64,000 nucleotides of DNA. Source: Herbaspirillum sp. alder98 (GTDB taxonomy: Bacteria; Pseudomonadota; Gammaproteobacteria; Burkholderiales; Burkholderiaceae_D). Under the pieces are notes generated by a model that saw only the letters and a program-made list of their open reading frames with translations, was not told the origin of the DNA and did not search any database. Of the stretch, positions 1-64,000 are shown one piece after another (position 1 is the first letter of the stretch; the number at the start of each line of letters is the position of its first letter). Location of the stretch: contig NZ_JAIUCY010000015.1 in assembly GCF_020179755.1 (NCBI RefSeq), positions 1 to 64,000 on the forward strand, in the 5' to 3' direction. The position numbers were made by a program, and so were the translations under genes.

Positions 1-434
1 CCGCCACCCTGGCTGTAGGTCGAACGCACGGTGTGGCCTGGCGCCTTCGGGGCGATCATGATCACGTCCAGGTCGGCGCGCGGCACGACTTGGCCGTAGT
101 GCACGTTGAAGCCGTGGGCGAACGCCAGCGTGGCACCCTGCTTGGCGTATGGCGCGACGTTTTCCGCATACACCTGGCCGATGTTTTCATCCGGCAGCAG
201 GATCATGATGACGTCGGCTTCCTTGACCGCATCGTTGACTTCTGCCACCTTCAGGCCGGCCTTCTCGGCCTTGCTCCAGGAGGCGCCGTCGCGACGCAGA
301 CCCACCGTCACCTTACAGCCCGAATCCTTCAGGTTCAGCGCGTGTGCGTGACCTTGCGAACCGTAACCGATGATGGTCACGTTTTTGTTCTTGATCAGGG
401 ACAGGTCTGCGTCTTTGTCGTAAAAAACTTTCAT
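1..434 (-). CDS. ilvC: Ketol-acid reductoisomerase, N-terminal part (cut by window edge)
   Basis: Converts 2-acetolactate and 2-aceto-2-hydroxybutyrate to the dihydroxy acids of valine and isoleucine synthesis, using NADPH and Mg2+ in the cytoplasm. About 144 residues are visible, beginning [14 protein letters not shown]. They include the Rossmann signature [17 protein letters not shown], the segment [14 protein letters not shown] and [20 protein letters not shown], all characteristic of class I enzymes. The ATG at 434 follows an AGGAAGAG ribosome site. The C-terminal catalytic domain lies beyond base 1. The gene directly upstream on the same strand is an unrelated sigma-54 activator rather than ilvI/ilvH, which often precede ilvC in this group. 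Family identity is certain; whether the gene has its own promoter cannot be seen. Confidence 0.96.
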
Positions 435-453
435 GCTCTTCCTAATGAATTGC

Positions 454-471
454 GCCGGGCCCATGCCCGGC
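454..471. other. GC-rich inverted repeat between the sigma-54 activator and ilvC
   Basis: Perfect 7-bp arms (GCCGGGC and GCCCGGC) are separated by four bases, in the 63-bp gap between the activator's stop and the ilvC start. It could end or attenuate read-through into ilvC, but no T-run follows on either strand, so it is not a classical intrinsic terminator. Confidence 0.35.
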
Positions 472-497
472 TGATGAGGGAAATAAATAATGGCGCG

Positions 498-1610
498 TCA
501 GGCTGCCGCGTACGCCGGCAACCCCTGATCGCGCACATGCGGAATGTCCAGCTGGCGCAGCTTGCGGTACAGCGATGCGCGGCACATCCCGAGTTGCCGC
601 GACGCGGCCGAGATGTTCCAGCGACTGCCGACCAGCGCATTGATCACCCGATTGCGTTCGTCCCGCAACGCGTCACCGGGCACCCTGACCACCACAGCTT
701 GTGGCTGCAGCGGACGGGCGGGAGCGGCGAGAGCGGATGCTGCCGTCTCGCCGGCCATGGATTGCATCAATTCTTCCGGCAGGTCATGCAGCTCGATCCG
801 TGCGCCGTTCATCACGGCGCAGCTATAACGCACCACCGCATGCATCTGACGCAGGTTGCCGGGCCAGGCATAGGCCAGCATGCGCTGCAGCGCAACCGGC
901 GCGATCGGCGCTTGCGCGGCCTCTTCGGCATCGTCGAGCTGCAATTCGTCGGCGATCATCTGCATGACCAGGCGTCGGCGATCAGTGCGCTCGCGCAACG
1001 ACGGCAAGCGCAATACGCCGCCGGCGATACGGTAATAAAGATCCTCGCGGAAACGTCCGTCGGCGACCAGCGCCTTGAGGTCCTGGTGGGTGGCACAGAT
1101 CAGCTGCAGGTCGACCGGCACCGGGCGCATCGCACCCAGCGGAATCACCTCGCGTTCGGATAGCACCCGCAACAAGCGCGTCTGCAGTGAAAACGGCATG
1201 TCGCCGATTTCATCCAGGAACAAGGTGCCGCCATCGGCTTGTTGAACCTTGCCCTTCATGCCGCCCGGCAAGGCGCCCGAAAACGCGCCCTTGCAATAAC
1301 CGAACAGTTCGCTCTCGGCCAGGCTCTCGGGAATCGAGGCGCAGTTGACCGCCACCCATGCCGCTGCGCGACGGGCGCTATAGGCATGCAATGCACGTGA
1401 CAGATATTCCTTGCCGGTGCCGGTTTCACCCAGGATCAATACCGGGATGCCGCGATCGATCAGGCGTTTGCCGCGTTCGATCAGGTCGAACATGATCGGG
1501 TCATCACCCGACAACTGGTCGATGCCGCGATAAGCGCAAGAAGCTGCGGGGGAAGAGGGTCGTGCGGTCCTGACGTTGGTCAAAGGGTGTTCTACCGTCT
1601 GTGTCGGCAT
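498..1610 (-). CDS. Sigma-54-dependent activator with AAA+ and Fis-type HTH domains but no sensor domain
   Basis: A bacterial enhancer-binding protein of 370 residues, related to the C-terminal half of AcoR-type regulators. Walker A GETGTGKE lies at 61-68, the sigma-54 contact loop GAFSGA at 108-113 (consensus GAFTGA), Walker B GGTLFLDEIGD at 127-137 and a Fis-type helix-turn-helix at about 332-352. Only about 26 residues precede the AAA+ domain, so there is no GAF, PAS, V4R or receiver module; the architecture resembles PspF. The ATG at 1610 is chosen because AGGAG precedes it; an upstream in-frame ATG at 1808 would run into the divergent LysR gene. It probably drives the two sigma-54 promoters near 7.4 and 7.8 kb. 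How it senses a signal is unknown. Confidence 0.9.
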   Translation of the reverse strand: MPTQTVEHPLTNVRTARPSSPAASCAYRGIDQLSGDDPIMFDLIERGKRLIDRGIPVLILGETGTGKEYLSRALHAYSARRAAAWVAVNCASIPESLAESELFGYCKGAFSGALPGGMKGKVQQADGGTLFLDEIGDMPFSLQTRLLRVLSEREVIPLGAMRPVPVDLQLICATHQDLKALVADGRFREDLYYRIAGGVLRLPSLRERTDRRRLVMQMIADELQLDDAEEAAQAPIAPVALQRMLAYAWPGNLRQMHAVVRYSCAVMNGARIELHDLPEELMQSMAGETAASALAAPARPLQPQAVVVRVPGDALRDERNRVINALVGSRWNISAASRQLGMCRASLYRKLRQLDIPHVRDQGLPAYAAA

Positions 1611-1785
1611 GATTGTCTCCTGTCTTGAACTGCTTTTTCTTCTTGTCGCGGCGAGACACGCTTTTGGCGCGGCAACCGGCTGCGAGGCGGTCGCAAGTTT
1701 GCCACCTCTGCGTCGAAGAATATCGAGACAATCTAATAACTTCCAATACAATATTCGAACAGAATCAATACCTTGAAGGTATGAA
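1611..1785. promoter_or_regulatory. Divergent control region between the sigma-54 activator and the LysR gene
   Basis: 175 bp. Besides the LysR-type dyad next to the LysR start (separate entry), it holds a second small dyad, ATTC-N5-GAAT at 1753-1765. The 3' half is AT-rich, as expected of a promoter region. No confident -35/-10 pair was assigned. Confidence 0.45.
1768..1782 (+). promoter_or_regulatory. LysR-type operator dyad overlapping the ribosome site
   Basis: ATACCTT-G-AAGGTAT is a perfect dyad with 7-bp arms, and it contains the T-N11-A motif typical of LysR-family binding sites. It ends three bases before the ATG at 1786, and its right arm supplies the AAGG of the ribosome site. Binding there would block initiation, so negative autoregulation is the simplest reading. 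This is inference from position and motif. Confidence 0.5.
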
Positions 1786-2688
1786 ATGATCGAATTGAGA
1801 CACCTCACTTATTTCCGCACCGTAGCAGAAACATTGCATTTCGGACGCGCTGCGGAGCTGTTGCATATCTCGCAACCACCGCTCACACGGCAGATTGCAG
1901 CGCTCGAGAAGGAGCTCGGCGCACAATTGTTCGACCGCAGCAAACGGGCCATCCAGCTGACGCCGGCCGGCAAATATTTTTATCGCGACACCACAGAAAT
2001 TTTCAAGGCACTGGAGCGCGCCAAGCGCAATGCCGCCTCATCGAGCACCGGCAAAAGCGGCGCATTGCGGGTCGGCTTCATGATGTCGTCGGCCTACAAC
2101 ATCCTGCCATCGGTCACGCGGCACTATTCGGCCGCCTATCCCGAGGTCGACATGCGGCTGACCGAATACGTGCCCAACCTGCTGGCGACCGACATCGAGG
2201 ATGAGAAGGTCGATGTCGGCGTGATGTACCGCCCGGAAGACTGCACCCGCCTGGACAGCCATACCATCTACGCCGAACCGTTGCTGGCAGTGTTGCCGCG
2301 CGACCATCGCCTGGCCGGGCAGGCGGCCATTTCGGTGGCGCAACTGGCCGATGATCCCTTCATCAGCATTCCGCGCCCGATTGCGCCGGTGGTGTTCGAC
2401 ATCATCGTCAGCCACTGCCGGGCCAATGGCTTTCGCCCGACCATCCGGCTCGAGGCCAACCTGCAGCAGACCATCGTCAACCTGGTCGGCGAAGGCCTGG
2501 GGGTGGCGCTGGTGCCGACCTCGATGCAAGCGATGCACCTGGACACCACGGTGTTCAAGCCCCTCATCAATGCGCCGATGGTCGAGGTAGCCGTGATCTG
2601 GAACCGCGAAAACAGCAACCCCTGCATCAGGACCTTTGCCGATACGGCAGTGGAGGTCTGGCGCAAGCTGCGGCCGCTGGCGTCATAG
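1786..2688 (+). CDS. LysR-family regulator, CatR/BenM-like
   Basis: 300 residues. The N-terminal winged helix-turn-helix reads FGRAAELLHISQPPLTRQ, and the effector-binding domain follows from about residue 90. The FGRAAELLHISQPPLTRQI form resembles the CatR/BenM/CbnR branch that responds to aromatic or related carboxylates, which suits its place in a catabolic island. It is divergent from the sigma-54 activator. The stop codon TAG (2686-2688) is made of the first bases of a short inverted-repeat element, and the gene converges on a dehydrogenase gene whose stop is the other end of the same element. Its target genes cannot be named from sequence alone. Confidence 0.9.
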   Translation: MIELRHLTYFRTVAETLHFGRAAELLHISQPPLTRQIAALEKELGAQLFDRSKRAIQLTPAGKYFYRDTTEIFKALERAKRNAASSSTGKSGALRVGFMMSSAYNILPSVTRHYSAAYPEVDMRLTEYVPNLLATDIEDEKVDVGVMYRPEDCTRLDSHTIYAEPLLAVLPRDHRLAGQAAISVAQLADDPFISIPRPIAPVVFDIIVSHCRANGFRPTIRLEANLQQTIVNLVGEGLGVALVPTSMQAMHLDTTVFKPLINAPMVEVAVIWNRENSNPCIRTFADTAVEVWRKLRPLAS

Positions 2689-2720
2689 GGCCTGCTCACA
2701 TTAAATCTGAACAGGCCCTA
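2686..2720. repeat. 35-bp inverted-repeat element, short copy of the MITE-like repeat at 33.9 kb
   Basis: It begins TAGGGCCTGCTCACATTAAA and ends AACAGGCCCTA. The outer arms TAGGGCCTG/CAGGCCCTA pair perfectly. The first 24 bases match the left terminal repeat of the element at 33863-34039 with one difference, and the last 11 match a terminal repeat in reverse, so this looks like an internally deleted copy. Its ends provide the TAG stops of both flanking convergent genes. As RNA it can fold into a hairpin with a loop of about 11 bases and may act as a two-way terminator. Confidence 0.75.
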
Positions 2721-3515
2721 GTTACACCGCAACGACAAGCCACCGTCGACGATCAGGTCCAGCCCGGTGATATAGCGGGCATTGTCCGAGGCCAGGAACA
2801 GCGAGGCATGCGCCACATCCCAGGCGTCGCCCATGAAGCCCATCGGGCATTGGGCGTGGCGCTTGGCGCGCATTTCCTCGATGTCGCCACCGTAGGCGGC
2901 CTTGAGCGGTTCACGGATCATCGGCGTATCCATCAAGCCCGGCAGCACGCAATTGGCGCGAATACCCAGCGGCGCATACTGCATCGCCACGTTCTTGGTG
3001 AACGCCAGGATCGCCGCCTTGGTGGCGGTATAACCGAGATAGGGAAAGCCGATCCAGCGCAACGCTGCCAACGACGAGATATTGACGATGGCGCCCCGGC
3101 GCTGCGCCTCCATGATCGGCAACACATACTTGTGGGTCAGGAACAGGCTGGTCTGGTTGACCGCCACCAGCCGGTTCCAGCTTTCCTCGCTGGTCTCGAC
3201 CGGCCCGCCGGTCTCGGCGATGCCGACATTGTTATGCAATACATCGACCCGTCCGAAATGGTCCATGGCGGCTTCGGCGATCGCTTTCACGTCGGCCGAC
3301 TTCGATACGTCGGCAGCCAGCACTTCGCAGATTCCGCCTTCCGAGCGAATGATGTCGCGCGTCTGCTGCGCCGCTTCGATACTGCGATCCACCGCCAGGA
3401 TCCTGCCGCCCTCGCGGGCATACAAAGCCGCTGCCGCCTTGCCGTTGCCCCAGCCTTCACCCACCGAACCGGCGCCGGTGACGATGATGACCTTGTCCTG
3501 CATCTGCTTGTTCAT
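2718..3515 (-). CDS. Short-chain dehydrogenase/reductase
   Basis: 265 residues, classical SDR size. It has the cofactor-binding VTGAGSVGEGWGNGKAAA, in which a short insertion expands the TGxxxGxG turn. It also has the HNNVG motif, a Ser in NISSLAA and the catalytic YTATK. It probably oxidises a secondary alcohol or hydroxyacyl-CoA with NAD(P)+. It is the last gene of the operon dctP-dctQM-SDR-SDR and lies nine bases after the other dehydrogenase. Its stop codon is formed by the end of the 35-bp inverted repeat; without that element the frame would continue antisense into the LysR gene, so the C-terminus may have been trimmed by insertion. The substrate is unknown. Confidence 0.9.
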   Translation of the reverse strand: MNKQMQDKVIIVTGAGSVGEGWGNGKAAAALYAREGGRILAVDRSIEAAQQTRDIIRSEGGICEVLAADVSKSADVKAIAEAAMDHFGRVDVLHNNVGIAETGGPVETSEESWNRLVAVNQTSLFLTHKYVLPIMEAQRRGAIVNISSLAALRWIGFPYLGYTATKAAILAFTKNVAMQYAPLGIRANCVLPGLMDTPMIREPLKAAYGGDIEEMRAKRHAQCPMGFMGDAWDVAHASLFLASDNARYITGLDLIVDGGLSLRCN

Positions 3516-3524
3516 GTGGGCTCC

Positions 3525-4295
3525 TCAGATGCTCAATACGCCGCCGGCGACGAAACCGCCATCGACCGGAATCACGTGGCCGGTGATATAGGACGACTCG
3601 TCGCCCGCCAGGAAACTGACCGCGCTGGCGATCTCGTCGGTGCTGCCGTAGCGGCGCATCGGCACCAGCCGGTAATAACTTTCGCGGGTGGCATCGGAAT
3701 GCAGCGCCTGCGTCATCGGCGTGTCCACCGGACCGGGCGCGACGCTGTTGACGGTGATGCCGTGCTCGGCCAGTTCGATCGCCATCTGCCGCGTCAGGCC
3801 GATCACGGCCGCCTTCGAGGTGCCATAGGCGGTGCGCCCGGCGCCGGCGCGAATGCCCGAGATGGACGAGATGTTGATGATGCGTCCCCACTTGTGCCTG
3901 AGCATCAGGCGCGCGGCATGCTGCCCGGCGACCAGCACGCCGGTGACGTTGATGTTGATGGTCTTCTGCCAGGTATCGACGGGAAAATCGAGGAACGACA
4001 CGGTGTTGGCAATGCCGGCATTGTTGACCAGCACATCGCAACGACCGTAGTCGCGATCGAGGTCCGCGAAGGCCTGCGCGATCGACTCCGGATTGCCCAC
4101 GTCCATGCGCAGGGCCGCGGCGCGATGGCCTTGTGCCTCGAGCGCGGCGGCCGTGGCCTGGGCGGCGTCGAGGTTGATGTCGGCGACCACCACGGTGTAA
4201 CCCCGCGCGGCCAACTGGCTGCTGATGGCCGCGCCAATGCCCATGGCTCCGCCCGTCACGAGCGCCACGCGGGCGCCGCTATCGCTTTGATTCAT
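3525..4295 (-). CDS. Short-chain dehydrogenase/reductase, FabG-like
   Basis: 256 residues. VTGGAMGIGAA binds the nucleotide, NNAG stabilises the fold, and Ser in NISSISG with YGTSK forms the catalytic set. The C-terminal YITGHVIPVDGGF is typical of 3-oxoacyl reductase-like members. The start at 4295 follows a GGAGA ribosome site; an upstream in-frame ATG (4502) would overlap the transporter gene. It is second to last in the TRAP operon. In context it would interconvert hydroxy and keto groups on the imported carboxylate or its CoA ester. The exact substrate is not deducible. Confidence 0.9.
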   Translation of the reverse strand: MNQSDSGARVALVTGGAMGIGAAISSQLAARGYTVVVADINLDAAQATAAALEAQGHRAAALRMDVGNPESIAQAFADLDRDYGRCDVLVNNAGIANTVSFLDFPVDTWQKTININVTGVLVAGQHAARLMLRHKWGRIINISSISGIRAGAGRTAYGTSKAAVIGLTRQMAIELAEHGITVNSVAPGPVDTPMTQALHSDATRESYYRLVPMRRYGSTDEIASAVSFLAGDESSYITGHVIPVDGGFVAGGVLSI

Positions 4296-4371
4296 GTTGT
4301 CTCCGAGGATGTGGGCGGCCCCGGTGAATGGAGGGGCCGCCGCTTTTGAAGTGCTAGCTAGGCAAGATAGA

Positions 4372-6252
4372 TCAGAGGAAGCCGATGGAAATCCATGGCA
4401 CGAAGGCCACCACCAGCAACGCCACCACGAGCGCCGCCAGGTAACCCCATACGCGATTGAACACGCCGTCCGGCGACACCTTGCCGATGGCGCAGGCGGC
4501 ATAGAAGCCGACCCCGAACGGTGGCGCGAAGAGCCCGATGCCCATCGCCAGGATCACCACCATCGCGTAGTGCACGTCGTGCACGCCCAGCGAACGGGCG
4601 ACCGGGAACAGCAGTGGACCGAACAGCACGATGGCGGGAATCCCTTCCAGCAGACTGCCCAGCACGATGAAGATGACAATCGTGATCAGCAGGAAACCGA
4701 CACCACCGCCCGGCACGCCCTGCATCAGCGACACCAGCTTGGCCGAGAAGCCCGACTGCGTCAGCGCCCAGGCCATCGACGTGGCCATGCCGATGATCAG
4801 CAGGATCGCGCCCGACAGCGCCGCCGCTTCGATCAGCATCGGATACAGGCGCTTGAAGTCGAGGTGCTTCATGAACAGGTGCATCACCAGTCCCACCACG
4901 ATGGTATAGGCCACGCCGATGGTCGCCACTTCGGTCGCGGTGGCCACGCCTTCGATCACCGCCACCCGGATCAGCATCGGCAGCGCCAGCGCAGGAATCG
5001 CCGCGATCAGGGTCTTCATGATCAGCGACAGCGGCGCGCGCTTGACGTCAGGCATCGGTTCGCGACGCGCACGCATCCAGCAGACGACGGCGATAGCGAT
5101 AGTGGCGATGGCCGCCGGCATCAGGCCGCCGATGAACAACGCCGTGATCGACACGCTGCACACTGCGCCGATGGTGATCAGCACCAGGCTCGGTGGAATC
5201 GTTTCGGTCATGGCGCCGGATGAAGACAGCAACGCCACCAGCTCTTCAGGCTTGGAGCCGCGCTTCTTCATCTCGGGGAACAGCGCCGGCGCAATGGCCG
5301 CCATGTCGGCCGCCTTCGAGCCGGAAATACCGGACACCAGGAACATCGCGCCCAGCAATACATATTGCAAGCCGCCCCGCACGTGGCCCAGCAGCGACGC
5401 CATGAAATCGATCAGCGTCTTGGCCAGCCCGCTCATCTCCAGCAGCGAACCCAGCAGCACGAACAGCGGCACCGACAGCAGGATCAGGCTGGACATGCCC
5501 TCGTCCATGCGACTGACCACGATCATCAGCGGCGCATTGGTGGCCAATGCCAGATAGGCCATGGTGGCGGTACCGAAGGCGAAGGCAATCGGAATGCCGC
5601 CAGCCACGCACAATCCGATCAGCACCACGAAGAACACGATCAGGTTGTAGTTGCCCATGGCCAGCAGGGCGGGCTTGGCCAGCCACAGGCCGCCGGCGAT
5701 CAGCGCCACCACCAGCAGCGCCGAACCCAGCAGGCGCAGGGTGGTCACCGATGCCATGCGCGAGACCGCCGCCAGCAGCATCAGGATCGCCCCCACCGGC
5801 AAGGCGCCAGCGCGCAGGCCGTCGGGGATTTCCAGGGCCGGCGTGGTGATGGCCATCTGCTCCACCGCGTGATCCACCGCGGGGTGGATCACCATCAGCA
5901 CGAAGATGCACACCACCAGCGCGGCCACCGTCTCGAGCCAGATACGGCCCTTCTCCGACATCTTGTTGATGATGGCGGTCAGCCGCATGTGCTCACCGCG
6001 ATCCAGCGCCAGCACCGCGCCCAGCATCGACAGCCAGATGAACAGGATCGAGGCCAGTTCATCCGACCAGATCAAGGGATCGTGCAGCGCATAGCGATAG
6101 ATCACGCCGGTCAGCAGGACCACCGTTTCGGCCACCACCAGCGCCGCCGCAGCGGCGCCGACCACGTGCATGACGAGGCGGTTCAGCCCCACCAGCGCAC
6201 GGGCAGCCGGATTCATGTTTACCGGCTCGCGGTAAGTCATTGCAGCTTCCAT
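4372..6252 (-). CDS. TRAP transporter permease, fused small (DctQ) and large (DctM) subunits
   Basis: 626 residues of inner-membrane protein. The first 160 or so residues form a DctQ-like four-helix unit (RYALHDPLIWSDELASILFI), and the rest is a DctM-type permease with GGIPIAFAFGTA, SGSKAADMAAIAPALFPEM and GLFAPPFGVGFYAACAI. It imports a carboxylate driven by an ion gradient, with the binding protein encoded just upstream. GGAGG lies six bases before the ATG at 6252; an ATG three bases earlier is also possible. It is 23 bp downstream of dctP and transcribed with it. Fusion of Q and M is known in the family. Confidence 0.93.
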   Translation of the reverse strand: MEAAMTYREPVNMNPAARALVGLNRLVMHVVGAAAAALVVAETVVLLTGVIYRYALHDPLIWSDELASILFIWLSMLGAVLALDRGEHMRLTAIINKMSEKGRIWLETVAALVVCIFVLMVIHPAVDHAVEQMAITTPALEIPDGLRAGALPVGAILMLLAAVSRMASVTTLRLLGSALLVVALIAGGLWLAKPALLAMGNYNLIVFFVVLIGLCVAGGIPIAFAFGTATMAYLALATNAPLMIVVSRMDEGMSSLILLSVPLFVLLGSLLEMSGLAKTLIDFMASLLGHVRGGLQYVLLGAMFLVSGISGSKAADMAAIAPALFPEMKKRGSKPEELVALLSSSGAMTETIPPSLVLITIGAVCSVSITALFIGGLMPAAIATIAIAVVCWMRARREPMPDVKRAPLSLIMKTLIAAIPALALPMLIRVAVIEGVATATEVATIGVAYTIVVGLVMHLFMKHLDFKRLYPMLIEAAALSGAILLIIGMATSMAWALTQSGFSAKLVSLMQGVPGGGVGFLLITIVIFIVLGSLLEGIPAIVLFGPLLFPVARSLGVHDVHYAMVVILAMGIGLFAPPFGVGFYAACAIGKVSPDGVFNRVWGYLAALVVALLVVAFVPWISIGFL

Positions 6253-6275
6253 CATCAACCTCCAGCGATGTCGTT

Positions 6276-7310
6276 TCAGGCCAGCTTGCCGGTGTACTTC
6301 TCCAGCAGGGCCCATGGCTCGTCACCGAACTTCTTGTGCCATTCGGCATAGAAACCGGCGCTGCGCAGCTTGGCGCGGAACGATTCGTTGTCGGTATCGT
6401 TGAAGGTCAATCCCTTGCCCTTCATTTCGCCGACCAGCGAATCATTGAGCTTCTTGACGTCGCCGCGCTGGTTCAGGCCGGCTTCGTTGATGTTGCGGGT
6501 CATGATGTCCTGCAGGTCCTTGGGCAGGCGCTCGAAGGACTTCTTGTTGCCGAGGAACCAGAAGCCGTCCCACATGTGGTTGGTGATGGAGCAGAACTTC
6601 TGCACTTCATACAGCTTGGCGGTGGAGATGATGGCCAGCGGGTTCTCTTGTCCTTCGACGATGCGGGTCTGCAGCGCCGAATACACTTCGGCGAAGTTGA
6701 TCGAGGTCGGGGCCGCTTCGACGGCGCGGAACATCGAGGTCCACAGCGGGCTCGGTGGCACCCGCAGCTTCATGCTCTTGAGGTCGTCGGCGGTCTTGAT
6801 CGGGCGCGTGCTGTTGGTGATCTGGCGATAGCCGTTGTCCCAGATCTTCTCGAACGCGAACAGGGTCGACTTGCCTTCGATCTGCTTGCGCACATGCGCG
6901 CCGAGCTCGCCGTCCATGGCGGCCCATACCTGGCTGTAATCCTTGAACGCGAAACCGATGCCGCTGATCTGCGCGGCCGGCACCAGCGTGCCCAGGATCA
7001 GCGGCGACAGGGTAAAGAAATCGATGGCGCCAGCGCGCACCTGCGACAGCATGTCGGTGTCGGTGCCGAGCTGATTGTTAGGGTAGAGCTGCAACTCGAT
7101 GCGACCCTTCGATTCGGCCGAGATCTTGGCCGCCATTTCCTTGGCGCGCGTGTTCATCGGGTGCGACACCGGCAGGTTGTTGGCGTACTTCAGGGTGAAT
7201 TCGGCCGCATGTGCCGAGGTGCCGTACAGGCCGGTCGCGGCGGCTGCCGATGCTACCGATGCAGTCTTCAGAAAATGACGACGCGTGATCTTGCCAGTGG
7301 GTTGTCCCAT
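6276..7310 (-). CDS. TRAP transporter substrate-binding protein (DctP family), Tat-exported
   Basis: 344 residues. The N-terminus carries a twin-arginine signal (TRRHFLKTASVASAAAATG) with probable cleavage after a TSAHA segment near residue 35, so the folded protein acts in the periplasm. The mature part is a DctP-family receptor, with VSHPMNTRAKEMA near its start and KLRVPPSPLWTSMFRA in the middle. It captures the substrate for the fused permease encoded next. The ATG at 7310 follows AGGAG; a longer frame upstream has no signal and runs through the promoter. It is the first gene of the sigma-54 operon reading left. The ligand is unknown; family members bind mostly carboxylates. Confidence 0.93.
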   Translation of the reverse strand: MGQPTGKITRRHFLKTASVASAAAATGLYGTSAHAAEFTLKYANNLPVSHPMNTRAKEMAAKISAESKGRIELQLYPNNQLGTDTDMLSQVRAGAIDFFTLSPLILGTLVPAAQISGIGFAFKDYSQVWAAMDGELGAHVRKQIEGKSTLFAFEKIWDNGYRQITNSTRPIKTADDLKSMKLRVPPSPLWTSMFRAVEAAPTSINFAEVYSALQTRIVEGQENPLAIISTAKLYEVQKFCSITNHMWDGFWFLGNKKSFERLPKDLQDIMTRNINEAGLNQRGDVKKLNDSLVGEMKGKGLTFNDTDNESFRAKLRSAGFYAEWHKKFGDEPWALLEKYTGKLA

Positions 7311-7418
7311 CTGCTTGTCTCCTGTTTGTTTTAATTGAAAATTGCTGAAATCCGGCGCGACTGGATGCGCATGACGCAACCGCCGTTCCTGGTAACAACA
7401 CTGCCTGTACGACTCCAG

Positions 7419-7434
7419 AGCAATTTGAATGCCA
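7419..7434 (-). promoter_or_regulatory. Sigma-54 promoter for the TRAP/dehydrogenase operon
   Basis: On the minus strand it reads TGGCAT-N5-TTGCT, with the invariant GG and GC ten bases apart; it differs from TGGCAC-N5-TTGCW only at the sixth base. It lies about 110 bp upstream of dctP and about 140 bp from the enhancer-like cluster. Confidence 0.7.
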
Positions 7435-7560
7435 TGCCGCCGACGATGCCTCGGCAAGCTGGCGCGCCCTCCCCTGAGATCCGCACTGCGCCTGTATTCT
7501 CTGCGATAACGCAGGAGCAGCACAAGAGCCGCCGACGACATTTGAAGCGGCCGCCGCGGA

Positions 7561-7598
7561 TGCGACACCTGTCGCATTTGTGTCGCAGCACTGTCGCA
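7561..7598. promoter_or_regulatory. Enhancer-like cluster of TGTCGCA half-sites
   Basis: A dyad TGCGACA-CC-TGTCGCA (7561-7576) is followed by further TGTCGCA copies starting at 7581 and 7592. The three same-orientation copies begin at 7570, 7581 and 7592, exactly 11 bp apart, so they face the same side of the helix. A weaker TGTCGGA follows at 7612. Position between two sigma-54 promoters makes it the likely binding site of the activator encoded at 498-1610. Confidence 0.65.
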
Positions 7599-7764
7599 CC
7601 GGATGCACACCTGTCGGACTGATTTCATGACGCACTGCAGCGACCGCAGCGCAGCATAAATCGAAGGCGCCATCATGCTATCGTCAGCGCAACGCCCCCG
7701 TCATGCGCCTGCGCGCGATCTTCGCCAGCGGCCACACCGCCGCGTCGGCATCGGCGCGCAGGCG

Positions 7765-7780
7765 TGGCACCGTTTTTGCA
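7765..7780 (+). promoter_or_regulatory. Sigma-54 promoter for the thiolase operon
   Basis: TGGCAC-N5-TTGCA matches the -24/-12 consensus completely. It lies about 85-90 bp upstream of the thiolase ATG and about 200 bp from the half-site cluster. Confidence 0.8.
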
Positions 7781-7872
7781 TTGGGGGTTGTGTTAAACGG
7801 GGCGGGTCGCCTTGATCCGGGCGCGCCGATGCTCCGACCTCAATCGAGTCTCAAGTCTTATAAGGACATCAC

Positions 7873-9048
7873 ATGACTGCATCCTCTCCCTGCATTACCG
7901 GCTGGCACCACTCCCAATTCGGCAAGCTCGACGGCATCGATCCCGAAGTCCTGATCGGCCAGGTCGCCAAGGCCGCCATCGAACACGCAGGACTGCAACC
8001 GGAAGACATCGACTCGGTCCACATCGGCACCTTCAATGCCGGATTCCTGTATCAGGACTTCCCCTCTTCGCTGGTCTTCAACAGCTTGCCGCAATTGCGC
8101 TTCAAGCCCGCCGTGCGGGTCGAGAACGCCTGCGCCACCGGCTCGGCCGCGATCCATTCAGGGCTGCAGTCGATCAAGGCCGGCGAATCGAAGCATGTGC
8201 TGGTGATCGGCTTCGAGAAGATGACCGAGCTGGCCACGCCGCAGGTGGGCGAGGTCTTGCTGAAGGCGTGTTACGCCAAGGAAGAGGCCGGCATCCCCGG
8301 TGGCTTCGCCGGCGTATTCGGCCAGATCGCACAAAGTTATTTCGACCGCTTCGGCGACCAGTCCGATGCGCTGGCGATGATCGCCGCCAAGAACCACAAG
8401 AACGGCATGGCCAATCCGTATGCGCACATGCGCCGCGATTTCGGTTTCGACTTCTGCCGCAATGTGTCCGACAAGAACCCGTTCGTGGCCGGCCCGCTCA
8501 AGCGCACCGACTGCTCGCTGGTGTCGGACGGCGCCGCCGCGCTGGTCTTGAGTGCTGCCGATGTCGCCAAGTCGATGCCACGTGCGGTGCAGTTCCGCGC
8601 GGCGGTGCACATCAATGACTTCCTGCCGCTGTCGCGCCGCGACGCCACCCGTTTCGAAGCCGCCGAGCTGGCCTGGAAGACCGCCCTGGGGCAAGCGCGC
8701 CTGACTCTGGACGACCTGTCGCTGGTGGAGACCCACGACTGCTTCACCGTCGCCGAGCTGCTGGAATACGAAGCGATGGGGCTGGCGCCGCACGGCCAGG
8801 GCGCGCGCGTGATCCTCGATGGCGTCACCGCCAAGGACGGCAAGCTGCCGGTCAATCCGTCGGGCGGCCTCAAGTCGAAGGGCCATCCGGTGGGCGCCAC
8901 CGGGGTCTCGATGCACGTGATGGCGGCCATGCAGGCCGCACACGATGCCGGCGACATGCAGATCGCCAATGCCCGCCACGTCGGCGTATTCAATATGGGC
9001 GGCGCGGCCGTCGCCAACTACGTGAGCATCCTGGAACGCGTGCATTGA
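7873..9048 (+). CDS. Thiolase of the SCP-x (lipid-transfer) type
   Basis: 391 residues. The nucleophilic Cys lies in ENACATGSAAI (about residue 88), the second catalytic motif is HDCFTVAE, and the C-terminal GHPVGATG supplies the active-site His. The usual C-terminal thiolase Cys is replaced in NMGGAAVANY, as in SCP-x thiolases, which use the HDCF cysteine instead. It should cleave or form a 3-oxoacyl-CoA. It is the first gene of the rightward sigma-54 operon, with AAGGA upstream of the ATG. No DUF35 partner, common beside such thiolases, is present; PPC-domain genes follow instead. The substrate is unknown. Confidence 0.9.
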   Translation: MTASSPCITGWHHSQFGKLDGIDPEVLIGQVAKAAIEHAGLQPEDIDSVHIGTFNAGFLYQDFPSSLVFNSLPQLRFKPAVRVENACATGSAAIHSGLQSIKAGESKHVLVIGFEKMTELATPQVGEVLLKACYAKEEAGIPGGFAGVFGQIAQSYFDRFGDQSDALAMIAAKNHKNGMANPYAHMRRDFGFDFCRNVSDKNPFVAGPLKRTDCSLVSDGAAALVLSAADVAKSMPRAVQFRAAVHINDFLPLSRRDATRFEAAELAWKTALGQARLTLDDLSLVETHDCFTVAELLEYEAMGLAPHGQGARVILDGVTAKDGKLPVNPSGGLKSKGHPVGATGVSMHVMAAMQAAHDAGDMQIANARHVGVFNMGGAAVANYVSILERVH

Positions 9049-9139
9049 GCACGGCCACGACGCCGTCCGGACAACGCCGGCGGCGTCGGCCAGAAGAATA
9101 ATTCCAGCCACGCCAAATTCTTAGAGAACGAGTGAGACG

Positions 9140-10738
9140 ATGTTAAAGAAAGTCATGAACCTGGGCCGCCTGCTATCGGATGTGGCGCGCCGCTTTCCCG
9201 ACCAGCCCGGCCTGATCCTCAGCCGCGCCGAGGCCAACGGCGACGACCGCATCGTCACCTGGCGACAGATCAACGACCGGGTCGATGCGCTGGCGCATGC
9301 GCTGGCGTCGCGCGGGGTGGTCAAGGGCGACAAGATGCTGGTCCATTCGCGCAACAACCAGCAGATCTTCGAGAGCGCCTGGGCCGCCTTCAAGCTGGGC
9401 GTGGTGTGGGTCCCCACCAACTTCCGCATCACGCCGCCTGAAGCGGCTTACCTGGGCCAGTCGAGCGGCGCCTCGGTGATGATCTACGACCACGGTTTCA
9501 GCCATTACGTGGATGCGGTCAAGGCTGCCTCGCCGGCCTTGAAGCATGTGGTGGCGCTGCGCGAGCCGCGCGCCGGCGAACTCGATTTCGAGGCGCTGGT
9601 GTCGGACGCCACCGGCGCGGCCTTCGATGAAGTCGAGGTCGATTACGAAGACCCGCTCTGGTTCTTCTATACCTCCGGCACCACCGGACACCCCAAGGCA
9701 GGCATCCTCTCGCATGGCCAGATGGCCTTCGTGGTGACCAATCACCTGGCCGACCTGATGCCGGGCCTGAACCACGAGTCGCGTTCGCTGGTGGTGGCGC
9801 CGCTGTCGCATGGCGCCGGCATCCACGCCGTGATCAACACAGCCCGTGGCGCGGCCAGCATCCTGCTGGCCAGCGAGCGGCTGGTGGTGGAAGAAGCCTG
9901 GCAACTGGTCGAGAAATACCGCGTGGACAACATGTTCACGGTGCCGACCATCGTCAAGATCCTGGTCGAGGATGAATCGGTGGACCGTTACGACCACAGC
10001 TCGCTGAAGCATGTGATCTACGCCGGCGCGCCCATGTACCGGGCCGACCAGGTCTATGCGCTCAAGAAGCTGGGGCGGGTCCTGGTGCAGTATTACGGCC
10101 TGGGCGAAGTGACCGGCAACATCACCTTCCTGCCGCCTTACATGCACCAGGAGGATGACGCCCATCCACAGGCGCGGGTCGGCAGTTGCGGCATGCCGCG
10201 CACCGGCATGGAGATCGCCATCCTCAACGACGACGGCCACAAGCTGGCGCCCTTCGAGACCGGCGAGATCTGCGTGCGCGGGCCAGCCGTATTCATGGGT
10301 TACCACAACAACTCCGAGGCCAATGCCAAGGCTTTCAAGTACGACTGGTTCCATACCGGCGACCTGGGCCATGTCGACCAGGAAGGTTTCCTCTATATCA
10401 CCGGCCGCTCGTCGGACATGTACATCTCGGGTGGCTCCAACGTCTATCCGCGCGAGATCGAAGAAGCGCTGCTGACGCACCCGGCGGTGTCGGAAGTGGC
10501 GGTGCTGGGCGTGCCGGACCCCAAGTGGGGCGAGAGCGGCCTGGCGGTGATCGTCGCCAAGCCCGGCCAGCAGGTCGATGGCGACGCCTTGCTGGCGCAC
10601 CTGGAAGAACGCATCGGCAAGTACAAGTGGCCGCGTCGCTTCGTCTTCTGGGAAACCATGCCCAAGTCGGGCTACGGCAAGATCGTCAAGAAACAGATCA
10701 AGTCACTGCTGGAGGAAAAGGGAGAATATCGTCTATGA
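9140..10738 (+). CDS. AMP-forming acyl-CoA synthetase/ligase
   Basis: 532 residues of the ANL superfamily. The P-loop YTSGTTGHPKAG, the YYGLGEVTGN motif, the hinge region FHTGDLGHVDQEGFLYITGR and the adenylation lysine in MPKSGYGKIVKKQ are all present, so the enzyme looks complete. It would activate a carboxylic acid to its CoA thioester, probably the compound imported by the TRAP system, ahead of cleavage by the thiolase. The gene is 91 bp after the thiolase and overlaps the next gene by ATGA, so it is translationally coupled to it. Chain length or aromatic preference cannot be read. Confidence 0.92.
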   Translation: MLKKVMNLGRLLSDVARRFPDQPGLILSRAEANGDDRIVTWRQINDRVDALAHALASRGVVKGDKMLVHSRNNQQIFESAWAAFKLGVVWVPTNFRITPPEAAYLGQSSGASVMIYDHGFSHYVDAVKAASPALKHVVALREPRAGELDFEALVSDATGAAFDEVEVDYEDPLWFFYTSGTTGHPKAGILSHGQMAFVVTNHLADLMPGLNHESRSLVVAPLSHGAGIHAVINTARGAASILLASERLVVEEAWQLVEKYRVDNMFTVPTIVKILVEDESVDRYDHSSLKHVIYAGAPMYRADQVYALKKLGRVLVQYYGLGEVTGNITFLPPYMHQEDDAHPQARVGSCGMPRTGMEIAILNDDGHKLAPFETGEICVRGPAVFMGYHNNSEANAKAFKYDWFHTGDLGHVDQEGFLYITGRSSDMYISGGSNVYPREIEEALLTHPAVSEVAVLGVPDPKWGESGLAVIVAKPGQQVDGDALLAHLEERIGKYKWPRRFVFWETMPKSGYGKIVKKQIKSLLEEKGEYRL

Positions 10739-11298
10739 AACTGTCGAGCAAACCGGCTGACGGTCACCCCGGCTTCGTCGAAGTGCGCAAGTTTCTTCAT
10801 GCAGGCCAGCCAAGCTATCCGCGCACGCTGGACCTGGAGGCCAATCCGGCCGAAGAACTGCGCATCACGCTGCAACCGGGCACCAGGGTGGGCGACGCCT
10901 TGCGGCGCGTACTGGCCCGCTATGGACAACGCGGCGGGGTCGGTCGCATGTGCGGCGGCACCGCGCGCGCGTTGCACTATCACCGCATCGAGAGCACCCG
11001 CGACGACAATCGTCCCTATGATTACGGCCCACCGTATGTGTTGCAAGGCACGATTACCTTCGTGACCGGCGCCATCACGGTGGGCCAGAACCAGGAAGGC
11101 AAGATCCTTCTGCATTGCCACTCGGGTTTCATCGACGGCGACGGCACCATCCACGGTGGCCATCTGCTGCTCGACACGGTGGAGGTGGGCGACGATCCGC
11201 TCATCATCCGCCTGTGCCTGTTTTCACAAGGCGCCTTCGTCGTCAACAGCGATGAAGAGACGCTATTCAGTCTATTGCATCCGACACCCATGGAATGA
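10735..11298 (+). CDS. PPC/DUF296-domain protein with intact metal-site histidines
   Basis: 187 residues. A PPC domain spans about residues 40-180 and keeps the family's metal-ligand pattern: HCH at 127-129 and GGHL at 141-144, in the context of a DGDG turn. PPC domains form trimers and occur in bacterial single-domain proteins of unknown role and in plant AT-hook proteins. Start ATG overlaps the ligase stop; the stop in turn overlaps the next gene by ATGA. Placement inside a CoA-dependent catabolic operon suggests an enzymatic or regulatory role in that pathway, but no function is established by the sequence. Confidence 0.8.
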   Translation: MKLSSKPADGHPGFVEVRKFLHAGQPSYPRTLDLEANPAEELRITLQPGTRVGDALRRVLARYGQRGGVGRMCGGTARALHYHRIESTRDDNRPYDYGPPYVLQGTITFVTGAITVGQNQEGKILLHCHSGFIDGDGTIHGGHLLLDTVEVGDDPLIIRLCLFSQGAFVVNSDEETLFSLLHPTPME

Positions 11299-11765
11299 TG
11301 ATGACGACCTCGACCATCGCAAACAACACCACCGACATTGATACAGACAACGACATCCAGGTTGAAGAAGGCACCCTCGGCAAGCTGGTGATGGCGCGCC
11401 TGAAACCCAACCAGGACCTGACCGAAAGCGTCGAGGCGCTGTGCCTGCAGCATGGCATGCAACGTGCCATCGTGCGCGGCGCCATCGGCAGCCTGATCGA
11501 TGCCCACCTGCAGTATGCGGGCCAGAACGGCGCGCGCCGGATGGAAGTCAATGGCCCCGGCGTAGAGATACTGAATGTCTTCGGCGAGATCGGGTTTACC
11601 GACGCCAAGTCCAATCCCAATCCGCTACAGGGCGTAGTGGCCGACACCGATGGCAAGATCTTTGCCGGGCGTTTCGTGCGCGGCGCCAACCTGTCGTTCA
11701 TCACCATCGAAATCACCTTGCAGGAATGGATTCCGGCCAAGGTGGCCCAGGCGCTTCCGGCCTGA
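11295..11765 (+). CDS. PPC/DUF296-domain protein lacking the metal-site histidines
   Basis: 156 residues; a second PPC domain beginning near residue 26. Where its partner has HxH and GGHL, this protein has LQG (111-113) and AGRF (124-127), so it probably cannot hold the metal. It may be a structural or regulatory partner of the preceding PPC protein, for example in mixed trimers; that is inference. The start is ambiguous among three consecutive ATG codons at 11295-11303; the first overlaps the previous stop. It is the last gene of the rightward operon, and a hairpin terminator follows. Confidence 0.75.
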   Translation: MMMTTSTIANNTTDIDTDNDIQVEEGTLGKLVMARLKPNQDLTESVEALCLQHGMQRAIVRGAIGSLIDAHLQYAGQNGARRMEVNGPGVEILNVFGEIGFTDAKSNPNPLQGVVADTDGKIFAGRFVRGANLSFITIEITLQEWIPAKVAQALPA

Positions 11766-11786
11766 TACGCCAGCCTGAAAAGAAAG

Positions 11787-11808
11787 AAGGACGCCCTGAG
11801 GCGTCCTT
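11787..11808. terminator. Two-way hairpin terminator between the PPC operon and the symporter gene
   Basis: AAGGACGCC and GGCGTCCTT pair perfectly around a four-base loop between convergent genes. On the minus strand a pyrimidine-rich CTTTCTTTT tract follows, which suits termination of the symporter transcript; on the plus strand the T-run is short. Confidence 0.65.
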
Positions 11809-11811
11809 CGA

Positions 11812-13101
11812 TCATGCGTGCAACTTGAGTTCGGCTTCGCGCTCGATCTCGCGTTCGGCCGCGCTTGCCTCTTCTTCCGACAACAGCCCGCCCTCCCATT
11901 TGGCCACCACGGCCGAGGCAATCGAGTTGCCCACTGCGTTGGTGGCGGAGCGGCCCATGTCGAGGAAGGTGTCGATACCCAGGATCACCAGCAATCCGGC
12001 TTCGGGGATATTGAACTGGTGCAGCGTGGCGGCAATCACCACCAGTGACGCCCGCGGCACGCCGGCGATGCCCTTGGAGGTCAGCATCAGCACCGCCATC
12101 ATGGTGATCTGCGTCGTCAGCGACAACTCCATGCCGTAGGCCTGAACGATGAACATGGTGGCGAAGGTGCAGTAGATCATCGAGCCGTCGAGGTTGAACG
12201 AATACCCCATCGGCATGACGAAACTGGAGATCTTGCGCTTCACACCGAAACGGTCGAGCGCATCCAGCAGCTTGGGATAGGCCGCCTCCGAGCTGGCGGT
12301 GGCGAACGCCAGCAGGAACGGTTCCTTGATCAAGACCAGCAGATGCATGATGCGCCCGCGCAGGAACACGAAGCCGGCCCCAATCAGCAACACCCACAAC
12401 AGCGCCAGCGAGAAATAGAAGTCACGGATGAAGACGGCGAAGCTGAGCAGGATCTCCAGGCCATTGATGGCCACCGTCGCGGCCATCGCGGCAAACACCG
12501 CCAGCGGCGCCATCTTCATCACGTAGCCGGTGATCTTGAGCATGGCGTGCGACAGATCGTCGACCACCGCCAGCAGGTTCTTGCCGCGCTCGCCCAGGGC
12601 CGCCAGGGCGACACCGAAGAACATCGAGAACACCACGATCTGCAGGATTTCATTCTGCGCCATGGCCTCGGCCACCGACCGCGGCACCAGGTGGTTGAAG
12701 AATTCCTTCAGGGTGAACTTGCTGGTGGCCAGGCCGGCGGCAGCCGCATCCGGCGGCGGCAGTGCGACCCCGGCGCCCGGTTGCAACAGGTTGGCCATGA
12801 CCATGCCCAGCGCCAGCGACACCAGCGAAGCCAGGAAGAACCAGCTCAGCGACTTGGCGAAGATGCGGCCCACCGAGCGGGCATCGCCCATGTGGGCAAT
12901 ACCGACCACCAGGGTCGAAAACACCAGCGGCGCGATGACCATCTTGATCAGCCGCAGGAACATGTCGGAGATGATCGAGATATAGCCCGCCAATTCCTTG
13001 GCATGCGCTTTATCGGTATGCGAGAAGATCAGATAACCCACCAGGATGCCCAGCAGCATCGCGATGAAGATAATGACGGCGGGGGGAATGCGTTTTTTCA
13101 T
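11812..13101 (-). CDS. Dicarboxylate/amino-acid:cation symporter (DAACS family, GltP/DctA-like)
   Basis: 429 residues of multi-helix inner-membrane protein. Family signatures are ATASSEAAYPKLLDAL (re-entrant loop 1), PMGYSFNLDGSMIY (the NLDG motif), and GIDTFLDMGRSATNAVGNS near the C-terminus. It couples uptake of C4-dicarboxylates or acidic amino acids to protons or sodium; the serine-rich loop does not by itself separate DctA from GltP. AGGAG lies six bases before the ATG at 13101. The gene is monocistronic, convergent with the PPC operon and ends at a hairpin. A palindrome about 100 bp upstream may be its operator. Confidence 0.92.
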   Translation of the reverse strand: MKKRIPPAVIIFIAMLLGILVGYLIFSHTDKAHAKELAGYISIISDMFLRLIKMVIAPLVFSTLVVGIAHMGDARSVGRIFAKSLSWFFLASLVSLALGMVMANLLQPGAGVALPPPDAAAAGLATSKFTLKEFFNHLVPRSVAEAMAQNEILQIVVFSMFFGVALAALGERGKNLLAVVDDLSHAMLKITGYVMKMAPLAVFAAMAATVAINGLEILLSFAVFIRDFYFSLALLWVLLIGAGFVFLRGRIMHLLVLIKEPFLLAFATASSEAAYPKLLDALDRFGVKRKISSFVMPMGYSFNLDGSMIYCTFATMFIVQAYGMELSLTTQITMMAVLMLTSKGIAGVPRASLVVIAATLHQFNIPEAGLLVILGIDTFLDMGRSATNAVGNSIASAVVAKWEGGLLSEEEASAAEREIEREAELKLHA

Positions 13102-13194
13102 GGAATCTCCTGCCCCGCTTTGGCGATGCGGGAACGTGGTGCGCGCTTGAGTCGAATGTCCGCTGCCCTGGCGTCCCACGTCTTGATGCATGAG

Positions 13195-13210
13195 ATTTCC
13201 ACCTGGAAAT
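13195..13210. promoter_or_regulatory. Palindromic operator candidate upstream of the symporter
   Basis: ATTTCCA-CC-TGGAAAT is a perfect dyad with 7-bp arms, about 95-110 bp upstream of the symporter ATG. It has the same 7-2-7 layout as the dyad at 7561. No well-spaced -24/-12 promoter lies between it and the gene, so the binding protein remains unknown. Confidence 0.35.
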
Positions 13211-13444
13211 GGACTGATTTTTCTCGACGAGCGATAAAAAAGGACGAAGCTTATTGATCTTGGGCGGCATCGTCAAGATCGTCGGGCACAAGCCCGGCCG
13301 CACCGAGGCACGATCGCCCTGCTCGTTTCATTAATCGCGCATCTCGCACGATGTCAGCCGCGCACGTGTAAACGGCGCCGATTTCATTCGCTTTTATTCG
13401 TGATCCCGACTGGCGCCACGACACCGTGGCGACAAATCGACACC

Positions 13445-13473
13445 TTGCCGGAGTGTCACGAGGTGGAAATAAT
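13445..13473 (+). promoter_or_regulatory. Candidate sigma-70 promoter of the porin-ABC operon
   Basis: TTGCCG and AATAAT are separated by 17 bp. Transcription would begin near 13480, giving a leader of about 80 bases before the porin ATG at 13558. Confidence 0.4.
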
Positions 13474-13495
13474 TTGTCTCTAATCTCGCGACCTT

Positions 13496-13523
13496 TGTCG
13501 GGGGACGCGTGACATCCCCGACA
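13496..13523 (+). promoter_or_regulatory. Inverted repeat in the porin leader
   Basis: TGTCGGGG and CCCCGACA are perfect 8-bp arms around a 12-base spacer, downstream of the predicted promoter and 35 bp before the porin start. It could be an operator or an mRNA hairpin. Confidence 0.4.
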
Positions 13524-13557
13524 TCAAGAATAATCAATTCATCGAGGGATACCCAAC

Positions 13558-14613
13558 ATGCAGACCAAGAACAAATTCGCCATCACCACGCTTGCCATCG
13601 GCGCCGCACTGGCCTGTGGCCAGGCTGCCGCACAATCGAACGTGACCATCTACGGTATCGTCGATTCCGGCCTGGAAGTGATCAACCACGCATCGGCCGC
13701 CGGTTCGGTGTCGCGCATCAGCTCGGGCAACCTGTCGGGTTCGCGCATCGGTTTTCGCGGCACCGAAGATCTGGGTGGCGGCCTGCAGGCCGTGTTCGTT
13801 CTCGAGAACGGCTACTCGGTAGACAACGGCACCGCGCTGCAAAGCGGTCGCCTGTTCGGTCGCCAATCCTATGTTGGCCTGCAGGGCAGCTGGGGCAGCC
13901 TGCTGATCGGTCGCCAGAACAGCCTCATGCTGGAATGGATGAGCAAGTACAACACCATGGACAACGCCACCTGGTCGTCCAAGGTGCATGATGCGGCCTT
14001 CTCGGACCGTATCGACAATGCCGTCAAGTACACCGGCCGGGTCGGCGCCTTCGAACTGTCGACCTACTACAGCACCGGCTTCGACAGCACCAAGGGCGGC
14101 GAAGTGGCCGGCAGCAGCGCCGCCGGTCGCGAATACGGTTTCGGCGGCCAGTACCTGGGCGAAGGCTTCAAGGCCGGCCTGGTGTATGACCAGAAGAATG
14201 GCCAGACCGCAGCGCTGTCGGGCAACACCGACCGTCACCTGACCTTCGGCGCACGCTACAAGATCGGCGCGGCGGAAGTGCTGGGTGGCTACCTGGTGCG
14301 CCGTCAGAAGACCGCGCCGGCCACCAGCATCCGCTCCGATGTCAGCTGGATCGGCATGAGCTACCAGGTCAGCCAGCCGCTGCAACTGTCGGCGTCGCTG
14401 TACCACACCGATGTGAAGCGCTCGAACCAGGATCCGACCTCGATCATCACCATGGTCAAGTATTCGCTGTCCAAGCGCACCGACCTGTACCTGATCAATT
14501 CGTATGTGTGGAACAAGAACGGCTCGAACCTGGGCGTGAACGGTTTCGGTACCGATATCGCCGCCGGCTCGAACCAGTTCGGCACCATGGCGGGTATCCG
14601 CCACACGTTCTGA
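13558..14613 (+). CDS. Outer-membrane porin (Gram-negative porin family)
   Basis: 351 residues. A Sec signal peptide (TTLAIGAALACGQAAA) is cleaved near residue 25, the mature protein opens with QSNVTIYGIVDSGLEV, and the last residue is Phe in GIRHTF, as outer-membrane barrel insertion requires. These features are those of the trimeric betaproteobacterial porins. The gene lies only ten bases upstream of an ABC-transporter ATPase gene on the same strand, so this porin probably admits the transporter's substrate across the outer membrane. A dyad lies in its leader. Confidence 0.93.
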   Translation: MQTKNKFAITTLAIGAALACGQAAAQSNVTIYGIVDSGLEVINHASAAGSVSRISSGNLSGSRIGFRGTEDLGGGLQAVFVLENGYSVDNGTALQSGRLFGRQSYVGLQGSWGSLLIGRQNSLMLEWMSKYNTMDNATWSSKVHDAAFSDRIDNAVKYTGRVGAFELSTYYSTGFDSTKGGEVAGSSAAGREYGFGGQYLGEGFKAGLVYDQKNGQTAALSGNTDRHLTFGARYKIGAAEVLGGYLVRRQKTAPATSIRSDVSWIGMSYQVSQPLQLSASLYHTDVKRSNQDPTSIITMVKYSLSKRTDLYLINSYVWNKNGSNLGVNGFGTDIAAGSNQFGTMAGIRHTF

Positions 14614-14623
14614 TCGGCACGGC

Positions 14624-15679
14624 ATGAGCAAACCTGGCGAACGCGTGCAGCGCGGCACGGCCATCAGCGTCGAGCGGCTGGTCCAGCGCTTTGGCGACAA
14701 TACCGTGCTGGCCGGTATCGACCTGCAACTTGAGGCAGGCCAGGTGCTGGCCCTGCTGGGTCCGTCGGGCTGCGGCAAGACCACGCTGCTCAAGCTGCTG
14801 GCTGGCTTGTTGCCGGTGCAGCCCGGCATGGGCAGCATCCGCTTCGGGCACAACGTGGTGGCCGGTGACGGCCGCTTCGTGCCGCCCGAAGGACGGGCGC
14901 TGGGCATGGTGTTTCAGGACTACGCCCTGTGGCCGCACATGACGGTCGGCCGCAATGTGTCGTTCGCGCTCGAAATGCGCGGCGTGTCGCGCCGCGCGGC
15001 GGCCCCCAATGTGGCGCAGGCGCTGGAGACGGTCGGCCTGGCCGGCTTCGAGCAGCGCCAGCCATCCAGCCTGTCGGGTGGGCAGCAGCAACGGGTCGCA
15101 CTGGCGCGCGCCATCGTGGCGCGGCCCCAGGTGCTGCTGTTCGACGAGCCCTTGTCCAATCTCGACCGCGAACTGCGCGAGAACCTGTGCCACGAGATCG
15201 GCGTGCTGCTGCGCCAGATGGGCACCACCGCGGTCTACGTCACGCACGACCAGGACGAAGCCTTTGCCCTGGCCGACCAGGTCGCCGTCATGCATGGCGG
15301 CCGGATTCACCAACTGGCCACGCCCGAACAATTGATGGCCACCCCGGCCAGCACCCTGGTGGCTGATTTTCTCAAGCTGGGCACGCTGCTGTCGGCGGCC
15401 CACGTGCCACCGGCATGGCATGCGGCACTGCCGGCCGGCGGCGCCGATCAGCACCTCTTCATTCCACACGCGGCGCTGTCGCTGGCGGCGACCCAGGGCG
15501 ACCTGCGCGGCACGGTGATGCACCAGCGCCTGCGCCAGGGTCGGCTGCTGACGCAGATCGTGGCCAGCGAAGCGCCACAGGGCCTGATGCTGGCCACCGA
15601 CAGCCGCCTCGACACCGGTCGCACGGTCGAACTCGCGCTCGACTGGCAGCGCCTGCGCTGGCTGCCGCAGGCAGCCTGA
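14624..15679 (+). CDS. ABC transporter ATP-binding protein, FbpC/PotA-like
   Basis: 351 residues. Walker A GPSGCGKTT, Q-loop FQDYALW, signature LSGGQQQR, Walker B VLLFDEP and the switch His in YVTHDQDEA are all intact. After about residue 240 there is a C-terminal OB-like regulatory extension, as in iron, polyamine, sulfate and phosphonate importers. It energises uptake with the downstream binding protein and double-domain permease. It sits ten bases after the porin gene and 29 bases before the binding-protein gene. The substrate is not fixed; ferric iron or 2-aminoethylphosphonate-type compounds are the usual cargos of such sets. Confidence 0.9.
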   Translation: MSKPGERVQRGTAISVERLVQRFGDNTVLAGIDLQLEAGQVLALLGPSGCGKTTLLKLLAGLLPVQPGMGSIRFGHNVVAGDGRFVPPEGRALGMVFQDYALWPHMTVGRNVSFALEMRGVSRRAAAPNVAQALETVGLAGFEQRQPSSLSGGQQQRVALARAIVARPQVLLFDEPLSNLDRELRENLCHEIGVLLRQMGTTAVYVTHDQDEAFALADQVAVMHGGRIHQLATPEQLMATPASTLVADFLKLGTLLSAAHVPPAWHAALPAGGADQHLFIPHAALSLAATQGDLRGTVMHQRLRQGRLLTQIVASEAPQGLMLATDSRLDTGRTVELALDWQRLRWLPQAA

Positions 15680-15708
15680 TCGTACCTCTCCCTTATTCGG
15701 AAACCTCC

Positions 15709-16680
15709 ATGCTGAACCATAAAAAACCGCTGAAGATAGCGGCCGCCGTCGCGGCCCTTTTCCTTTCGCACAACGCCCTGGCACTGACCGTCTACAGCGC
15801 CGGTCCCGGCAAGCTGATCGATACGCTCGCAGCGGACTTCAAGAAGGCCACCGGCATCCAGGTCGATGTGTTCCAGGCCGATACCGGCAAGGTCATGGCG
15901 CGCCTGCAGGCCGAAGCCAGCAACCCGCGCGCCGATGTCGTCATCTCGGCCTCGTGGGACAGCGCCCAGGATCTCGACCGCCGTGGCTGGCTGCTGCCGT
16001 TCCAGAGCGCCAACGCGGCCCAGGTGCCCGCCCAGTACAAGCAACCGGCCTATGTCGCACAAGCCTTGTCGGCGCTGTCGATCGTCTGGAACAGCAAGAG
16101 CGGCACGCCGCGTCCGGCCGACTGGAGCGACCTGACCCTGCCGGCCTTCAAGGACAAGGTCACCATGCCGGACCCGGCCCAGTCGGGCGCTTCGCTGGAT
16201 CTGCTGTCCGGCCTGCAAAGCCGCCAGAACGAGCGCGCCTGGCAATTGTTCAAGGCCTTGAAGGAGAACGGCATGATCATCGCCGGCCCCAATGCGCAAG
16301 CCATGAACCCGGTGCTGCAGGGTTCGCGCGCGGCGGTCTTCGGGGCGGTCGATTATGTGGCGCTGGGCAATGTGGCCAAGGGTGAAAGCGTCGAGGTGAT
16401 CTTCCCCCGGAGCGGCACCGTGATCGCGCCGCGCCCGATGATGATCCTCAAGTCGAGCAAGACCCCCGACGACGCCCGCAAGTTCATCGACTATGTGCTG
16501 TCGCCACAGGGCCAGGCGCGGGTGGCCGAGGCTTACCTGATTCCGGCACGGGCCGACATTGCCATCCAGCGCCCGGCGCTGAAAGACATCAAGCTCCTGC
16601 CGGAGTCGCCGGACGCGGCCAATGTTGCCTCGCGCGCGGCGCTGCTGCATCGCTTCTCGTCGCTGTTCGGGCGCAAGTAA
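15709..16680 (+). CDS. ABC transporter periplasmic binding protein (FbpA/ThiB/PhnS-like)
   Basis: 323 residues with a Sec signal (IAAAVAALFLSHNALA) cleaved near residue 25. The mature start LTVYSAGPGKLIDTLAADF and the middle segment IVWNSKSGTPRPADWSDL mark the type 2 family that includes iron, thiamine and aminoethylphosphonate receptors. Only one Tyr (GAVDYVAL) is present where FbpA has a paired-tyrosine iron site, which weakens an iron role. The ATG at 15709 is preceded by a weak purine-poor site, but the signal peptide fixes it. The gene lies between the ATPase and permease genes. Confidence 0.87.
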   Translation: MLNHKKPLKIAAAVAALFLSHNALALTVYSAGPGKLIDTLAADFKKATGIQVDVFQADTGKVMARLQAEASNPRADVVISASWDSAQDLDRRGWLLPFQSANAAQVPAQYKQPAYVAQALSALSIVWNSKSGTPRPADWSDLTLPAFKDKVTMPDPAQSGASLDLLSGLQSRQNERAWQLFKALKENGMIIAGPNAQAMNPVLQGSRAAVFGAVDYVALGNVAKGESVEVIFPRSGTVIAPRPMMILKSSKTPDDARKFIDYVLSPQGQARVAEAYLIPARADIAIQRPALKDIKLLPESPDAANVASRAALLHRFSSLFGRK

Positions 16681-16683
16681 GCC

Positions 16684-18342
16684 GTGCAAGCCATTCGCAG
16701 CCAGGGCGCACTGGGCGCCGCAGTGGTCGCGGCATTGTTGATCGTGGTCGCGCTGCCGTTGGGCTTCGTACTGCTGCAGGCGATCTTCCCGCAGCTTTCG
16801 GAGGGCTCGCTGGCCGCGCCCTTGTCGCACCTGGGCGCCATCTTCAGCGATCCCGACATGCTGGGCCTGAGCCTCAATACGCTGCGCCTGGGGCTGTGCG
16901 TGGTGCTGGCCAGCGCCGCCATCGGTATTCCGCTGGGGGCATTGCGGGGGCTGTTCCTGCTGCCGCTGGGGCCGCTGTGGGATTTGCTGCTGCTGGTGCC
17001 GTTCATGATCCCGCCCTACATCGCCGCGCTCGGCTGGATCATGCTGCTGCAACCGCAGGGATATGTGCAGCAACTCAGCGGCGTGCAGGCGGCGGGGTTC
17101 CTGTTTTCCTTCCCCGGCGTGGTGTTCGTGATGACCATGAACGTCTTCCCGGTAGTCTATTTTGCGGTGTCACGCAGCGTGGCAGCGTCTGGCGCACGCC
17201 TGGCCGATGCCGCACGCGTGTGCGGCGCCACGCCCTGGCGCGCCTTTGTGCGGGTCACGCTGCCGCTGGCCACGCCCGGCATCGCCGCCAGCCTGCTGCT
17301 GGTCTTTGCGATGGCCATCGAAGAGTACGGCACGCCGGCGGCGCTGGCCTCCCACGCCGGCTTCTTTGTGCTGGTGACCGGGATTGAGCGGCGCTTCTCG
17401 GATTGGCCGATCGACCTGCCCGGCGCCTCCACGTTGTCGGTGGTGCTGGTGCTGATGGCGATGCTGGCCTACTGGCTGCAACACCGGATCCAGTCGCGCC
17501 ATACCTACGAAACGGTCAACGGCAAGCCGTCCGATGCCAGCCGCAGGTCATTGGGATACTGGCGCTGGCCGGCGGCAGCGCTGTTTGCCGTGGTGGCCAC
17601 TATCGCTACCGTCGCGCCGCTGTCTTCGATCACCGCGACGGCCTTCATGCGCACCCTGTCGGGCGGCATGCATGTGGACAATTTTTCGCTGGTCAATTTT
17701 GTCGCGATCTTCGGCGACCAAAGCGGCGCTCTCAATGCGCTCGGCACCAGCCTGGCGCTGGGCAGCGCCACCGCTCTCATCACCGGCGTGCTCGGCCTGC
17801 TCACCGCCTATTGCGTAGTCAAGACGCGCATGCGTGGCAGGCGCCTGCTGGACGCCCTGTCGGTGATGCCCAATACCTTGCCGGGCATCGTGGTCGGGGT
17901 CGGCCTGATCCTGGCGTGGAACCAGTCGTTCTGGCCCGCTTCTCCCTATAACACCTGGGCCATCCTGCTGCTGGCGTATTGCTGCCTGCTGCTACCCTAT
18001 CCGGTGCGCTATGCCAGCGCCGCCTTCGCCCAGATCGGCGACAACATGGAAGCTGCCGCGCGGGTGCACGGCGCCAGCCTGGCCGCCACGCTGTGGCGCA
18101 TCCTGCTGCCGCTGCTGTTGCCCAGCCTGGCGGCGTCGATGCTGCTGGTGTTTGCGGTGGCCTCGCGCGAACTGGTGGCGTCGCTGCTGCTGGCGCCGAC
18201 CGGCGTGCAGACTTCGTCGCTGTTCATCTGGCGCCAGTTCGAGCAGGGCTCGGTCGGCCAGGGCATGGCGATGAGCCTGGTCACCATCCTGTGCACCACC
18301 ACCGTGATGGTGGCGGTGACGGTCTGGCGCGAGCGCAAGTAA
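16684..18342 (+). CDS. ABC transporter permease with two fused transmembrane domains (FbpB-like)
   Basis: 552 residues, about 12 membrane helices. Two permease domains each carry the loop that docks with the ATPase: ADAARVCGATPWRAFVRV in the first half and EAAARVHGASLAATLWRI in the second. One chain therefore replaces the usual dimer. The start is GTG at 16684, three bases after the binding-protein stop, so translation is likely coupled. It closes the porin-ATPase-receptor-permease operon. The fused layout is known for iron(III) and some phosphonate transporters. No terminator is visible before the convergent glcF. Confidence 0.9.
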   Translation: MQAIRSQGALGAAVVAALLIVVALPLGFVLLQAIFPQLSEGSLAAPLSHLGAIFSDPDMLGLSLNTLRLGLCVVLASAAIGIPLGALRGLFLLPLGPLWDLLLLVPFMIPPYIAALGWIMLLQPQGYVQQLSGVQAAGFLFSFPGVVFVMTMNVFPVVYFAVSRSVAASGARLADAARVCGATPWRAFVRVTLPLATPGIAASLLLVFAMAIEEYGTPAALASHAGFFVLVTGIERRFSDWPIDLPGASTLSVVLVLMAMLAYWLQHRIQSRHTYETVNGKPSDASRRSLGYWRWPAAALFAVVATIATVAPLSSITATAFMRTLSGGMHVDNFSLVNFVAIFGDQSGALNALGTSLALGSATALITGVLGLLTAYCVVKTRMRGRRLLDALSVMPNTLPGIVVGVGLILAWNQSFWPASPYNTWAILLLAYCCLLLPYPVRYASAAFAQIGDNMEAAARVHGASLAATLWRILLPLLLPSLAASMLLVFAVASRELVASLLLAPTGVQTSSLFIWRQFEQGSVGQGMAMSLVTILCTTTVMVAVTVWRERK

Positions 18343-18355
18343 AAGTGGGTGGCGA

Positions 18356-19597
18356 TCAGTTGGGCGCCAGGGCGCTATCGATCAGTTCGATCCAGTGCTT
18401 CACCGGCGTGTCGGTGCCTGACTGCAGATGCGTCACGCAGCCGATGTTGCCGCTGACGATCACTTCCGGATTGATCGCGGCCAGATTCCTGAGCTTGTTG
18501 TCGCGTAGCTGATAGGACAGTTCAGGCTGCAGTATCGAGTAAGTACCGGCCGAACCGCAGCACAAATGGCTGTCGGCGCACAGTTGTACATCGACGCCGG
18601 CGGCCCGCAGGATGCCTTCGACCCGGCCCCGGATCTTCTGGCCGTGCTGCAGCGTGCACGGTGGGTGATAGGCCACGCGCGCGCCGGCCGGCGCCCGCAG
18701 CTTCTGCACCAGTTGCTGCTCGAACTCGGGCAGGATTTCGCTGATGTCGCGGGTCAGGTGCGAGATGCGGCGCGCTTTTTCGGCGTAGGCGTGATCGTGC
18801 TGCAACAGGTGCCCGTAATCCTTGACGGTAACCCCGCAACCGGAGGCGTTCATGACGATCGCTTCGGCCTTCACGCCGGCGCTGCCATCCACATAGGGCC
18901 ACCAGGCATCGATGTTGCGCCGCATGTCGTCGAGGCCGCCTTCCTGGTCATTCATGTGAAAACGAATCGCGCCGCAGCAACCGGCCTTGGGCGGCACGAT
19001 CAACTGCACACCCAGCGCATCGAGCACGCGCGCGGTGGCACTGTTGATGTTGGGCGACATCGATGGCTGCACGCAACCTTCCAGCAACAGCATGTGACGC
19101 GCGTGGGATGCGCTCGGCCAGCGACCGGCCGGCTGCGGCTGCGGCACCTTGTTGCGCAACACCGGCGGCAGCCACGCACGCATGGCTTGTCCGACCTTCA
19201 TGGCGGGACGGAAGATCCACTTGCGCGGCAGCGCTTCCTTGAGTGCGGCACGCACCAGCCGTTGCGACAACGGGCGCGGCACCTGCTGCTCGACCACCTT
19301 GCGGCCGATATCGATCAGTCGACCGTATTGCACCCCCGAGGGGCAGGTCGATTCGCAGTTGCGGCAGGTCAGGCAACGGTCGAGATGGGTCTGGGTCGAG
19401 ACCGTGGCGGGCTTGCCTTCGAGCACCTGCTTGATCAGGTAGATGCGTCCGCGCGGGCCATCGAGTTCGTCGCCCAGCAATTGATAGGTGGGACACGTGG
19501 CGGTGCAGAAACCGCAATGCACGCAACTGCGCAGGATGGCGTCGGCCTCTTGCCCCTCGGCGGTGTCGCGAATGAAATCGGCTAGGTTGGTTTGCAT
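18356..19597 (-). CDS. glcF: Glycolate oxidase iron-sulfur subunit
   Basis: 413 residues. Two 4Fe-4S clusters are bound by CVHCGFCTATCP (about residues 25-36) and CLTCRNCESTCP (about 75-86). The C-terminal half has two cysteine-rich CCG-type domains (PPKAGCCGAIRFH and ADSHLCCGSAGTY). With GlcD and GlcE it oxidises glycolate to glyoxylate at the inner membrane and passes electrons to the respiratory chain. It is the last gene of glcDEF, 32 bp after glcE. No glcG, glcB or GntR-type glcC is visible nearby. Confidence 0.95.
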   Translation of the reverse strand: MQTNLADFIRDTAEGQEADAILRSCVHCGFCTATCPTYQLLGDELDGPRGRIYLIKQVLEGKPATVSTQTHLDRCLTCRNCESTCPSGVQYGRLIDIGRKVVEQQVPRPLSQRLVRAALKEALPRKWIFRPAMKVGQAMRAWLPPVLRNKVPQPQPAGRWPSASHARHMLLLEGCVQPSMSPNINSATARVLDALGVQLIVPPKAGCCGAIRFHMNDQEGGLDDMRRNIDAWWPYVDGSAGVKAEAIVMNASGCGVTVKDYGHLLQHDHAYAEKARRISHLTRDISEILPEFEQQLVQKLRAPAGARVAYHPPCTLQHGQKIRGRVEGILRAAGVDVQLCADSHLCCGSAGTYSILQPELSYQLRDNKLRNLAAINPEVIVSGNIGCVTHLQSGTDTPVKHWIELIDSALAPN

Positions 19598-19629
19598 GTT
19601 CTGTTCTGTTGGCTGGTGACGATGCCTGG

Positions 19630-20688
19630 CTACAGGTCGGGGAACATCCGCCCAGGATTGAAAATCCCCTGCGGATCGAACTGGGTCTTGAGCCGGCGAT
19701 GGATACCCAGCACCGCCGGCGACAACGGATGAAATACGCCCACCTGCTTGTCACCGCCACGATGCAGGCTGGCGTGACCACCGGCGGCCACGGCGGCGGC
19801 GCGAATGGCGGCCGTCTCCAGTCCCGGCTCCGGGCGCAACCAGCGTTGCGCGCCGCCCCACTCGATCAGTTGCGCGCCCGGCAACGCGAGCGGCGGCGCC
19901 ACCGACGGCAACGACAAGCGCCACAGGGCCTGTTCGGGCTGCGCAAAAAAGGCGTGTTGCTGCTCGCGCAGGTCGCGCCAGAAATCGTCGCCATTGGCCA
20001 GCTCGCTGCCGCCGAGCCGCGTCACGGCAGCGTCGACCGCCGCCCGCGCGCCCGCCAGGCGAATGGTCAGCACATTGTTGGTCCAGGCGCTGGCCACCAG
20101 CGGCAGCGGTTGCCCGCCCCACTGGTTGAGCAGGCGCAATGCACCGGCCTGGTCGATATCGAACACGCGGGTGCTGCTGGCCATGGGCTTGGGCAACACC
20201 TTCAGCGACACCTGCAGGATCAGGCCCAGCGTGCCGAGCGACCCGGCCAGCAGGCGCGAGACGTCATAGCCGGCGACGTTCTTCATCACCTGGCCGCCAA
20301 AATGCAGTTGCTCGCCCTGGGCATCCATCAACACCGCGCCCAGCACGAAGTCGCGCACCGCCCCTGCAGCCGCCCGGCCCGGTCCCGACAGGCCGGCGGC
20401 GACCATCCCGCCAAGGGTGGCCGCGCCACCGAAACGCGGCGGCTCGAAGGCCAGCATCTGGTCATTGGCGTCGAGCGCGGCATCGATCTCGGCCAGGGTG
20501 GTGCCGCTGCGCGCGGTGATCACCAGCTCGGTCGGCTCGTAATCGATGATGCCGCTGTGGGCGCGGGTGTCGAGCAGTTCTCCGCGCGGCGCCTGGCCAT
20601 ACCAGTCCTTGGTGCCGCCGCCACGAATCTGCAGCGGGCGACCTTGCGCGATGCGCGCGCGGAAGCTGTCAATCAATTGGGCATCCAT
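19630..20688 (-). CDS. glcE: Glycolate oxidase FAD-binding subunit
   Basis: 352 residues. The FAD-binding segment has RGGGTKDWYG near the N-terminus, ATLGGMVAAGLSGPGRAAAG and the GQVMKNVAGYDVSRL motif typical of GlcE; it is shorter than GlcD and lacks part of the catalytic C-terminal domain. The ATG at 20688 lies only two bases beyond the glcD stop (20691), so translation is coupled. A longer frame extends upstream inside glcD but has no support. It works with GlcD and GlcF in glycolate oxidation. Confidence 0.94.
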   Translation of the reverse strand: MDAQLIDSFRARIAQGRPLQIRGGGTKDWYGQAPRGELLDTRAHSGIIDYEPTELVITARSGTTLAEIDAALDANDQMLAFEPPRFGGAATLGGMVAAGLSGPGRAAAGAVRDFVLGAVLMDAQGEQLHFGGQVMKNVAGYDVSRLLAGSLGTLGLILQVSLKVLPKPMASSTRVFDIDQAGALRLLNQWGGQPLPLVASAWTNNVLTIRLAGARAAVDAAVTRLGGSELANGDDFWRDLREQQHAFFAQPEQALWRLSLPSVAPPLALPGAQLIEWGGAQRWLRPEPGLETAAIRAAAVAAGGHASLHRGGDKQVGVFHPLSPAVLGIHRRLKTQFDPQGIFNPGRMFPDL

Positions 20689-20690
20689 CG

Positions 20691-22178
20691 TCAGAATCTC
20701 GGCAAATCGGGGTGACGCAACTGGCCGCGCTGGACATGCATCTTGCCGTACTCGGCGCAGCGGTGCAGGGTTGGAATGGCCTTGTCGGGGTTGAGCAGGA
20801 AAGCCGGATCGAAGGCCCGCTTGAGCTTGAAGAAGGCTTCGCGCTCGGCCGGTGAAAACTGCACGCACATCGAATTGATCTTCTCGATGCCCACGCCATG
20901 TTCGCCGGTGATGGTGCCGCCGACCTCGACGCACAGTTCCAGGATCTCGGCGCCGAACAATTCGGCACGATGAAATTCGTCGGCCAGGTTGGCATCGAAC
21001 AGGATCAGCGGATGCAGGTTGCCGTCACCGGCATGGAACACGTTGGCGCAGCGCAGGTGGTACTTCTTTTCCATGGCGGCAATGCCGAGCAGCACTTCGG
21101 CCAGGCGCTTGCGCGGGATGGTGCCGTCCATGCAGTAATAGTCGGGCGAGATGCGGCCCGCCGCCGGAAAGGCATTCTTGCGACCGGACCAGAAGCGCAG
21201 GCGCTCGGCTTCGGTCTGCGAGCAGGCGATGGCGATGGCGCCGCTGGCGTTGAGCACTTCGGTCATGCGGCCGATTTCTTCCTCGACCTCTTCGGCGGTG
21301 CCGTCGGACTCGCACAGCAGGATGGCTTCGGCGTCGACGTCGTAGCCGGCCTTGACGAACGGCTCGACCATGCGTGAACTGGTCTTGTCCATCATCTCCA
21401 GTCCGGCCGGGATGATGCCGGCGGCAATCACGTTGGCCACGGCATTACCGCCCTTCACCACGTCATCGAAGGAAGCCATGATCACGCGCGCCTGCTGCGG
21501 CTTGGGCACCAGCTTGACGGTGACTTCGGTGACCACCCCCAGCATGCCTTCGGAGCCGATGAAGACGGCCAGCAGATCCAGGCCCGGCGCATCCAGCGCG
21601 CCACTGCCCAGCTCGACCACTTCGCCCTCGATGGTGACCATGCGCACGCGCAGCACGTTGTGCACCGTCAGGCCGTACTTGAGGCAATGCACGCCGCCCG
21701 AGTTCTCGGCCACGTTGCCGCCGATGGTGCAGGCGATCTGCGATGACGGATCGGGCGCGTAATACAGGCCATGGGGCGCGGCGGCATCGGAGATGGCGAG
21801 GTTGCGCACGCCCGGCTGCACCACCGCGGTACGCGAATACTTGTCCATGCTGATGATGCGATTGAACTTGGCGGTGGACAACACCACGCCATCGGCAATC
21901 GGCATGGCGCCGCCGGACAGGCCGGTGCCGGCGCCGCGCGGGACGATCTGCACCTTCAGCGCCAGGCAGGCGCGCATGATCGCCACCACCTGCGCCTCGT
22001 TCTCGGGCAACACCACGGCCATGGGCAACTGGCGGTAGGCCGCCAGGCCGTCGCATTCATAGGGGCGGGTATCTTCTTCGTCGAACAGTACGCATTGCGC
22101 GGGGACAACCCGGCGCAGGGCGTCGACGACCTCGCGCTGGCGGGCCGGCGCGAAGGAGGGAGTGACGGGAGCGTTCAT
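20691..22178 (-). CDS. glcD: Glycolate oxidase catalytic flavoprotein subunit
   Basis: 495 residues of the FAD-linked oxidase family. PRGAGTGLSGGAMP binds FAD pyrophosphate, IGGNVAENSGG and GSEGMLGVVTEVTV follow, and the C-terminal domain has HAGDGNLHPL and GTITGEHGVGIEK with conserved catalytic residues. It oxidises glycolate, and often D-lactate, to the 2-oxo acid. First gene of glcDEF; a LysR gene 140 bp upstream on the same strand is a candidate regulator. The 140-bp gap is AT-rich at its distal end and likely contains the promoter. Confidence 0.95.
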   Translation of the reverse strand: MNAPVTPSFAPARQREVVDALRRVVPAQCVLFDEEDTRPYECDGLAAYRQLPMAVVLPENEAQVVAIMRACLALKVQIVPRGAGTGLSGGAMPIADGVVLSTAKFNRIISMDKYSRTAVVQPGVRNLAISDAAAPHGLYYAPDPSSQIACTIGGNVAENSGGVHCLKYGLTVHNVLRVRMVTIEGEVVELGSGALDAPGLDLLAVFIGSEGMLGVVTEVTVKLVPKPQQARVIMASFDDVVKGGNAVANVIAAGIIPAGLEMMDKTSSRMVEPFVKAGYDVDAEAILLCESDGTAEEVEEEIGRMTEVLNASGAIAIACSQTEAERLRFWSGRKNAFPAAGRISPDYYCMDGTIPRKRLAEVLLGIAAMEKKYHLRCANVFHAGDGNLHPLILFDANLADEFHRAELFGAEILELCVEVGGTITGEHGVGIEKINSMCVQFSPAEREAFFKLKRAFDPAFLLNPDKAIPTLHRCAEYGKMHVQRGQLRHPDLPRF

Positions 22179-22318
22179 GCCGGCGGTCTCTGAAGGTTAT
22201 AGTTTGCCGTCAGTGTAACCAGATTTGCCGCCGACACGCCCAAAACCCGCAACAGCGGCGCACTGAAAAGAATTATTTATCGCAATGAATTAATTTCAGC
22301 GGCAGCCGTGCCGGTGAC

Positions 22319-23212
22319 CTACTGGAGGTTCTTGAAGGCGTTCTGCATCCAGCTGATGAAGCTGTCGACCTCGGGTCGTTCGCGGGCCGAGCGCTCGTAG
22401 ACCACGTAATAGGCATGCGGCGGCGTGCGCAGGCGCACATCGAACAACTCGACGATCTCGCCACGCTCCAGCAGCTCTTCGGCGAAATGCTTGCGGGTCA
22501 GGCCGATGCCGTAGCCGTGGCGCACCGCTTCCAGCAGCAAACCCAGGTCATCGATGCGCAGCCCGGTCGAGGGTTCGGTCATGTCCTTGAGGCCGGCCGC
22601 GTCGAACCATGGCTGCCAGGGCTCGAGCGCCGAACGCAGCAGGTTGGCGTGCTGCAGGTCGGCCGGGGTGCGCATCGGCGGCAGGCTCTTGAGGTAGGCC
22701 GGGCTGGCTACCGCGAAGGCCGGTTCCTCGAACAGCTTTTCGGTGACGATGTTGGGATAGTTGCCGGCGCCAAAGCGAATCTCGACATCGCTCTCCGACA
22801 GGCTCAGGTCATACAGCGGCACCGACAGGTAGAGTTCGACCACGATCTCGGGATGACGCTGGGTGAAGTCGGCGATGCGCGGCATCAGCAGGTGACGCGC
22901 AAAGGTCGGCGGCAGCATCACCTTGATCTTGGGCTGCACCGTGGCGTTGCGATGCGGCATCGGGAAGTCGGTCAGGGTGCGCAGCGCGCTGCGCACGACA
23001 TCCAGATAACGCCGCCCGAATTCGGACAGGCCGATCGAACGGCCATCGCGATAGAACAGGCGCTCGCCGACGAATTCTTCAAGCAGGCGAATGCGATGCG
23101 ACAGTGCCGATGGCGTGATGCAGAGCTCCTCGGCGGCGATGGCAAAGGAGTTGTGACGCGCCGCCGCCTCGAAGGCGGACAGCGCGTGGACGGGAGGAAG
23201 CCTGGTTGCCAT
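22319..23212 (-). CDS. LysR-family regulator, GcvA-like
   Basis: 297 residues. The N-terminal helix-turn-helix (FEAAARHNSFAIAAEELCITPSALSHRI, residues about 13-40) has the LHALxAFEAAARH style of the GcvA/AmpR branch. The effector domain runs from about residue 90. The gene starts nine bases after the stop of the D-lactate dehydrogenase-like gene and lies upstream of glcDEF, so it may tie the two oxidases together. The stop is followed by 140 bp before glcD. Its effector is unknown; glycolate or lactate is a reasonable guess from position only. Confidence 0.88.
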   Translation of the reverse strand: MATRLPPVHALSAFEAAARHNSFAIAAEELCITPSALSHRIRLLEEFVGERLFYRDGRSIGLSEFGRRYLDVVRSALRTLTDFPMPHRNATVQPKIKVMLPPTFARHLLMPRIADFTQRHPEIVVELYLSVPLYDLSLSESDVEIRFGAGNYPNIVTEKLFEEPAFAVASPAYLKSLPPMRTPADLQHANLLRSALEPWQPWFDAAGLKDMTEPSTGLRIDDLGLLLEAVRHGYGIGLTRKHFAEELLERGEIVELFDVRLRTPPHAYYVVYERSARERPEVDSFISWMQNAFKNLQ

Positions 23213-23221
23213 GGATTGTCT

Positions 23222-24637
23222 TCACGCCTCCCAGCGCAGGATCTTGCCGGGATTGAGGATGTTCTGCGGATCCAGTGCGTGCTTGATGGCGCGCATGACG
23301 GCGATCGCGCCGGCGCCATGTTCGTCGATCAGGAAGTCCATCTTGTGCAGGCCCACGCCGTGTTCTCCGGTGCAGGTGCCGTCCATGGCGATGGCGCGCG
23401 CCACCATGCGCTGGTTGACGCCCTCGGCGCGCGCCACGTCAGCGGCGTCGTTGGGATCGACCATCATCTGGACGTGGAAGTTACCATCGCCGACGTGGCC
23501 GATGATGGCGTGGATCAAGCCCTGCGCTTCGCAATCGGCCTTGGTCTCCAGCACACATTCGGCCAGGCGCGAAATCGGCACGCAGCAGTCGGTGGAAATG
23601 GCACGGGCGCCGGGGCGCAGCTGGAGGATTGCAAAATAGGCGTTATGACGCGCGGTCCACAGGCGACTGCGGTCTTCCGGACGGGTGGCCCATTCGAAAC
23701 CGGTGGCGTGGTTTTCGTTAGCCAGCTCCTGCACCAGCTCGGCCTGTTCCTTGACACCGTTTTCGCTGCCATGGAATTCGAACAGCAACAGCGGATTGAC
23801 CGGCAGCGTCAGCTTGTCGTGGGCATTGAGGGCGCGCACGCCGTTCTCGTCGAGTAATTCGACACGCGCCAGCGGCACTCCCATCTGGATGGTCTGGATC
23901 ACCGTATTGACCGCATCGGCCACGCTGGGGAACGAGCAGATGGCCGCCGAAATCGCTTCCGGCTGCGGGTACAGGCGCACCGTCACTTCGGTGATCACGC
24001 CCAGCGTGCCTTCGCTGCCGACATAGACGCGGGTCAGGTCGTAACCGGCCGACGACTTCTTGGCGCGGGTGCCGGTCTTGATGATCTCGCCGCTGGCCGT
24101 CACCACCGTCAGGGTCAGCGTGTTTTCCTTCATGGTGCCGTAGCGCACGGCATTGGTGCCCGAGGCCCGGGTCGAGGCCATGCCGCCCAGCGAAGCGTCT
24201 GCGCCCGGATCGATGGGAAAGAACAGGCCGGTGTCCTTGATTTCCTGGTTCAGCTGCTTGCGGGTGACGCCCGCCTGGACGGTGGCGGTCAGGTCTTCGG
24301 CATTGATGACCAGCACCCGGTTCATCTGCGACAGGTCGAGCGAAATGCCGCCCTGCAGTGCCAGGATATGGCCTTCCAGCGAGGTACCGGCGCCGTAGGG
24401 AATGATCGGTGTCTGGTACTGGCTGCACAGCCGCACGAAGGCGGCGACTTCTTCGGTTGTGTGCGCGAACACCACCGCATCGGGCAACATCGGGTCATAC
24501 GACGATTCGTCGCGTCCGTGGTGCTCGCGCATGGCGGCGGCGGTCGACAGGCGGCTGCCGAAGAGCGCCTGGAGTTGGTCCAGCAGTGCCTGCGGCACCG
24601 GCTTTCTGAGTTTCTGTGCGTCAACGATATGGTTCAT
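23222..24637 (-). CDS. FAD-linked D-2-hydroxyacid dehydrogenase (D-lactate dehydrogenase, cytochrome type)
   Basis: 471 residues. The FAD domain has PYGAGTSLEGHILAL, GADASLGGMASTRASGTNAV and VGSEGTLGVITEVTVRLYP. The C-terminal oxidase domain has IIGHVGDGNFHVQM and GTCTGEHGVGLHKMDFL. This combination is that of the Dld/LDHD group that oxidises D-lactate or related acids and reduces cytochrome c or quinone. It is transcribed with the following LysR gene (nine-base gap) toward glcDEF. Closely related to GlcD in fold but lacking GlcE/GlcF partners of its own. Exact substrate unproven. Confidence 0.88.
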   Translation of the reverse strand: MNHIVDAQKLRKPVPQALLDQLQALFGSRLSTAAAMREHHGRDESSYDPMLPDAVVFAHTTEEVAAFVRLCSQYQTPIIPYGAGTSLEGHILALQGGISLDLSQMNRVLVINAEDLTATVQAGVTRKQLNQEIKDTGLFFPIDPGADASLGGMASTRASGTNAVRYGTMKENTLTLTVVTASGEIIKTGTRAKKSSAGYDLTRVYVGSEGTLGVITEVTVRLYPQPEAISAAICSFPSVADAVNTVIQTIQMGVPLARVELLDENGVRALNAHDKLTLPVNPLLLFEFHGSENGVKEQAELVQELANENHATGFEWATRPEDRSRLWTARHNAYFAILQLRPGARAISTDCCVPISRLAECVLETKADCEAQGLIHAIIGHVGDGNFHVQMMVDPNDAADVARAEGVNQRMVARAIAMDGTCTGEHGVGLHKMDFLIDEHGAGAIAVMRAIKHALDPQNILNPGKILRWEA

Positions 24638-24860
24638 AGTGCGTTCTTCCGTGTCTCCGTTATTGGTTTTTTTTTGGTCTGATGGGTGCGTGCAGTGGCC
24701 TTACCAATGCATCGACTGATGAATTTTACTCTCTTGCCGCCATCTGATCTCGGCGATATCCAATGCCGTTTCGGCCTGGCCATCGTTTCAAGTGAATTTT
24801 TTAGTGGTTTATTGAACGCGAGGCGACTAAGCTCGCCCTTCTTCAACAAGGGAGTCAGCC

Positions 24861-25412
24861 ATGGGCAATCGCCTTTCCAAGATCGTCACCCGCACCGGCG
24901 ACGACGGCAGTACCGGCCTGGGCGACGGCAGCCGGGTGGCCAAGGACAGCCTGCGCATCCATGCACTGGGCGACGTCGACGAACTCAACTCGCAATTGGG
25001 ACTACTGCTGTGCGAAGGCCTGCCGGACGGCCTGGCGCCGGCACTGTTGCAGATCCAGCATGATCTGTTCGACCTGGGTGGGGAGCTGTGCATCCCTGGA
25101 CATACGGTCCTGACCGACGACCACCTGGCGCGACTCGACGGCTGGCTGGAGCAGTACAACGCGAACCTGCCCCCCCTGCGCGAATTCATCCTGCCGGGTG
25201 GCTCGCGCACTGCGGCGCTGGCGCACGTCTGCCGCACGGTGTGCCGGCGCGCCGAGCGCAGCGTGGTGATGCTGGACCACGAAGAGGCTGTCAATCCGGC
25301 TGCGCGCCGCTACCTGAACCGCTTGTCGGACCTGTTCTTTGTGCTGGCGCGAGTGCTCAATCGCGCCGCGGGTGGCGAGGATGTGCTGTGGAAGAACGGC
25401 CGCGCATCGTGA
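24861..25412 (+). CDS. Cob(I)alamin adenosyltransferase, PduO type
   Basis: 183 residues. The ATP-binding N-terminus IVTRTGDDGSTGLGDGSRV and the C-terminal helix signature CRRAERSVV followed by RYLNRLSDLFFVLAR are diagnostic of the PduO-type enzymes, which move the adenosyl group of ATP to cob(I)alamin to make coenzyme B12. It acts as a cytoplasmic trimer. AAGGGAG precedes the ATG at 24861. The gene stands alone; no cobalamin synthesis or B12-dependent enzyme genes are nearby, and the 223-bp upstream gap shows no B12 riboswitch box. Confidence 0.93.
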   Translation: MGNRLSKIVTRTGDDGSTGLGDGSRVAKDSLRIHALGDVDELNSQLGLLLCEGLPDGLAPALLQIQHDLFDLGGELCIPGHTVLTDDHLARLDGWLEQYNANLPPLREFILPGGSRTAALAHVCRTVCRRAERSVVMLDHEEAVNPAARRYLNRLSDLFFVLARVLNRAAGGEDVLWKNGRAS

Positions 25413-25544
25413 GCGGCGCCGAGGGCGCGCCGGAATTGGCAAGCTGAACAAAGACGAATTGCAGGCGCAATGTCCCGGCCTGTGGCATCTGCACGCCAGA
25501 TTCGACGTAGCTTCCGTTGAATGATCATTAAAGGAGGCTACGTA

Positions 25545-25580
25545 TTGCATGATTATGTCCATATGGGCATAATCATGCAA
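25545..25580. promoter_or_regulatory. Palindromic promoter-operator of the toxin-antitoxin pair
   Basis: A 36-bp inverted repeat with a single mismatched pair. It contains TTGCAT, 17 bp, then CATAAT, a good sigma-70 promoter ending about 20 bases before the toxin ATG. Because the sequence is symmetric, the same -35/-10 pair is present on the opposite strand. Such dyads are where antitoxins of this class repress their own operon. Confidence 0.7.
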
Positions 25581-25593
25581 TCGAGCGCACGGC

Positions 25594-25956
25594 ATGAAGA
25601 AAATACGCTGGCTCGGCTCGAGCTACAAGGACTTGAAGGCGATGCCGGACGATGTGCAGGATACCTTCGGCTATGCATTGCACCACGCCCAGATCGGCAA
25701 GAAACACGACCACGCCAAACCGCTGAAAGGCTTTGGTTCGGCGGGTGTGCTGGAGGTCGTGGAATACGCGAGCGGAGGCAGTTTTCGCGCCGTCTACACT
25801 GTCAAACTGGGCGACGCGATCTATGTTCTTCATTGCTTCCAGAAGAAATCGTTATTCGGCATCGCAACGCCAAAGCCGGACATCGACTTGATTCGCGAGC
25901 GACTGAAGGTCGCAGAAGCACATGCAAAAGGAGAAGCAAATGACCACAGACATTGA
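25594..25956 (+). CDS. HigB/RelE-type toxin (Gp49-like family)
   Basis: 120 residues. Segments LGSSYKDLKAMPDDVQDTFG, KPLKGFGSAGVLEVVEY, FRAVYTVKLGDAIYVLHCFQKK and TPKPDIDLIRERL match the phage Gp49-like toxin family, ribosome-dependent mRNA interferases. The conserved K-P-L-K-G and the RAVYT/LHCFQKK strands are intact, so it is probably active. It precedes and overlaps its antitoxin by 17 bases, the toxin-first order of HigBA loci. Ribosome site is weak. Expression is probably repressed through the 36-bp palindrome just upstream. Confidence 0.85.
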   Translation: MKKIRWLGSSYKDLKAMPDDVQDTFGYALHHAQIGKKHDHAKPLKGFGSAGVLEVVEYASGGSFRAVYTVKLGDAIYVLHCFQKKSLFGIATPKPDIDLIRERLKVAEAHAKGEANDHRH

Positions 25957-26263
25957 AGAAACCAACGGTAGCGTCTATGCCGCGCTGGGCCTGCCAGACG
26001 CCGATGAAATGCTGGTCAAGGCACAGCTTGCGACCAAGATCGGCGAGATCATCAAGAGTCGCAAATGGAGTCAGCAGCAGTCGGCTGACGTGCTTGGCAT
26101 TCCGCAATCGAAGCTGTCGAAGATGCTGCGCGGCCAGTTTCGCGGGATCAGCGAATCGAAGATGCTCGATTGCCTGGCGCGGCTGGGCCGCGATGTGCAG
26201 ATCGTGGTCGGCCCGGCCCGCAGCAGCGACTCGGTCGGCAGCATCGCCGTGGTCTTCGCCTGA
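25940..26263 (+). CDS. HigA/XRE-type antitoxin
   Basis: 107 residues. The helix-turn-helix lies at about 43-62 (WSQQQSADVLGIPQSKLSKM), followed by a conserved RGQFRGISESKMLDCLARLG segment found in Gp49-associated antitoxins. It should neutralise the toxin and repress the operon by binding the palindrome upstream. AGGAG six bases before ATG 25940 supports this start; an ATG at 25922 is also in frame but lacks a site. An intrinsic terminator follows. Confidence 0.85.
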   Translation: MTTDIEETNGSVYAALGLPDADEMLVKAQLATKIGEIIKSRKWSQQQSADVLGIPQSKLSKMLRGQFRGISESKMLDCLARLGRDVQIVVGPARSSDSVGSIAVVFA

Positions 26264-26281
26264 GTTTTTTCAGACCAATAG

Positions 26282-26316
26282 AAAATGCCGTTCAGTGTGT
26301 GCTGAACGGCATTTTT
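26282..26316 (+). terminator. Intrinsic terminator after the toxin-antitoxin pair
   Basis: A 13-bp stem (AAATGCCGTTCAG with CTGAACGGCATTT) around a six-base loop, followed by T residues. It also reads as a weaker terminator for the convergent dxs gene. Confidence 0.85.
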
Positions 26317-26338
26317 CATGATGCAGCGTGTTGGACGA

Positions 26339-28204
26339 TCAGCCGTTGCTCACCACCAGACGAGGTTGGTCCTTGCCGAAGCGTTCGACGATGGACGCTG
26401 CGATACCGGTCGCATCCAGACCACACTGCGCCAGCAAGTGCGTCGCATCGCCGTGATCGATGAAGCGATCGGGCAGGCCCAGGTGCAGGACCGGCTTGAC
26501 GATGCCGGCGGCAGCCAGCGCCTCTGACACCGCAGCACCGGCGCCGCCCATGATGCAGCCTTCTTCGATCGTCACCAGCGCGTCGTGATCGGCAGCCAGT
26601 TGGCGCACCAGATCGACATCGAGCGGTTTGATGAAGCGCATGTTGGCCACCGTCGCATTGAGCTTGTCACCCGCTTCCAGTGCCGGCGCCACCATGGTGC
26701 CAAACGCCAGGATCGCGATGCCGCGCCCTTCGCGCCTGACTTCGCCGCGCCCCAGGGGCAACGGCTCCAGCGACTTCTGCACCACGGCGCCAACACCGGC
26801 GCCACGCGGATAACGCACCGCCGCCGGGCCAGGATACTGGTAGGCGGTGGAAAGCATCTGACGGCACTCGTTCTCGTCAGAGGCTGCCATCACCACCATG
26901 TTCGGGATACAGCGCAAGAAGGCCAGATCGTAATTGCCGGCATGGGTCGCGCCATCGGCGCCGACCAGGCCGGCGCGGTCGAGGGCGAAGGTCACGTCCA
27001 GGTTCTGCAGGGCGACGTCGTGGATCAGTTGATCGTAGGCGCGCTGCAGGAAGGTCGAATAGATCGCCACCACCGGCTTCATGCCTTCGCAAGCCATGCC
27101 GGCGGCGAAGGTCACGGCGTGCTGCTCGGCGATGCCGACATCGTAGTAACGCTGCGGGAACTGCTTCTCGAAACCCACCATGCCCGAGCCTTCGCGCATG
27201 GCGGGCGTGATGCCGACCAGGCGCTGGTCGGCGCCGGCCATATCGCACAGCCACTCGCCGAACACCTGGGTATAAGTGGTCTTGCTGCTGGTGCTGGGCT
27301 TGATCCCTTCGCTGGGGTTGAACTTGCCGGGGCCGTGATACAGCACCGGATCGGCCTCGGCCAGCTTGTAGCCCTGGCCCTTGCGGGTAACCACGTGCAG
27401 GAACTGCGGGCCCTTGAGCTGCTTCAGGTTCTGCAGCGTCGGAATCAGCGAATCCAGGTCGTGACCATCGATGGGACCGATGTAGTTGAAACCGAATTCC
27501 TCGAACATGGTGGCAGGCACCACCATGCCCTTGGCATGTTCTTCCAGTCGCTTGGCCAGCTCCAGCACCGGACCCGGCAACACCGACTTGCCCACATCGC
27601 GGGCACGGGCGTAGAACTTGCCCGACATCAGGCGCGCCAGGTAGCGGTTGAGCGCACCCACCGGCGGCGAGATCGACATGTCATTGTCGTTGAGGATCAC
27701 CAGCAGGTTCACGTCTTCGTGCACGCCCGCATTGTTGAGCGCTTCGAAGGCCATGCCGGCGGTCATCGCACCGTCGCCGATGACGGCGATGGCGTGGCGA
27801 TCTGAACCTTGCGTCCTGGCCGCCAGGGCCATTCCGAGCGCGGCCGAGATCGAGGTCGACGAGTGCGCCGTGCCGAAGGTGTCGTAGTCGCTTTCATCGC
27901 GTCGCGGAAAACCCGAGATGCCGTCCTGCTGGCGCAGCGTCGACATGCGCTCGCGGCGACCGGTCAGGATCTTGTGCGGATAGGTCTGGTGACCGACATC
28001 CCAGACGATGCGATCGTCCGGCGTATTGAACACGTAGTGCAGCGCCAGCGTGAGCTCGACCGTGCCCAGGTTGGACGACAGGTGTCCGCCGGTCTTGGAC
28101 ACGGAATCGAGCACGAAACCGCGCAACTCCTCGGCCAGCGGCTTGAGTTGGGGGCGGGACAGGCGGCGCAGGTCGGCCGGTTCGTTTATGGTGTTGAGCA
28201 GCAT
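26339..28204 (-). CDS. dxs: 1-deoxy-D-xylulose-5-phosphate synthase
   Basis: 621 residues. Condenses pyruvate and glyceraldehyde-3-phosphate to DXP, first step of the methylerythritol phosphate route to isoprenoids; the product also feeds thiamine and pyridoxal synthesis. Thiamine diphosphate is bound through [18 protein letters not shown], and [27 protein letters not shown] and the transketolase-type segment [18 protein letters not shown] are conserved. The start at 28204 gives [15 protein letters not shown], the usual N-terminus. It is last of xseB-ispA-dxs, with 73 bp between ispA and dxs. Confidence 0.97.
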
Positions 28205-28277
28205 ACTGTTGGTACCGTTTGTTTGGGTCTGCAGGCGAAAGCCGCGCATGCCTGATACAGGCAGTTCGACAATCGCC

Positions 28278-29198
28278 TCATGCCTTTCGTTGCACGATCA
28301 GGTCGGCCAGCTCACGCAGCCGCTGCGCCTTGTCGCCGAATGGTGCCAGCGCCTGGTGCGCGTTGCTGCGCAGCCGTTGCGCCAGCGCCTGCGATTCGGC
28401 CAGCCCCAGGATCGACACATAGGTGGGCTTGTTGTCGGCCGCGTCCTTGCCGGCCGTCTTGCCCAGCGTGGCCGAATCGGCAGTGGCGTCCAGGATATCG
28501 TCGACCACCTGGAACGCCAGGCCGATGGCGCCGGCGTAGTCGTCCAGTGCGGCCATTTCGTCGGCACTGAGCGCCTTGCCGCCCAGCGCGCCCAGCATCA
28601 CTGCTGCGCGCAACAGGGCGCCGGTCTTCTTGCGGTGCATCTGTTCGAGTTCGGCCAGCGACAGGGTCATGCCGACGCTGGCCAGGTCGATCGCTTGCCC
28701 GCCGCACATGCCGACCGAGCCGGAAGCCTGTGCCAGCAGGTTGAGCATGCGCAACTGGCGCGGCACCAGGGCGCTGTCATCGGCGCCGGTCACGCCGGAG
28801 AGCACCTCGAACGCCTGCGCCTGCAATGCGTCGCCCACCAGCAGCGCGGTCGCTTCGTCGTACTGGACATGCACGGTCGGCTTGCCGCGACGCAAGGCGT
28901 CATCATCCATGCAGGGCATGTCGTCGTGCACCAGCGAATAGACGTGGATCATCTCGACTGCTGCCGCCGCCCGCTCCAGCAGCGGCAGGGGCGTGTCGAA
29001 CAATTCGCCCGCGGCAAACACCAGCAAGGGGCGCACCCGCTTGCCGCCGTCCAGCGCGGTGTAGCGCATCGCCTGGTGCAGGCGCGCCGGCACCACTGCG
29101 GGCGACGGCAGAAAACGGTCCAGCACGGCTTCCATGCCGGTCTGGACCTGCTGCATCCAGTCGAGGAAAGAAACGGAGGCGGCCAGGCGGGCGGTCAT
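28278..29198 (-). CDS. ispA: Farnesyl diphosphate synthase (geranyltranstransferase)
   Basis: 306 residues. Builds C15 farnesyl diphosphate from IPP and DMAPP/GPP. The first aspartate-rich motif is in [19 protein letters not shown], the second is DDILD in [13 protein letters not shown], and [17 protein letters not shown] binds IPP. The ATG at 29198 overlaps the xseB stop as ATGA, showing translational coupling. The xseB-ispA-dxs order is common in beta- and gammaproteobacteria and ties isoprenoid precursor supply to this operon. Confidence 0.96.
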
Positions 29199-29470
29199 CA
29201 ATCGTCCTCGCTGGCGCCGTGGTCGGCATTGAAGGGCTTGAGCATCTCGCCTTCGAGCACCTTGACCTGGCTGTCGACGCGGTCGAGCTGGGTCGCACAG
29301 AACTTGACCAGTTCCGAGCCGCGCTTGTAAGCGGCCACCGATGCTTCCAACGGCAGCTCGCCGGCTTCCATCTGCGCCACGAGCTGCTCCAGTTCTTGCA
29401 TGGCTTGCTCGAACGAGGCGGGGGCGGTGGAAACCGTGGCGGCGCTGGCGGTGGCGGAAGTTCTTGGCAT
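29198..29470 (-). CDS. xseB: Exodeoxyribonuclease VII small subunit
   Basis: 90 residues. SFEQAMQELEQLVAQMEAGE and LEASVAAYKRGSELVKFC are the family signature; the N-terminal 20 residues are a Ser/Thr/Ala-rich tail. It partners the large subunit XseA (not in the window) to degrade single-stranded DNA. The start at 29470 excludes an upstream extension that is out of family. First gene of the xseB-ispA-dxs operon, divergent from the Rieske oxygenase gene across 264 bp. Confidence 0.93.
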   Translation of the reverse strand: MPRTSATASAATVSTAPASFEQAMQELEQLVAQMEAGELPLEASVAAYKRGSELVKFCATQLDRVDSQVKVLEGEMLKPFNADHGASEDD

Positions 29471-29734
29471 ATCGACCCAAATTGGAAATCTAACCCGGTA
29501 TTTTAGAACAATCCGTAGTGCACGCACCGAACAACGCGCGTGATTTGCATACAGGCCGAACTCGCAAAAGGTAAATTCCGTTGAAATGATGACAAAATAG
29601 CCACCAGTTGAGGCCGCTTATGGGGGTTTTGTGGCATAATCGTCAGTTCTGTCCGAAATTTCCTCTTCATATTACTTGAACGGTTTTTGCGGATTTTCTT
29701 CCTTAGGTTGGTGCAAATTAATTTGGGGGCGGAA

Positions 29735-30856
29735 ATGTCCGATCTTGCGACTTTTGCCAAATTGGCGCGTTCAAACGCGCAACTTCCAGTCGATGTCTAC
29801 TTCGACGAGCCGCTTTACCAGCGCGAACTCACACAACTGTTCCAGAACGGGCCTCGCTACGCCGGCCATGAACTGATGGTGCCCAATGTGGGCGACTACT
29901 CGACCTTGCCGTGGGAAAACGAAGGCCGCATGCTGGTGCGCAATGCGCAAGGCATCGAGCTGGTGTCGAACGTGTGCCGTCATCGCCAGGCCAAGATGCT
30001 TGATGGTCGCGGCAACGCGCGCAATATCGTGTGTCCGCTGCATCGCTGGACCTACGACCTCAAGGGCGACCTCATCGGCGCCCCCCACTTCGGCGAGACG
30101 CCGTGCCTGAACCTGTCGCGCACGCCGCTGCAGAACTGGAACGGCCTGCTGTTCGAAGGCGGCGGCGGCAACGTGGCGACCCAGCTCAAGGAGCTTGGCG
30201 TGGCCGGCGACCTGGATTTCTCGGGCTACCTGTACGATCACACCGAAGTCCACCAGTGCGACTACAACTGGAAGACCTTCATCGAAGTCTACCTCGAGGA
30301 CTACCACGTCGAGCCTTTCCATCCCGGCCTGGGCAACTTCGTGTCGTGCTCCGACCTGAAATGGGAGTTCGGCCGCGACTACAGCGTGCAGACCGTGGGC
30401 GTCAATCACGGCCTCGTCAAGTCGGGTTCGCCGACCTACGCCAAGTGGCAAGAAAAACTGCTGCAGTTCAATGGCGGCACGCCGCCCAAGTATGGCGCCA
30501 TCTGGCTCACGCTCTATCCCAACATCATGGTCGAGTGGTATCCGCATGTGCTGGTGGTGTCGACCTTGTGGCCGGACGGACCGCAAAAGACCACCAACGT
30601 GGTCGAGTTCTACTACCCCGAAGAGATCGCCCTGTTCGAACGCGAAATGGTCGAGGCCGAACGCGCCGCCTACATGGAAACCTGCGTCGAGGATGACGAG
30701 ATCGCGCTGCGCATGGACGCTGGTCGTCGTATACTCATGCAACGCGGCACCAGCGAAGTGGGTCCGTACCAGTCGCCCATGGAAGACGGCATGCAGCACT
30801 TCCACGAATGGTATCGATCGCAGCTCGCAGTCGGCCCCGGCACCAGGGACGGATAA
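29735..30856 (+). CDS. Rieske non-heme iron oxygenase, large subunit
   Basis: 373 residues. The 2Fe-2S Rieske site has CRH (in NVCRHRQAKM) and CPLHRW 18 residues further; the mononuclear iron site is in EDYHVEPFHP. The fold order is that of choline/carnitine-type and ring-hydroxylating oxygenases. The start at 29735 follows a GGGGGCGG tract; a slightly longer frame exists upstream. No reductase or ferredoxin gene is adjacent, so electrons must come from elsewhere. An intrinsic terminator follows at 31015. The substrate is unknown. Confidence 0.87.
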   Translation: MSDLATFAKLARSNAQLPVDVYFDEPLYQRELTQLFQNGPRYAGHELMVPNVGDYSTLPWENEGRMLVRNAQGIELVSNVCRHRQAKMLDGRGNARNIVCPLHRWTYDLKGDLIGAPHFGETPCLNLSRTPLQNWNGLLFEGGGGNVATQLKELGVAGDLDFSGYLYDHTEVHQCDYNWKTFIEVYLEDYHVEPFHPGLGNFVSCSDLKWEFGRDYSVQTVGVNHGLVKSGSPTYAKWQEKLLQFNGGTPPKYGAIWLTLYPNIMVEWYPHVLVVSTLWPDGPQKTTNVVEFYYPEEIALFEREMVEAERAAYMETCVEDDEIALRMDAGRRILMQRGTSEVGPYQSPMEDGMQHFHEWYRSQLAVGPGTRDG

Positions 30857-31014
30857 CAACAAACCGCATGCGCCGCACAGCGCATGAAGATGAACATCGA
30901 GGAGCAGGCATGCAGGCCCAGCGGCAGGAGCAGGACAGTTCAGAACCTTACTGTCGGCCGCCATCCGCAATCTTGCAAGAACGCCAACTTCATTCGCAGG
31001 TACGACATTTTTGT

Positions 31015-31051
31015 AACGGCAGCATCGGCATGGTCCGATGCTGCCGTTTTT
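31015..31051 (+). terminator. Intrinsic terminator after the Rieske oxygenase gene
   Basis: A 14-bp stem (AACGGCAGCATCGG with CCGATGCTGCCGTT) around a six-base loop, followed by T residues. It lies 158 bp after the stop; nothing else is recognised in the 273-bp gap to the next gene. Confidence 0.85.
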
Positions 31052-31129
31052 CATTGGGCGGCCCACCTGCCGGATCTGCCGGATCGCGCCTGCCCTACCT
31101 ATTCAATCCAACAATAAACCTCACTCGTC

Positions 31130-32047
31130 ATGCAATCGCTCTGGATGCTGGTCGCTTCGTTCCTGTTCTCCATCATGGGGGTATGCGTCAAACTGGCCGG
31201 TGAGCACTACACCACCGCCGAAATCGTGCTCTCGCGCGGACTGGTCGGGGTGATCGTCATCTCGGCCATGGTGTGGGTGCGCGGCGGCACCTTCCGCACC
31301 CCTTTTCCACGCGATCACCTGATCCGTGGCGGGGTCGGCGTGGTTTCGCTGTGGATGTGGTTCTACGCATTCAGCCTGCTGCCGATTGCCACCGCCACCA
31401 CGCTCAACTACATGTCGTCGATTTGGATTGCGGCCATGCTGTTCGCGGCCGGCTGGTGGAAAGGCAACAAGCGTTTCGAGTGGGGCCTGGCGGCCACCGT
31501 GCTGCTCAGCTTCATCGGCGTGGCCATGCTGATGCGCCCCTCCCTGAATCCGGAACAACTGATCGGTGGCGTCATCGCCCTGATATCGGGCGTACTGTCG
31601 GCGATCGTCTACCTGCAGGTGCGCAAGCTTGGCCTGCTGGGGGAACCCGAATACCGGGTCGTGTTCTACTTCTCGCTGACCGGCGTGGTAGCCGGCCTGG
31701 CCGGCAACCTGGTGGCGGGCAAGATACCGCTGTGGCACACCCATTCAGTCACCGGCGCCTTGCTGATACTGACCATCGGCCTCACGGCCACGCTGGCGCA
31801 GATTGCCATGACCCGCGCCTACCGGCTCGGCAACACCCTGGTGACGGCCAACCTGCAATATGCGGGCATCGTCTTTTCCAGCCTGTTCGGCGTGCTGATC
31901 TGGAACGATGCACCGGGCTGGCTGGGCTGGCTGGGCATGGCCATCATCCTCGGCAGCGGCTTGTGGGCCACCTGGCATAACCAGCGCAGCAACCGCAACA
32001 GCGCCAAGAACGTCCCCAAGGTCGACCCGATCGCTACTGAAGTCTGA
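31130..32047 (+). CDS. EamA/DMT-family transporter
   Basis: 305 residues with about ten membrane helices in two EamA repeats. Repeat one runs from LWMLVASFLFSIMGVCVKLA to about residue 135, and repeat two begins at GGVIALISGVLSAIVYLQV. It is an inner-membrane drug/metabolite-type permease, usually an exporter; the solute cannot be predicted. It is 23 bp upstream of a sulfurtransferase gene on the same strand, so the two are probably co-transcribed. That pairing could point to a sulfur compound, but this is weak. Confidence 0.85.
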   Translation: MQSLWMLVASFLFSIMGVCVKLAGEHYTTAEIVLSRGLVGVIVISAMVWVRGGTFRTPFPRDHLIRGGVGVVSLWMWFYAFSLLPIATATTLNYMSSIWIAAMLFAAGWWKGNKRFEWGLAATVLLSFIGVAMLMRPSLNPEQLIGGVIALISGVLSAIVYLQVRKLGLLGEPEYRVVFYFSLTGVVAGLAGNLVAGKIPLWHTHSVTGALLILTIGLTATLAQIAMTRAYRLGNTLVTANLQYAGIVFSSLFGVLIWNDAPGWLGWLGMAIILGSGLWATWHNQRSNRNSAKNVPKVDPIATEV

Positions 32048-32070
32048 ACCTGCATTGCAAAGGAGAACAC

Positions 32071-32925
32071 ATGACCTATTCCACCCTGATCAGCGCATCC
32101 GACCTGAAGTCGCGCGCCCAATACCTGAACCTGGTCATCCTCGATTGCCGGCATGACCTGGTCAATCCCCAGGCCGGGACCGACGCCTATGCCGCCGGCC
32201 ATATTCCCCAGGCCCGCTTCGTGCACCTGGACCATGTCCTGTCCGGCCCCAAGGTGGATGCGCATGGCCGCTTTCATGGTCGTCATCCCTTGCCTGACCG
32301 CCAGCAACTCGTCGAGGCACTGCGGACATTGGGCATCAACAACGATACCCAGGTAGTGGCCTACGATGCACAAGGCGGCATGTTCGCGGCACGCCTGTGG
32401 TGGCTGTTGCGCTGGATCGGCCACAGCGACGTGGCGGTGCTCGATGGCGGCCTGGCCGCGTGGCAGCAGGTCGGCGAACTGACCGCCGAAGTCCCGCCGC
32501 CGGCGCCGCACGGCAACATCCAGGACCTGACTTCGATCGTGCGCACGGTCGATGCGCAAACCCTGGTCGAGAACATCAAGACCGCCGCGCTGCAGGTGGT
32601 CGATGCCCGCGCCGCCGACCGCTTCCGCGGCGAGAACGAAACGATGGATGCGGTGGGCGGCCATATTCCCGGCGCCAGAAACCGCTTCTTCAAGGACAAT
32701 CTCGAGGCCGATGGCCGCTTCAAGAGCGCAGTCCAGCTGCGCGAGGAATGGCTGTCGATGGTGGGCGATCCGCATCAGGCGGTCATGCAGTGCGGCTCGG
32801 GGGTGACCGCCTGCCACAATCTGCTGGCACTGGAAGTGGCCGGCCTCGGCGGCGCCAGCCTGTATCCGGGCTCCTGGAGCGAATGGAGCGCTGACCCGTC
32901 GCGACCGGTCGCAACCGGCGCCTGA
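32071..32925 (+). CDS. sseA: Sulfurtransferase with two rhodanese domains (SseA type)
   Basis: 284 residues. The inactive N-terminal rhodanese domain (about 1-130) has ILDCRHDLVNP and AGHIPQARFVHLD; the C-terminal domain carries the catalytic loop CGSGVTAC near residue 250. CGSGVTA is the form of 3-mercaptopyruvate sulfurtransferases, whereas thiosulfate enzymes usually have CRKGVTA. It would move sulfur from mercaptopyruvate to thiol acceptors or cyanide. AAAGGAG lies upstream of the ATG. It follows the EamA gene and converges on the ZIP gene. Confidence 0.88.
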   Translation: MTYSTLISASDLKSRAQYLNLVILDCRHDLVNPQAGTDAYAAGHIPQARFVHLDHVLSGPKVDAHGRFHGRHPLPDRQQLVEALRTLGINNDTQVVAYDAQGGMFAARLWWLLRWIGHSDVAVLDGGLAAWQQVGELTAEVPPPAPHGNIQDLTSIVRTVDAQTLVENIKTAALQVVDARAADRFRGENETMDAVGGHIPGARNRFFKDNLEADGRFKSAVQLREEWLSMVGDPHQAVMQCGSGVTACHNLLALEVAGLGGASLYPGSWSEWSADPSRPVATGA

Positions 32926-32926
32926 A

Positions 32927-32958
32927 CGTCATGGCGTCATGGCGTCATGGCGTCATGG
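32927..32958. repeat. Four tandem copies of the octamer CGTCATGG
   Basis: Four perfect copies begin immediately after the sulfurtransferase stop and fill half of the 58-bp gap between convergent genes. A period of eight is prone to slippage, but no coding frame or promoter is affected. Confidence 0.9.
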
Positions 32959-32983
32959 CCGGCGCCGGGCGGCGCTGGCCTGA

Positions 32984-33823
32984 TCAGTGACTATGGGCGT
33001 GGCTGGTCAGCGTGACCACGATCAGCACGCCGAGGGCGATCAGGATCACCTGCGGCACTGTTTCGCGCAGGGTCGCGCGGCGCTGCATCTGTGGCATCAG
33101 GTCGCTGACGGCGATGTAGATGAAGCCCGACGAGGCAAACACCAGCACATACGGAATCCATTGCGTGCCGCGTTCCAGCATCACATAGCCCAGTATCCCG
33201 CCAGCAACCGCCATCAGGCTGCAGATGAGGTTATAGACGTAGGCCCGGGTGCGCGAAAAGCCGGCATTGAGCAGCACGATGAAGTCACCGATCTCCTGCG
33301 GGATTTCATGGGCGATGATGGCCAGGCCGGTCACCAGCCCCAGGTGCGGATCGGCCAGGAAGGCTGCGGCGATCAGGATGCCATCGGTAAAATTGTGCAG
33401 CCCGTCGCCGACCAGGATCATCCATCCGGCCTTGCCCGCCTCATGCTTGTCATGACCATGGTGATGGCCATGCCCATCGTCTTCGTGGTGATGCGAATGC
33501 CGCAGGATAGCCGTCTTTTCCAACAGGAAAAACGTCAGCAAGCCGCCCAGCAACACCGCAAACAGGGTATGCGGCTCGGCCTGGGACTCGAACGCCTCCG
33601 GCAATGCATGCAATAGCGAAGTCGACAGCATGATGCCGACCGACAGGCTGACCAGCCGCTCCACCATCTTCGACAGCAGGGCGAACGAAAACACCGCTGC
33701 AGCGGTGATGCTGACGACCCCGGCCAGGGTCGTGGCGAGCAGGATGGAGATGAGTGTCGGATCGATTTTATTGCCTCGAAATGCTGATCTGGAGCGCCGC
33801 TTGCCAGCCTGGCATGCCCTCAA
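32984..33823 (-). CDS. ZIP-family divalent metal transporter
   Basis: 279 residues. About eight helices; a histidine-rich cytoplasmic loop (RHSHHHEDDGHGHHHGHDKH) between helices 3 and 4 and the helix 4/5 signatures GDGLHNFTDGILIAAAF and IIAHEIPQEIGDFIVLLNAG provide the metal path. It imports zinc or related divalent cations across the inner membrane. The start is uncertain: the ATG at 33823 adds a basic N-terminus, and no better start with a ribosome site is evident. It is convergent with the sulfurtransferase, and a MITE-like element lies upstream. Confidence 0.9.
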   Translation of the reverse strand: MRACQAGKRRSRSAFRGNKIDPTLISILLATTLAGVVSITAAAVFSFALLSKMVERLVSLSVGIMLSTSLLHALPEAFESQAEPHTLFAVLLGGLLTFFLLEKTAILRHSHHHEDDGHGHHHGHDKHEAGKAGWMILVGDGLHNFTDGILIAAAFLADPHLGLVTGLAIIAHEIPQEIGDFIVLLNAGFSRTRAYVYNLICSLMAVAGGILGYVMLERGTQWIPYVLVFASSGFIYIAVSDLMPQMQRRATLRETVPQVILIALGVLIVVTLTSHAHSH

Positions 33824-33862
33824 CGGCGTCGGAAGCGCGCTATTTTACGCCTAGCCGGACAC

Positions 33863-34039
33863 TAGGGCCTGTTCACATTAAATCTGTGAGATGCGTTGCC
33901 CCCCAGAGGGCGTGCTGGCAAGCCTCGCCTGCCGTTGTTGCAGCTCCTTGCCGTAGCACCACTACGGCGCGTCGCTACGCCTAGCCAGACAACGCTTGCC
34001 GACCTCTCGCACTCGCAGATTTAATGTGAACGGGCCCTA
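33863..34039. repeat. MITE-like element with 28-bp terminal inverted repeats
   Basis: 177 bp. The ends TAGGGCCTGTTCACATTAAA and its inverted partner TAGGGCCCGTTCACATTAAA continue as good inverted repeats over about 28 bp (26 matches). It is bounded by TA on both sides, which fits a TA target duplication like that of IS630/Tc1-type elements. Inside are nested arms GGCAAGC/GCTTGCC and CCGTAG/CTACGG, so the whole can fold into a long hairpin. There is no coding capacity. The right end supplies the TAG stop of the ChpA-like gene. A 15-bp sequence near its right end (33976-33990) recurs with one mismatch just outside the left end (33846-33860). Confidence 0.8.
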
Positions 34040-37000
34040 ATACAGCACATCACTGAAGTCGTCCGGGGGCAACTGCTCCGGCGCACTGGTATAAGTGGCC
34101 AGCAGTGACAGCAGTTGCTGATCCTGATAAGGCTTGCCCAGGTAATAATTCACCCCAAGCTCCATGGCGCGCTCGCGATGCTTGGCCCCGGTGCGTGAGG
34201 TGATCATGATGATCGGCCGCAAGCGCGTGGCTTCGTTGTCGCGCAGGTGGCGCACCAGCGTAAATCCATCCATGCGCGGCATTTCGATATCGACCAGGAA
34301 GGCGTCGGGCACGACGCCATGCAGCTGCCGAATGGCATCGTAGCCATCGGTGGCGGTCACTACCTCATAGCCTTCACGCATCAACAGGCGCTGCATCACC
34401 TTGCGCACCGTCAGCGAATCGTCGATCACCATCACGATGCGCTGCCTGGTCCGGCCCGGCCGCCCGGGCCGCGCGCGCACCGCGCCATCCTCCCGGCGAT
34501 AGCCGCTGCGTCGTTCCAGCAGCAGCGGGTTGAGGATCAACACGATTTCACCGTTGCCCATGACCGTCGCCCCCACCACGCCGGCCAGGGTATCGAGCTG
34601 CGGCCCCATCGGCTTGGACACCACCTCGCGATTGCCGCTGACATGGTCGACCATGATGGCCACCAGGTCGTTGCCACTCTTGACGAAGAGCACATAGACC
34701 GAGTCCGGCGCCGCGCGGTTGGCATCGTCCGGTTCGTCCAGCAGCGCGGCCAGGCCATGCAGCGTGACGCTGCGCCCACCCTGCTCCAACGTGCCGCTGG
34801 CCAACGCGTGGTGCATGCGCTGGCCACGCAACTGCACCACTTTCTCGACCAGCATCGAAGGGATCGCGTAACTCTGCAGCCCGAGCCGCAGCAGGCATAC
34901 CTGCTTGACGGCCAGCGATAGCGGCAGGTGCATCGTGAAGCGCACGCCGGCGCCGGCCTCCGAATGCACCACCACCCGTCCGCCGAGCGCGGTGACCTCG
35001 CTGCGCACCACGTCCATGCCGACCCCGCGTCCGGCCAGTTCGGACACGTTCGACCAGGTCGACAAGCCCGGCTCGAAGATCATCTCGATCACGCGCGCCT
35101 CATCGTCGGCGTGGGCCGCGCTGAGCAGGTTGGCTGCCAGCGCCTTGGTGCGAATCGCGGCAAGGTCGAGGCCCAGCCCGTCGTCATCGATGCGAATGGT
35201 GGCTTCGCTGCCCTCCTGCACGGCACGAATACGCAGCCTGCCCATGGCGGGCTTGCCCGCTGCCGCACGCTGAGAGGGCGCTTCGATGCCATGCACTGCG
35301 GCGTTGCGCAGCAGGTGTTCGAACGGGCCGATCATTTTTTCCAGGATGCCGCGGTCGAGTTCGACCTCGCCGCCGTCACAGACCAGTTCCAGCGCCTTGC
35401 CGGTTTCACGGGCCAGTTGCCAGACCAGGTGCCGCAGGCGCGGCTCGACGCTCTTGAACTTGATCATGCGGGCATACATCAATTCCTGCTGCAGATCGCG
35501 GGTGAGACGCGCTTGCCGCTGCAGGCCATTCTGGGTGCTGGCGGCACTGTCGGCCAGCAACTTCTGCAACGAGGCGACATCGCTGACGCTCTCCTCCATC
35601 ATCCGGGTCAGTTCTTGCAGATGGGTATAGCGATCCAGTTCCAGCGGATCGAACTGGAGCCTTTCATGGCTATGCTGCGACGCGGCGATGCGAATCTCGG
35701 CCTGGATCGCGATATCCCGCAATTGCGCCGACAACTTGCCGACACTGTCATCGAGGTCCACGGTATGGCGCCGCAGTTGCTTGACTTCATTCTCGAGCTG
35801 CGAGCGGGCGATCGACACCTCGCCGATCTGGTTCAGCAGCGTATCGAGCAGGCTTACCTTGATGCGCACCGTCGGCACCACGGGCCTGCGCTCGCCATCG
35901 CCTCCGGTTTGGGCGGCAGCCCCCATCTGCTCCAGTGCGGAGAGACGTTGCAGTGCATCGTCATAGATCGCCAGCAGCGCATTGAGCCCGTCGCTCGCCC
36001 CGGTATTGCGCAACAGGCGCTGGACGCCGCTTTCGAGTTCGTGGATCCGGTGCCCCAATTGCAGCGCCCCCGCCATGCGGGCATTGCCCTTGACCGTGTG
36101 CAACGGTCGCAATACCTCTCTGAGCACAGTATCGTCGTCCGGCTGGCGCTGGAACAGGTGCAAGCCCTCGCCCACCAGCGCCATCAGGTGCGCGCCCTCT
36201 TCCAGAAACACCGGCAGCAGTTCGAGATCGATCTCATCCTGCAGTCCATTCACCTCCGGGGCGGGAGGGTCGTGCGCCGCCGCCGACGACGACGCAGCAG
36301 CCGGCGACGGCACCGAAGACACGGGCGCATGCAAGCTCTGCTGCAACCCGTGCAACGCCTTTATCACCGCCTGGTCGGCGGCCGGCTCGGCGCCGGCCGC
36401 AAATTGCTGCTGCATCTGCTGCATGCTGGCGAGTGCGCGTTCGACGATCGTCAGCTGCGCCGCGTCCAGTCCATGCCCGAGTTGCTTGAGATGTTCGATC
36501 AGTTCATCCAGCGCCGTCGCCATTTGCCGCATGCCGCCGAAACCTGCCGCTGCACTACAACCGCGCAGCGTATGCACGGCCCGCAGATAGAGCGCGGGCG
36601 CGCCGGACAACAAGCCGCTATCGGCCTTGGCGCGCCAGCTGCTGCCGTGCTGGCGCAAGGTCTTGAACAGGGTTGCTGCCTCGTCCAGATAGATCTGGCG
36701 CAACTGCCGATCCGGGACGGCCGCCGGAACCAGCGCCGCTTCACGCGCCGGCTCCTCGGGGCGACTGGTCACGGCCAGCGCCTGGCCCAGGCACTGGCAA
36801 AGGTCCACCAGCAAGGGCGCCTGACGCGGCGACCCTCTTTGCAGCCCGATTTCGTTGACCCACCCGGCCAACAACGCCAGCGCCGATTGCAGCAATACCC
36901 TCACCGGCTCGGGCAGGGGCCAGGGCTCTTGCTGGTCGGCGCATGACAGGCATGCGCTGAGCAATTTCTCGATGGCATGTGCAGCATCGGACAGGGCCAG

Positions 37001-39013
37001 CAGTCCAACCATGCGGCCACTACCCTTGATCGTATGAAAACAGCGGCGCATGTTGCTCAACTGCCCCTGGTCGGCCACCATCATCGTGTCGGCCCCGGGC
37101 ATGTCACGCAGCGCCTGCAGCAAGGCGCCGGCTTCAGCGACAAAGATGCCCAGCATCTCGTCATCGGCCGGTTGCGGTTGCCAACTACCGCTCAGGTCAT
37201 CCGGCAATGCCGCCATCGACGCCGCCTCGACCGCCGCGAGGTCTGCTGACGACGCCACCGGCGCCGGCAAGTCGCCATGCGTCAGTGTGCGCCGTATGTT
37301 GACGGCCAGCTGTGGGTCGATGCGATCAGGGCGACGCCAGCGGTTGGGCGGCGAGCGCATGGCCCGCTGCAATTGCTGGTCGAAATCCACGATGTCACGC
37401 ACCATCACGGCACGCGCGGCATCGGTCCGGTCCCGCTGCGCGCCACCTTCATCGGCGGTACTGGGCAACGTGGCGCCGAGGTTACTGGCAATCCGCTCGC
37501 GCAGGGTGCTGCCCAGCGCGCGCCACGCAAGCGCGGGATGCGCCGCGCAGAGGCTTTCCATGCGGCCCAGCTCGGCGTGGATATCGGTCAGCATGCTGGT
37601 GAGAGAGGGCTGGCTGTCGGATGGCCAGTCGTCATCCATGGCGCCGGTCGGCAGCATGGCCGCCCCTGAGCCCTCGGTGCGGCCGGACCAAAACCAACCC
37701 AGGCCGCTTTCGACCCTGGACAGCGCTTCACGGATGTCACGCTCGGCCACGCCCGACATGCGACGCGTCATGTCGGCCCGCAACTCACGCGAGAACCACG
37801 GAAAGGGACCACTGGGGGCATTGCCATACAGCACGCCGGCCAGATGTTCGACCATGCAGTCGGACTGCTCGATGAAATCTTCTTCCAGATGAAAGCGCCG
37901 ACGCAGGCATTGCTCGAGGAAAATCTGGCAATTGCTGAGTTCGCGCTCGGTGTCCTCGCGCAAGGCGACCGGGTCGAACAGGCCGGCCAGCCGTCCGAGC
38001 GAACGCAGCACGCCCGACAAGCCCGGCTCGCGCAGGCGCGGCCAGATCCGGCGCGCAAGATCGGCTGCCACCAATACACGCCCCATCCATTGCAGCGCCG
38101 ACGCTGCGCGCGCGTCGTCCGATGCTGCCGCGACGACACACCCCCAGGCCGCCTGCATCTCATCGACCTGCACCATCAGTCGCACCATCACCGGTGATTC
38201 AGGCGCCTGCACCAGTGCCAGCGACGGCGACCAGTCGGCACGCTGTCGCAGTGCCTCGATCCGACTGTTCAATAACGGCCCGCGCGCCATCTCCAGCACC
38301 ACCAGGGCATGCCGATCCAGCGGCTGCAGGCCATCGAGGATGTGCGCAATGAAGGCGTGCAGCGCAGCATCGCCGGACGACACCGTGGATTGCTCCGCTG
38401 AAAGGCTGCGGACAATGGCATCCAGGACCTGCCGCATGGCGTCGAGGTCATGCAGATGCGCCAGCGATGTCGGCCAGTTGCCCTGCGGCGCGAACGGCGC
38501 ATGGGCGCTGGCGGGAAGCTGCAGGCAAACCAGGCGCCAGCCCTGGAACAGGCCCGGGTCGAAGATATCGGTGTCGCCGCTGCGATCGTGCAGATCATCG
38601 AGATAATCGTGCAGGCTCCACAGCGCCGTGACGGCGGCCGCGGCCTGCGCCGACGACAGTTGCAGTTCGGATGCGTCGCAGCCTTGCGCGCAATGCACCA
38701 GCAACGCGCGCAGCCGTGACAGCAATTGCGTGGCGGCATGCGCCTCCACCACCCGCATGACATTGATTAGTTGATCGAGCTGCTGGCACAGTTGCGCCAG
38801 TTCCTCGCTGCAGCTGGGCGTGCTGCCGGCGTCACCGGCGGAGGGGGAAAAATGCACCAGCAGCCGGTCGATCGCCGTATGCAGCGCGGGCGCCAGCAAG
38901 CGCAGGCTGTCGGACAGTTGCGCACGGTGATCGGCCGTCGCGGCGTGTGCGGAAATGATGCCGGCGGTGTCCGGATCTGCAGGCTCGGGCATGGGGCGCG
39001 GAGTGTCCATCAT
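34037..39013 (-). CDS. chpA: ChpA-type hybrid chemosensory histidine kinase
   Basis: 1658 residues. Three phosphotransfer His motifs are visible: CFHTIKGSGRMVG (about 658), AVHTLRGCSAAAG (about 813) and PLHTVKGNARMAG (about 972). A CheA-type kinase follows with LLRNAAVHGIEAP, DDDGLGLDL and GRGVGMDVVRSEV (about 1238-1350), then a CheW-like domain and a receiver with the phospho-Asp in FLVDIEMPRMDG (about 1574). The first 600 residues hold no clear Hpt site. It is the central kinase of the Pil-Chp pathway for twitching and surface sensing. Smaller than Pseudomonas ChpA. Last gene of the operon; its stop lies in the MITE-like element. Confidence 0.93.
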   Translation of the reverse strand: MMDTPRPMPEPADPDTAGIISAHAATADHRAQLSDSLRLLAPALHTAIDRLLVHFSPSAGDAGSTPSCSEELAQLCQQLDQLINVMRVVEAHAATQLLSRLRALLVHCAQGCDASELQLSSAQAAAAVTALWSLHDYLDDLHDRSGDTDIFDPGLFQGWRLVCLQLPASAHAPFAPQGNWPTSLAHLHDLDAMRQVLDAIVRSLSAEQSTVSSGDAALHAFIAHILDGLQPLDRHALVVLEMARGPLLNSRIEALRQRADWSPSLALVQAPESPVMVRLMVQVDEMQAAWGCVVAAASDDARAASALQWMGRVLVAADLARRIWPRLREPGLSGVLRSLGRLAGLFDPVALREDTERELSNCQIFLEQCLRRRFHLEEDFIEQSDCMVEHLAGVLYGNAPSGPFPWFSRELRADMTRRMSGVAERDIREALSRVESGLGWFWSGRTEGSGAAMLPTGAMDDDWPSDSQPSLTSMLTDIHAELGRMESLCAAHPALAWRALGSTLRERIASNLGATLPSTADEGGAQRDRTDAARAVMVRDIVDFDQQLQRAMRSPPNRWRRPDRIDPQLAVNIRRTLTHGDLPAPVASSADLAAVEAASMAALPDDLSGSWQPQPADDEMLGIFVAEAGALLQALRDMPGADTMMVADQGQLSNMRRCFHTIKGSGRMVGLLALSDAAHAIEKLLSACLSCADQQEPWPLPEPVRVLLQSALALLAGWVNEIGLQRGSPRQAPLLVDLCQCLGQALAVTSRPEEPAREAALVPAAVPDRQLRQIYLDEAATLFKTLRQHGSSWRAKADSGLLSGAPALYLRAVHTLRGCSAAAGFGGMRQMATALDELIEHLKQLGHGLDAAQLTIVERALASMQQMQQQFAAGAEPAADQAVIKALHGLQQSLHAPVSSVPSPAAASSSAAAHDPPAPEVNGLQDEIDLELLPVFLEEGAHLMALVGEGLHLFQRQPDDDTVLREVLRPLHTVKGNARMAGALQLGHRIHELESGVQRLLRNTGASDGLNALLAIYDDALQRLSALEQMGAAAQTGGDGERRPVVPTVRIKVSLLDTLLNQIGEVSIARSQLENEVKQLRRHTVDLDDSVGKLSAQLRDIAIQAEIRIAASQHSHERLQFDPLELDRYTHLQELTRMMEESVSDVASLQKLLADSAASTQNGLQRQARLTRDLQQELMYARMIKFKSVEPRLRHLVWQLARETGKALELVCDGGEVELDRGILEKMIGPFEHLLRNAAVHGIEAPSQRAAAGKPAMGRLRIRAVQEGSEATIRIDDDGLGLDLAAIRTKALAANLLSAAHADDEARVIEMIFEPGLSTWSNVSELAGRGVGMDVVRSEVTALGGRVVVHSEAGAGVRFTMHLPLSLAVKQVCLLRLGLQSYAIPSMLVEKVVQLRGQRMHHALASGTLEQGGRSVTLHGLAALLDEPDDANRAAPDSVYVLFVKSGNDLVAIMVDHVSGNREVVSKPMGPQLDTLAGVVGATVMGNGEIVLILNPLLLERRSGYRREDGAVRARPGRPGRTRQRIVMVIDDSLTVRKVMQRLLMREGYEVVTATDGYDAIRQLHGVVPDAFLVDIEMPRMDGFTLVRHLRDNEATRLRPIIMITSRTGAKHRERAMELGVNYYLGKPYQDQQLLSLLATYTSAPEQLPPDDFSDVLY

Positions 39014-39023
39014 GCCGTCGCTG

Positions 39024-41207
39024 TCAGGAAACCGTCACCCGGAACCGCGACACCGAGTTTTCCAGCTGCTTGGCGGCATCCCACAATTCGTTATAGAGCG
39101 CCGAAACCTGTTCGCGGCTTTGCTCGATGATCTCGTTTTCGCTGAGGATGCTCTGGATGTTCTGCGCCACCCCATTGGCCGAGATCGCCTGCTGTTCGGT
39201 CGATGAGGACATGCCCTGGATCAGTTCGGCCAGTTGATTGGACACCCGCCGGATGTCGGCCAGCGCCGCGCCTGCGGCATCCGACAATACCGCGCCCTCG
39301 ACCACGCCGGCAGTGGATTTTTCCATTGCCGCCACGGCATCATGCGTGTCGGTCTGGATCATCCGCACCAGCGCACCGATCTCGCGGGTAGCGGCGCTGG
39401 AACGCTCGGCCAGCCGTTGCACTTCCTCGGCGACCACCGAAAACCCGCGTCCGGCCTCGCCGGCGGAGGCTGCCTGGATGGCGGCATTGAGCGCCAGGAC
39501 ATTGGTCTGCTCGGTGATGTCCGAAATGAGTTCGGTGATTTCGCCGATCACCTGCGACGACTCGCCCAGCCGCTTGATGCGCTTGGACGTTTCCTGTATC
39601 TGCTGGCGAATTTCGTTCATGGCCTTGACCGCGTCTTCCACCGCTTTGGCGCCGCGCTCGGCGACCACCACCGAATGTCGCGCGACGTCGGCGGATTCGT
39701 TGGCCGAGATCGAGACATCGGTAATCTGGATCGACATCTCGAGCATCGATTGCCCGGTTTCCTGGATCCGGCGTGCCTGCATCCGCGTGGCACTGGCCAG
39801 CTCGGTGGTCGTGCTGCGCACATGATCCGAGGTGGCTGCCACCTTGGTCGCCATCTGGGTCACCTGCCCCACCAGTCCGCGCAGCGCCTCGACCGTATAG
39901 TTGACCGAGTCGGCAATGGCCCCGGTGATGTCTTCCGAGACGGTGGTGTGCACGGTGAGGTCGCCATCGGCCACCTTCTGCAATTCGTTCATCAGGCGCA
40001 GGATGGCGGCCTGGTTGGCGACATTGGTGCGCATGGCCTTTTCTTCCTGATGCTGTGCCTGCAGGCGCTGGGCATCGGCGTCCTGGCGCCGCGCTTCAGC
40101 CTCGGCGGCGTTGTTGCGGCTGTTCTGCAATTGCACCAGTGCGATGCCCACCCCACTCAATAACGCACATGCCATGGCCCCGAGCATGCACCAGAAGAAC
40201 AGGGAGCGCGATTCCTGCGCCACCCGGTAGTCGTTCTGCAGCACGGTAAGGTGCTGCTTGAGGGTCTCGTTCTCGACGAAGACCAACTGCTCGGACTGCT
40301 TGGCGGCGATGAAATTCTGCAGGTTGCCCAGGATGCCCGCGACCTGGGGCTGGTATTCGCCGAAGACCTTTTCGAGCTCCAGTAGCTTTTCGCGCGTCTC
40401 CTTGTCGGCCACCGGCTTGAGGCGCAACAGCTCGCTGCCGTTGAGGAATCCGTCGATGATGTCGTGGAAGGTGTTGACGTCCTTGCCGAGCAGGAACGCC
40501 GTCTCGGGATTGACCCCGTCCGAGGTCAGGAATTCGTTGGAGCTGCGGCCCAGCCGCAAGGTCAACTGCACCAGCATGCTGGCCGTGCTCATCTCGCGCG
40601 GGCCGGCCACGCCCTGCGACTGCAGCATGGCGATCTGCTCGCTCAGGTCGAGCAACATCGGCAGCATCAGGTTCAGGCGCTTGAGGGTCACGCCAAAACC
40701 GGTCAGTTCGCTTTCGAGCTTGAGGATGGTCTGCGATGCCTGATTGGTATGGTCCCAGATTTTCTGCACGTCTTCGAGCACCGGCTTCATGGCCGCCTCA
40801 GGGGGACGGATGATGTCGCCCTGATAGTGGCCCCCCTTGGCCAGCAGGCCCAGCCCGAAGTTGAATTCGTTACGGCTCTCGCGCAACTGCGTGAATGCTT
40901 CGCGATTGCCCTGGATCGCATTGGGCACGGCCTTGCCGATGCGCTGGGAATGCATCACCAGGTCGGAGGTAATGTGGGCCTGCAGCGTGACGTGGATATA
41001 GCTGCGCGATTCGAGCCAGAGAAACAGCAAGGTGCTGGCCAGCGACAGCAACAGGAGCAACAGCAGGATGCGGGTCTGCGTGCGCAGCGCGAAGCGGCTG
41101 ATCACCGGCAGGCGCGTCCTGCGTACAACGGCAGTGGACGCGGCGACATCGTCCCGGGCCGGTCGCGATTTGTTCTTCTTCGGTAGACGCGGCAGACTCA
41201 ATGCCAT
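39024..41207 (-). CDS. pilJ: PilJ, methyl-accepting protein of the type IV pilus chemosensory system
   Basis: 727 residues. A first membrane helix ([19 protein letters not shown], about 47-65), a periplasmic PilJ-type region to about residue 335, a second helix ([20 protein letters not shown]), a HAMP-like segment and a long signalling coiled coil. The hairpin tip has [20 protein letters not shown] and [17 protein letters not shown]. It senses pilus- or surface-related cues and controls the ChpA kinase through PilI. AGGAG precedes the ATG by nine bases. It lies between pilI (75-bp gap) and chpA (10-bp gap). Confidence 0.94.
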
Positions 41208-41282
41208 GACTGGAGCTCCTGTACGATTTGTTTTGATGTCGCCGCTTCCGCCTGCCCCCTTGGCGTGGCGTCATGCCAATCT

Positions 41283-41867
41283 TCAGCGTCCGATGTGAAG
41301 GAACTTTTCGTCACTTAACAGCGATACCAGACTTAACTCCTGCCACTCAGTTCCTTCCGAGTCCCTATGATGGCGAATCACTCCCCGCATCTGGAGATTT
41401 CCATCGTTAACTTTCGAGATCTCATTCATCTCGTAAATCTGCCGCACACCCATTACCGACGCCAGCAGCAAGCCGCAGTTAGGCGCCAGCGTCGGCGACA
41501 ACACCAGGACCCGGCTGGCGGAGGCCGCCACCTGGGGTGGTGCGCCCATCAACATGGCGAGATCGGCGATACCGACCAGATTGCCCCGGATATTGGCCAG
41601 CCCCAGGTACCAGGGTTGCGTCAGCGGCACCCGGGTGAGCTTGCCCAGTGTCGACAGCGGTATGATCTCGCCCGCCTCGGCCAGGTTGAGCAGGCAGGGG
41701 ACGCCCCCGATCGACACCGCCAGCCGGCGGGTGTACGACTGCTCGCTGCTGGCTGCCTCCATGCGCTCCAGCAGCGATGCCTGGAACGCCTGCAACCCCT
41801 CGAACGGGGGTGTCTGGGCGACATCGCGGGTGGTCCTGCCGGGTTTGGGTTTCGGACTCTCGTGCAT
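41283..41867 (-). CDS. pilI: PilI, CheW-like coupling protein
   Basis: 194 residues. A single CheW domain spans about residues 45-190 (RRLAVSIGGVPCLLNLAEAG, YLGLANIRGNLVGIADLA and MRGVIRHH). It links the PilJ receptor to the ChpA kinase at the cell pole. The 44-residue N-terminal extension is typical of PilI. It is 30 bp downstream of pilH and upstream of pilJ in the pilGHIJ-chpA operon. No pilK (CheR-type methyltransferase) gene lies between pilJ and chpA, where it is found in Pseudomonas. Confidence 0.92.
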   Translation of the reverse strand: MHESPKPKPGRTTRDVAQTPPFEGLQAFQASLLERMEAASSEQSYTRRLAVSIGGVPCLLNLAEAGEIIPLSTLGKLTRVPLTQPWYLGLANIRGNLVGIADLAMLMGAPPQVAASASRVLVLSPTLAPNCGLLLASVMGVRQIYEMNEISKVNDGNLQMRGVIRHHRDSEGTEWQELSLVSLLSDEKFLHIGR

Positions 41868-41897
41868 GCCTGCCTTTCAGGATGAAGCGCTATGCGC

Positions 41898-42263
41898 TCA
41901 CTCGAGCGCCTGGATCTTGGCCAATAGTTCTTCGGGATCAACCGGTTTGACGATGTAGTCGCAGGCGCCCTGGCACAGCGCCCAAATGCGGTCGGTCTCC
42001 TGCGCCTTGACGCTGCACATCATGATGGGCAAGTCCCTGGTGCTGGGATCGCGCACGATCTGGCGCGTGATCTGATAACCGTTCTTGCCGGGCATGACCA
42101 CGTCCAGCAGTACCAGCTCAGGCTTGTCCTCGCGGATTTTTTGCAGGGCTTCGTCACCGCTGCCGGCGGTCTCGACCGAAAAACCGTTCTGTTCGAGAAT
42201 GCTGGTCAGCACGTATCGATCAGTTGGCGAGTCGTCGACCACCAGCACCTTTTTTATTCGCAT
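41898..42263 (-). CDS. pilH: PilH, CheY-like response regulator
   Basis: 121 residues, a lone receiver domain. The acidic pocket is DD in VLVVDDSPTDR, the phosphorylation site is in LVLLDVVMPGKNGYQ (about residue 53), and the switch Lys is in YIVKPVDPEELL. PilH usually opposes PilG output and favours pilus retraction. The ATG at 42263 follows AGGGG. It is 31 bp after pilG. Complete, with every receiver residue conserved. Confidence 0.94.
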   Translation of the reverse strand: MRIKKVLVVDDSPTDRYVLTSILEQNGFSVETAGSGDEALQKIREDKPELVLLDVVMPGKNGYQITRQIVRDPSTRDLPIMMCSVKAQETDRIWALCQGACDYIVKPVDPEELLAKIQALE

Positions 42264-42294
42264 GCAAACCCCTGTTGCCAATGAATGGACCGCG

Positions 42295-42696
42295 TCAGAC
42301 GGCATCGACACCATCCACGTAGGCTCTCGTGATTTGCAGCAATACCGCCTCGTTGACCGGCTTGCACAACAATTGATCGGCCCCGGCCATGGCGCTGCGC
42401 GCGCTGTCGAATGGCCCGGCCCGCGACGACAGCATGACGACCGGCAGACTGGCATGACCCGCACTGCGGCGGATCAGCAGACAGATATGTCCTCCCTCCA
42501 ACGGCGCCATGTCGGCGTCGCAAATGATCATGTCGATCTGTTGCGCCCCCAGTTGCGCCAGTGCCTCGAACCCGCTGGCGGCGGTCAGTACGTCGTAGCC
42601 GGCTTCGCCCAGCAGCCTGGACAGGTTGTGCCGTACGGCACTGCTGTCATCGGCCACCAGTATTTTGCGTTTCGCACGAGGCGTCGAATTGACCAT
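42295..42696 (-). CDS. pilG: PilG, CheY-like response regulator
   Basis: 133 residues. Receiver domain with ILVADDSSAVRHNL, the phospho-Asp in IICDADMAPLEGGH, and switch Lys in QLLCKPVNEAVLL. First gene of pilGHIJ-chpA; PilG output promotes pilus extension in characterised systems. The ATG at 42696 is chosen because GGAG lies seven bases upstream; longer in-frame starts exist at 42717 and 42732. The residue pattern after the phospho-site (APLEGG) is less canonical than in PilH, but the pocket is intact. Confidence 0.91.
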   Translation of the reverse strand: MVNSTPRAKRKILVADDSSAVRHNLSRLLGEAGYDVLTAASGFEALAQLGAQQIDMIICDADMAPLEGGHICLLIRRSAGHASLPVVMLSSRAGPFDSARSAMAGADQLLCKPVNEAVLLQITRAYVDGVDAV

Positions 42697-43062
42697 GCAT
42701 TCTCCGGCTGTTGCCATGACGTACTGCCCCACTGTAGCAAATGAAGTCTTAATCTAGAGCAGAAACAGCAGCAACTTCCCGGGTTTATTGAAAACACTGG
42801 AACGTCGCCTGACGCCAACGCGTCATTGATCGGCAAACAGGTTTGAACGAGGGTGCCAGCACGCCACTCCGGCGGCATTGCCGGAGGACATCGCGCACGC
42901 GAGACAATGATGACGCCGCTTGATGCAGATCAAGCCGGGCGTCGGATCCAACCTGATGGCCGGAAGAAAGGGATGGCAGCGGCCCCTGGCGACATTAGAT
43001 CACCAGCAGCACTTGCCGCGGCGGGTGAAGTCGTCACGCCGCCGCAGGATTGATGCGTTATC
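42697..43062. other. 366-bp gap between pilG and the rubredoxin gene
   Basis: No gene is supported. It should contain the pilG promoter. A perfect inverted repeat CTCCGGC/GCCGGAG lies at 42867-42886 without a T-run, and a perfect FNR/Anr box lies at 42920-42933 (separate entry). Short open frames here have no ribosome site and look like chance. Confidence 0.55.
42920..42933. promoter_or_regulatory. Perfect FNR/Anr-type box without an obvious target
   Basis: TTGAT-GCAG-ATCAA matches the FNR consensus TTGAT-N4-ATCAA exactly. It lies 223 bp upstream of pilG on one side and beyond the 3' end of the rubredoxin gene on the other, so neither neighbour has it at a standard activation distance. It may control an unannotated transcript. 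Confidence 0.5.
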
Positions 43063-43248
43063 TCAGATTTCGACCATTTCAAAGTCTTCCTTGCGGGCGC
43101 CACACTCTGGGCAAGTCCAGTTGATGGGTACGTCGTCCCAGCGTGTACCAGGCGCAATGCCCTCTTCCGGCAGACCGGCTTCTTCATCGTAGATCCAACC
43201 ACAGATCAGGCACATCCATGTTTTGAATTCGGCTTGGCTATTGCTCAC
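43063..43248 (-). CDS. Rubredoxin
   Basis: 61 residues. One iron is held by four cysteines, CLICG near the N-terminus and CPECG near the C-terminus, with WIYDEEAGLPEEGIAPGTRW and WTCPECGARKEDFE between and after. It is a small cytoplasmic electron carrier, often used with alkane hydroxylases or in oxidative-stress defence. A rubredoxin next to thiD-hemL is a conserved arrangement in Burkholderiales. It is divergent from thiD with a gap of about 92 bp. Its electron partners are not in the window. Confidence 0.95.
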   Translation of the reverse strand: MSNSQAEFKTWMCLICGWIYDEEAGLPEEGIAPGTRWDDVPINWTCPECGARKEDFEMVEI

Positions 43249-43340
43249 GGCTGACTATCCCTCAAATCAATTCAAGTAAAATGCTTGGCATCGCTTCATC
43301 AGGAAGCAAGCGCCAAACACGATATCTTAATCTACTCGAC

Positions 43341-44171
43341 GTGCAAAACCAAACCTCCCCTCTTATCCTGACCTTCGGCGCGGCCGATCCGGTAGGCGCC
43401 ACCGGCATCCAGGCAGACCTTGCCACCTTCGCGGCCATGGGTTGCCACGGCTTGTCCGTGGTGACCTCCCTGCTCATCGGCGACACCGCCCGCACCGAAG
43501 ACGTGCAGGTGATCGATGTCGACTGGGTGGCCGACCAGGCCCGCGTCATCCTCGAAGACATGGCGGTGGCCGCATTCAAGGTCGGCACGGTGGGCAGCCT
43601 CGAGAACATCTCGGTGATCGCCGAAATCGTTTCCGATTATCCCGACGTGCCGCTGATCCTCGATCCCTTCACCTCTTCCCTGGCCGGCCAGGAGGAAGAA
43701 GAAGACCTCATCATTGCCATCCGCGAGCTGTTGATTCCGCAGACTACCCTGGTGCTGGTGTCGGCCGGCGAGTTGACCCGCCTGGCCGAGACCTGGCGCG
43801 AACCGGTGCCGGGCGAAGCGCTCGCGCTGGACGCTGCACGCATCATCGAGATGGGCTGCGAATACCTGTTCGTGACCAATACCCAGACCGACCTGCAAGA
43901 AGTCGCCAACTCGCTCTTCGACGCCTCCGGCCTGGTGCGCCAGGACACCCGGGCGCGTCTGCCAGGCTCGTTCACCGGCGCCGGCGCGACATTGTCGGCC
44001 GCCATCGCGGCGATGCTGGCCAACGGACTGGAAGTGCCCCAGGCCGTCGCCGAGGCGCAGGAATTCACCCTGGCAGCGCTGGGCAATGCGCAACGCCTGG
44101 GCATGGGAAAACTGGTCCCCGATCGCTACTTCTGGGCACGCGAGGCCGATGAGCCGCGCGAGTCGAACTGA
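43341..44171 (+). CDS. thiD: Hydroxymethylpyrimidine/phosphomethylpyrimidine kinase
   Basis: 276 residues from the GTG at 43341. Phosphorylates HMP and HMP-P in thiamine synthesis. [20 protein letters not shown] replaces the more common [23 protein letters not shown] lies in the middle and [21 protein letters not shown] is the ATP/anion-hole segment near the C-terminus. The divergence of the first motif makes this a betaproteobacterial branch. An ATG at 43281 is in frame, but it lies only 32 bp from the divergent rubredoxin start and has no ribosome site, so GTG is preferred. hemL follows after 28 bp. Confidence 0.85.
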
Positions 44172-44199
44172 GAAACCACACCCTGTAACTGGAACACAC

Positions 44200-45486
44200 A
44201 TGGCAACCAACACCAACGAATCCTTATTTGCGCGCGCGCAACGCAGCACCCCCGGCGGCGTCAACTCACCGGTGCGCGCATTCCGCTCGGTAGGTGGCAC
44301 GCCGCGCTTCATCGAGCGCGCCGAAGGCCCCTGGTTCTGGGACGCGCAAGGACAGCGCTATATCGACTACATCGGTTCCTGGGGCCCGGCCATCGTCGGC
44401 CATGCCCATCCGGATGTGGTATTGGCGGTACAGCAGGCGGCAACGCGCGGCTTGTCCTTCGGCGCACCGACCGAGGCCGAGATCGTGATGGCCGAAGAAA
44501 TCGTCAAGCTGGTGCCTTCGATCGAGCAGGTGCGCCTGGTCTCGAGCGGCACCGAAGCCACCATGAGTGCGCTGCGACTGGCGCGCGGCGCCACGGGCCG
44601 CGACAAGATCGTCAAATTCGAGGGTTGCTACCACGGTCACGGCGATTCGCTGCTGGTCAAGGCCGGCAGCGGCATGCTGACCAACGGCCATCCGACCTCG
44701 GCCGGCGTGCCCGAAGACTTTGCCAAGCACACCCTGGTGCTGGACTACAACAATACCCAGCAGCTGGAAGAAGCCTTCAAGGCAGCCGGCGACCAGATCG
44801 CCTGCGTGATCGTGGAGCCGGTCGCCGGCAACATGAACCTGGTGCGCGCCAGTGACGAATTCCTGCAGGCGATGCGACGGCTGTGCACCCAGCACGGCGC
44901 CATCCTGATTTTCGACGAGGTAATGTCGGGTTTTCGCGTGGCATTGGGCGGCGCCCAGCAACTCAACGGCATTACCCCGGACCTGACCGCACTGGGCAAG
45001 GTGATCGGCGGCGGCTTGCCGGTAGCGGCCTTTGGCGGGCGCGCCGAGATCATGCGTCACCTGTCGCCACTGGGTGGGGTCTACCAGGCGGGAACGCTGT
45101 CGGGCAACCCGGTCACCGTGGCCGCTGGCATGGCCACGCTGAAGATCATCCAGCAGCCGGGCTTCTACGAAAACCTGGGACGCCAGACCAAGAAGCTGAC
45201 CGACGGCTTGACTGCCGCCGCCCGCCAGGCCGGCGTTACCTTCACCGCAGATGCGGTGGGCGGCATGTTCGGCCTGTATTTCGCGCAGGCAGTGCCCACC
45301 AGCTATGCCGAGGTGATGCAAGGCGACAAGGAGCGCTTCAACCGCTTCTTCCACAAGATGCTGGACGCGGGCGTCTATCTGGCGCCGTCGGCCTTCGAGG
45401 CAGGGTTCGTGTCGGCCCGCCACGATGACGCCATCATCGATGAAACCATCGCCATTGCGGCCAAGGCATTCACCGAACTGGGCTGA
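44200..45486 (+). CDS. hemL: Glutamate-1-semialdehyde 2,1-aminomutase
   Basis: 428 residues. Makes 5-aminolevulinate in the C5 tetrapyrrole pathway, with pyridoxal phosphate. [12 protein letters not shown] at the N-terminus, [28 protein letters not shown] segment, [11 protein letters not shown] and the PLP-lysine region [17 protein letters not shown] are conserved. The ATG at 44200 sits 28 bp after thiD; a longer frame within thiD lacks support. Two hairpins follow, the second a strong intrinsic terminator. Confidence 0.97.
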
Positions 45487-45502
45487 TTGCTAAGTGCTGA
45501 TC

Positions 45503-45533
45503 GCTGGTCAATGAGCATTGAGCATTGACCAGC
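45503..45533. other. Perfect hairpin after hemL
   Basis: GCTGGTCAATG and CATTGACCAGC form 11-bp arms around nine bases, 17 bp after the hemL stop. No T-run follows. It may stabilise the 3' end in tandem with the terminator 14 bp downstream. Confidence 0.6.
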
Positions 45534-45546
45534 AGCGAGCACAAAT

Positions 45547-45582
45547 AAAAAGGGGCGCCATCGAAATGGCGCCCCTTTTTTT
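45547..45582. terminator. Bidirectional intrinsic terminator between hemL and erpA
   Basis: AAAAAGGGGCGCCAT pairs with ATGGCGCCCCTTTTT around a four-base loop. T-runs exist on both strands, so it serves both convergent genes. Confidence 0.92.
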
Positions 45583-45634
45583 ATCCGACTTCAATGCGAC
45601 CGGCCGTGCAGACCTGCCGCCCGGCATATCGGCA

Positions 45635-46000
45635 TCAAACTGAAAACGACGAGCCGCAACCGCAAGTGGTCGAGGCGTTCGGATTCTTGATCACGAACTG
45701 TGCGCCTTCGAGGTCGTCCTTGTAGTCGATCTCGGCGCCGACCAGGTACTGGTAGCTCATCGAATCGATCAGCAGTTGCACGCCATTCTTGGACATCGTG
45801 GTGTCGTCCTCGTTGACGATCTCATCGAAGGTAAAACCGTACTGGAAACCGGAGCAACCGCCGCCTTGCACGAAGACACGCAGTTTCAGGTCGGGATTGC
45901 CCTCTTCATCGATCAGTTGCGCAACCTTGGCGGCGGCGCTGTCGCTGAAAGCGATCGGGGTAGGCATTTCGGTATGTTGCAGTTCGGCTACGGCGTTCAT
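45635..46000 (-). CDS. erpA: Iron-sulfur cluster insertion protein ErpA (A-type carrier)
   Basis: 121 residues. The A-type carrier cysteines are in [12 protein letters not shown] and the C-terminal TTCGCGSSF. It delivers 4Fe-4S clusters to apoproteins, including the IspG/IspH enzymes of isoprenoid synthesis. The ATG at 46000 follows AGGAG by seven bases, better than an upstream ATG at 46021. It is downstream of the bactofilin gene on the same strand (50-bp gap) and ends at the shared terminator. Confidence 0.94.
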
Positions 46001-46050
46001 TTCTGGCTCCTGCTTGGGCAATGGATTGCATTATAAGCGCTGGAGGATTT

Positions 46051-46446
46051 TCATGCTTCGGCCGACGCAGCCAGCTTCAGCAACGGCGTTTCGCTCACCT
46101 GGTCATGGCTGAGCTTGCCGGAGACCAGCGCGCCTCCGTGCATTTCCAACGCCTTGTAATACACATTACCCGTTATGCGGGCTTTCGGTTGCAATTCAAG
46201 CAGTTCCGACGAATGCACGTCACCGATGATTTCGCCGTTGACGATCAGATGCGCGGCATGGACCTCGCCCACCACCTTGGCATGCTCGGAAATGACCAGC
46301 ACACTGGGCTGGCCGCTCTCGGCATTGATATTGCCGTTGATCTGGCCGTCAATGCGCAGGCCGCCCTTGAAACCGACATCGCCCTTGATCGCGGTCGACA
46401 CGCCGATCAGGCTGTCGATGGTACTTTTTGTCTTGCGTCCGAACAT
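46051..46446 (-). CDS. Bactofilin
   Basis: 131 residues. The central right-handed beta-helix of bactofilins runs from about residue 15 to 110 (STAIKGDVGFKGGLRIDGQI, NAESGQPSVLVISEHAKVVG, AHLIVNGEIIGDVHS, KARITGNVYYKALEM), with short flexible tails. Bactofilins polymerise into cytoskeletal filaments that organise cell-wall enzymes, polarity or stalks. The first residues MFGRKTKS resemble membrane-targeting tails of the family. The gene is nine bases after the coiled-coil membrane protein, so both belong to the argC-membrane protein-bactofilin-erpA run. Confidence 0.93.
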   Translation of the reverse strand: MFGRKTKSTIDSLIGVSTAIKGDVGFKGGLRIDGQINGNINAESGQPSVLVISEHAKVVGEVHAAHLIVNGEIIGDVHSSELLELQPKARITGNVYYKALEMHGGALVSGKLSHDQVSETPLLKLAASAEA

Positions 46447-46455
46447 TGAATCACC

Positions 46456-47187
46456 TCACAGATCCACCGACTGCTGGGCACGTACCTGGCCTCGGTCGAG
46501 AACACGAACTGCAACCGACTTGATGGTCGCACCCTCCGGCAAATTCGCCACACCTTCAACCCGCTGGTAGTACTTGAATGCGAGTCTATAGCGCGCCAGA
46601 TCGGTTGAATTGGTCTCCGGGAAATTGATAATAGCACTCTTGCCCGCCTGCCAAACCGTGATACTGACCTGTAAATTGCCTGCAAATTGCTGCGTAGCAG
46701 CACCGCCCTGCATCACCAGTACACGATAACGCACCTGGCTTGGTCCGGCCAGCTCAGCCTTGAAGCGCTGGATGGTGATGCCCGGCACCCCGAGGTTGGT
46801 CGGCAACAGGCTGTCGAAGAAGGCCAGGTCTTCTTTCTGCCGGTTGTTCTCGGCTTCCAGGTTCTTGACCTGCACGGCCAGCTGCGATTGCGCCGTCTGG
46901 GCGATCTTGAGTTCGTTCTGGGAAGCATTCGCCGAACTCTGCAAGCGCTCGTTTTCGGCCGACAGCTTCTTGACCTGCTCCGACAGAACCTCGACCTGCT
47001 CGCCGCTATCGCCCTCCAGACCAGGCAAGGCACGGCTGCCCAGTTGATAGGTCCAGACCGCGACGGCGACCGCAACGGCCAGCGCCACGGTCCACAGCAG
47101 CGCCAGCAGCGGCCACGGCAGATGCCGCTTGATGGTCATCTTGGGCGCCGAGATCGTCAGGCGCCGCTGCCATAGCCGGTACTTCAC
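46456..47187 (-). CDS. Coiled-coil inner-membrane protein of the DUF6776 type
   Basis: 243 residues. One membrane helix ([21 protein letters not shown], about 27-47), a coiled coil at about 60-120 ([20 protein letters not shown] and [15 protein letters not shown]) and a C-terminal beta-rich domain at about 125-243, probably periplasmic. Start GTG at 47187 overlaps the argC stop as GTGA, so it is translationally coupled; ATG at 47139 is an alternative. It precedes the bactofilin gene by nine bases, which makes it a candidate membrane partner for bactofilin filaments. Function is not established. Confidence 0.8.
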
Positions 47188-48221
47188 GGCAGGACCGGGA
47201 CCTGCTGCAGGCCGGTCGTTTCGTCGAGGCCGAACATCAGGTTCATGCACTGCACGGCCTGCCCGGATGCCCCCTTGACCAGGTTGTCCTGCACTACCAG
47301 CACCACCACGGTGTTGCCGTTGTCAGGCCGGTGCACGGCCAGGCGCAGCATGTTGGAGGCGCGCGTGGTACGGGTTTCGGGGTGCGAGCCGAACGGCAGC
47401 ACGTCGACGAATGGCTCGTCCTTGTAGGCATCCTCGAACAGGGCCTGCAATGCAGCGTTGTCGATGTCACGGTTCAGGCGCGCATACAGGGTCGAATGCA
47501 TGCCGCGGATCATCGGCACCAGATGCGGCGTGAAGATCAGGCCGACCTTGTCGCTGGTCAGGCGCGACAGTTGCTCGATGGTCTCGGGCGAATGGCGGTG
47601 TCCCGACACGCCATAGGCCTTGAAATTGTCGGATGCCTCGGAGAACAGCAAGGGCAATTCGGCCTTGCGGCCTGCGCCCGACACGCCCGACTTGCAGTCG
47701 GCGATCAGTTGCGAGGCGTCGATCACGCCCGCTTTCAGCAGTGGCGCGTAACCGAGTTGCATGGTGGTGGGATAGCAGCCGGGATTGCCGATGACACGTG
47801 CCGTGCGGATGGCCTCGCGGTTCAGCTCAGGCAACCCGTAGACGGCTTCCTTGAGCAGGTCGGTGCAGCTATGCGGCAGCTTGTACCATTTTTCGAACGA
47901 GGCCACATCCTGCATGCGGAAGTCGGCAGCCAGGTCGATCACCTTCACGCCGGCGGCCACCAGTTCGGGCGCCTGCGCCATGGCCACACCATGCGGGGTG
48001 GCGAAGAAGACAACATCACAATCGGTGAGCTTGGCCTTGTCGGGCGACGAGAAAGCCACATCGACGCGACCGCGCAGCGAGGGATACATCTCGGCCACCG
48101 GCAAGCCGTCTTCCTTGCGCGAGGTGACGGATTGCACCGTGACTTGCGGGTGCGTGGCGAAAATACGCAGCAATTCGACGCCGGTGTAACCAGTGCCGCC
48201 GACGATACCAACCTTGATCAT
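47184..48221 (-). CDS. argC: N-acetyl-gamma-glutamyl-phosphate reductase
   Basis: 345 residues. NADPH-dependent third step of arginine synthesis. [19 protein letters not shown] binds the cofactor, the catalytic Cys is in [20 protein letters not shown] (about residue 148), and [11 protein letters not shown] carries a conserved His pair. The start at 48221 gives the usual MIKVGIVGG; a longer frame upstream is not supported. It is 202 bp after rpsI with an intrinsic terminator between, so it probably has its own promoter. Confidence 0.96.
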
Positions 48222-48370
48222 GTCTAGTCCTTGCAATAGAGGCGAAGTGGAGCCCGTCCCGAAGGAACTCCAGAAAGCCGCCAATTTTAGCAGGAGAATA
48301 TTTCCTGCCGGTTTTCGATGGGGAGTTATTTGCAATCAGCACCACAGCAATAATTGCCTGGCCCCAAAGC

Positions 48371-48402
48371 AAAAAGCCGCCTGGCATGCACCAGGCGGCT
48401 TT
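48371..48402 (-). terminator. Intrinsic terminator of the rplM-rpsI operon
   Basis: AAAGCCGCCTGG pairs with CCAGGCGGCTTT around six bases. On the minus strand the stem is followed by TTTTTG, placing the end 22-50 bp past the rpsI stop. Confidence 0.88.
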
Positions 48403-48423
48403 CTGTACAGCGTATCGTGCAGA

Positions 48424-48816
48424 TTAACGCTTCGAGAATTGCTTTGCGCGACGTGCCTTGCGCAGACCAACCTTCTTACGTTCAACTTCACGCGCGTCAC
48501 GAGTGACGTAGCCAGCGCTCGACAGGGTCGGCTTCAGGGCTGCATCGTAGTCGATCAGGGCGCGGGTGATACCGTGACGAACGGCACCAGCCTGGCCGGA
48601 CTCGCCACCGCCGTGCACGTTGACCATGATGTCAAAGCGCTCGACGTTGCCGGTCAGTTCCAGCGGCTGACGGATCACCATCAGGCCAGTTTCACGCGAG
48701 AAGTACTCGGCGGCAGGCTTGCCGTTGACGACGATCTTGCCCGAGCCGGTCTTGATGAAAACGCGAGCCACTGCACTCTTGCGACGGCCGGTTCCGTAAT
48801 TGTAGTTACCGATCAT
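48424..48816 (-). CDS. rpsI: Small-subunit ribosomal protein S9
   Basis: 130 residues. [20 protein letters not shown] at the N-terminus, the [19 protein letters not shown] segment and the basic tail [11 protein letters not shown], which reaches into the P-site tRNA, are all present. Essential 30S component. It lies nine bases after rplM and is co-transcribed with it, the standard bacterial pair, ending at the hairpin terminator. Confidence 0.98.
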
Positions 48817-48825
48817 GTCTGTTCC

Positions 48826-49254
48826 TTAGAGCGCGAGGGGTTTCGGTTGCTGAGCGGAGTGCGGATGGTTGCCATCTGCATACACCTTCAGCTTCTTGAT
48901 CATGGCATAGCCCAGTGGGCCCTTGGGCAGCATGCCCTTGACAGCCTTCTCCAGCGCACGGCCAGGGAAACGCTGTTGCATCTTCAGGAAATTCGTTTCG
49001 TAGATGCCGCCCGGATAGCCGCTGTGACGGAAGTAGGTCTTCTCAGTGGCCTTGGTGCCGGTGACGCGCAACTTGCCAGCATTGACGACAACGATGAAAT
49101 CACCGGTATCGACGTGCGGAGTAAATTCGGGTTTGTGCTTGCCGCGCAGTCGGAGTGCCACTTCGCTGGCAACACGTCCGAGGACCAAGTCCGTCGCGTC
49201 AATCACGAACCACTCACGCTGCACCTCATGTGCTTTAGCGGAAAAGGTCTTCAT
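48826..49254 (-). CDS. rplM: Large-subunit ribosomal protein L13
   Basis: 142 residues. [40 protein letters not shown] and [20 protein letters not shown] are the family blocks. An early-assembling 50S protein. First gene of rplM-rpsI, with its own sigma-70 promoter at 49382-49411, giving a leader of about 120 bases. A separate small transcription unit lies further upstream on the same strand and ends before this promoter. Confidence 0.98.
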
Positions 49255-49381
49255 GTTTGACTTTCATAATGAAAATAAACGCTCAAATGGCGGTTCCGTT
49301 CAATCGTGACGACCGTTTTACAGGCCATCGGTTTGATCGGACTCATCCTTTTATCTTCCCGAGCGCATGGGAAAGCCGAGA

Positions 49382-49411
49382 ATTATAGCCTTTTCAAGGA
49401 CTTAGCGTCAA
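49382..49411 (-). promoter_or_regulatory. Sigma-70 promoter of rplM-rpsI
   Basis: On the minus strand TTGACG and TATAAT are 18 bp apart, a near-consensus pair about 128 bp upstream of the rplM ATG. Confidence 0.75.
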
Positions 49412-49474
49412 AAGGTTTCATACTATCTGTGGCGCGCAGGCCGCCCTGGGTGGCAACTTGCGTTTCGCGCGGAC

Positions 49475-49563
49475 AAAAAAAACCCGGACGCTTAGGTTCC
49501 GGGCTTAATCCACACCAATGAGGAGGGTGGAGGAGACATGGTACGTGCTGCAAAACTTCCGTT
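49475..49563 (-). ncRNA. Candidate small RNA with C-rich anti-Shine-Dalgarno motifs
   Basis: A self-contained transcription unit of about 89 bases: a strong promoter (separate entry), a short RNA, and a terminator with stem CCCGGA/TCCGGG followed by eight T. The RNA contains CUCCUCC and CCCUCCUC, both complementary to ribosome-binding sites, partly in the loop of a CCAC/GUGG hairpin. A 15-codon frame (49492-49539) starts ATG without a ribosome site and stops inside the terminator loop. The unit lies between osmC and rplM and ends before the rplM promoter, so it is not simply the rplM leader. Size and ends are predicted. Confidence 0.6.
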
Positions 49564-49569
49564 GAATTC

Positions 49570-49598
49570 AATATAGCAAAGCCCTTTGTGCGTTGCAA
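49570..49598 (-). promoter_or_regulatory. Strong sigma-70 promoter of the candidate small RNA
   Basis: On the minus strand TTGCAA and TATATT are 17 bp apart. The 25 bp upstream are rich in A-tracts, like an UP element. Start of transcription would be near 49563. Confidence 0.65.
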
Positions 49599-49812
49599 TA
49601 TTGTTTTTAAGTTTTTTTAGAAATCACCTGAAAAGCACAACAGTGTTGAATTACACCAACTCAGCAATGAATTTCACGGTCGAGTATTCGCATTTCCACA
49701 AAGAATTGTTCTGCAGCGCAACAAGGCGTAACGACATCGGCTGCAGGCGCGCGCCACAAACGCAGCGCTGTCCGACATTGGCTACAATACGCACCTCTTT
49801 TCACTCATTGGG
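49599..49812. other. Remainder of the gap upstream of osmC
   Basis: AT-rich next to the small-RNA promoter, then ordinary composition. A TACAAT hexamer near 49786 could be the osmC -10 element, but no matching -35 is evident. Nothing else is recognised. Confidence 0.35.
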
Positions 49813-50280
49813 ATGACGCAGATGGAATGCACAGTGCGCTGGACCGGCTTGTCCGGCATGACCTTCACGGCCGAAACCGGCTCGGGCCATCTGGTGACGA
49901 TGGACGGCGCGCCAGACGGCGGTGGCCGCAACCTGGCACCGCGTCCGATGGAAGTGCTGCTGGCCGGCACCGGCGGCTGCACCGCCTATGACGTGGTGGT
50001 CATCCTGCGCAAGAGCGGCCAGGATGTGCGCGGCTGCGACGTCAGCCTGAAGTCGGAACGGGCCGACAGCGACCCCAAGGTGTTCACCAAGATCCACTTC
50101 CATTTCACCGTGCGCGGTCGCAACCTGAAGGCCAATGTGGTCGAACGGGCCATCAAGTTGTCACACGAGAAATATTGCTCGGCCTCGATCATGCTCGAGA
50201 AGACTGCGGAAATGACCCACACCTTCGAGATCATCGACGACCTGACCGAAGCCCCGCCACCGCTGCCAACACCGAAATAA
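49813..50280 (+). CDS. OsmC-family peroxiredoxin-like protein
   Basis: 155 residues. The two redox cysteines of the family are in GTGGCTAYDVVVILRK (about residue 56) and HEKYCSASIML (about 118), with the RPMEVLLAG helix before the first. Such proteins reduce organic hydroperoxides; this short form resembles the YhfA branch, whose substrate is less certain. It is monocistronic and convergent with coq7 across an eight-base gap. Confidence 0.9.
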   Translation: MTQMECTVRWTGLSGMTFTAETGSGHLVTMDGAPDGGGRNLAPRPMEVLLAGTGGCTAYDVVVILRKSGQDVRGCDVSLKSERADSDPKVFTKIHFHFTVRGRNLKANVVERAIKLSHEKYCSASIMLEKTAEMTHTFEIIDDLTEAPPPLPTPK

Positions 50281-50288
50281 GACGTCGA

Positions 50289-50915
50289 TCAGACGTAATA
50301 GGCGACCGAAGTCATGACCTTGGACATGGCTTTCATGGCGCCGCTGATGGCCGCCGGCATGGGGGCCGCGCCCAGCGCCTTGGCCGCCTCGCCGTGTTCG
50401 ATTTCGTCGACGCGCATCTGGTCGACGATGGCGCGCGACTTGTTGTCCTGCGCCGGCAGTTCTTCGAGATGGCTCAGCAGGTGCAACTCGACCTGACGTT
50501 CGGTCTCGGCCACAAAGCCGAGATTGCGGGCATCGCCCACCCGCGCGGCGATGGTCCCCAGCACATAAGAGCCGGCGTACCACAGCGGGTTGAGCAAGCT
50601 GGTGCGCGAACCCAGCTCACGCAGCCGCTGCGCGGTCCACGCCAGGTGGTCTTCTTCCTCGATGCCGGCACGCTCGAACTGCTGCTTGATTTCCGTCTTC
50701 TGGGCAAACCGGCCCTGGGCATCGTACAACGCCTGGGCACATACCTCGCCCACGTTATTGATACGCATCAGGCCAGCCGAATGGCGCTTTTCGGCGTCGC
50801 TCATGACGCCGTCAGCCAGGCCGCGGCCCGGATTGGGACGGCTTTCGAACACCACGCCACTGACCACGCGCAGCGCCTTGTCCAGATCGGTAATCAAATG
50901 GTCGATGAATTGCAT
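50289..50915 (-). CDS. coq7: Demethoxyubiquinone hydroxylase (Coq7 family)
   Basis: 208 residues. A di-iron carboxylate protein in which Glu and ExxH ligands appear in NVGEVCAQALY, GIEEEDHLAW, ETERQVELHLLSHLE and RVDEIEHGEAA. It adds the C6 hydroxyl in the late steps of ubiquinone synthesis and replaces UbiF in many betaproteobacteria. It is a peripheral inner-membrane enzyme. It starts 23 bp downstream of the pyrC stop on the same strand, so the two may be co-transcribed. Confidence 0.93.
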   Translation of the reverse strand: MQFIDHLITDLDKALRVVSGVVFESRPNPGRGLADGVMSDAEKRHSAGLMRINNVGEVCAQALYDAQGRFAQKTEIKQQFERAGIEEEDHLAWTAQRLRELGSRTSLLNPLWYAGSYVLGTIAARVGDARNLGFVAETERQVELHLLSHLEELPAQDNKSRAIVDQMRVDEIEHGEAAKALGAAPMPAAISGAMKAMSKVMTSVAYYV

Positions 50916-50938
50916 GCTGGTTCAAATCCTCATTCAGG

Positions 50939-51973
50939 TCAGAGCATCTTCCACTGGAGTTCTTCGCCGGCCGACAGCGGCACCACGGTGCTGTCGCCCA
51001 TCGGCAGCTCGGCGGGAATGGTCCAGCTTTCGCGCTTGAGGGTGATGCTGCCCTGGTTGCGCGGCAGGTTGTAGAAATCAGGGCCGTTGAAGCTGGCAAA
51101 GGCCTCGAACCTGTCCAGCGCATCCACCTGGTCGAACGCCTGCACGTACAACTCCAGCGCGTGCAATGCGGTGTAGCAGCCAGCGCAGCCACAGGCGTGT
51201 TCCTTCAGGCCCTTGGCATGCGGCGCCGAATCGGTGCCGAGGAAGAAACGGGGATTGCCCGACGTGGCCGCCGCGACCAGCGCCTGGCGATGCGTTTCGC
51301 GCTTGAGCACCGGCAGGCAGTAGTAATGCGGACGAATGCCGCCCTTGAACATCTCGTTGCGGTTGTACAGCAGGTGGTGCGCCGTGATGGTCGCGGCCGT
51401 GGGGCCCTCGCCGGCCAGCACGTAATCGGCCGCATCCTTGGTGGTGATGTGTTCGAACACCACCTTCAGCTCGGGCATGGCGTGACGCAGCGGCTTCATG
51501 ATGCGGTCGATGAAGACCGCTTCACGGTCGAACAGGTCGATCGCCGGATCGGTCACTTCGCCGTGCACCAGGAACGGCAGGTCCAGCTCCTGCATCACTT
51601 CGAGCGTCTTGTAGCACTTCGACAGATCGGTCACGCCCGCCGCGGAATTGGTGGTGGCGCCGGCCGGATACAGCTTCACCGCCTTGACGAAGCCGCTGTC
51701 GGCGGCGCGGCGGATTTCGTCGGGCGGGGTATTGTCGGTCAGGTACAGGACCATCAACGGTTCGAACTGCATGCCAGCCGGCAGTGCAGCGAGGATGCGG
51801 TCACGATACTGCCCGGCCAAGGCGGTGGTGGTCACCGGCGGCTTCAGGTTGGGCATGATGATGGCGCGTGCAAACTGGCGCGCCGTATGCGGCAACACGT
51901 CGGCCAGCGTCGCGCCATCGCGCAGGTGCAAATGCCAGTCGTCAGGGCGGGTGATGGTGATCTCGTTGCGCAT
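50939..51973 (-). CDS. pyrC: Dihydroorotase
   Basis: 344 residues. Closes N-carbamoyl-aspartate to dihydroorotate in pyrimidine synthesis. Zinc ligands are in [12 protein letters not shown] at the N-terminus, [11 protein letters not shown] and [13 protein letters not shown], and [13 protein letters not shown] carries the catalytic Asp; this is the class II form of about 345 residues. The ATG at 51973 begins [10 protein letters not shown]. It lies upstream of coq7 on the same strand. The preceding gltL ends at a terminator, so pyrC likely has its own promoter in the 185-bp gap. Confidence 0.97.
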
Positions 51974-52088
51974 TGCGATGTCTTTCTGGTCTGTGTTGGC
52001 GTACTGCGGCTGTTCAAGGCCGATATTCTACCGTAGCCGCCGCCCCTTCACCGCTGCCGCGCCACCCCCATTTGATGTCGGACAAATG

Positions 52089-52121
52089 AAAAAAGGCCGC
52101 CCGCGCAAACGGAACGGCCTT
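52089..52121 (-). terminator. Intrinsic terminator after gltL
   Basis: On the minus strand AAGGCCG and CGGCCTT pair and are followed by a run of T, 38-70 bp past the gltL stop. Confidence 0.75.
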
Positions 52122-52158
52122 GTCCGGGCCCGGCTGGCGCCAGGCTCGACGATGCGGC

Positions 52159-52887
52159 TTAGTGGGTAATGATCTTGGCCAGGAAGTCGCGCGCACGCTC
52201 CGAACGGGGCGCAGCGAAGAACTCATCCTTGGCGCAATCTTCAACCACCACGCCCTTGTCCATGAACACGACGCGGTTGGCCACCTTGCGGGCGAAGCCC
52301 ATTTCGTGGGTCACCACCATCATGGTCATGCCTTCTTGCGCCAGGCCCACCATCACGTCCAGCACTTCGTTGATCATCTCGGGATCGAGCGCCGAAGTCG
52401 GCTCGTCGAACAGCATCGCGATCGGGTCCATCGACAGCGCGCGCGCAATCGCCACACGCTGTTGCTGGCCACCCGACAGTTGGCCCGGGAACTTGTCCTT
52501 GTGCGCCAGCAGGCCCACGCGGTCCAGGTACTTCAAGCCCTTTTCAGTGGCTTCGTCCTTGCTGCGACCCAGCACCTTGATCTGGCCGATGGTCAGGTTG
52601 TCGCGAATCGACAGGTGCGGGAACAGCTCGAAGTTCTGGAACACCATGCCAATGCGCGCGCGCAGCTTGGACAGGTTGGTCTTTGGATCGCCCACCGACA
52701 CGCCGTCGACGGTGATGACACCCTTCTGGAACGGCTCCAGGCCGTTGACGGTCTTGATCAGGGTCGACTTGCCCGAACCGGACGGGCCGCACACCACCAC
52801 CACATCGCCCTTCTTGACCGAGGTCGAGCAGTCGGTCAGAACCTGGAAGCTGCCGTACCACTTGCTGACGTTATTGAGTTCAATCAT
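52159..52887 (-). CDS. gltL: Glutamate/aspartate ABC transporter ATP-binding protein
   Basis: 242 residues. Walker A GPSGSGKST, Q-loop FQNFELFPHL, signature LSGGQQQR, Walker B AMLFDEPTSALDPEM and switch THEMGFARKVANRV are characteristic of polar amino-acid importers. AGGAG precedes the ATG at 52887. Last of gltIJKL. It powers uptake of glutamate and aspartate with GltJ and GltK. A longer upstream frame overlaps the intergenic region and is not real. Confidence 0.95.
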   Translation of the reverse strand: MIELNNVSKWYGSFQVLTDCSTSVKKGDVVVVCGPSGSGKSTLIKTVNGLEPFQKGVITVDGVSVGDPKTNLSKLRARIGMVFQNFELFPHLSIRDNLTIGQIKVLGRSKDEATEKGLKYLDRVGLLAHKDKFPGQLSGGQQQRVAIARALSMDPIAMLFDEPTSALDPEMINEVLDVMVGLAQEGMTMMVVTHEMGFARKVANRVVFMDKGVVVEDCAKDEFFAAPRSERARDFLAKIITH

Positions 52888-52954
52888 TTGTTTCTCCTGA
52901 ATTTCTGAAATCGTTGGCACCCGCCGCGCGCCGCGGCCGGTGCCGTCATGTGGC

Positions 52955-53650
52955 TTAGCGGATGATGGCGATCTTCTTCTGGAAGCCCTTGACCAGTTGC
53001 GACAGGCCGAAGCTGAGCACGAAGTACACGATCGCGACGAAGATGTACATCTCGACCAGGCGTCCGTCACGCTGCGCAATCTTGGATGCGCTGGTGACGA
53101 AGTCAGGCACCGAACCCAGCACGTAGACCAGCGACACGTCCTGGAACAGCACGATGGTCTGCGTCAACAGGATCGGCGTCATGTTGCGGAATGCCTGCGG
53201 CAGCACCACGTTGCCCATCATCTGCCAGTAGTTCATGCCGATCGCATAGCCGGCGAACACCTGGCCGCGCGGGATCGACTGGATACCCGAGCGCATGATT
53301 TCGCAATAGTACGCAGCCTCGAACAGGATGAACGTGATCAGCGCCGACTGGAACGCCCCGACCTGGATCGGTTCGGACGCGCCGATGATCCACGCGCCGA
53401 TGAACGGCACCAGGAAGTAGAACCAGAAGATCACCAGCACCAGCGGGATCGAGCGGATCAGGTTGACGTAGGTGGTGGCGATGAACGACAGCGGCTTGTT
53501 GCTCGACAGGCGCATCATGGCCAGCAGCGTGCCCAGGATGATACCGCCGGCCATCGCCGTGAATGTCAGCACCAGTGTGAACTTGAGGCCGGTCGTGAAG
53601 AGATAGAACCACGAACGTTCGATGACGTCGAAGTCGAAATTACTGAACAT
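52955..53650 (-). CDS. gltK: Glutamate/aspartate ABC transporter permease GltK
   Basis: 231 residues with about five helices. The family loop is in EIMRSGIQSIPRGQVFAGYAIGMNYWQMM, where the EAA-like docking segment contacts the ATPase. With GltJ it forms the heterodimeric channel. It begins three bases after the gltJ stop, and 67 bp separate it from gltL. Begins MFSNFDFDVI. Confidence 0.94.
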   Translation of the reverse strand: MFSNFDFDVIERSWFYLFTTGLKFTLVLTFTAMAGGIILGTLLAMMRLSSNKPLSFIATTYVNLIRSIPLVLVIFWFYFLVPFIGAWIIGASEPIQVGAFQSALITFILFEAAYYCEIMRSGIQSIPRGQVFAGYAIGMNYWQMMGNVVLPQAFRNMTPILLTQTIVLFQDVSLVYVLGSVPDFVTSASKIAQRDGRLVEMYIFVAIVYFVLSFGLSQLVKGFQKKIAIIR

Positions 53651-53653
53651 GGA

Positions 53654-54403
53654 TCAATGCCCTCCTGCGCTGGAGCTACCACTGGAGATATAACCAGGGA
53701 CAGCCGTGACTCGTTCCAGCAGACGCGCCAGCATCAGCGCAATGATGGAGATGATGAGATAGATGACGGTGGCGCCGGTCAACGCTTCAAAGGTCTGGAA
53801 CGTGAACTCGCGCATCGAATAGGTAGCAGCAGTCAGCTCGACCAGGCCGATGGTCAGTGCCACCGAGCTGTTCTTGATGATCGCGGCGAACTCGTTGGTC
53901 AGGGCCGGGATGATGATCCGGAACGCCATCGGCAGCAGCACGTAGCGATAGGTCTGGGTCGGCGTCAGGCCAAGCGCGGCGCCTGCCATGCGCTGGCCGC
54001 GCGGCAAGGCCTGGATACCGGTGGTCACCTGCACGGCGACCCGCGACGAGGTAAAGAAACCGAGCGCTAGGGCGGCAGTCACGAACGAAGCATTGGGCAG
54101 GCTCTTGAGCCAGTCGCCAATTGCCGCGGGCAGCAGTTCCGGCACCACGAAGTACCAGAGAAACATCTGCACCAGCAGCGGAATATTGCGGAACAGTTCC
54201 ACATAGCCATTGGCAATGCGCACCACCCACGGCTTGGTGGTCGTGCGCAGGGTACCGAAGATGGTGCCCAGGGCCAGCGCCATGATCCAGGCGAAGATCG
54301 CGGTGGCGAGGGTCCATTTCAGGCCCGCCATCAGCGTATCGATGTAGGGGACCCCATCGGGAGACATCTCCCAGAAGATTCCCCAGTTCCAGTTGTATTG
54401 CAT
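53654..54403 (-). CDS. gltJ: Glutamate/aspartate ABC transporter permease GltJ
   Basis: 249 residues. N-terminus MQYNWNWGIFWEM, followed by five helices; RNIPLLVQMFLWYFVVPELL is typical of GltJ-type subunits, and the docking loop includes GIQALPRGQRMAGAALGLTP. Paired with GltK. It is 211 bp downstream of gltI, and a hairpin terminator lies in that gap, so it is probably expressed at a lower level than the binding protein. Confidence 0.94.
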   Translation of the reverse strand: MQYNWNWGIFWEMSPDGVPYIDTLMAGLKWTLATAIFAWIMALALGTIFGTLRTTTKPWVVRIANGYVELFRNIPLLVQMFLWYFVVPELLPAAIGDWLKSLPNASFVTAALALGFFTSSRVAVQVTTGIQALPRGQRMAGAALGLTPTQTYRYVLLPMAFRIIIPALTNEFAAIIKNSSVALTIGLVELTAATYSMREFTFQTFEALTGATVIYLIISIIALMLARLLERVTAVPGYISSGSSSAGGH

Positions 54404-54530
54404 AAATGGCCTCGTCTGCGTTTCGAGTCTGTTATGGCGGCGCGGTCACCAGGCAAATGCCGCATCCGCATGTTCCGGTCACACCGGGCAGCAAGCGTTA
54501 CGTCAAGGCAACACCAATTGCGTCCGGTTA

Positions 54531-54557
54531 AACAAAACGGGGGACAGGCCCCCGTTT
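54531..54557 (-). terminator. Partial terminator between gltI and gltJ
   Basis: AAACGGGGG and CCCCCGTTT pair around five bases, and the minus strand continues TTGTTT. Such a hairpin after a binding-protein gene commonly stops most transcripts so that the receptor is made in excess of the membrane parts. Confidence 0.8.
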
Positions 54558-54614
54558 CGTCAAATCAGGCATGGCATGGCGCAGCAGCTGCATGCGCCAT
54601 GGCCAATGGCCGAT

Positions 54615-55562
54615 TTACTTCTTCTTGCCCTGGCCCTTTTGGGCTTCTGGCACGGCAGCGTAAGCGGCCGGATCGAACGAGTCGGTCGGCTTTGCCAGCA
54701 CTGCTTGCAGTTGCGGGCTCATCGGCACGTTCAGGTTGACGCCCTTCGGTGGGATTGGAGCCTGGAACCACTTGCCATAGATCTTCTTGATGTCGTCGCC
54801 GGTGTAGACCACGGTCAGCGCGTCATCGACCACCTTCTTGAACGGCTTGTCGCCGCGTGGCAGGATCAGGCCGTACGGCTCGACCGACAACGCCTCGGTC
54901 GACACCTGGTAGTCACCAGGCGCCTTCGAGTTGGCAGCCAGCGACGACAGCAGGATGTCATCCATCACGAACGCTGCAGCACGGCCGGTTTCGACCATCA
55001 GGAATGCTTCGGCGTGGTCCTTGGCAGCCAGGATGTTCAGGCCCAGGTTGCGTTCGGCGTTGAGCGAAGTGATCTGCTTCAGGTTCGAGGTACCGGAAGT
55101 CGAGACGACGGTCTTGCCCTTCAGGTCGTCCAGCGTCTTCAGGTTGGCGGCCTTCTTCGACAGGAACTTGTTGGCGGTCACGAATTCGGTCACCGAGAAG
55201 TCAACCTGCTTCCAACGCTCTTCATTGTTGGTAGCCGAGTCGCACGAAATGTCGGTGGTGCCGTTGGCGATCAGCGGGATGCGGGTCGCGGAAGTCACGG
55301 GAACCATCTTGATGTTCAGCGCGGTCAGGCCCAGCTTCTTCTGGATCGCGGTGGCAGCCTTCAGGCACAGGTCGATCGAGTAGCCCTGGTAGGACTGCTT
55401 GTCGTCAAGGTAGGAGAAGGGAATCGAAGAATCGCGCACGCCCAGCGTCAGGGTGCCGCTGTCCTTGATCTTCTTGAGCCTGCCGGTGAATTCTTCTGCG
55501 TGAACAGAACCCATCAGCACGCTCGCGCCGACCAAAACCCCTGCTAGCTTCAATAACTTCAT
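54615..55562 (-). CDS. gltI: Glutamate/aspartate ABC transporter periplasmic binding protein
   Basis: 315 residues. A Sec signal (LAGVLVGASVLMGSVHAEEF) is cleaved near residue 23. The mature receptor has TLTLGVRDSSIPFSYLDD, GYSIDLCLKAATAI and CDSATNNEERWKQVDFS, typical of GltI/AatJ. Its C-terminus is Lys-rich (GQGKKK). AGGAGG precedes ATG 55562. First gene of gltIJKL. A sigma-54-like site lies about 450 bp upstream. Confidence 0.95.
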   Translation of the reverse strand: MKLLKLAGVLVGASVLMGSVHAEEFTGRLKKIKDSGTLTLGVRDSSIPFSYLDDKQSYQGYSIDLCLKAATAIQKKLGLTALNIKMVPVTSATRIPLIANGTTDISCDSATNNEERWKQVDFSVTEFVTANKFLSKKAANLKTLDDLKGKTVVSTSGTSNLKQITSLNAERNLGLNILAAKDHAEAFLMVETGRAAAFVMDDILLSSLAANSKAPGDYQVSTEALSVEPYGLILPRGDKPFKKVVDDALTVVYTGDDIKKIYGKWFQAPIPPKGVNLNVPMSPQLQAVLAKPTDSFDPAAYAAVPEAQKGQGKKK

Positions 55563-56040
55563 TGTGTGACCTCCTGGAAAAATTTTACGTAGTGTACCAA
55601 AAGCCCTATTCCAAAAACAGTTATGCCGTCCTTGGGATTTAGGCCTGCTGGCCCTCTTGCCATGCCTCTTCTTGTTATAAAAGCCACATCTATGCTGGCT
55701 TGTTTCATCCTTGCCCGCAGGCTTGTCGTCATCAAGACGATCAGTTCCTGCAGACCTGGCGAAATTCTGGGCAACCATGTCGGCGGGCGGCATTTTACGA
55801 CATTGCCGACATTCTGCACTGCACTCTTCATCGGAACGCCTCGCATGTGCGCAATAAACATCATTTGCACATGCATGTCGACCGCGCCCCGGGTGGACCG
55901 AAGCGCATGTTACCCGAACGATTTCTGTGCAGGCCGACAATGCTTTCATTGCATCGACTGCCCTGCAATATCGGATTGCCGCAGTCCCCGCCGCGACCCT
56001 TCCACTTCAGCAATATCCATGCCAGAAAACCAATAACCCC
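55563..56040. other. 478-bp gap upstream of gltI
   Basis: No gene is supported. It holds a sigma-54-type site at 56009-56024 (minus strand, separate entry), an inverted repeat GCATGTGC/GCACATGC at 55843-55874, and a smaller dyad ATTGCA/TGCAAT at 55948-55969. If transcription began at the sigma-54 site, the gltI leader would be more than 400 bases long. Near gltI there are -10-like hexamers but no convincing -35. Confidence 0.5.
56009..56024 (-). promoter_or_regulatory. Sigma-54-type promoter upstream of gltI
   Basis: On the minus strand TGGCAT-N5-TTGCT, with the same deviation from consensus as the site at 7419-7434. It lies 17 bp past the end of the next binding-protein gene and reads toward gltI, 447 bp away. 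Sigma-54 control of acidic amino-acid uptake is known in pseudomonads. Confidence 0.5.
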
Positions 56041-56964
56041 TTATTGCGCCACCTTGTCGGTCGGGAAGTTGAACGAATCCCGCAACAGGTATCCCATCGG
56101 CAGATTCATCGCCACCCGCCCGGCGCCGGCTGGCGCCTGGAACCAGTGCTGGTAGAGGGCATGGATCTCGCGCGTCGAAATCATGCGCACCATCTCGCGA
56201 TCGACCAGCGCCTTGAACGCCGGATCCTGGCGCATCATCATGGCATAGGGGTCGACCGACAGCGCTTCCCCCACGATCACCAGCGCAGCCGGGTCGCTTG
56301 CCATGCTGCGATAGGCATACAGCAGTACATCATCCTCGGCATAGGCGTCGACCTCGGCGCGCTGCAGCATGGCCATGGCATCGGCTTCGCGATCGAGCTG
56401 GCTCCAATGGATATTGAGCAATCCGGAGGCGTCACGCGCCTTGGCATAGGGCACCACCGAACTGCTGCGCACCACCACCACGCGCCGATCGCGCAGATCG
56501 CGCCAGCTGCGGATACCCGAGTCGCGCCGGACCATCATACGGGTGGTGGTAAAGAAATGGGGAATGGTGAAAGCGAAACGCTCGCGGCGCGCCGCGTTGT
56601 TGGTGGTAGTGCCGCACTCGATGTCGGCCTGGCCATCGGCAATGGCGTCGAAGCGGCCCCGGCTGTCCACCTCAAGATAGCGCACCTGCATCTGCGGCAG
56701 GCGCAATTCGCGACGCAGGGCGTCCGATATCTTGCGGCAGATGTCGATCGAATACCCGACCGGCCGGCCATCTTCGACACTAACGAAAGGGAATTGATGC
56801 GGGGAGTAGGCGACCACCAGCGTGTTGGTGCGGCGGAGCTTGTCGAGTGTGCTCTCGGCATGCGCCGACAGCGATGCCTGGCACATGAATGCCAGCACCG
56901 CAACAATCCAGCAAGTGCGACGCGCGACCAGCACGCGGCGCACGCGAGCGCGCACACCAACCAC
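56041..56964 (-). CDS. Periplasmic amino-acid-binding protein (family 3), without its own permease
   Basis: 307 residues. A signal peptide (IVAVLAFMCQASLSAHAES) follows a basic N-terminus. The mature protein (NTLVVAYSPHQFPFVSVEDG, GYSIDICRKISDAL, IECGTTTNNAARRERFAFT) resembles GltI-type receptors. The start is GTG at 56964, directly after a GGGAGGAG ribosome site. It lies between gltI and the glutamate dehydrogenase gene on the same strand, 79 bp after the latter with no terminator. It may feed GltJKL or act as a sensor input; its ligand is unproven. Confidence 0.87.
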   Translation of the reverse strand: MVGVRARVRRVLVARRTCWIVAVLAFMCQASLSAHAESTLDKLRRTNTLVVAYSPHQFPFVSVEDGRPVGYSIDICRKISDALRRELRLPQMQVRYLEVDSRGRFDAIADGQADIECGTTTNNAARRERFAFTIPHFFTTTRMMVRRDSGIRSWRDLRDRRVVVVRSSSVVPYAKARDASGLLNIHWSQLDREADAMAMLQRAEVDAYAEDDVLLYAYRSMASDPAALVIVGEALSVDPYAMMMRQDPAFKALVDREMVRMISTREIHALYQHWFQAPAGAGRVAMNLPMGYLLRDSFNFPTDKVAQ

Positions 56965-57043
56965 ATCTCCTCCCTGACTGCATGATGCAAGCCGACGATC
57001 TTAAGGTGCCGTCGTACTTGCAGAAAGCCCGAACAACTGTCGA

Positions 57044-58336
57044 TTACGGGTACAGGCCCCGCATTTCGCGCGCCTGCAATACGCGGGTACACGCCACGAT
57101 GAAGGCCGCAGTACGCAGTGACACGTTCTTTTCTTCGGACAGTTGCCACACGGCGGCAAACGCCTCGCGCATGATACGCGTCAAGCGCAGGTTGATTTCA
57201 TCCTCGGTCCAGAAAAAGCTCGAAAAGTCCTGCACCCATTCAAAGTAACTGACGGTCACGCCACCCGCATTGGCAATCACATCGGGCACGATCAGCACGC
57301 CCTTGTCGCGCAGGATGTCATCGGCCGCCGGCGTGGTCGGGCCGTTGGCGCCTTCCAGGATGATCTTGGCCTTGATCTGGCCGGCATTGGCTTCGGTAAT
57401 TTGCTGTTCCAGTGCAGCCGGCACCAGAATGTCGCAGTCGACCGACCAGAATTGGGCACGATCGGTGATCTCGTCTGCACCCGCAAAACCCTTCACGCTA
57501 CCGTTCTGCGCCACGTAGGTCTGCAGTGCGACGACATCCAGGCCACCCGCATTGAAGACGGTGGTGATGTGATCCTGGACCGCCACCACACGCGCGCCGG
57601 CTTCCGAGAACAAGCGTGCAGCGATGCCGCCGACGTTGCCGAAACCCTGCACTGCAACCTTGGCGTCCTTGATCTCGAGATTGCGCTTGGCGGCGGCTTC
57701 ACAGCCCACCACGAACACCCCGCGACCGGTCGCTTCATGGCGACCCAGGCTGCCACCCAGCGAAATCGGCTTGCCGGTGACCACGCCCGACGACGTGCTG
57801 CCATGGTTCATGGAATAGGTATCCATCATCCAGGCCATGATCTGCGAATCGGTATTGACGTCGGGTGCCGGAATGTCCTTGCTGGGCCCGATGATGATGC
57901 CGATCTCGCTGGTGTAGCGACGCGTCATGCGCATCAACTCGCCCCGCGAGAGGGTCTTGGGATCAACCCGGATACCGCCCTTGGCGCCACCGTAGGGAAC
58001 ATTCACCGCCGCGTTCTTGACCGTCATCCAGGCCGACAGGGCCATCACTTCGGACAGCGTCACGTCCTGGTGAAAACGCACGCCGCCCTTGCCGGGGCCA
58101 CGCGAAGTATTGTGCTGGACACGGTAGCCCTCGAAGTGGGCGATGGTGCCGTCGTCGCGCTCGATGGGGACATCCACCACCAGGATGCGCTTGGGACGCT
58201 TGAGGGTCTCGACCCAGCGCGCCAGCGAGCCCAGGTAGGGCGTGACGCGGTCGATCTGCTCAAGGTAGACGCCCCACGGGCCGATGCCGTGCGGGACAAG
58301 ATAGGAAGGCACTTCGTGATTAGGTACGTTCGACAT
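57044..58336 (-). CDS. Glutamate dehydrogenase
   Basis: 430 residues. Interconverts glutamate and 2-oxoglutarate plus ammonia with NAD(P). Substrate-binding and catalytic lysines are in [14 protein letters not shown] and [16 protein letters not shown], the dinucleotide fold has [20 protein letters not shown], and [17 protein letters not shown] follows. The size fits the hexameric small GDH class. AGGAG lies 11 bases before ATG 58336. It is upstream of the binding-protein gene and gltIJKL, linking glutamate uptake to its catabolism. Cofactor preference is not readable. Confidence 0.95.
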
Positions 58337-58640
58337 GATGCAATCGCTCCTTTGGTTTGCCGTGCTGTTCAGTACGTTGCAAAACCCCGATGCCGATGGC
58401 CGCGCAGGCAGGCAAGCGCCAGGGCGAATGCCACAGCACAGTATGCCACCAGAAGCCACCTCGAATAACAGCGAAAAACAACGGGAAAATAGCCGTCTAA
58501 ATCAGCGACGCCATCGTAGCCAGCCGCCTGTACCAAGGCTAATGCTTTGTCTGCATGCAACTATGCATATCGCGCATAACCATCCGAGAGAGCCTGTGCT
58601 GGCCGCATACAGCTGATTCACCCCTCACTTTCCTGCCTGG
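58337..58640. other. 304-bp gap upstream of the glutamate dehydrogenase gene
   Basis: No gene. It must hold the dehydrogenase promoter. A small dyad ATGCA-N4-TGCAT lies at 58555-58568 in an AT-richer stretch. No confident promoter or terminator was identified. Confidence 0.4.
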
Positions 58641-59624
58641 TCATTCGCGTTTATCGGCGCCCCGCCCTCGCCCGGCAGCTGCCTTTTGACGCTCCTGGCG
58701 GGCTTGATCCTGCTCGACCAGGTATTCCCACAACCGCGCCACGATCGCCTTGCCCGCGCGTTGCGCCGTCGGGCGCTCGCGATAGAGGCGGATTTCCATC
58801 TCGACCTCCCAGTCGGCGGTGGCGCCATCGGCGCGTGCCAGTTGCCGGTTGCGCACCTCGCGCACTACCGAAGATTCGGGCAGGAAGGCCACACCATGCC
58901 CCTCCAGCGCCATCATCTTGAGGCTTTCCGACATGTCTGTCTCGTAGTGTTTTTCCAGATGCAACGGGCGCTTGATGTCGGCCATCATCAATTCCACCAT
59001 GCGCCCCAGATAGGCATTGCTGGTGTACGACAGAAACGGCAAAGGCGCGCGCGAGCCGCCCGGAAACACGTAGTCGGGCGTGCCGTTGCGGTCACAGCGC
59101 GAATACGGGCGCAGCGTCTCGGTGCCCATGGTCAGCATGTCGTAGCGGCTGGCATCGAGCTGCACCGGCTGGCGCGGGTGGTGATAACACAGCAGCAGGT
59201 CGCAGCCGCCTTCGACGATGGTCATCACGGCATCATGCACGTTGAGGGCGATGAGACGGGTATTGATCGAGCCGAAACCGGACTCCAGCGAACTAAGCCA
59301 CTTCGGCATGTAGGTCAGCGAAAGCGTATGCGGCACGGCAAAATCGACAGTGGTCTGGGCGGTCGGCCGCTTTCCGCGCAACAGGGCGCGGGTGTTGTTG
59401 ATCTGCCCCAGCATCTCGACGGCCTGCTCGTAGAACACTTCGCCGGCCGCCGTAAGACGGGTCGGATAGGAGGTGCGATCGATCAGGTCGGTGCCCAGCC
59501 AGGCCTCGAGCGACTGGATGCGGCGCGAAAACGCCGGCTGCGTGACGTGGCGCAATTCGGCCGAGCGGCTGAAACTGCGGGTCTCGGCCAGCGACACGAA
59601 ATCTTCAAGCCATTTGCTTTCCAT
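58641..59624 (-). CDS. LysR-family regulator, HypT (YjiE)-like
   Basis: 327 residues. The helix-turn-helix region (DFVSLAETRSFSRSAELRHVTQPAFSRRI) and the MESKWLEDF opening closely resemble HypT, the hypochlorite-responsive LysR regulator of enterobacteria. The effector domain runs from about residue 90 to 295, followed by a basic C-terminal tail (QERQKAAAGRGRGADKRE). Whether it senses oxidants cannot be shown. It lies upstream of the glutamate dehydrogenase gene on the same strand, but 304 bp apart. The preceding gene is an Atm1-type exporter whose stop is 90 bp from this start. Confidence 0.85.
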   Translation of the reverse strand: MESKWLEDFVSLAETRSFSRSAELRHVTQPAFSRRIQSLEAWLGTDLIDRTSYPTRLTAAGEVFYEQAVEMLGQINNTRALLRGKRPTAQTTVDFAVPHTLSLTYMPKWLSSLESGFGSINTRLIALNVHDAVMTIVEGGCDLLLCYHHPRQPVQLDASRYDMLTMGTETLRPYSRCDRNGTPDYVFPGGSRAPLPFLSYTSNAYLGRMVELMMADIKRPLHLEKHYETDMSESLKMMALEGHGVAFLPESSVVREVRNRQLARADGATADWEVEMEIRLYRERPTAQRAGKAIVARLWEYLVEQDQARQERQKAAAGRGRGADKRE

Positions 59625-59714
59625 TGCACGTCCGTTTCTGGTTCTTTTAAATCACGCGAAGGAGCAATTGTGCCGCAGCGCCGCCGGCAATGCCAGCACC
59701 CGCGCCGTGCGGCT

Positions 59715-61622
59715 TCAGCGCGCCGTCGGCGGCACCAGCACGCTGGCCTCGCGCGGTTCCTCGGGCGCGCCGGGCGTCGCGCCCGGTTCAGGCCGGGGCG
59801 ACCCCTCGTCGTCATCGGCGCTGGCCTGCTGGCGCTGCCACATCTGCGCATACTGCCCGCCCCTGGCCAGCAGCACCGGATGGGTGCCGCGCTCGATGAT
59901 GCGGCCGTGCTCCAGCACCAGGATCTGGTCGGCATCGACTACCGTCGACAATCGATGCGCGATGACCAGCGTGGTGCGCTCTCGGGCGATCTCCGACAAT
60001 TGCTGCTGGATCGCCTGCTCGGCCCGCGAATCGAGCGCCGAGGTGGCCTCGTCAAAGATCAGGATGGCCGGATCCTTGAGCAGCGTGCGGGCAATCGCCA
60101 CCCGCTGTTTCTCGCCGCCGGACAACTTCAGCCCGCGCTCGCCGACCATGGTGGCATAGCCATCGGGCAGCGACTCGATGAAGTCGTGGATGTACGCCGC
60201 GCGCGCCGCCGCCACGATGTCGTCGAAGCTGCTGCCAGGCTTGCCGTAGGCGATGTTGTACTGAATTGTGTCGTTGAACAGCACCGTGTCCTGCGGCACG
60301 ATGCCGATGGCCTGGCGCAGCGACGCCTGGGTCACATTGCGCAGGTCCTGGCCATCGATGCGCACCGCGCCGCCATCGACATCGTAGAAGCGATACAGCA
60401 ATCGCGACAGCGTCGACTTGCCCGATCCGCTGTGCCCGACCACCGCGGTGGTGGTGCCGGCCGGGACCACGAAGTCGACATCGAACAGGATCTGCCGGTT
60501 GCGCTCGTAGCTGAAATCGACATGCTCAAAATGCAGCGCCGCGCCGTCGGTCTTGAGCGCAGCGGCGCCGACCCGGTCGGCCACTTCGCGGTTTTCTTCC
60601 AGCAGCGAGAACAATCGTTCCATATCGGCCAGGCTCTGCTTGATCTCGCGATACAGCACCCCCAGGAAATTAAGCGGAATGTAGAGCTGGATCATGAATG
60701 CATTCACCAGCACCATGTCGCCCAGGGTCATGGTGCCGTTCATCACCCCCACGGTGGCGCGCCACAGGATGAGCGTGACGGCAATGGCGATGATGGCCGA
60801 CTGGCCGGTATTGAGCAGCGACAGCGAGCTCTGCGACTTGACGGCGGCACTCTCGTAGCGCTGCAGGCCCTCGTCATAGCGACGCGCCTCGAAATCTTCG
60901 TTGCCGAAATACTTGACCGTCTCGTAGTTGATCAACGAATCGATGGCGCGCGTATTGGCGCGCGAATCGAGATCGTTCATGGTGCGCCGGAAATGGGTAC
61001 GCCACTCGGTCACCGTCACCGTGAAACCGATATACAGCACCAGCGCCCCGCCGGTGATGACCGACAGCCAGATGTCGTAGTGCAGCAGCAGGTAACCCAG
61101 CACCAGCAGGATCTCGATGATGGTGGGCAGGATCGAGAACAAGGTATAGGACACCAGGGTCGACACGCCGCGCGTGCCGCGCTCGATATCGCGCGTCATG
61201 CCACCGGTCTGGCGATTCAGGTGAAAGCGCAGCGACAGCGCATGCAGATGGCGAAACACCTGCAACGCGATGGTGCGCACCGCGCGCTGCGTGACCCGCG
61301 CAAACATCAGTTCGCGCAACTCGGTGAAGACCGAGGTCGCCAGCCGCAGCGCCCCATAGGCGGCCAGCAAACCCAGCGGCAACACCAGCAATGCCGCCGG
61401 ATGGGTTGCCGTAACCGTCATGGCGTCGACCAGCCGCTTGAGCACCAGCGGCACCCCGACGTTGGCCAGCTTGGCGCCGACCAGGAAGCTCAGGGCCATT
61501 GCCACCCGCCACTTATAGGTCCACAGGTAAGGCAACAAGGTACGAATTACGGTCCAGTCGCTGCGATAACGCGGGGCAGGAGGACCAGAGGATGCGGAAG
61601 GATGAGCTGATTGGCGGCGCAT
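59715..61622 (-). CDS. Atm1/HMT1-type ABC exporter
   Basis: 635 residues. A six-helix exporter domain (about 30-330) includes HLHALSLRFHLNRQTGGMTR and LINYETVKYFGNEDFE, both characteristic of the Atm1 branch that moves glutathione-linked or sulfur compounds. The ATPase domain has Walker A GHSGSGKST, signature LSGGEKQR and Walker B ILIFDEATSALD. It acts as a homodimer in the inner membrane. Start 61622 lacks a clear ribosome site; a longer frame to 61799 would overlap the divergent thioesterase start. The acidic, Pro-rich tail is variable. Confidence 0.92.
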   Translation of the reverse strand: MRRQSAHPSASSGPPAPRYRSDWTVIRTLLPYLWTYKWRVAMALSFLVGAKLANVGVPLVLKRLVDAMTVTATHPAALLVLPLGLLAAYGALRLATSVFTELRELMFARVTQRAVRTIALQVFRHLHALSLRFHLNRQTGGMTRDIERGTRGVSTLVSYTLFSILPTIIEILLVLGYLLLHYDIWLSVITGGALVLYIGFTVTVTEWRTHFRRTMNDLDSRANTRAIDSLINYETVKYFGNEDFEARRYDEGLQRYESAAVKSQSSLSLLNTGQSAIIAIAVTLILWRATVGVMNGTMTLGDMVLVNAFMIQLYIPLNFLGVLYREIKQSLADMERLFSLLEENREVADRVGAAALKTDGAALHFEHVDFSYERNRQILFDVDFVVPAGTTTAVVGHSGSGKSTLSRLLYRFYDVDGGAVRIDGQDLRNVTQASLRQAIGIVPQDTVLFNDTIQYNIAYGKPGSSFDDIVAAARAAYIHDFIESLPDGYATMVGERGLKLSGGEKQRVAIARTLLKDPAILIFDEATSALDSRAEQAIQQQLSEIARERTTLVIAHRLSTVVDADQILVLEHGRIIERGTHPVLLARGGQYAQMWQRQQASADDDEGSPRPEPGATPGAPEEPREASVLVPPTAR

Positions 61623-61783
61623 GAGATGACAGGAAAATAAGCGGCTGAATACGCGGCTGAAACCGGACAGCTTGAACCAGGCGAGCACAAACCGACCGAT
61701 CCAGGCAACATCCGATAAACTATCACCCCGCAAAACAGGGATTATAAGAGTCCGCAAGACTTCACGCTTTCGAAGGAACACCA

Positions 61784-62251
61784 ATGACCAGCACCGCACG
61801 CACCCAACTTCCCGCCGGCAAGGCGCCCCAACTGCGCGTCATGCCGATGCCGGCCGACGCCAATATCCATGGCGACGTCTTCGGCGGCTGGATCATGGCC
61901 CAGGTCGACATCGCCGGTTCGCTGCCCGCCACCCGTCGCGCCAATGGCCGCGTGGCGACCGTGGCGGTCAACTCGTTCCTGTTCAAGCATCCGGTGTTCG
62001 TGGGTGACCTGCTGTCCTTCTACGCCGACATCGTCAAGGTCGGCAACACCTCGGTCACGGTCAACGTCGAGGTCTTCGCCGAGCGCAATCGCCTTCAGAC
62101 CGAGATCGTCAAGGTGACCGAAGCCACCCTCACCTACGTGGCCACCGACGAAAGCCGCAAGCCGCGCGCACTGCCGCCGTTGAGTCCGGAAGATGATGTT
62201 CCAGCGGTCAATGTGCTGCAGGAGCTGGGCAGCGGTTGGCAAGCGCTGTAA
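61784..62251 (+). CDS. Acyl-CoA thioesterase, YciA-like hotdog protein
   Basis: 155 residues. The hotdog-fold motif MPADANIHGDVFGGWIMAQVD carries the catalytic Asp/Asn region, and VNSFLFKHPVFVGDLLSFYA follows. YciA-type enzymes hydrolyse a broad range of acyl-CoAs in the cytoplasm and form trimers of dimers. The last codon and stop (TAA at 62249-62251) are part of the first unit of the 14-bp minisatellite, so repeat changes could alter the gene's 3' end. It is divergent from the Atm1-type gene. Confidence 0.92.
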   Translation: MTSTARTQLPAGKAPQLRVMPMPADANIHGDVFGGWIMAQVDIAGSLPATRRANGRVATVAVNSFLFKHPVFVGDLLSFYADIVKVGNTSVTVNVEVFAERNRLQTEIVKVTEATLTYVATDESRKPRALPPLSPEDDVPAVNVLQELGSGWQAL

Positions 62252-62384
62252 TGCATAGGCTGTAATGCATAGGCTGTAATGCATAGGCTGTAATGCATAG
62301 GCTGTAATACATGGGCTGTAATACATGGGCTGTAATACATGGGCTGTAATACATGGGCTGTAATACATGGGCTGCAATACATGG
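62245..62384. repeat. Minisatellite of ten 14-bp units
   Basis: Ten head-to-tail copies: four GCTGTAATGCATAG, then five GCTGTAATACATGG, then one GCTGCAATACATGG. There are no spacers. The array begins over the thioesterase stop codon and ends 95 bp before the 2-hydroxyacid dehydrogenase ATG. The block order suggests expansion of two variants by slippage. Confidence 0.95.
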
Positions 62385-62398
62385 GCTGGCACGCCAGC
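62385..62398. other. Short perfect hairpin at the end of the minisatellite
   Basis: GCTGGC and GCCAGC flank two bases directly after the last repeat unit. It could pause replication or transcription, or form the base of a weak terminator; no T-run follows. Confidence 0.4.
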
Positions 62399-62479
62399 CC
62401 AGTTGAAAAAGATTCAGCCCGCAGTCGGCGTGCAGCCACTATCGTTACGCTCCCATCACCGTTTTCGACGACATCGACC

Positions 62480-63433
62480 ATGAGCCAACCTGCCTCTTCC
62501 CGCCCGACCGTGCTGATCGTGGCGCGCCTGCCGCAGCACCTGATGCAACTGCTGCACGACAACTTCACCTGCCACAACCTGCTCGATGGACTGAGCGAAG
62601 AGCAACTGCGCGAGATTGCGCCGCAGGTGCGCGGCATCGCCGCCAACGGCGAGGCCAAGGTGCCGCGTGAATTCATGGCGCGCTTCCCGGCGCTGGAGAT
62701 CGTCTCGGTGTTCGGCGTCGGCTATGACGGCGTAGAGGTGCCGGCCGCACGCGAACGCGGCATCCATGTCACCCATACGCCCGATGTGCTGACCGACGAC
62801 GTCGCCGACATGGCGCTGGCGTTGCTGCTGGGAGTGGCCCGCAATGTGGTGCGCGCCGATCGCTTTGCGCGCAGCGGCGAGTGGAAGAACGGCCCGTTCC
62901 CGTTCACCACCAAGGTCACCGGCGCGCGCCTGGGCATCGTAGGCCTGGGTCGCATCGGCGAAGCCATTGCCCGTCGCGCCGCCGCCTTCGACATGGACAT
63001 CGCCTATCACAACCGTTCGCAAAAGGATGTGCCGTATCGCTATTTCGGCGATATCGCCTCGTTGGCGGCAGCGGTCGACTTCCTGGTACTGGCCACGCCC
63101 GGCGGCGCCGATACCCGCGCACTGGTCAACGCCGAGGTGCTGGAGGCGCTGGGACCGAAGGGATTCCTGATCAACGTGGCGCGCGGCTCGGTGGTGGACC
63201 AGGCGGCCCTGACGCAGGCACTCAAGGATGGAAAGATTGCCGGTGCAGGACTGGATGTGTTCGAGAACGAACCCAACATCCCGGCCGACCTGGCGGCACT
63301 CGACAACGTGGTGGTAACGCCGCACATGGCTAGCGGCACGCTGGTCACACGCACCGCCATGGCCGATCTCGCCTATAACAACCTGGCCGCGCATTTCGCC
63401 GGCAAGCCGGTCATCACGCCCGTGCCGCAATGA
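62480..63433 (+). CDS. D-2-hydroxyacid dehydrogenase (glyoxylate/hydroxypyruvate reductase type)
   Basis: 317 residues. NAD(P) is bound through LGIVGLGRIGEAIARRAAAF; the catalytic Arg is in INVARGSVVDQAAL, Glu in DVFENEP and His in TPHMASGT. It reduces glyoxylate, hydroxypyruvate or a similar 2-oxo acid in the cytoplasm. The ATG at 62480 is fixed by the MSQPASSRPTVLIVARL start; upstream frame lies in the minisatellite. The array sits in its promoter region, so copy number could affect expression. It ends 66 bp from the convergent fadD-like gene. Confidence 0.92.
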   Translation: MSQPASSRPTVLIVARLPQHLMQLLHDNFTCHNLLDGLSEEQLREIAPQVRGIAANGEAKVPREFMARFPALEIVSVFGVGYDGVEVPAARERGIHVTHTPDVLTDDVADMALALLLGVARNVVRADRFARSGEWKNGPFPFTTKVTGARLGIVGLGRIGEAIARRAAAFDMDIAYHNRSQKDVPYRYFGDIASLAAAVDFLVLATPGGADTRALVNAEVLEALGPKGFLINVARGSVVDQAALTQALKDGKIAGAGLDVFENEPNIPADLAALDNVVVTPHMASGTLVTRTAMADLAYNNLAAHFAGKPVITPVPQ

Positions 63434-63499
63434 GTTGACAGGACACTGCATGGCAGTGTCCTGTTGCACCGAGATTCGAGCGCCGGGACGACGCGTTTC

Positions 63500-64000
63500 T
63501 CAGGCCGCAGTCTTCTCCGGCTGCGGCTTTTTCTCGTCACGCAACTCGCGCCGCAGGATCTTGCCGACATTGGTCTTGGGCAGTTCATCGCGGAACTCGA
63601 TGGTCTTGGGCTTCTTGTAGCCGGTGAACTGTTCCTTGCAATAGGCCAGCAATTGCTCGGCCGTCAGCGATTTATCCTTGCGCACCACGAACAGCTTGAC
63701 CGCCTCGCCGGTGTGTTCGTCCGGCACGCCGACGCAGGCGCATTCGAGCACGCCCGGGTGTTGCGCCACCACGCCTTCGATCTCGTTCGGATAGACATTG
63801 AAGCCGGACACCAGAATCATGTCCTTCTTGCGGTCGACAATCTTTGTGTAGCCGCGCTCGTCCATGATGCCGATGTCGCCGGTCTTGAAGAAGCCATCGT
63901 CGGTCATGACCTTGGCGGTCTCGTCGGGACGCTGCCAGTAACCCTGCATCACCTGCGGGCCGCGAATGGCGATCTCGCCCGGCTGGCCCAGCGCCACCGG
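63500..64000 (-). CDS. fadD: Long-chain fatty-acid-CoA ligase, C-terminal part (cut by window edge)
   Basis: About 167 C-terminal residues are visible. [60 protein letters not shown] and the adenylation lysine in [14 protein letters not shown] match FadD closely. It activates long-chain fatty acids to CoA esters with ATP at the inner face of the membrane. The ATP-binding N-terminal domain lies beyond base 64000. Convergent with the 2-hydroxyacid dehydrogenase. Differs in sequence from the ligase at 9.1 kb. Confidence 0.9.

Follow-up and report, generated by a model that had tools for sequence, protein, structure and literature searches.

The DNA analysed (the window, 64,000 nucleotides of a Herbaspirillum sp. 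alder98 contig) contains two divergent gene groups. The minus arm encodes two short-chain dehydrogenases (SDR1 and SDR2), a fused DctQM permease and a DctP binding protein of the TRAP type, and the plus arm encodes a thiolase, an acyl-CoA ligase and two PPC/PCC proteins, PCC1 and PCC2 (Table 1). These are the arm contents given in a first-pass annotation of the same DNA; its gene set and coordinates agreed with our re-check, and the families were confirmed with Pfam and NCBIfam. Its statement that the set has no acyl-CoA dehydrogenase or enoyl-CoA hydratase also held, as neither family was matched by the eight module proteins in Pfam. The gene starts of DctQM (after a GGAGG) and of the enhancer-binding protein were picked by inspection. 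In most Herbaspirillum loci the module is followed downstream by glycolate oxidase genes.

Table 1. Genes and candidate control sites of the module and its surroundings (positions in the window).
Feature	Position	Strand	Observations
sigma-54 enhancer-binding protein	498..1610	-	Pfam Sigma54_activat 1.6e-60, HTH_8 3.2e-08
LysR-type regulator	1786..2688	+	best NCBIfam match AlsR, below the AlsR cut-off; possible co-regulator
SDR2	2718..3515	-	short-chain dehydrogenase; YxxxK; atypical Gly motif GAGSVGEGWG; putative hydroxy-acid dehydrogenase
SDR1	3525..4295	-	short-chain dehydrogenase, FabG/butanediol-dehydrogenase-like; YxxxK present
DctQM, fused TRAP permease	4372..6255	-	Pfam DctQ 4e-28, DctM 3e-101
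DctP, TRAP solute-binding protein	6276..7310	-	TAT-type signal; ~65% identity to PDB 4OAN
-24/-12 element TGGCATTCAAATTGCT	7419..7434	-	one mismatch; placed to drive dctP-dctQM-SDR1-SDR2
putative upstream activator site	7561..7598		palindrome TGCGACA-CC-TGTCGCA at 7561-7576, plus TGTCGCA at 7581 and 7592
-24/-12 element TGGCACCGTTTTTGCA	7765..7780	+	no mismatch; placed to drive thiolase-ligase-PCC1-PCC2
SCP2/SCP-x-type thiolase	7873..9048	+	NF005704 666 bits, cut-off 412
acyl-CoA ligase	9140..10738	+	NF005676 884 bits, cut-off 774
PCC1, PF03479	10735..11298	+	conserved H127, H129, H143; putative catalytic subunit
PCC2, PF03479 partner	11295..11765	+	no His motif; many relatives have it fused to PCC1
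glycolate oxidase genes	18356..22178	-	GlcF 18356-19597, GlcD 20691-22178

Both -24/-12 elements fit the pattern TGGCAC-N5-TTGCW with the GG and GC kept (0 and 1 mismatch). Single sites of this kind are weak evidence: the whole window holds six with at most one mismatch against 3.6 expected, a count equalled in 13 of 100 shuffles, and mononucleotide shuffling of the intergenic stretch produced at least one site in 23 of 2000 trials. The real support for the promoters is their conservation. In 22 of 24 sequences the exact palindrome TGCGACACCTGTCGCA is retained along with both promoter elements, the plus one with 0-1 mismatch and the minus one with 1, within intergenic sequence that is largely variable among those loci. 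These are all of the Herbaspirillum-type loci that cover the divergent region (22/22). The other two sequences are L026, which lacks coverage of that region and stands outside this count, and L025, where both arms lie on one strand and none of the sites was found upstream of the thiolase. The half-sites lie at 7561 (inverted), 7570, 7581 and 7592, with 11-bp spacing among the last three; the genome (5.34 Mb), which encodes RpoN, has no second copy of the exact palindrome. The opposed promoters and the half-site cluster had both been proposed in the first-pass annotation, with one deviation on the minus strand and full consensus on the plus strand, and this conservation supports them as candidate control sites. 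A scan of 19 loci from other lineages did not find the palindrome, and sigma-54 control of the module therefore looks specific to Herbaspirillum. Modules of other lineages are accompanied by IclR or LysR regulators, where a regulator was identified.

The probable activator of both arms is the enhancer-binding protein encoded at 498-1610, an identity that we infer from sequence. It has an AAA+ domain (PF00158) with a GAFSGA loop, a lid and a Fis-type HTH, and no sensor domain was found in it. Its gene stands beside lysR in all seven Herbaspirillum loci that contain lysR and extend over 190 bp past it. Neither gene was seen in L019, L023 and L057; G178, the genome of L057, has a 76% ortholog of the enhancer-binding protein about 7 kb from its SDR2 gene. 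The sigma-54 regulon had been drawn as 2718..11765, a span that includes the control sites of both arms and leaves the likely activator outside.

The enzyme genes form a genuine module. Its arms co-occur in Herbaspirillum and the set recurs in other Beta- and Alphaproteobacteria, a favourable outcome of the neighbourhood check that had been suggested for it. A PCC1 search spanning 398 genomes (the same 398 as in another search, judging by their handles) listed 36 matches. Of these, 27 were strong: 25 are first copies, the other two (L027 and L174) are second copies of fused form, and the nine weakest (E 6e-8 and weaker) were excluded from the counts. The two second copies have no ligase nearby, as is similar for a fused copy in G178 (L053), and at the five loci available for the nine excluded matches (L156-L160) neither a ligase nor any other module gene was seen. 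The CoA ligase and the two PCC proteins share one locus in 25/25 genomes with a strong PCC1 match and are the most constant part of the module. A thiolase is present in 24 of these 25; one of the searches behind this count covered 374 genomes, among them, to judge by the handles, every genome with a strong PCC1 match but G749, G751 and G758. Some relatives have the thiolase split off or the PCC pair missing. Genes in relatives were called with a simple open-frame picker, so that wrong starts or merged frames may occur among them.

SCP2-type thiolases are defined by the nucleophile Cys and by HDCF and GHP motifs. The module thiolase has all three, with the Cys in ACATG, scores above the cut-off of the SCP2-type family, and has a 3-ketoacyl-CoA thiolase (4bi9) as its closest solved chain. 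Its score against BbsB was 129 bits for a cut-off of 750, which places it outside the benzoylsuccinyl-CoA thiolases (BbsAB). Other SCP2-type thiolases have DUF35 partners; Pfam detected no DUF35-type (BbsA-like) protein among the ten proteins scanned.

The PCC proteins matched PF03479 only, and no ALDC (acetolactate decarboxylase) family at the thresholds used. PCC2 scored 60.1 bits and PCC1, scanned inside a longer open frame, 26.2 bits (Pfam cut-off 25); two PCC1 relatives fell below the cut-off at 17.8 and 21 bits. The three His residues of PCC1 are present in 53/53 PCC1 sequences and 0/55 PCC2-type partners, all distinct after deduplication on a 60-residue stretch. An initial pattern, H-x-H...GGH, was found in 56 of 63 PCC1-type rows; it was relaxed to GH after the seven exceptions, which differ before the GH, had been seen, and PCC2-type rows gave 0 either way. 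The predicted PCC1 model, confident only in its core, has a fold like that of ALDC. From sequence and model, PCC1 and PCC2 look like one metalloenzyme rather than DNA-binding proteins. In databases these proteins carry names of the kind 'PPC domain-containing DNA-binding protein', which suggest regulators instead, a role that we regard as highly improbable given the conserved metal-type His triad, the 4-bp overlap of the PCC1 gene with the ligase gene and the dedicated regulators already at the loci. The absence of a DUF35 protein from the scanned set would suit a non-catalytic or thiolase-assisting subunit analogous to the DUF35 partners. This too is improbable, if less so: the proposal is weakened because PCC follows the ligase at loci without the thiolase, which is encoded elsewhere in the genome in four genomes and at the five g241 loci L161-L165, and invariant His residues in PCC1 also argue against it.

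The nature of the substrate is suggested mainly by DctP and by neighbouring genes. DctP is far closer to 4OAN (RPB_2686) than to other solved binding proteins; its own predicted model was poor (pLDDT 51) and served only for reading structure-entry titles. A paralogous DctP/DctQM in the same genome adjoins OiaK-like and OiaX-like proteins, both below curated cut-offs, and threonate/erythronate (Otn-type) genes are co-located with relatives of the thiolase and ligase or of the PCC cluster. These neighbours point to 2-hydroxy-3-oxo C4 acids as the substrate class, and together with the 4OAN-like DctP they would fit the earlier suggestion that the substrate comes with a hydroxy or keto group already in place. 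Alternatively, along the lines of phenylpropanoid side-chain or benzylsuccinate-type routes, the module could act on a 3-hydroxy/3-keto acid that is longer or bears an aryl group: the ligase would activate it, an SDR would oxidise the 3-hydroxyacyl-CoA, and beta-keto thiolysis would release acetyl-CoA together with an aryl- or acyl-CoA. At E < 1e-70 the ligase has just two solved relatives, a feruloyl-CoA synthetase and a fatty-acyl-CoA synthase, SDR1 also matches BbsD, and the thiolase has its match, far below cut-off, to BbsB. However, the ligase and SDR similarities are generic, and with DctP so near 4OAN and several relatives adjoining tetronate or apionate-type genes we consider such a substrate unlikely. 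Somewhat less likely still is that acetolactate or acetoin-type overflow products are consumed, with an ALDC-like role for PCC1/PCC2 and an acetoin/butanediol dehydrogenase role for the SDRs. The ALDC-like fold, the 4OAN-like DctP, the AlsR match of the LysR regulator (below cut-off) and acetolactate-synthase-family genes near two distant clusters are in keeping with this, but decarboxylation would leave the ligase, the most constant partner, without an acid. The link to acetolactate synthase was judged incidental because the two TPP enzymes near those clusters belong to different families.

The genes, the conserved control sites and linkage, the His asymmetry and the fold similarity of the predicted model were all obtained from sequence, and we favour a reading in which a hydroxy acid of the tetronate type, possibly branched, is broken down by CoA-dependent thiolysis under substrate-inducible sigma-54 control, at a probability slightly below one half (about 0.47). 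We infer inducibility, substrate class, order of steps, products and PCC reaction as follows. The cytosolic enhancer-binding protein would bind the 7561-7598 cluster and switch on the two opposed promoters. The TRAP system would import a small C4 acid of the tetronate class, either a 2,3-dihydroxy or a 2-hydroxy-3-oxo compound, which might bear a methyl or hydroxymethyl group as a branch at C2 (acetolactate or apionate type). Oxidation by the SDRs would give the 2-hydroxy-3-oxo acid, which the ligase would join to CoA as a thioester. The SCP2-type thiolase would then cut between C2 and C3 and release two small acyl-CoAs, with the branch deciding which of glycolyl-, lactoyl- or acetyl-CoA these are; the adjacent glycolate oxidase might carry glycolate or lactate onward. 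PCC1/PCC2 may be a single metalloenzyme with an ALDC-like fold that acts at the ligase step, for example by epimerising the 2-hydroxy-3-oxo unit or by a ketol rearrangement of it. The more specific proposal of an undescribed CoA-thiolytic (branched) tetronate route, with a heteromeric PCC1/PCC2 metalloenzyme acting on the CoA-bound 2-hydroxy-3-oxo unit, is doubtful.

If correct, this reading would provide a testable function for the paired PCC/DUF296 domain, which is commonly named DNA-binding, and it would add a new catabolic route by which C4 sugar acids are degraded, a non-phosphorylative alternative to the Otn and Oia pathways. Isoprenoid-derived 2-methyltetronates are further candidate branched C4 substrates. 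It would also show that lineages differ in how they regulate the same catabolic module, some having IclR or LysR regulators and one genus bidirectional sigma-54 control. Searches of the open-licence literature found no mention of DUF296 together with thiolase, only unrelated matches (judged by title) for DUF296 with acyl-CoA, and nothing relevant for 4OAN, RPB_2686 or apionate. The words DUF296 and TRAP are absent from the main text of one screen of H. seropedicae (PMC12543098). As far as that literature shows, a catalytic role for bacterial 'PPC DNA-binding' (DUF296) proteins would be new.

Several known systems resemble parts of the module. The module is proposed to resemble the L-threonate/D-erythronate route (LtnD/DenD, OtnI, OtnK, OtnC) in its class of substrate and in having a 3-oxo acid intermediate. 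The Otn route, going by its family names, phosphorylates and decarboxylates, whereas here a CoA ligase and thiolase would stand in for kinase and decarboxylase; neither OtnK kinase, OtnC decarboxylase nor any other Otn protein was found among the proteins of the reported span. The apionate/3-oxo-isoapionate route (OiaK, OiaX) handles a branched 2-hydroxy-3-oxo C4 acid and has a parallel in the neighbours of the DctP/DctQM paralog, whereas the module has no RuBisCO-like protein and no kinase. 4OAN, with its ~65% identity to the module DctP, comes from a different genus. The thiolase motifs are common to SCP2-type thiolases (NF005704; 4bi9; BbsB), and instead of a DUF35 partner the module has a coupled PCC pair beside the ligase. 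A His triad like that of PCC1 binds metal in ALDC and PPC/AF0104 proteins, which PCC1 also resembles in predicted fold; the differences are that Pfam assigns the PCC proteins to PF03479 and that PCC1 is paired with a His-less partner and a CoA ligase.

The minus arm of the module was found by Pfam and NCBIfam matches to code for DctP, a fused DctQM, SDR1 and SDR2. The plus arm codes for a thiolase, an acyl-CoA ligase and two PF03479 proteins (PCC1 and PCC2), with 4-bp overlaps between the ligase and PCC1 genes and between those of PCC1 and PCC2. The related records are labelled Herbaspirillum in 21 of 22 cases, the other being a MAG labelled Duganella, and the window genome is itself Herbaspirillum-type. 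Both arms were found in Herbaspirillum-type loci wherever the locus sequence extends that far. At locus L025 all eight module genes share the same strand, an argument for a single unit that does not depend on a common intergenic region. The first-pass annotation had proposed a bidirectional sigma-54 regulon for CoA-dependent catabolism of a carboxylate, and the expected co-occurrence of its arms was borne out beyond these loci. In four loci of other Burkholderiales (L052, L054, L055 and L056) a TRAP system accompanies the thiolase, the ligase and the PCC pair, SDR1 is present in three of the four, and the regulator is an IclR-type gene in three and a LysR gene in one. The thiolase/ligase/PCC/TRAP set is also annotated on plasmids of Variovorax, Roseomonas and Terrarubrum; on the last of these a single DUF296 gene has the length of a fusion and matches the PCC1-PCC2 fusion. 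The module is probably used for several related substrates, because the cluster of genome G178 (locus L057) is without PCCs and some cores have unrelated TRAP systems.

We then searched 398 sampled genomes of the phylum with a PCC1 profile, and 34 matched, 25 of them strongly (E below 1e-14). The ligase is in the PCC1 cluster at one locus in all 25 strong genomes and adjacent in 24; in G133 an SDR and the thiolase lie between PCC1 and the ligase. There are two more strong PCC1 matches, one in the window's genome and one in G560; both are second, fused copies, and neither is close to a ligase. The thiolase is present in 24 of these 25 genomes, frequently at a long distance from the PCC genes, and was not detected at E 1e-100 in G444. 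Since a 374-genome sample contained 42 thiolase carriers, about half of the carriers are without strong PCC1. Counted by genus, which controls partially for phylogeny, the thiolase occurs in 11 of 12 strong-PCC1 genera versus 13 of 186 others. DctP was found at E 1e-100 in 23 of the 398 genomes, 17 of them with strong PCC1.

Single -24/-12 sites are weak evidence alone, because 3.6 are expected by chance in the window. Conservation across relatives is strong support for these predicted sites: both, together with the exact palindrome, are kept in 20 related loci (L005-L024), in L057 and in the window, while much of the intervening sequence varies. The plus site has one mismatch in seven of these loci. 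The observation of opposed putative promoters around a half-site cluster was confirmed. The exact palindrome occurs once in the whole genome, with one-mismatch versions at three further places, and half-sites at 7570, 7581 and 7592 are spaced 11 bp apart. From the centre of the palindrome to the GG of the -24 element is about 136 bp (minus) and about 198 bp (plus), which are ordinary enhancer distances. The probable activator gene (498-1610), in whose product Pfam found no sensor domain, starts next to lysR in all seven loci that cover lysR and >190 bp past it. Neither gene was found in the ~1.6 kb past SDR2 in L019 and L023, nor near SDR2 in G178, where an activator ortholog (76%) lies about 7 kb from SDR2. 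The palindrome was not found in the 19 other-lineage loci scanned and their -24/-12 matches are few and scattered (one exact match is within the L101 dctP frame); the module is thus wider than its sigma-54 control, which seems to be particular to Herbaspirillum-type loci.

Positions of features in the window and in related loci
Sequence	Positions	Feature	Remarks
Window	498-1610	Sigma-54 enhancer-binding protein	Outside module span 2718..11765; AAA+ domain, GAFSGA loop, Fis-type HTH
Window	1786-2688	LysR gene	Outside module span
Window	7419-7434	Minus -24/-12 site	One deviation
Window	7765-7780	Plus -24/-12 site	Perfect match
Window	13558-16680	Porin, ABC ATPase, binding-protein-like genes	Between dctA and glcF; unlike several relatives, where glcF is close behind dctA or PCC2
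Window	22319-24637	LysR-type gene, second GlcD-like protein	Beside glycolate oxidase genes
Window	34037-39013	1658-aa open frame	CheA-like stretch below family cut-off
Window	39024-41207	Neighbouring 727-aa open frame	No NCBIfam match at E 1e-60
L025	2304-2403	Palindrome with one mismatch (2388) and, close to it, a -24/-12 element with one mismatch (2304, minus strand)	Locus with all-one-strand copy; may control another operon
L027; L053	9308-10237; 8264-9130	Fused PCC1-PCC2 paralog	Same gene surroundings in both Herbaspirillum genomes, with no ligase of the module's family close by; G178 has it (L053) yet no PCCs in its cluster
L055; L121	4169-5920; 11733-13274	Acetolactate-synthase-family genes	Two different subfamilies, beside distant module copies
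L099 (window's own genome, G000:C22)	4307-10614	Second DctP/DctQM, RuBisCO-like protein, DUF1537-type kinase, glyoxalase-family protein	Likely apionate-type branched sugar-acid operon
L100 (window's own genome, G000:C1)	5669-11295	Third DctP/DctQM (51-58%), split transketolase-like subunits, SDR	LtnD relative at locus edge

DctP shares about 65% identity with the Rhodopseudomonas palustris TRAP protein 4OAN, which was reportedly modelled with 2-acetolactate. TRAP ligands include 2-acetolactate and pantoate/D-erythronate, in a passage of a review that leaves 4OAN unnamed (PMC5812351). In the window's own genome a second DctP/DctQM (77%/95%) lies beside OiaK-like and OiaX-like proteins, both well below cut-offs. 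Relatives of the thiolase and ligase (59-61%) stand in one run with tetronate genes in G215 and G017, genomes of one genus. L-threonate dehydrogenase, D-erythronate dehydrogenase and 3-oxo-tetronate kinase are above cut-off there and 3-oxo-tetronate 4-phosphate decarboxylase is below; a GlcD-like oxidase is also present, and PCC genes are missing from both operons. In G133, OtnK and OtnI occur close to the PCC cluster. Of the 20 loci L005-L024, 18 have glycolate oxidase genes downstream of the module, with L007 covering GlcF only; the other two, L014 and L017, stop short of that region. These genes also follow the module in L057 and are absent at L025 and at L026, where 10 kb downstream was covered.

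On chemical grounds, these clues imply 2-hydroxy-3-oxo-butanoate derivatives as intermediates, and a thiolase acting on a CoA ester of this type would release glycolyl-, lactoyl- or acetyl-CoA. The initial interpretation is supported and sharpened, and the main interest of the module lies in its PCC pair and in the proposed CoA-thiolytic route of the tetronate type.
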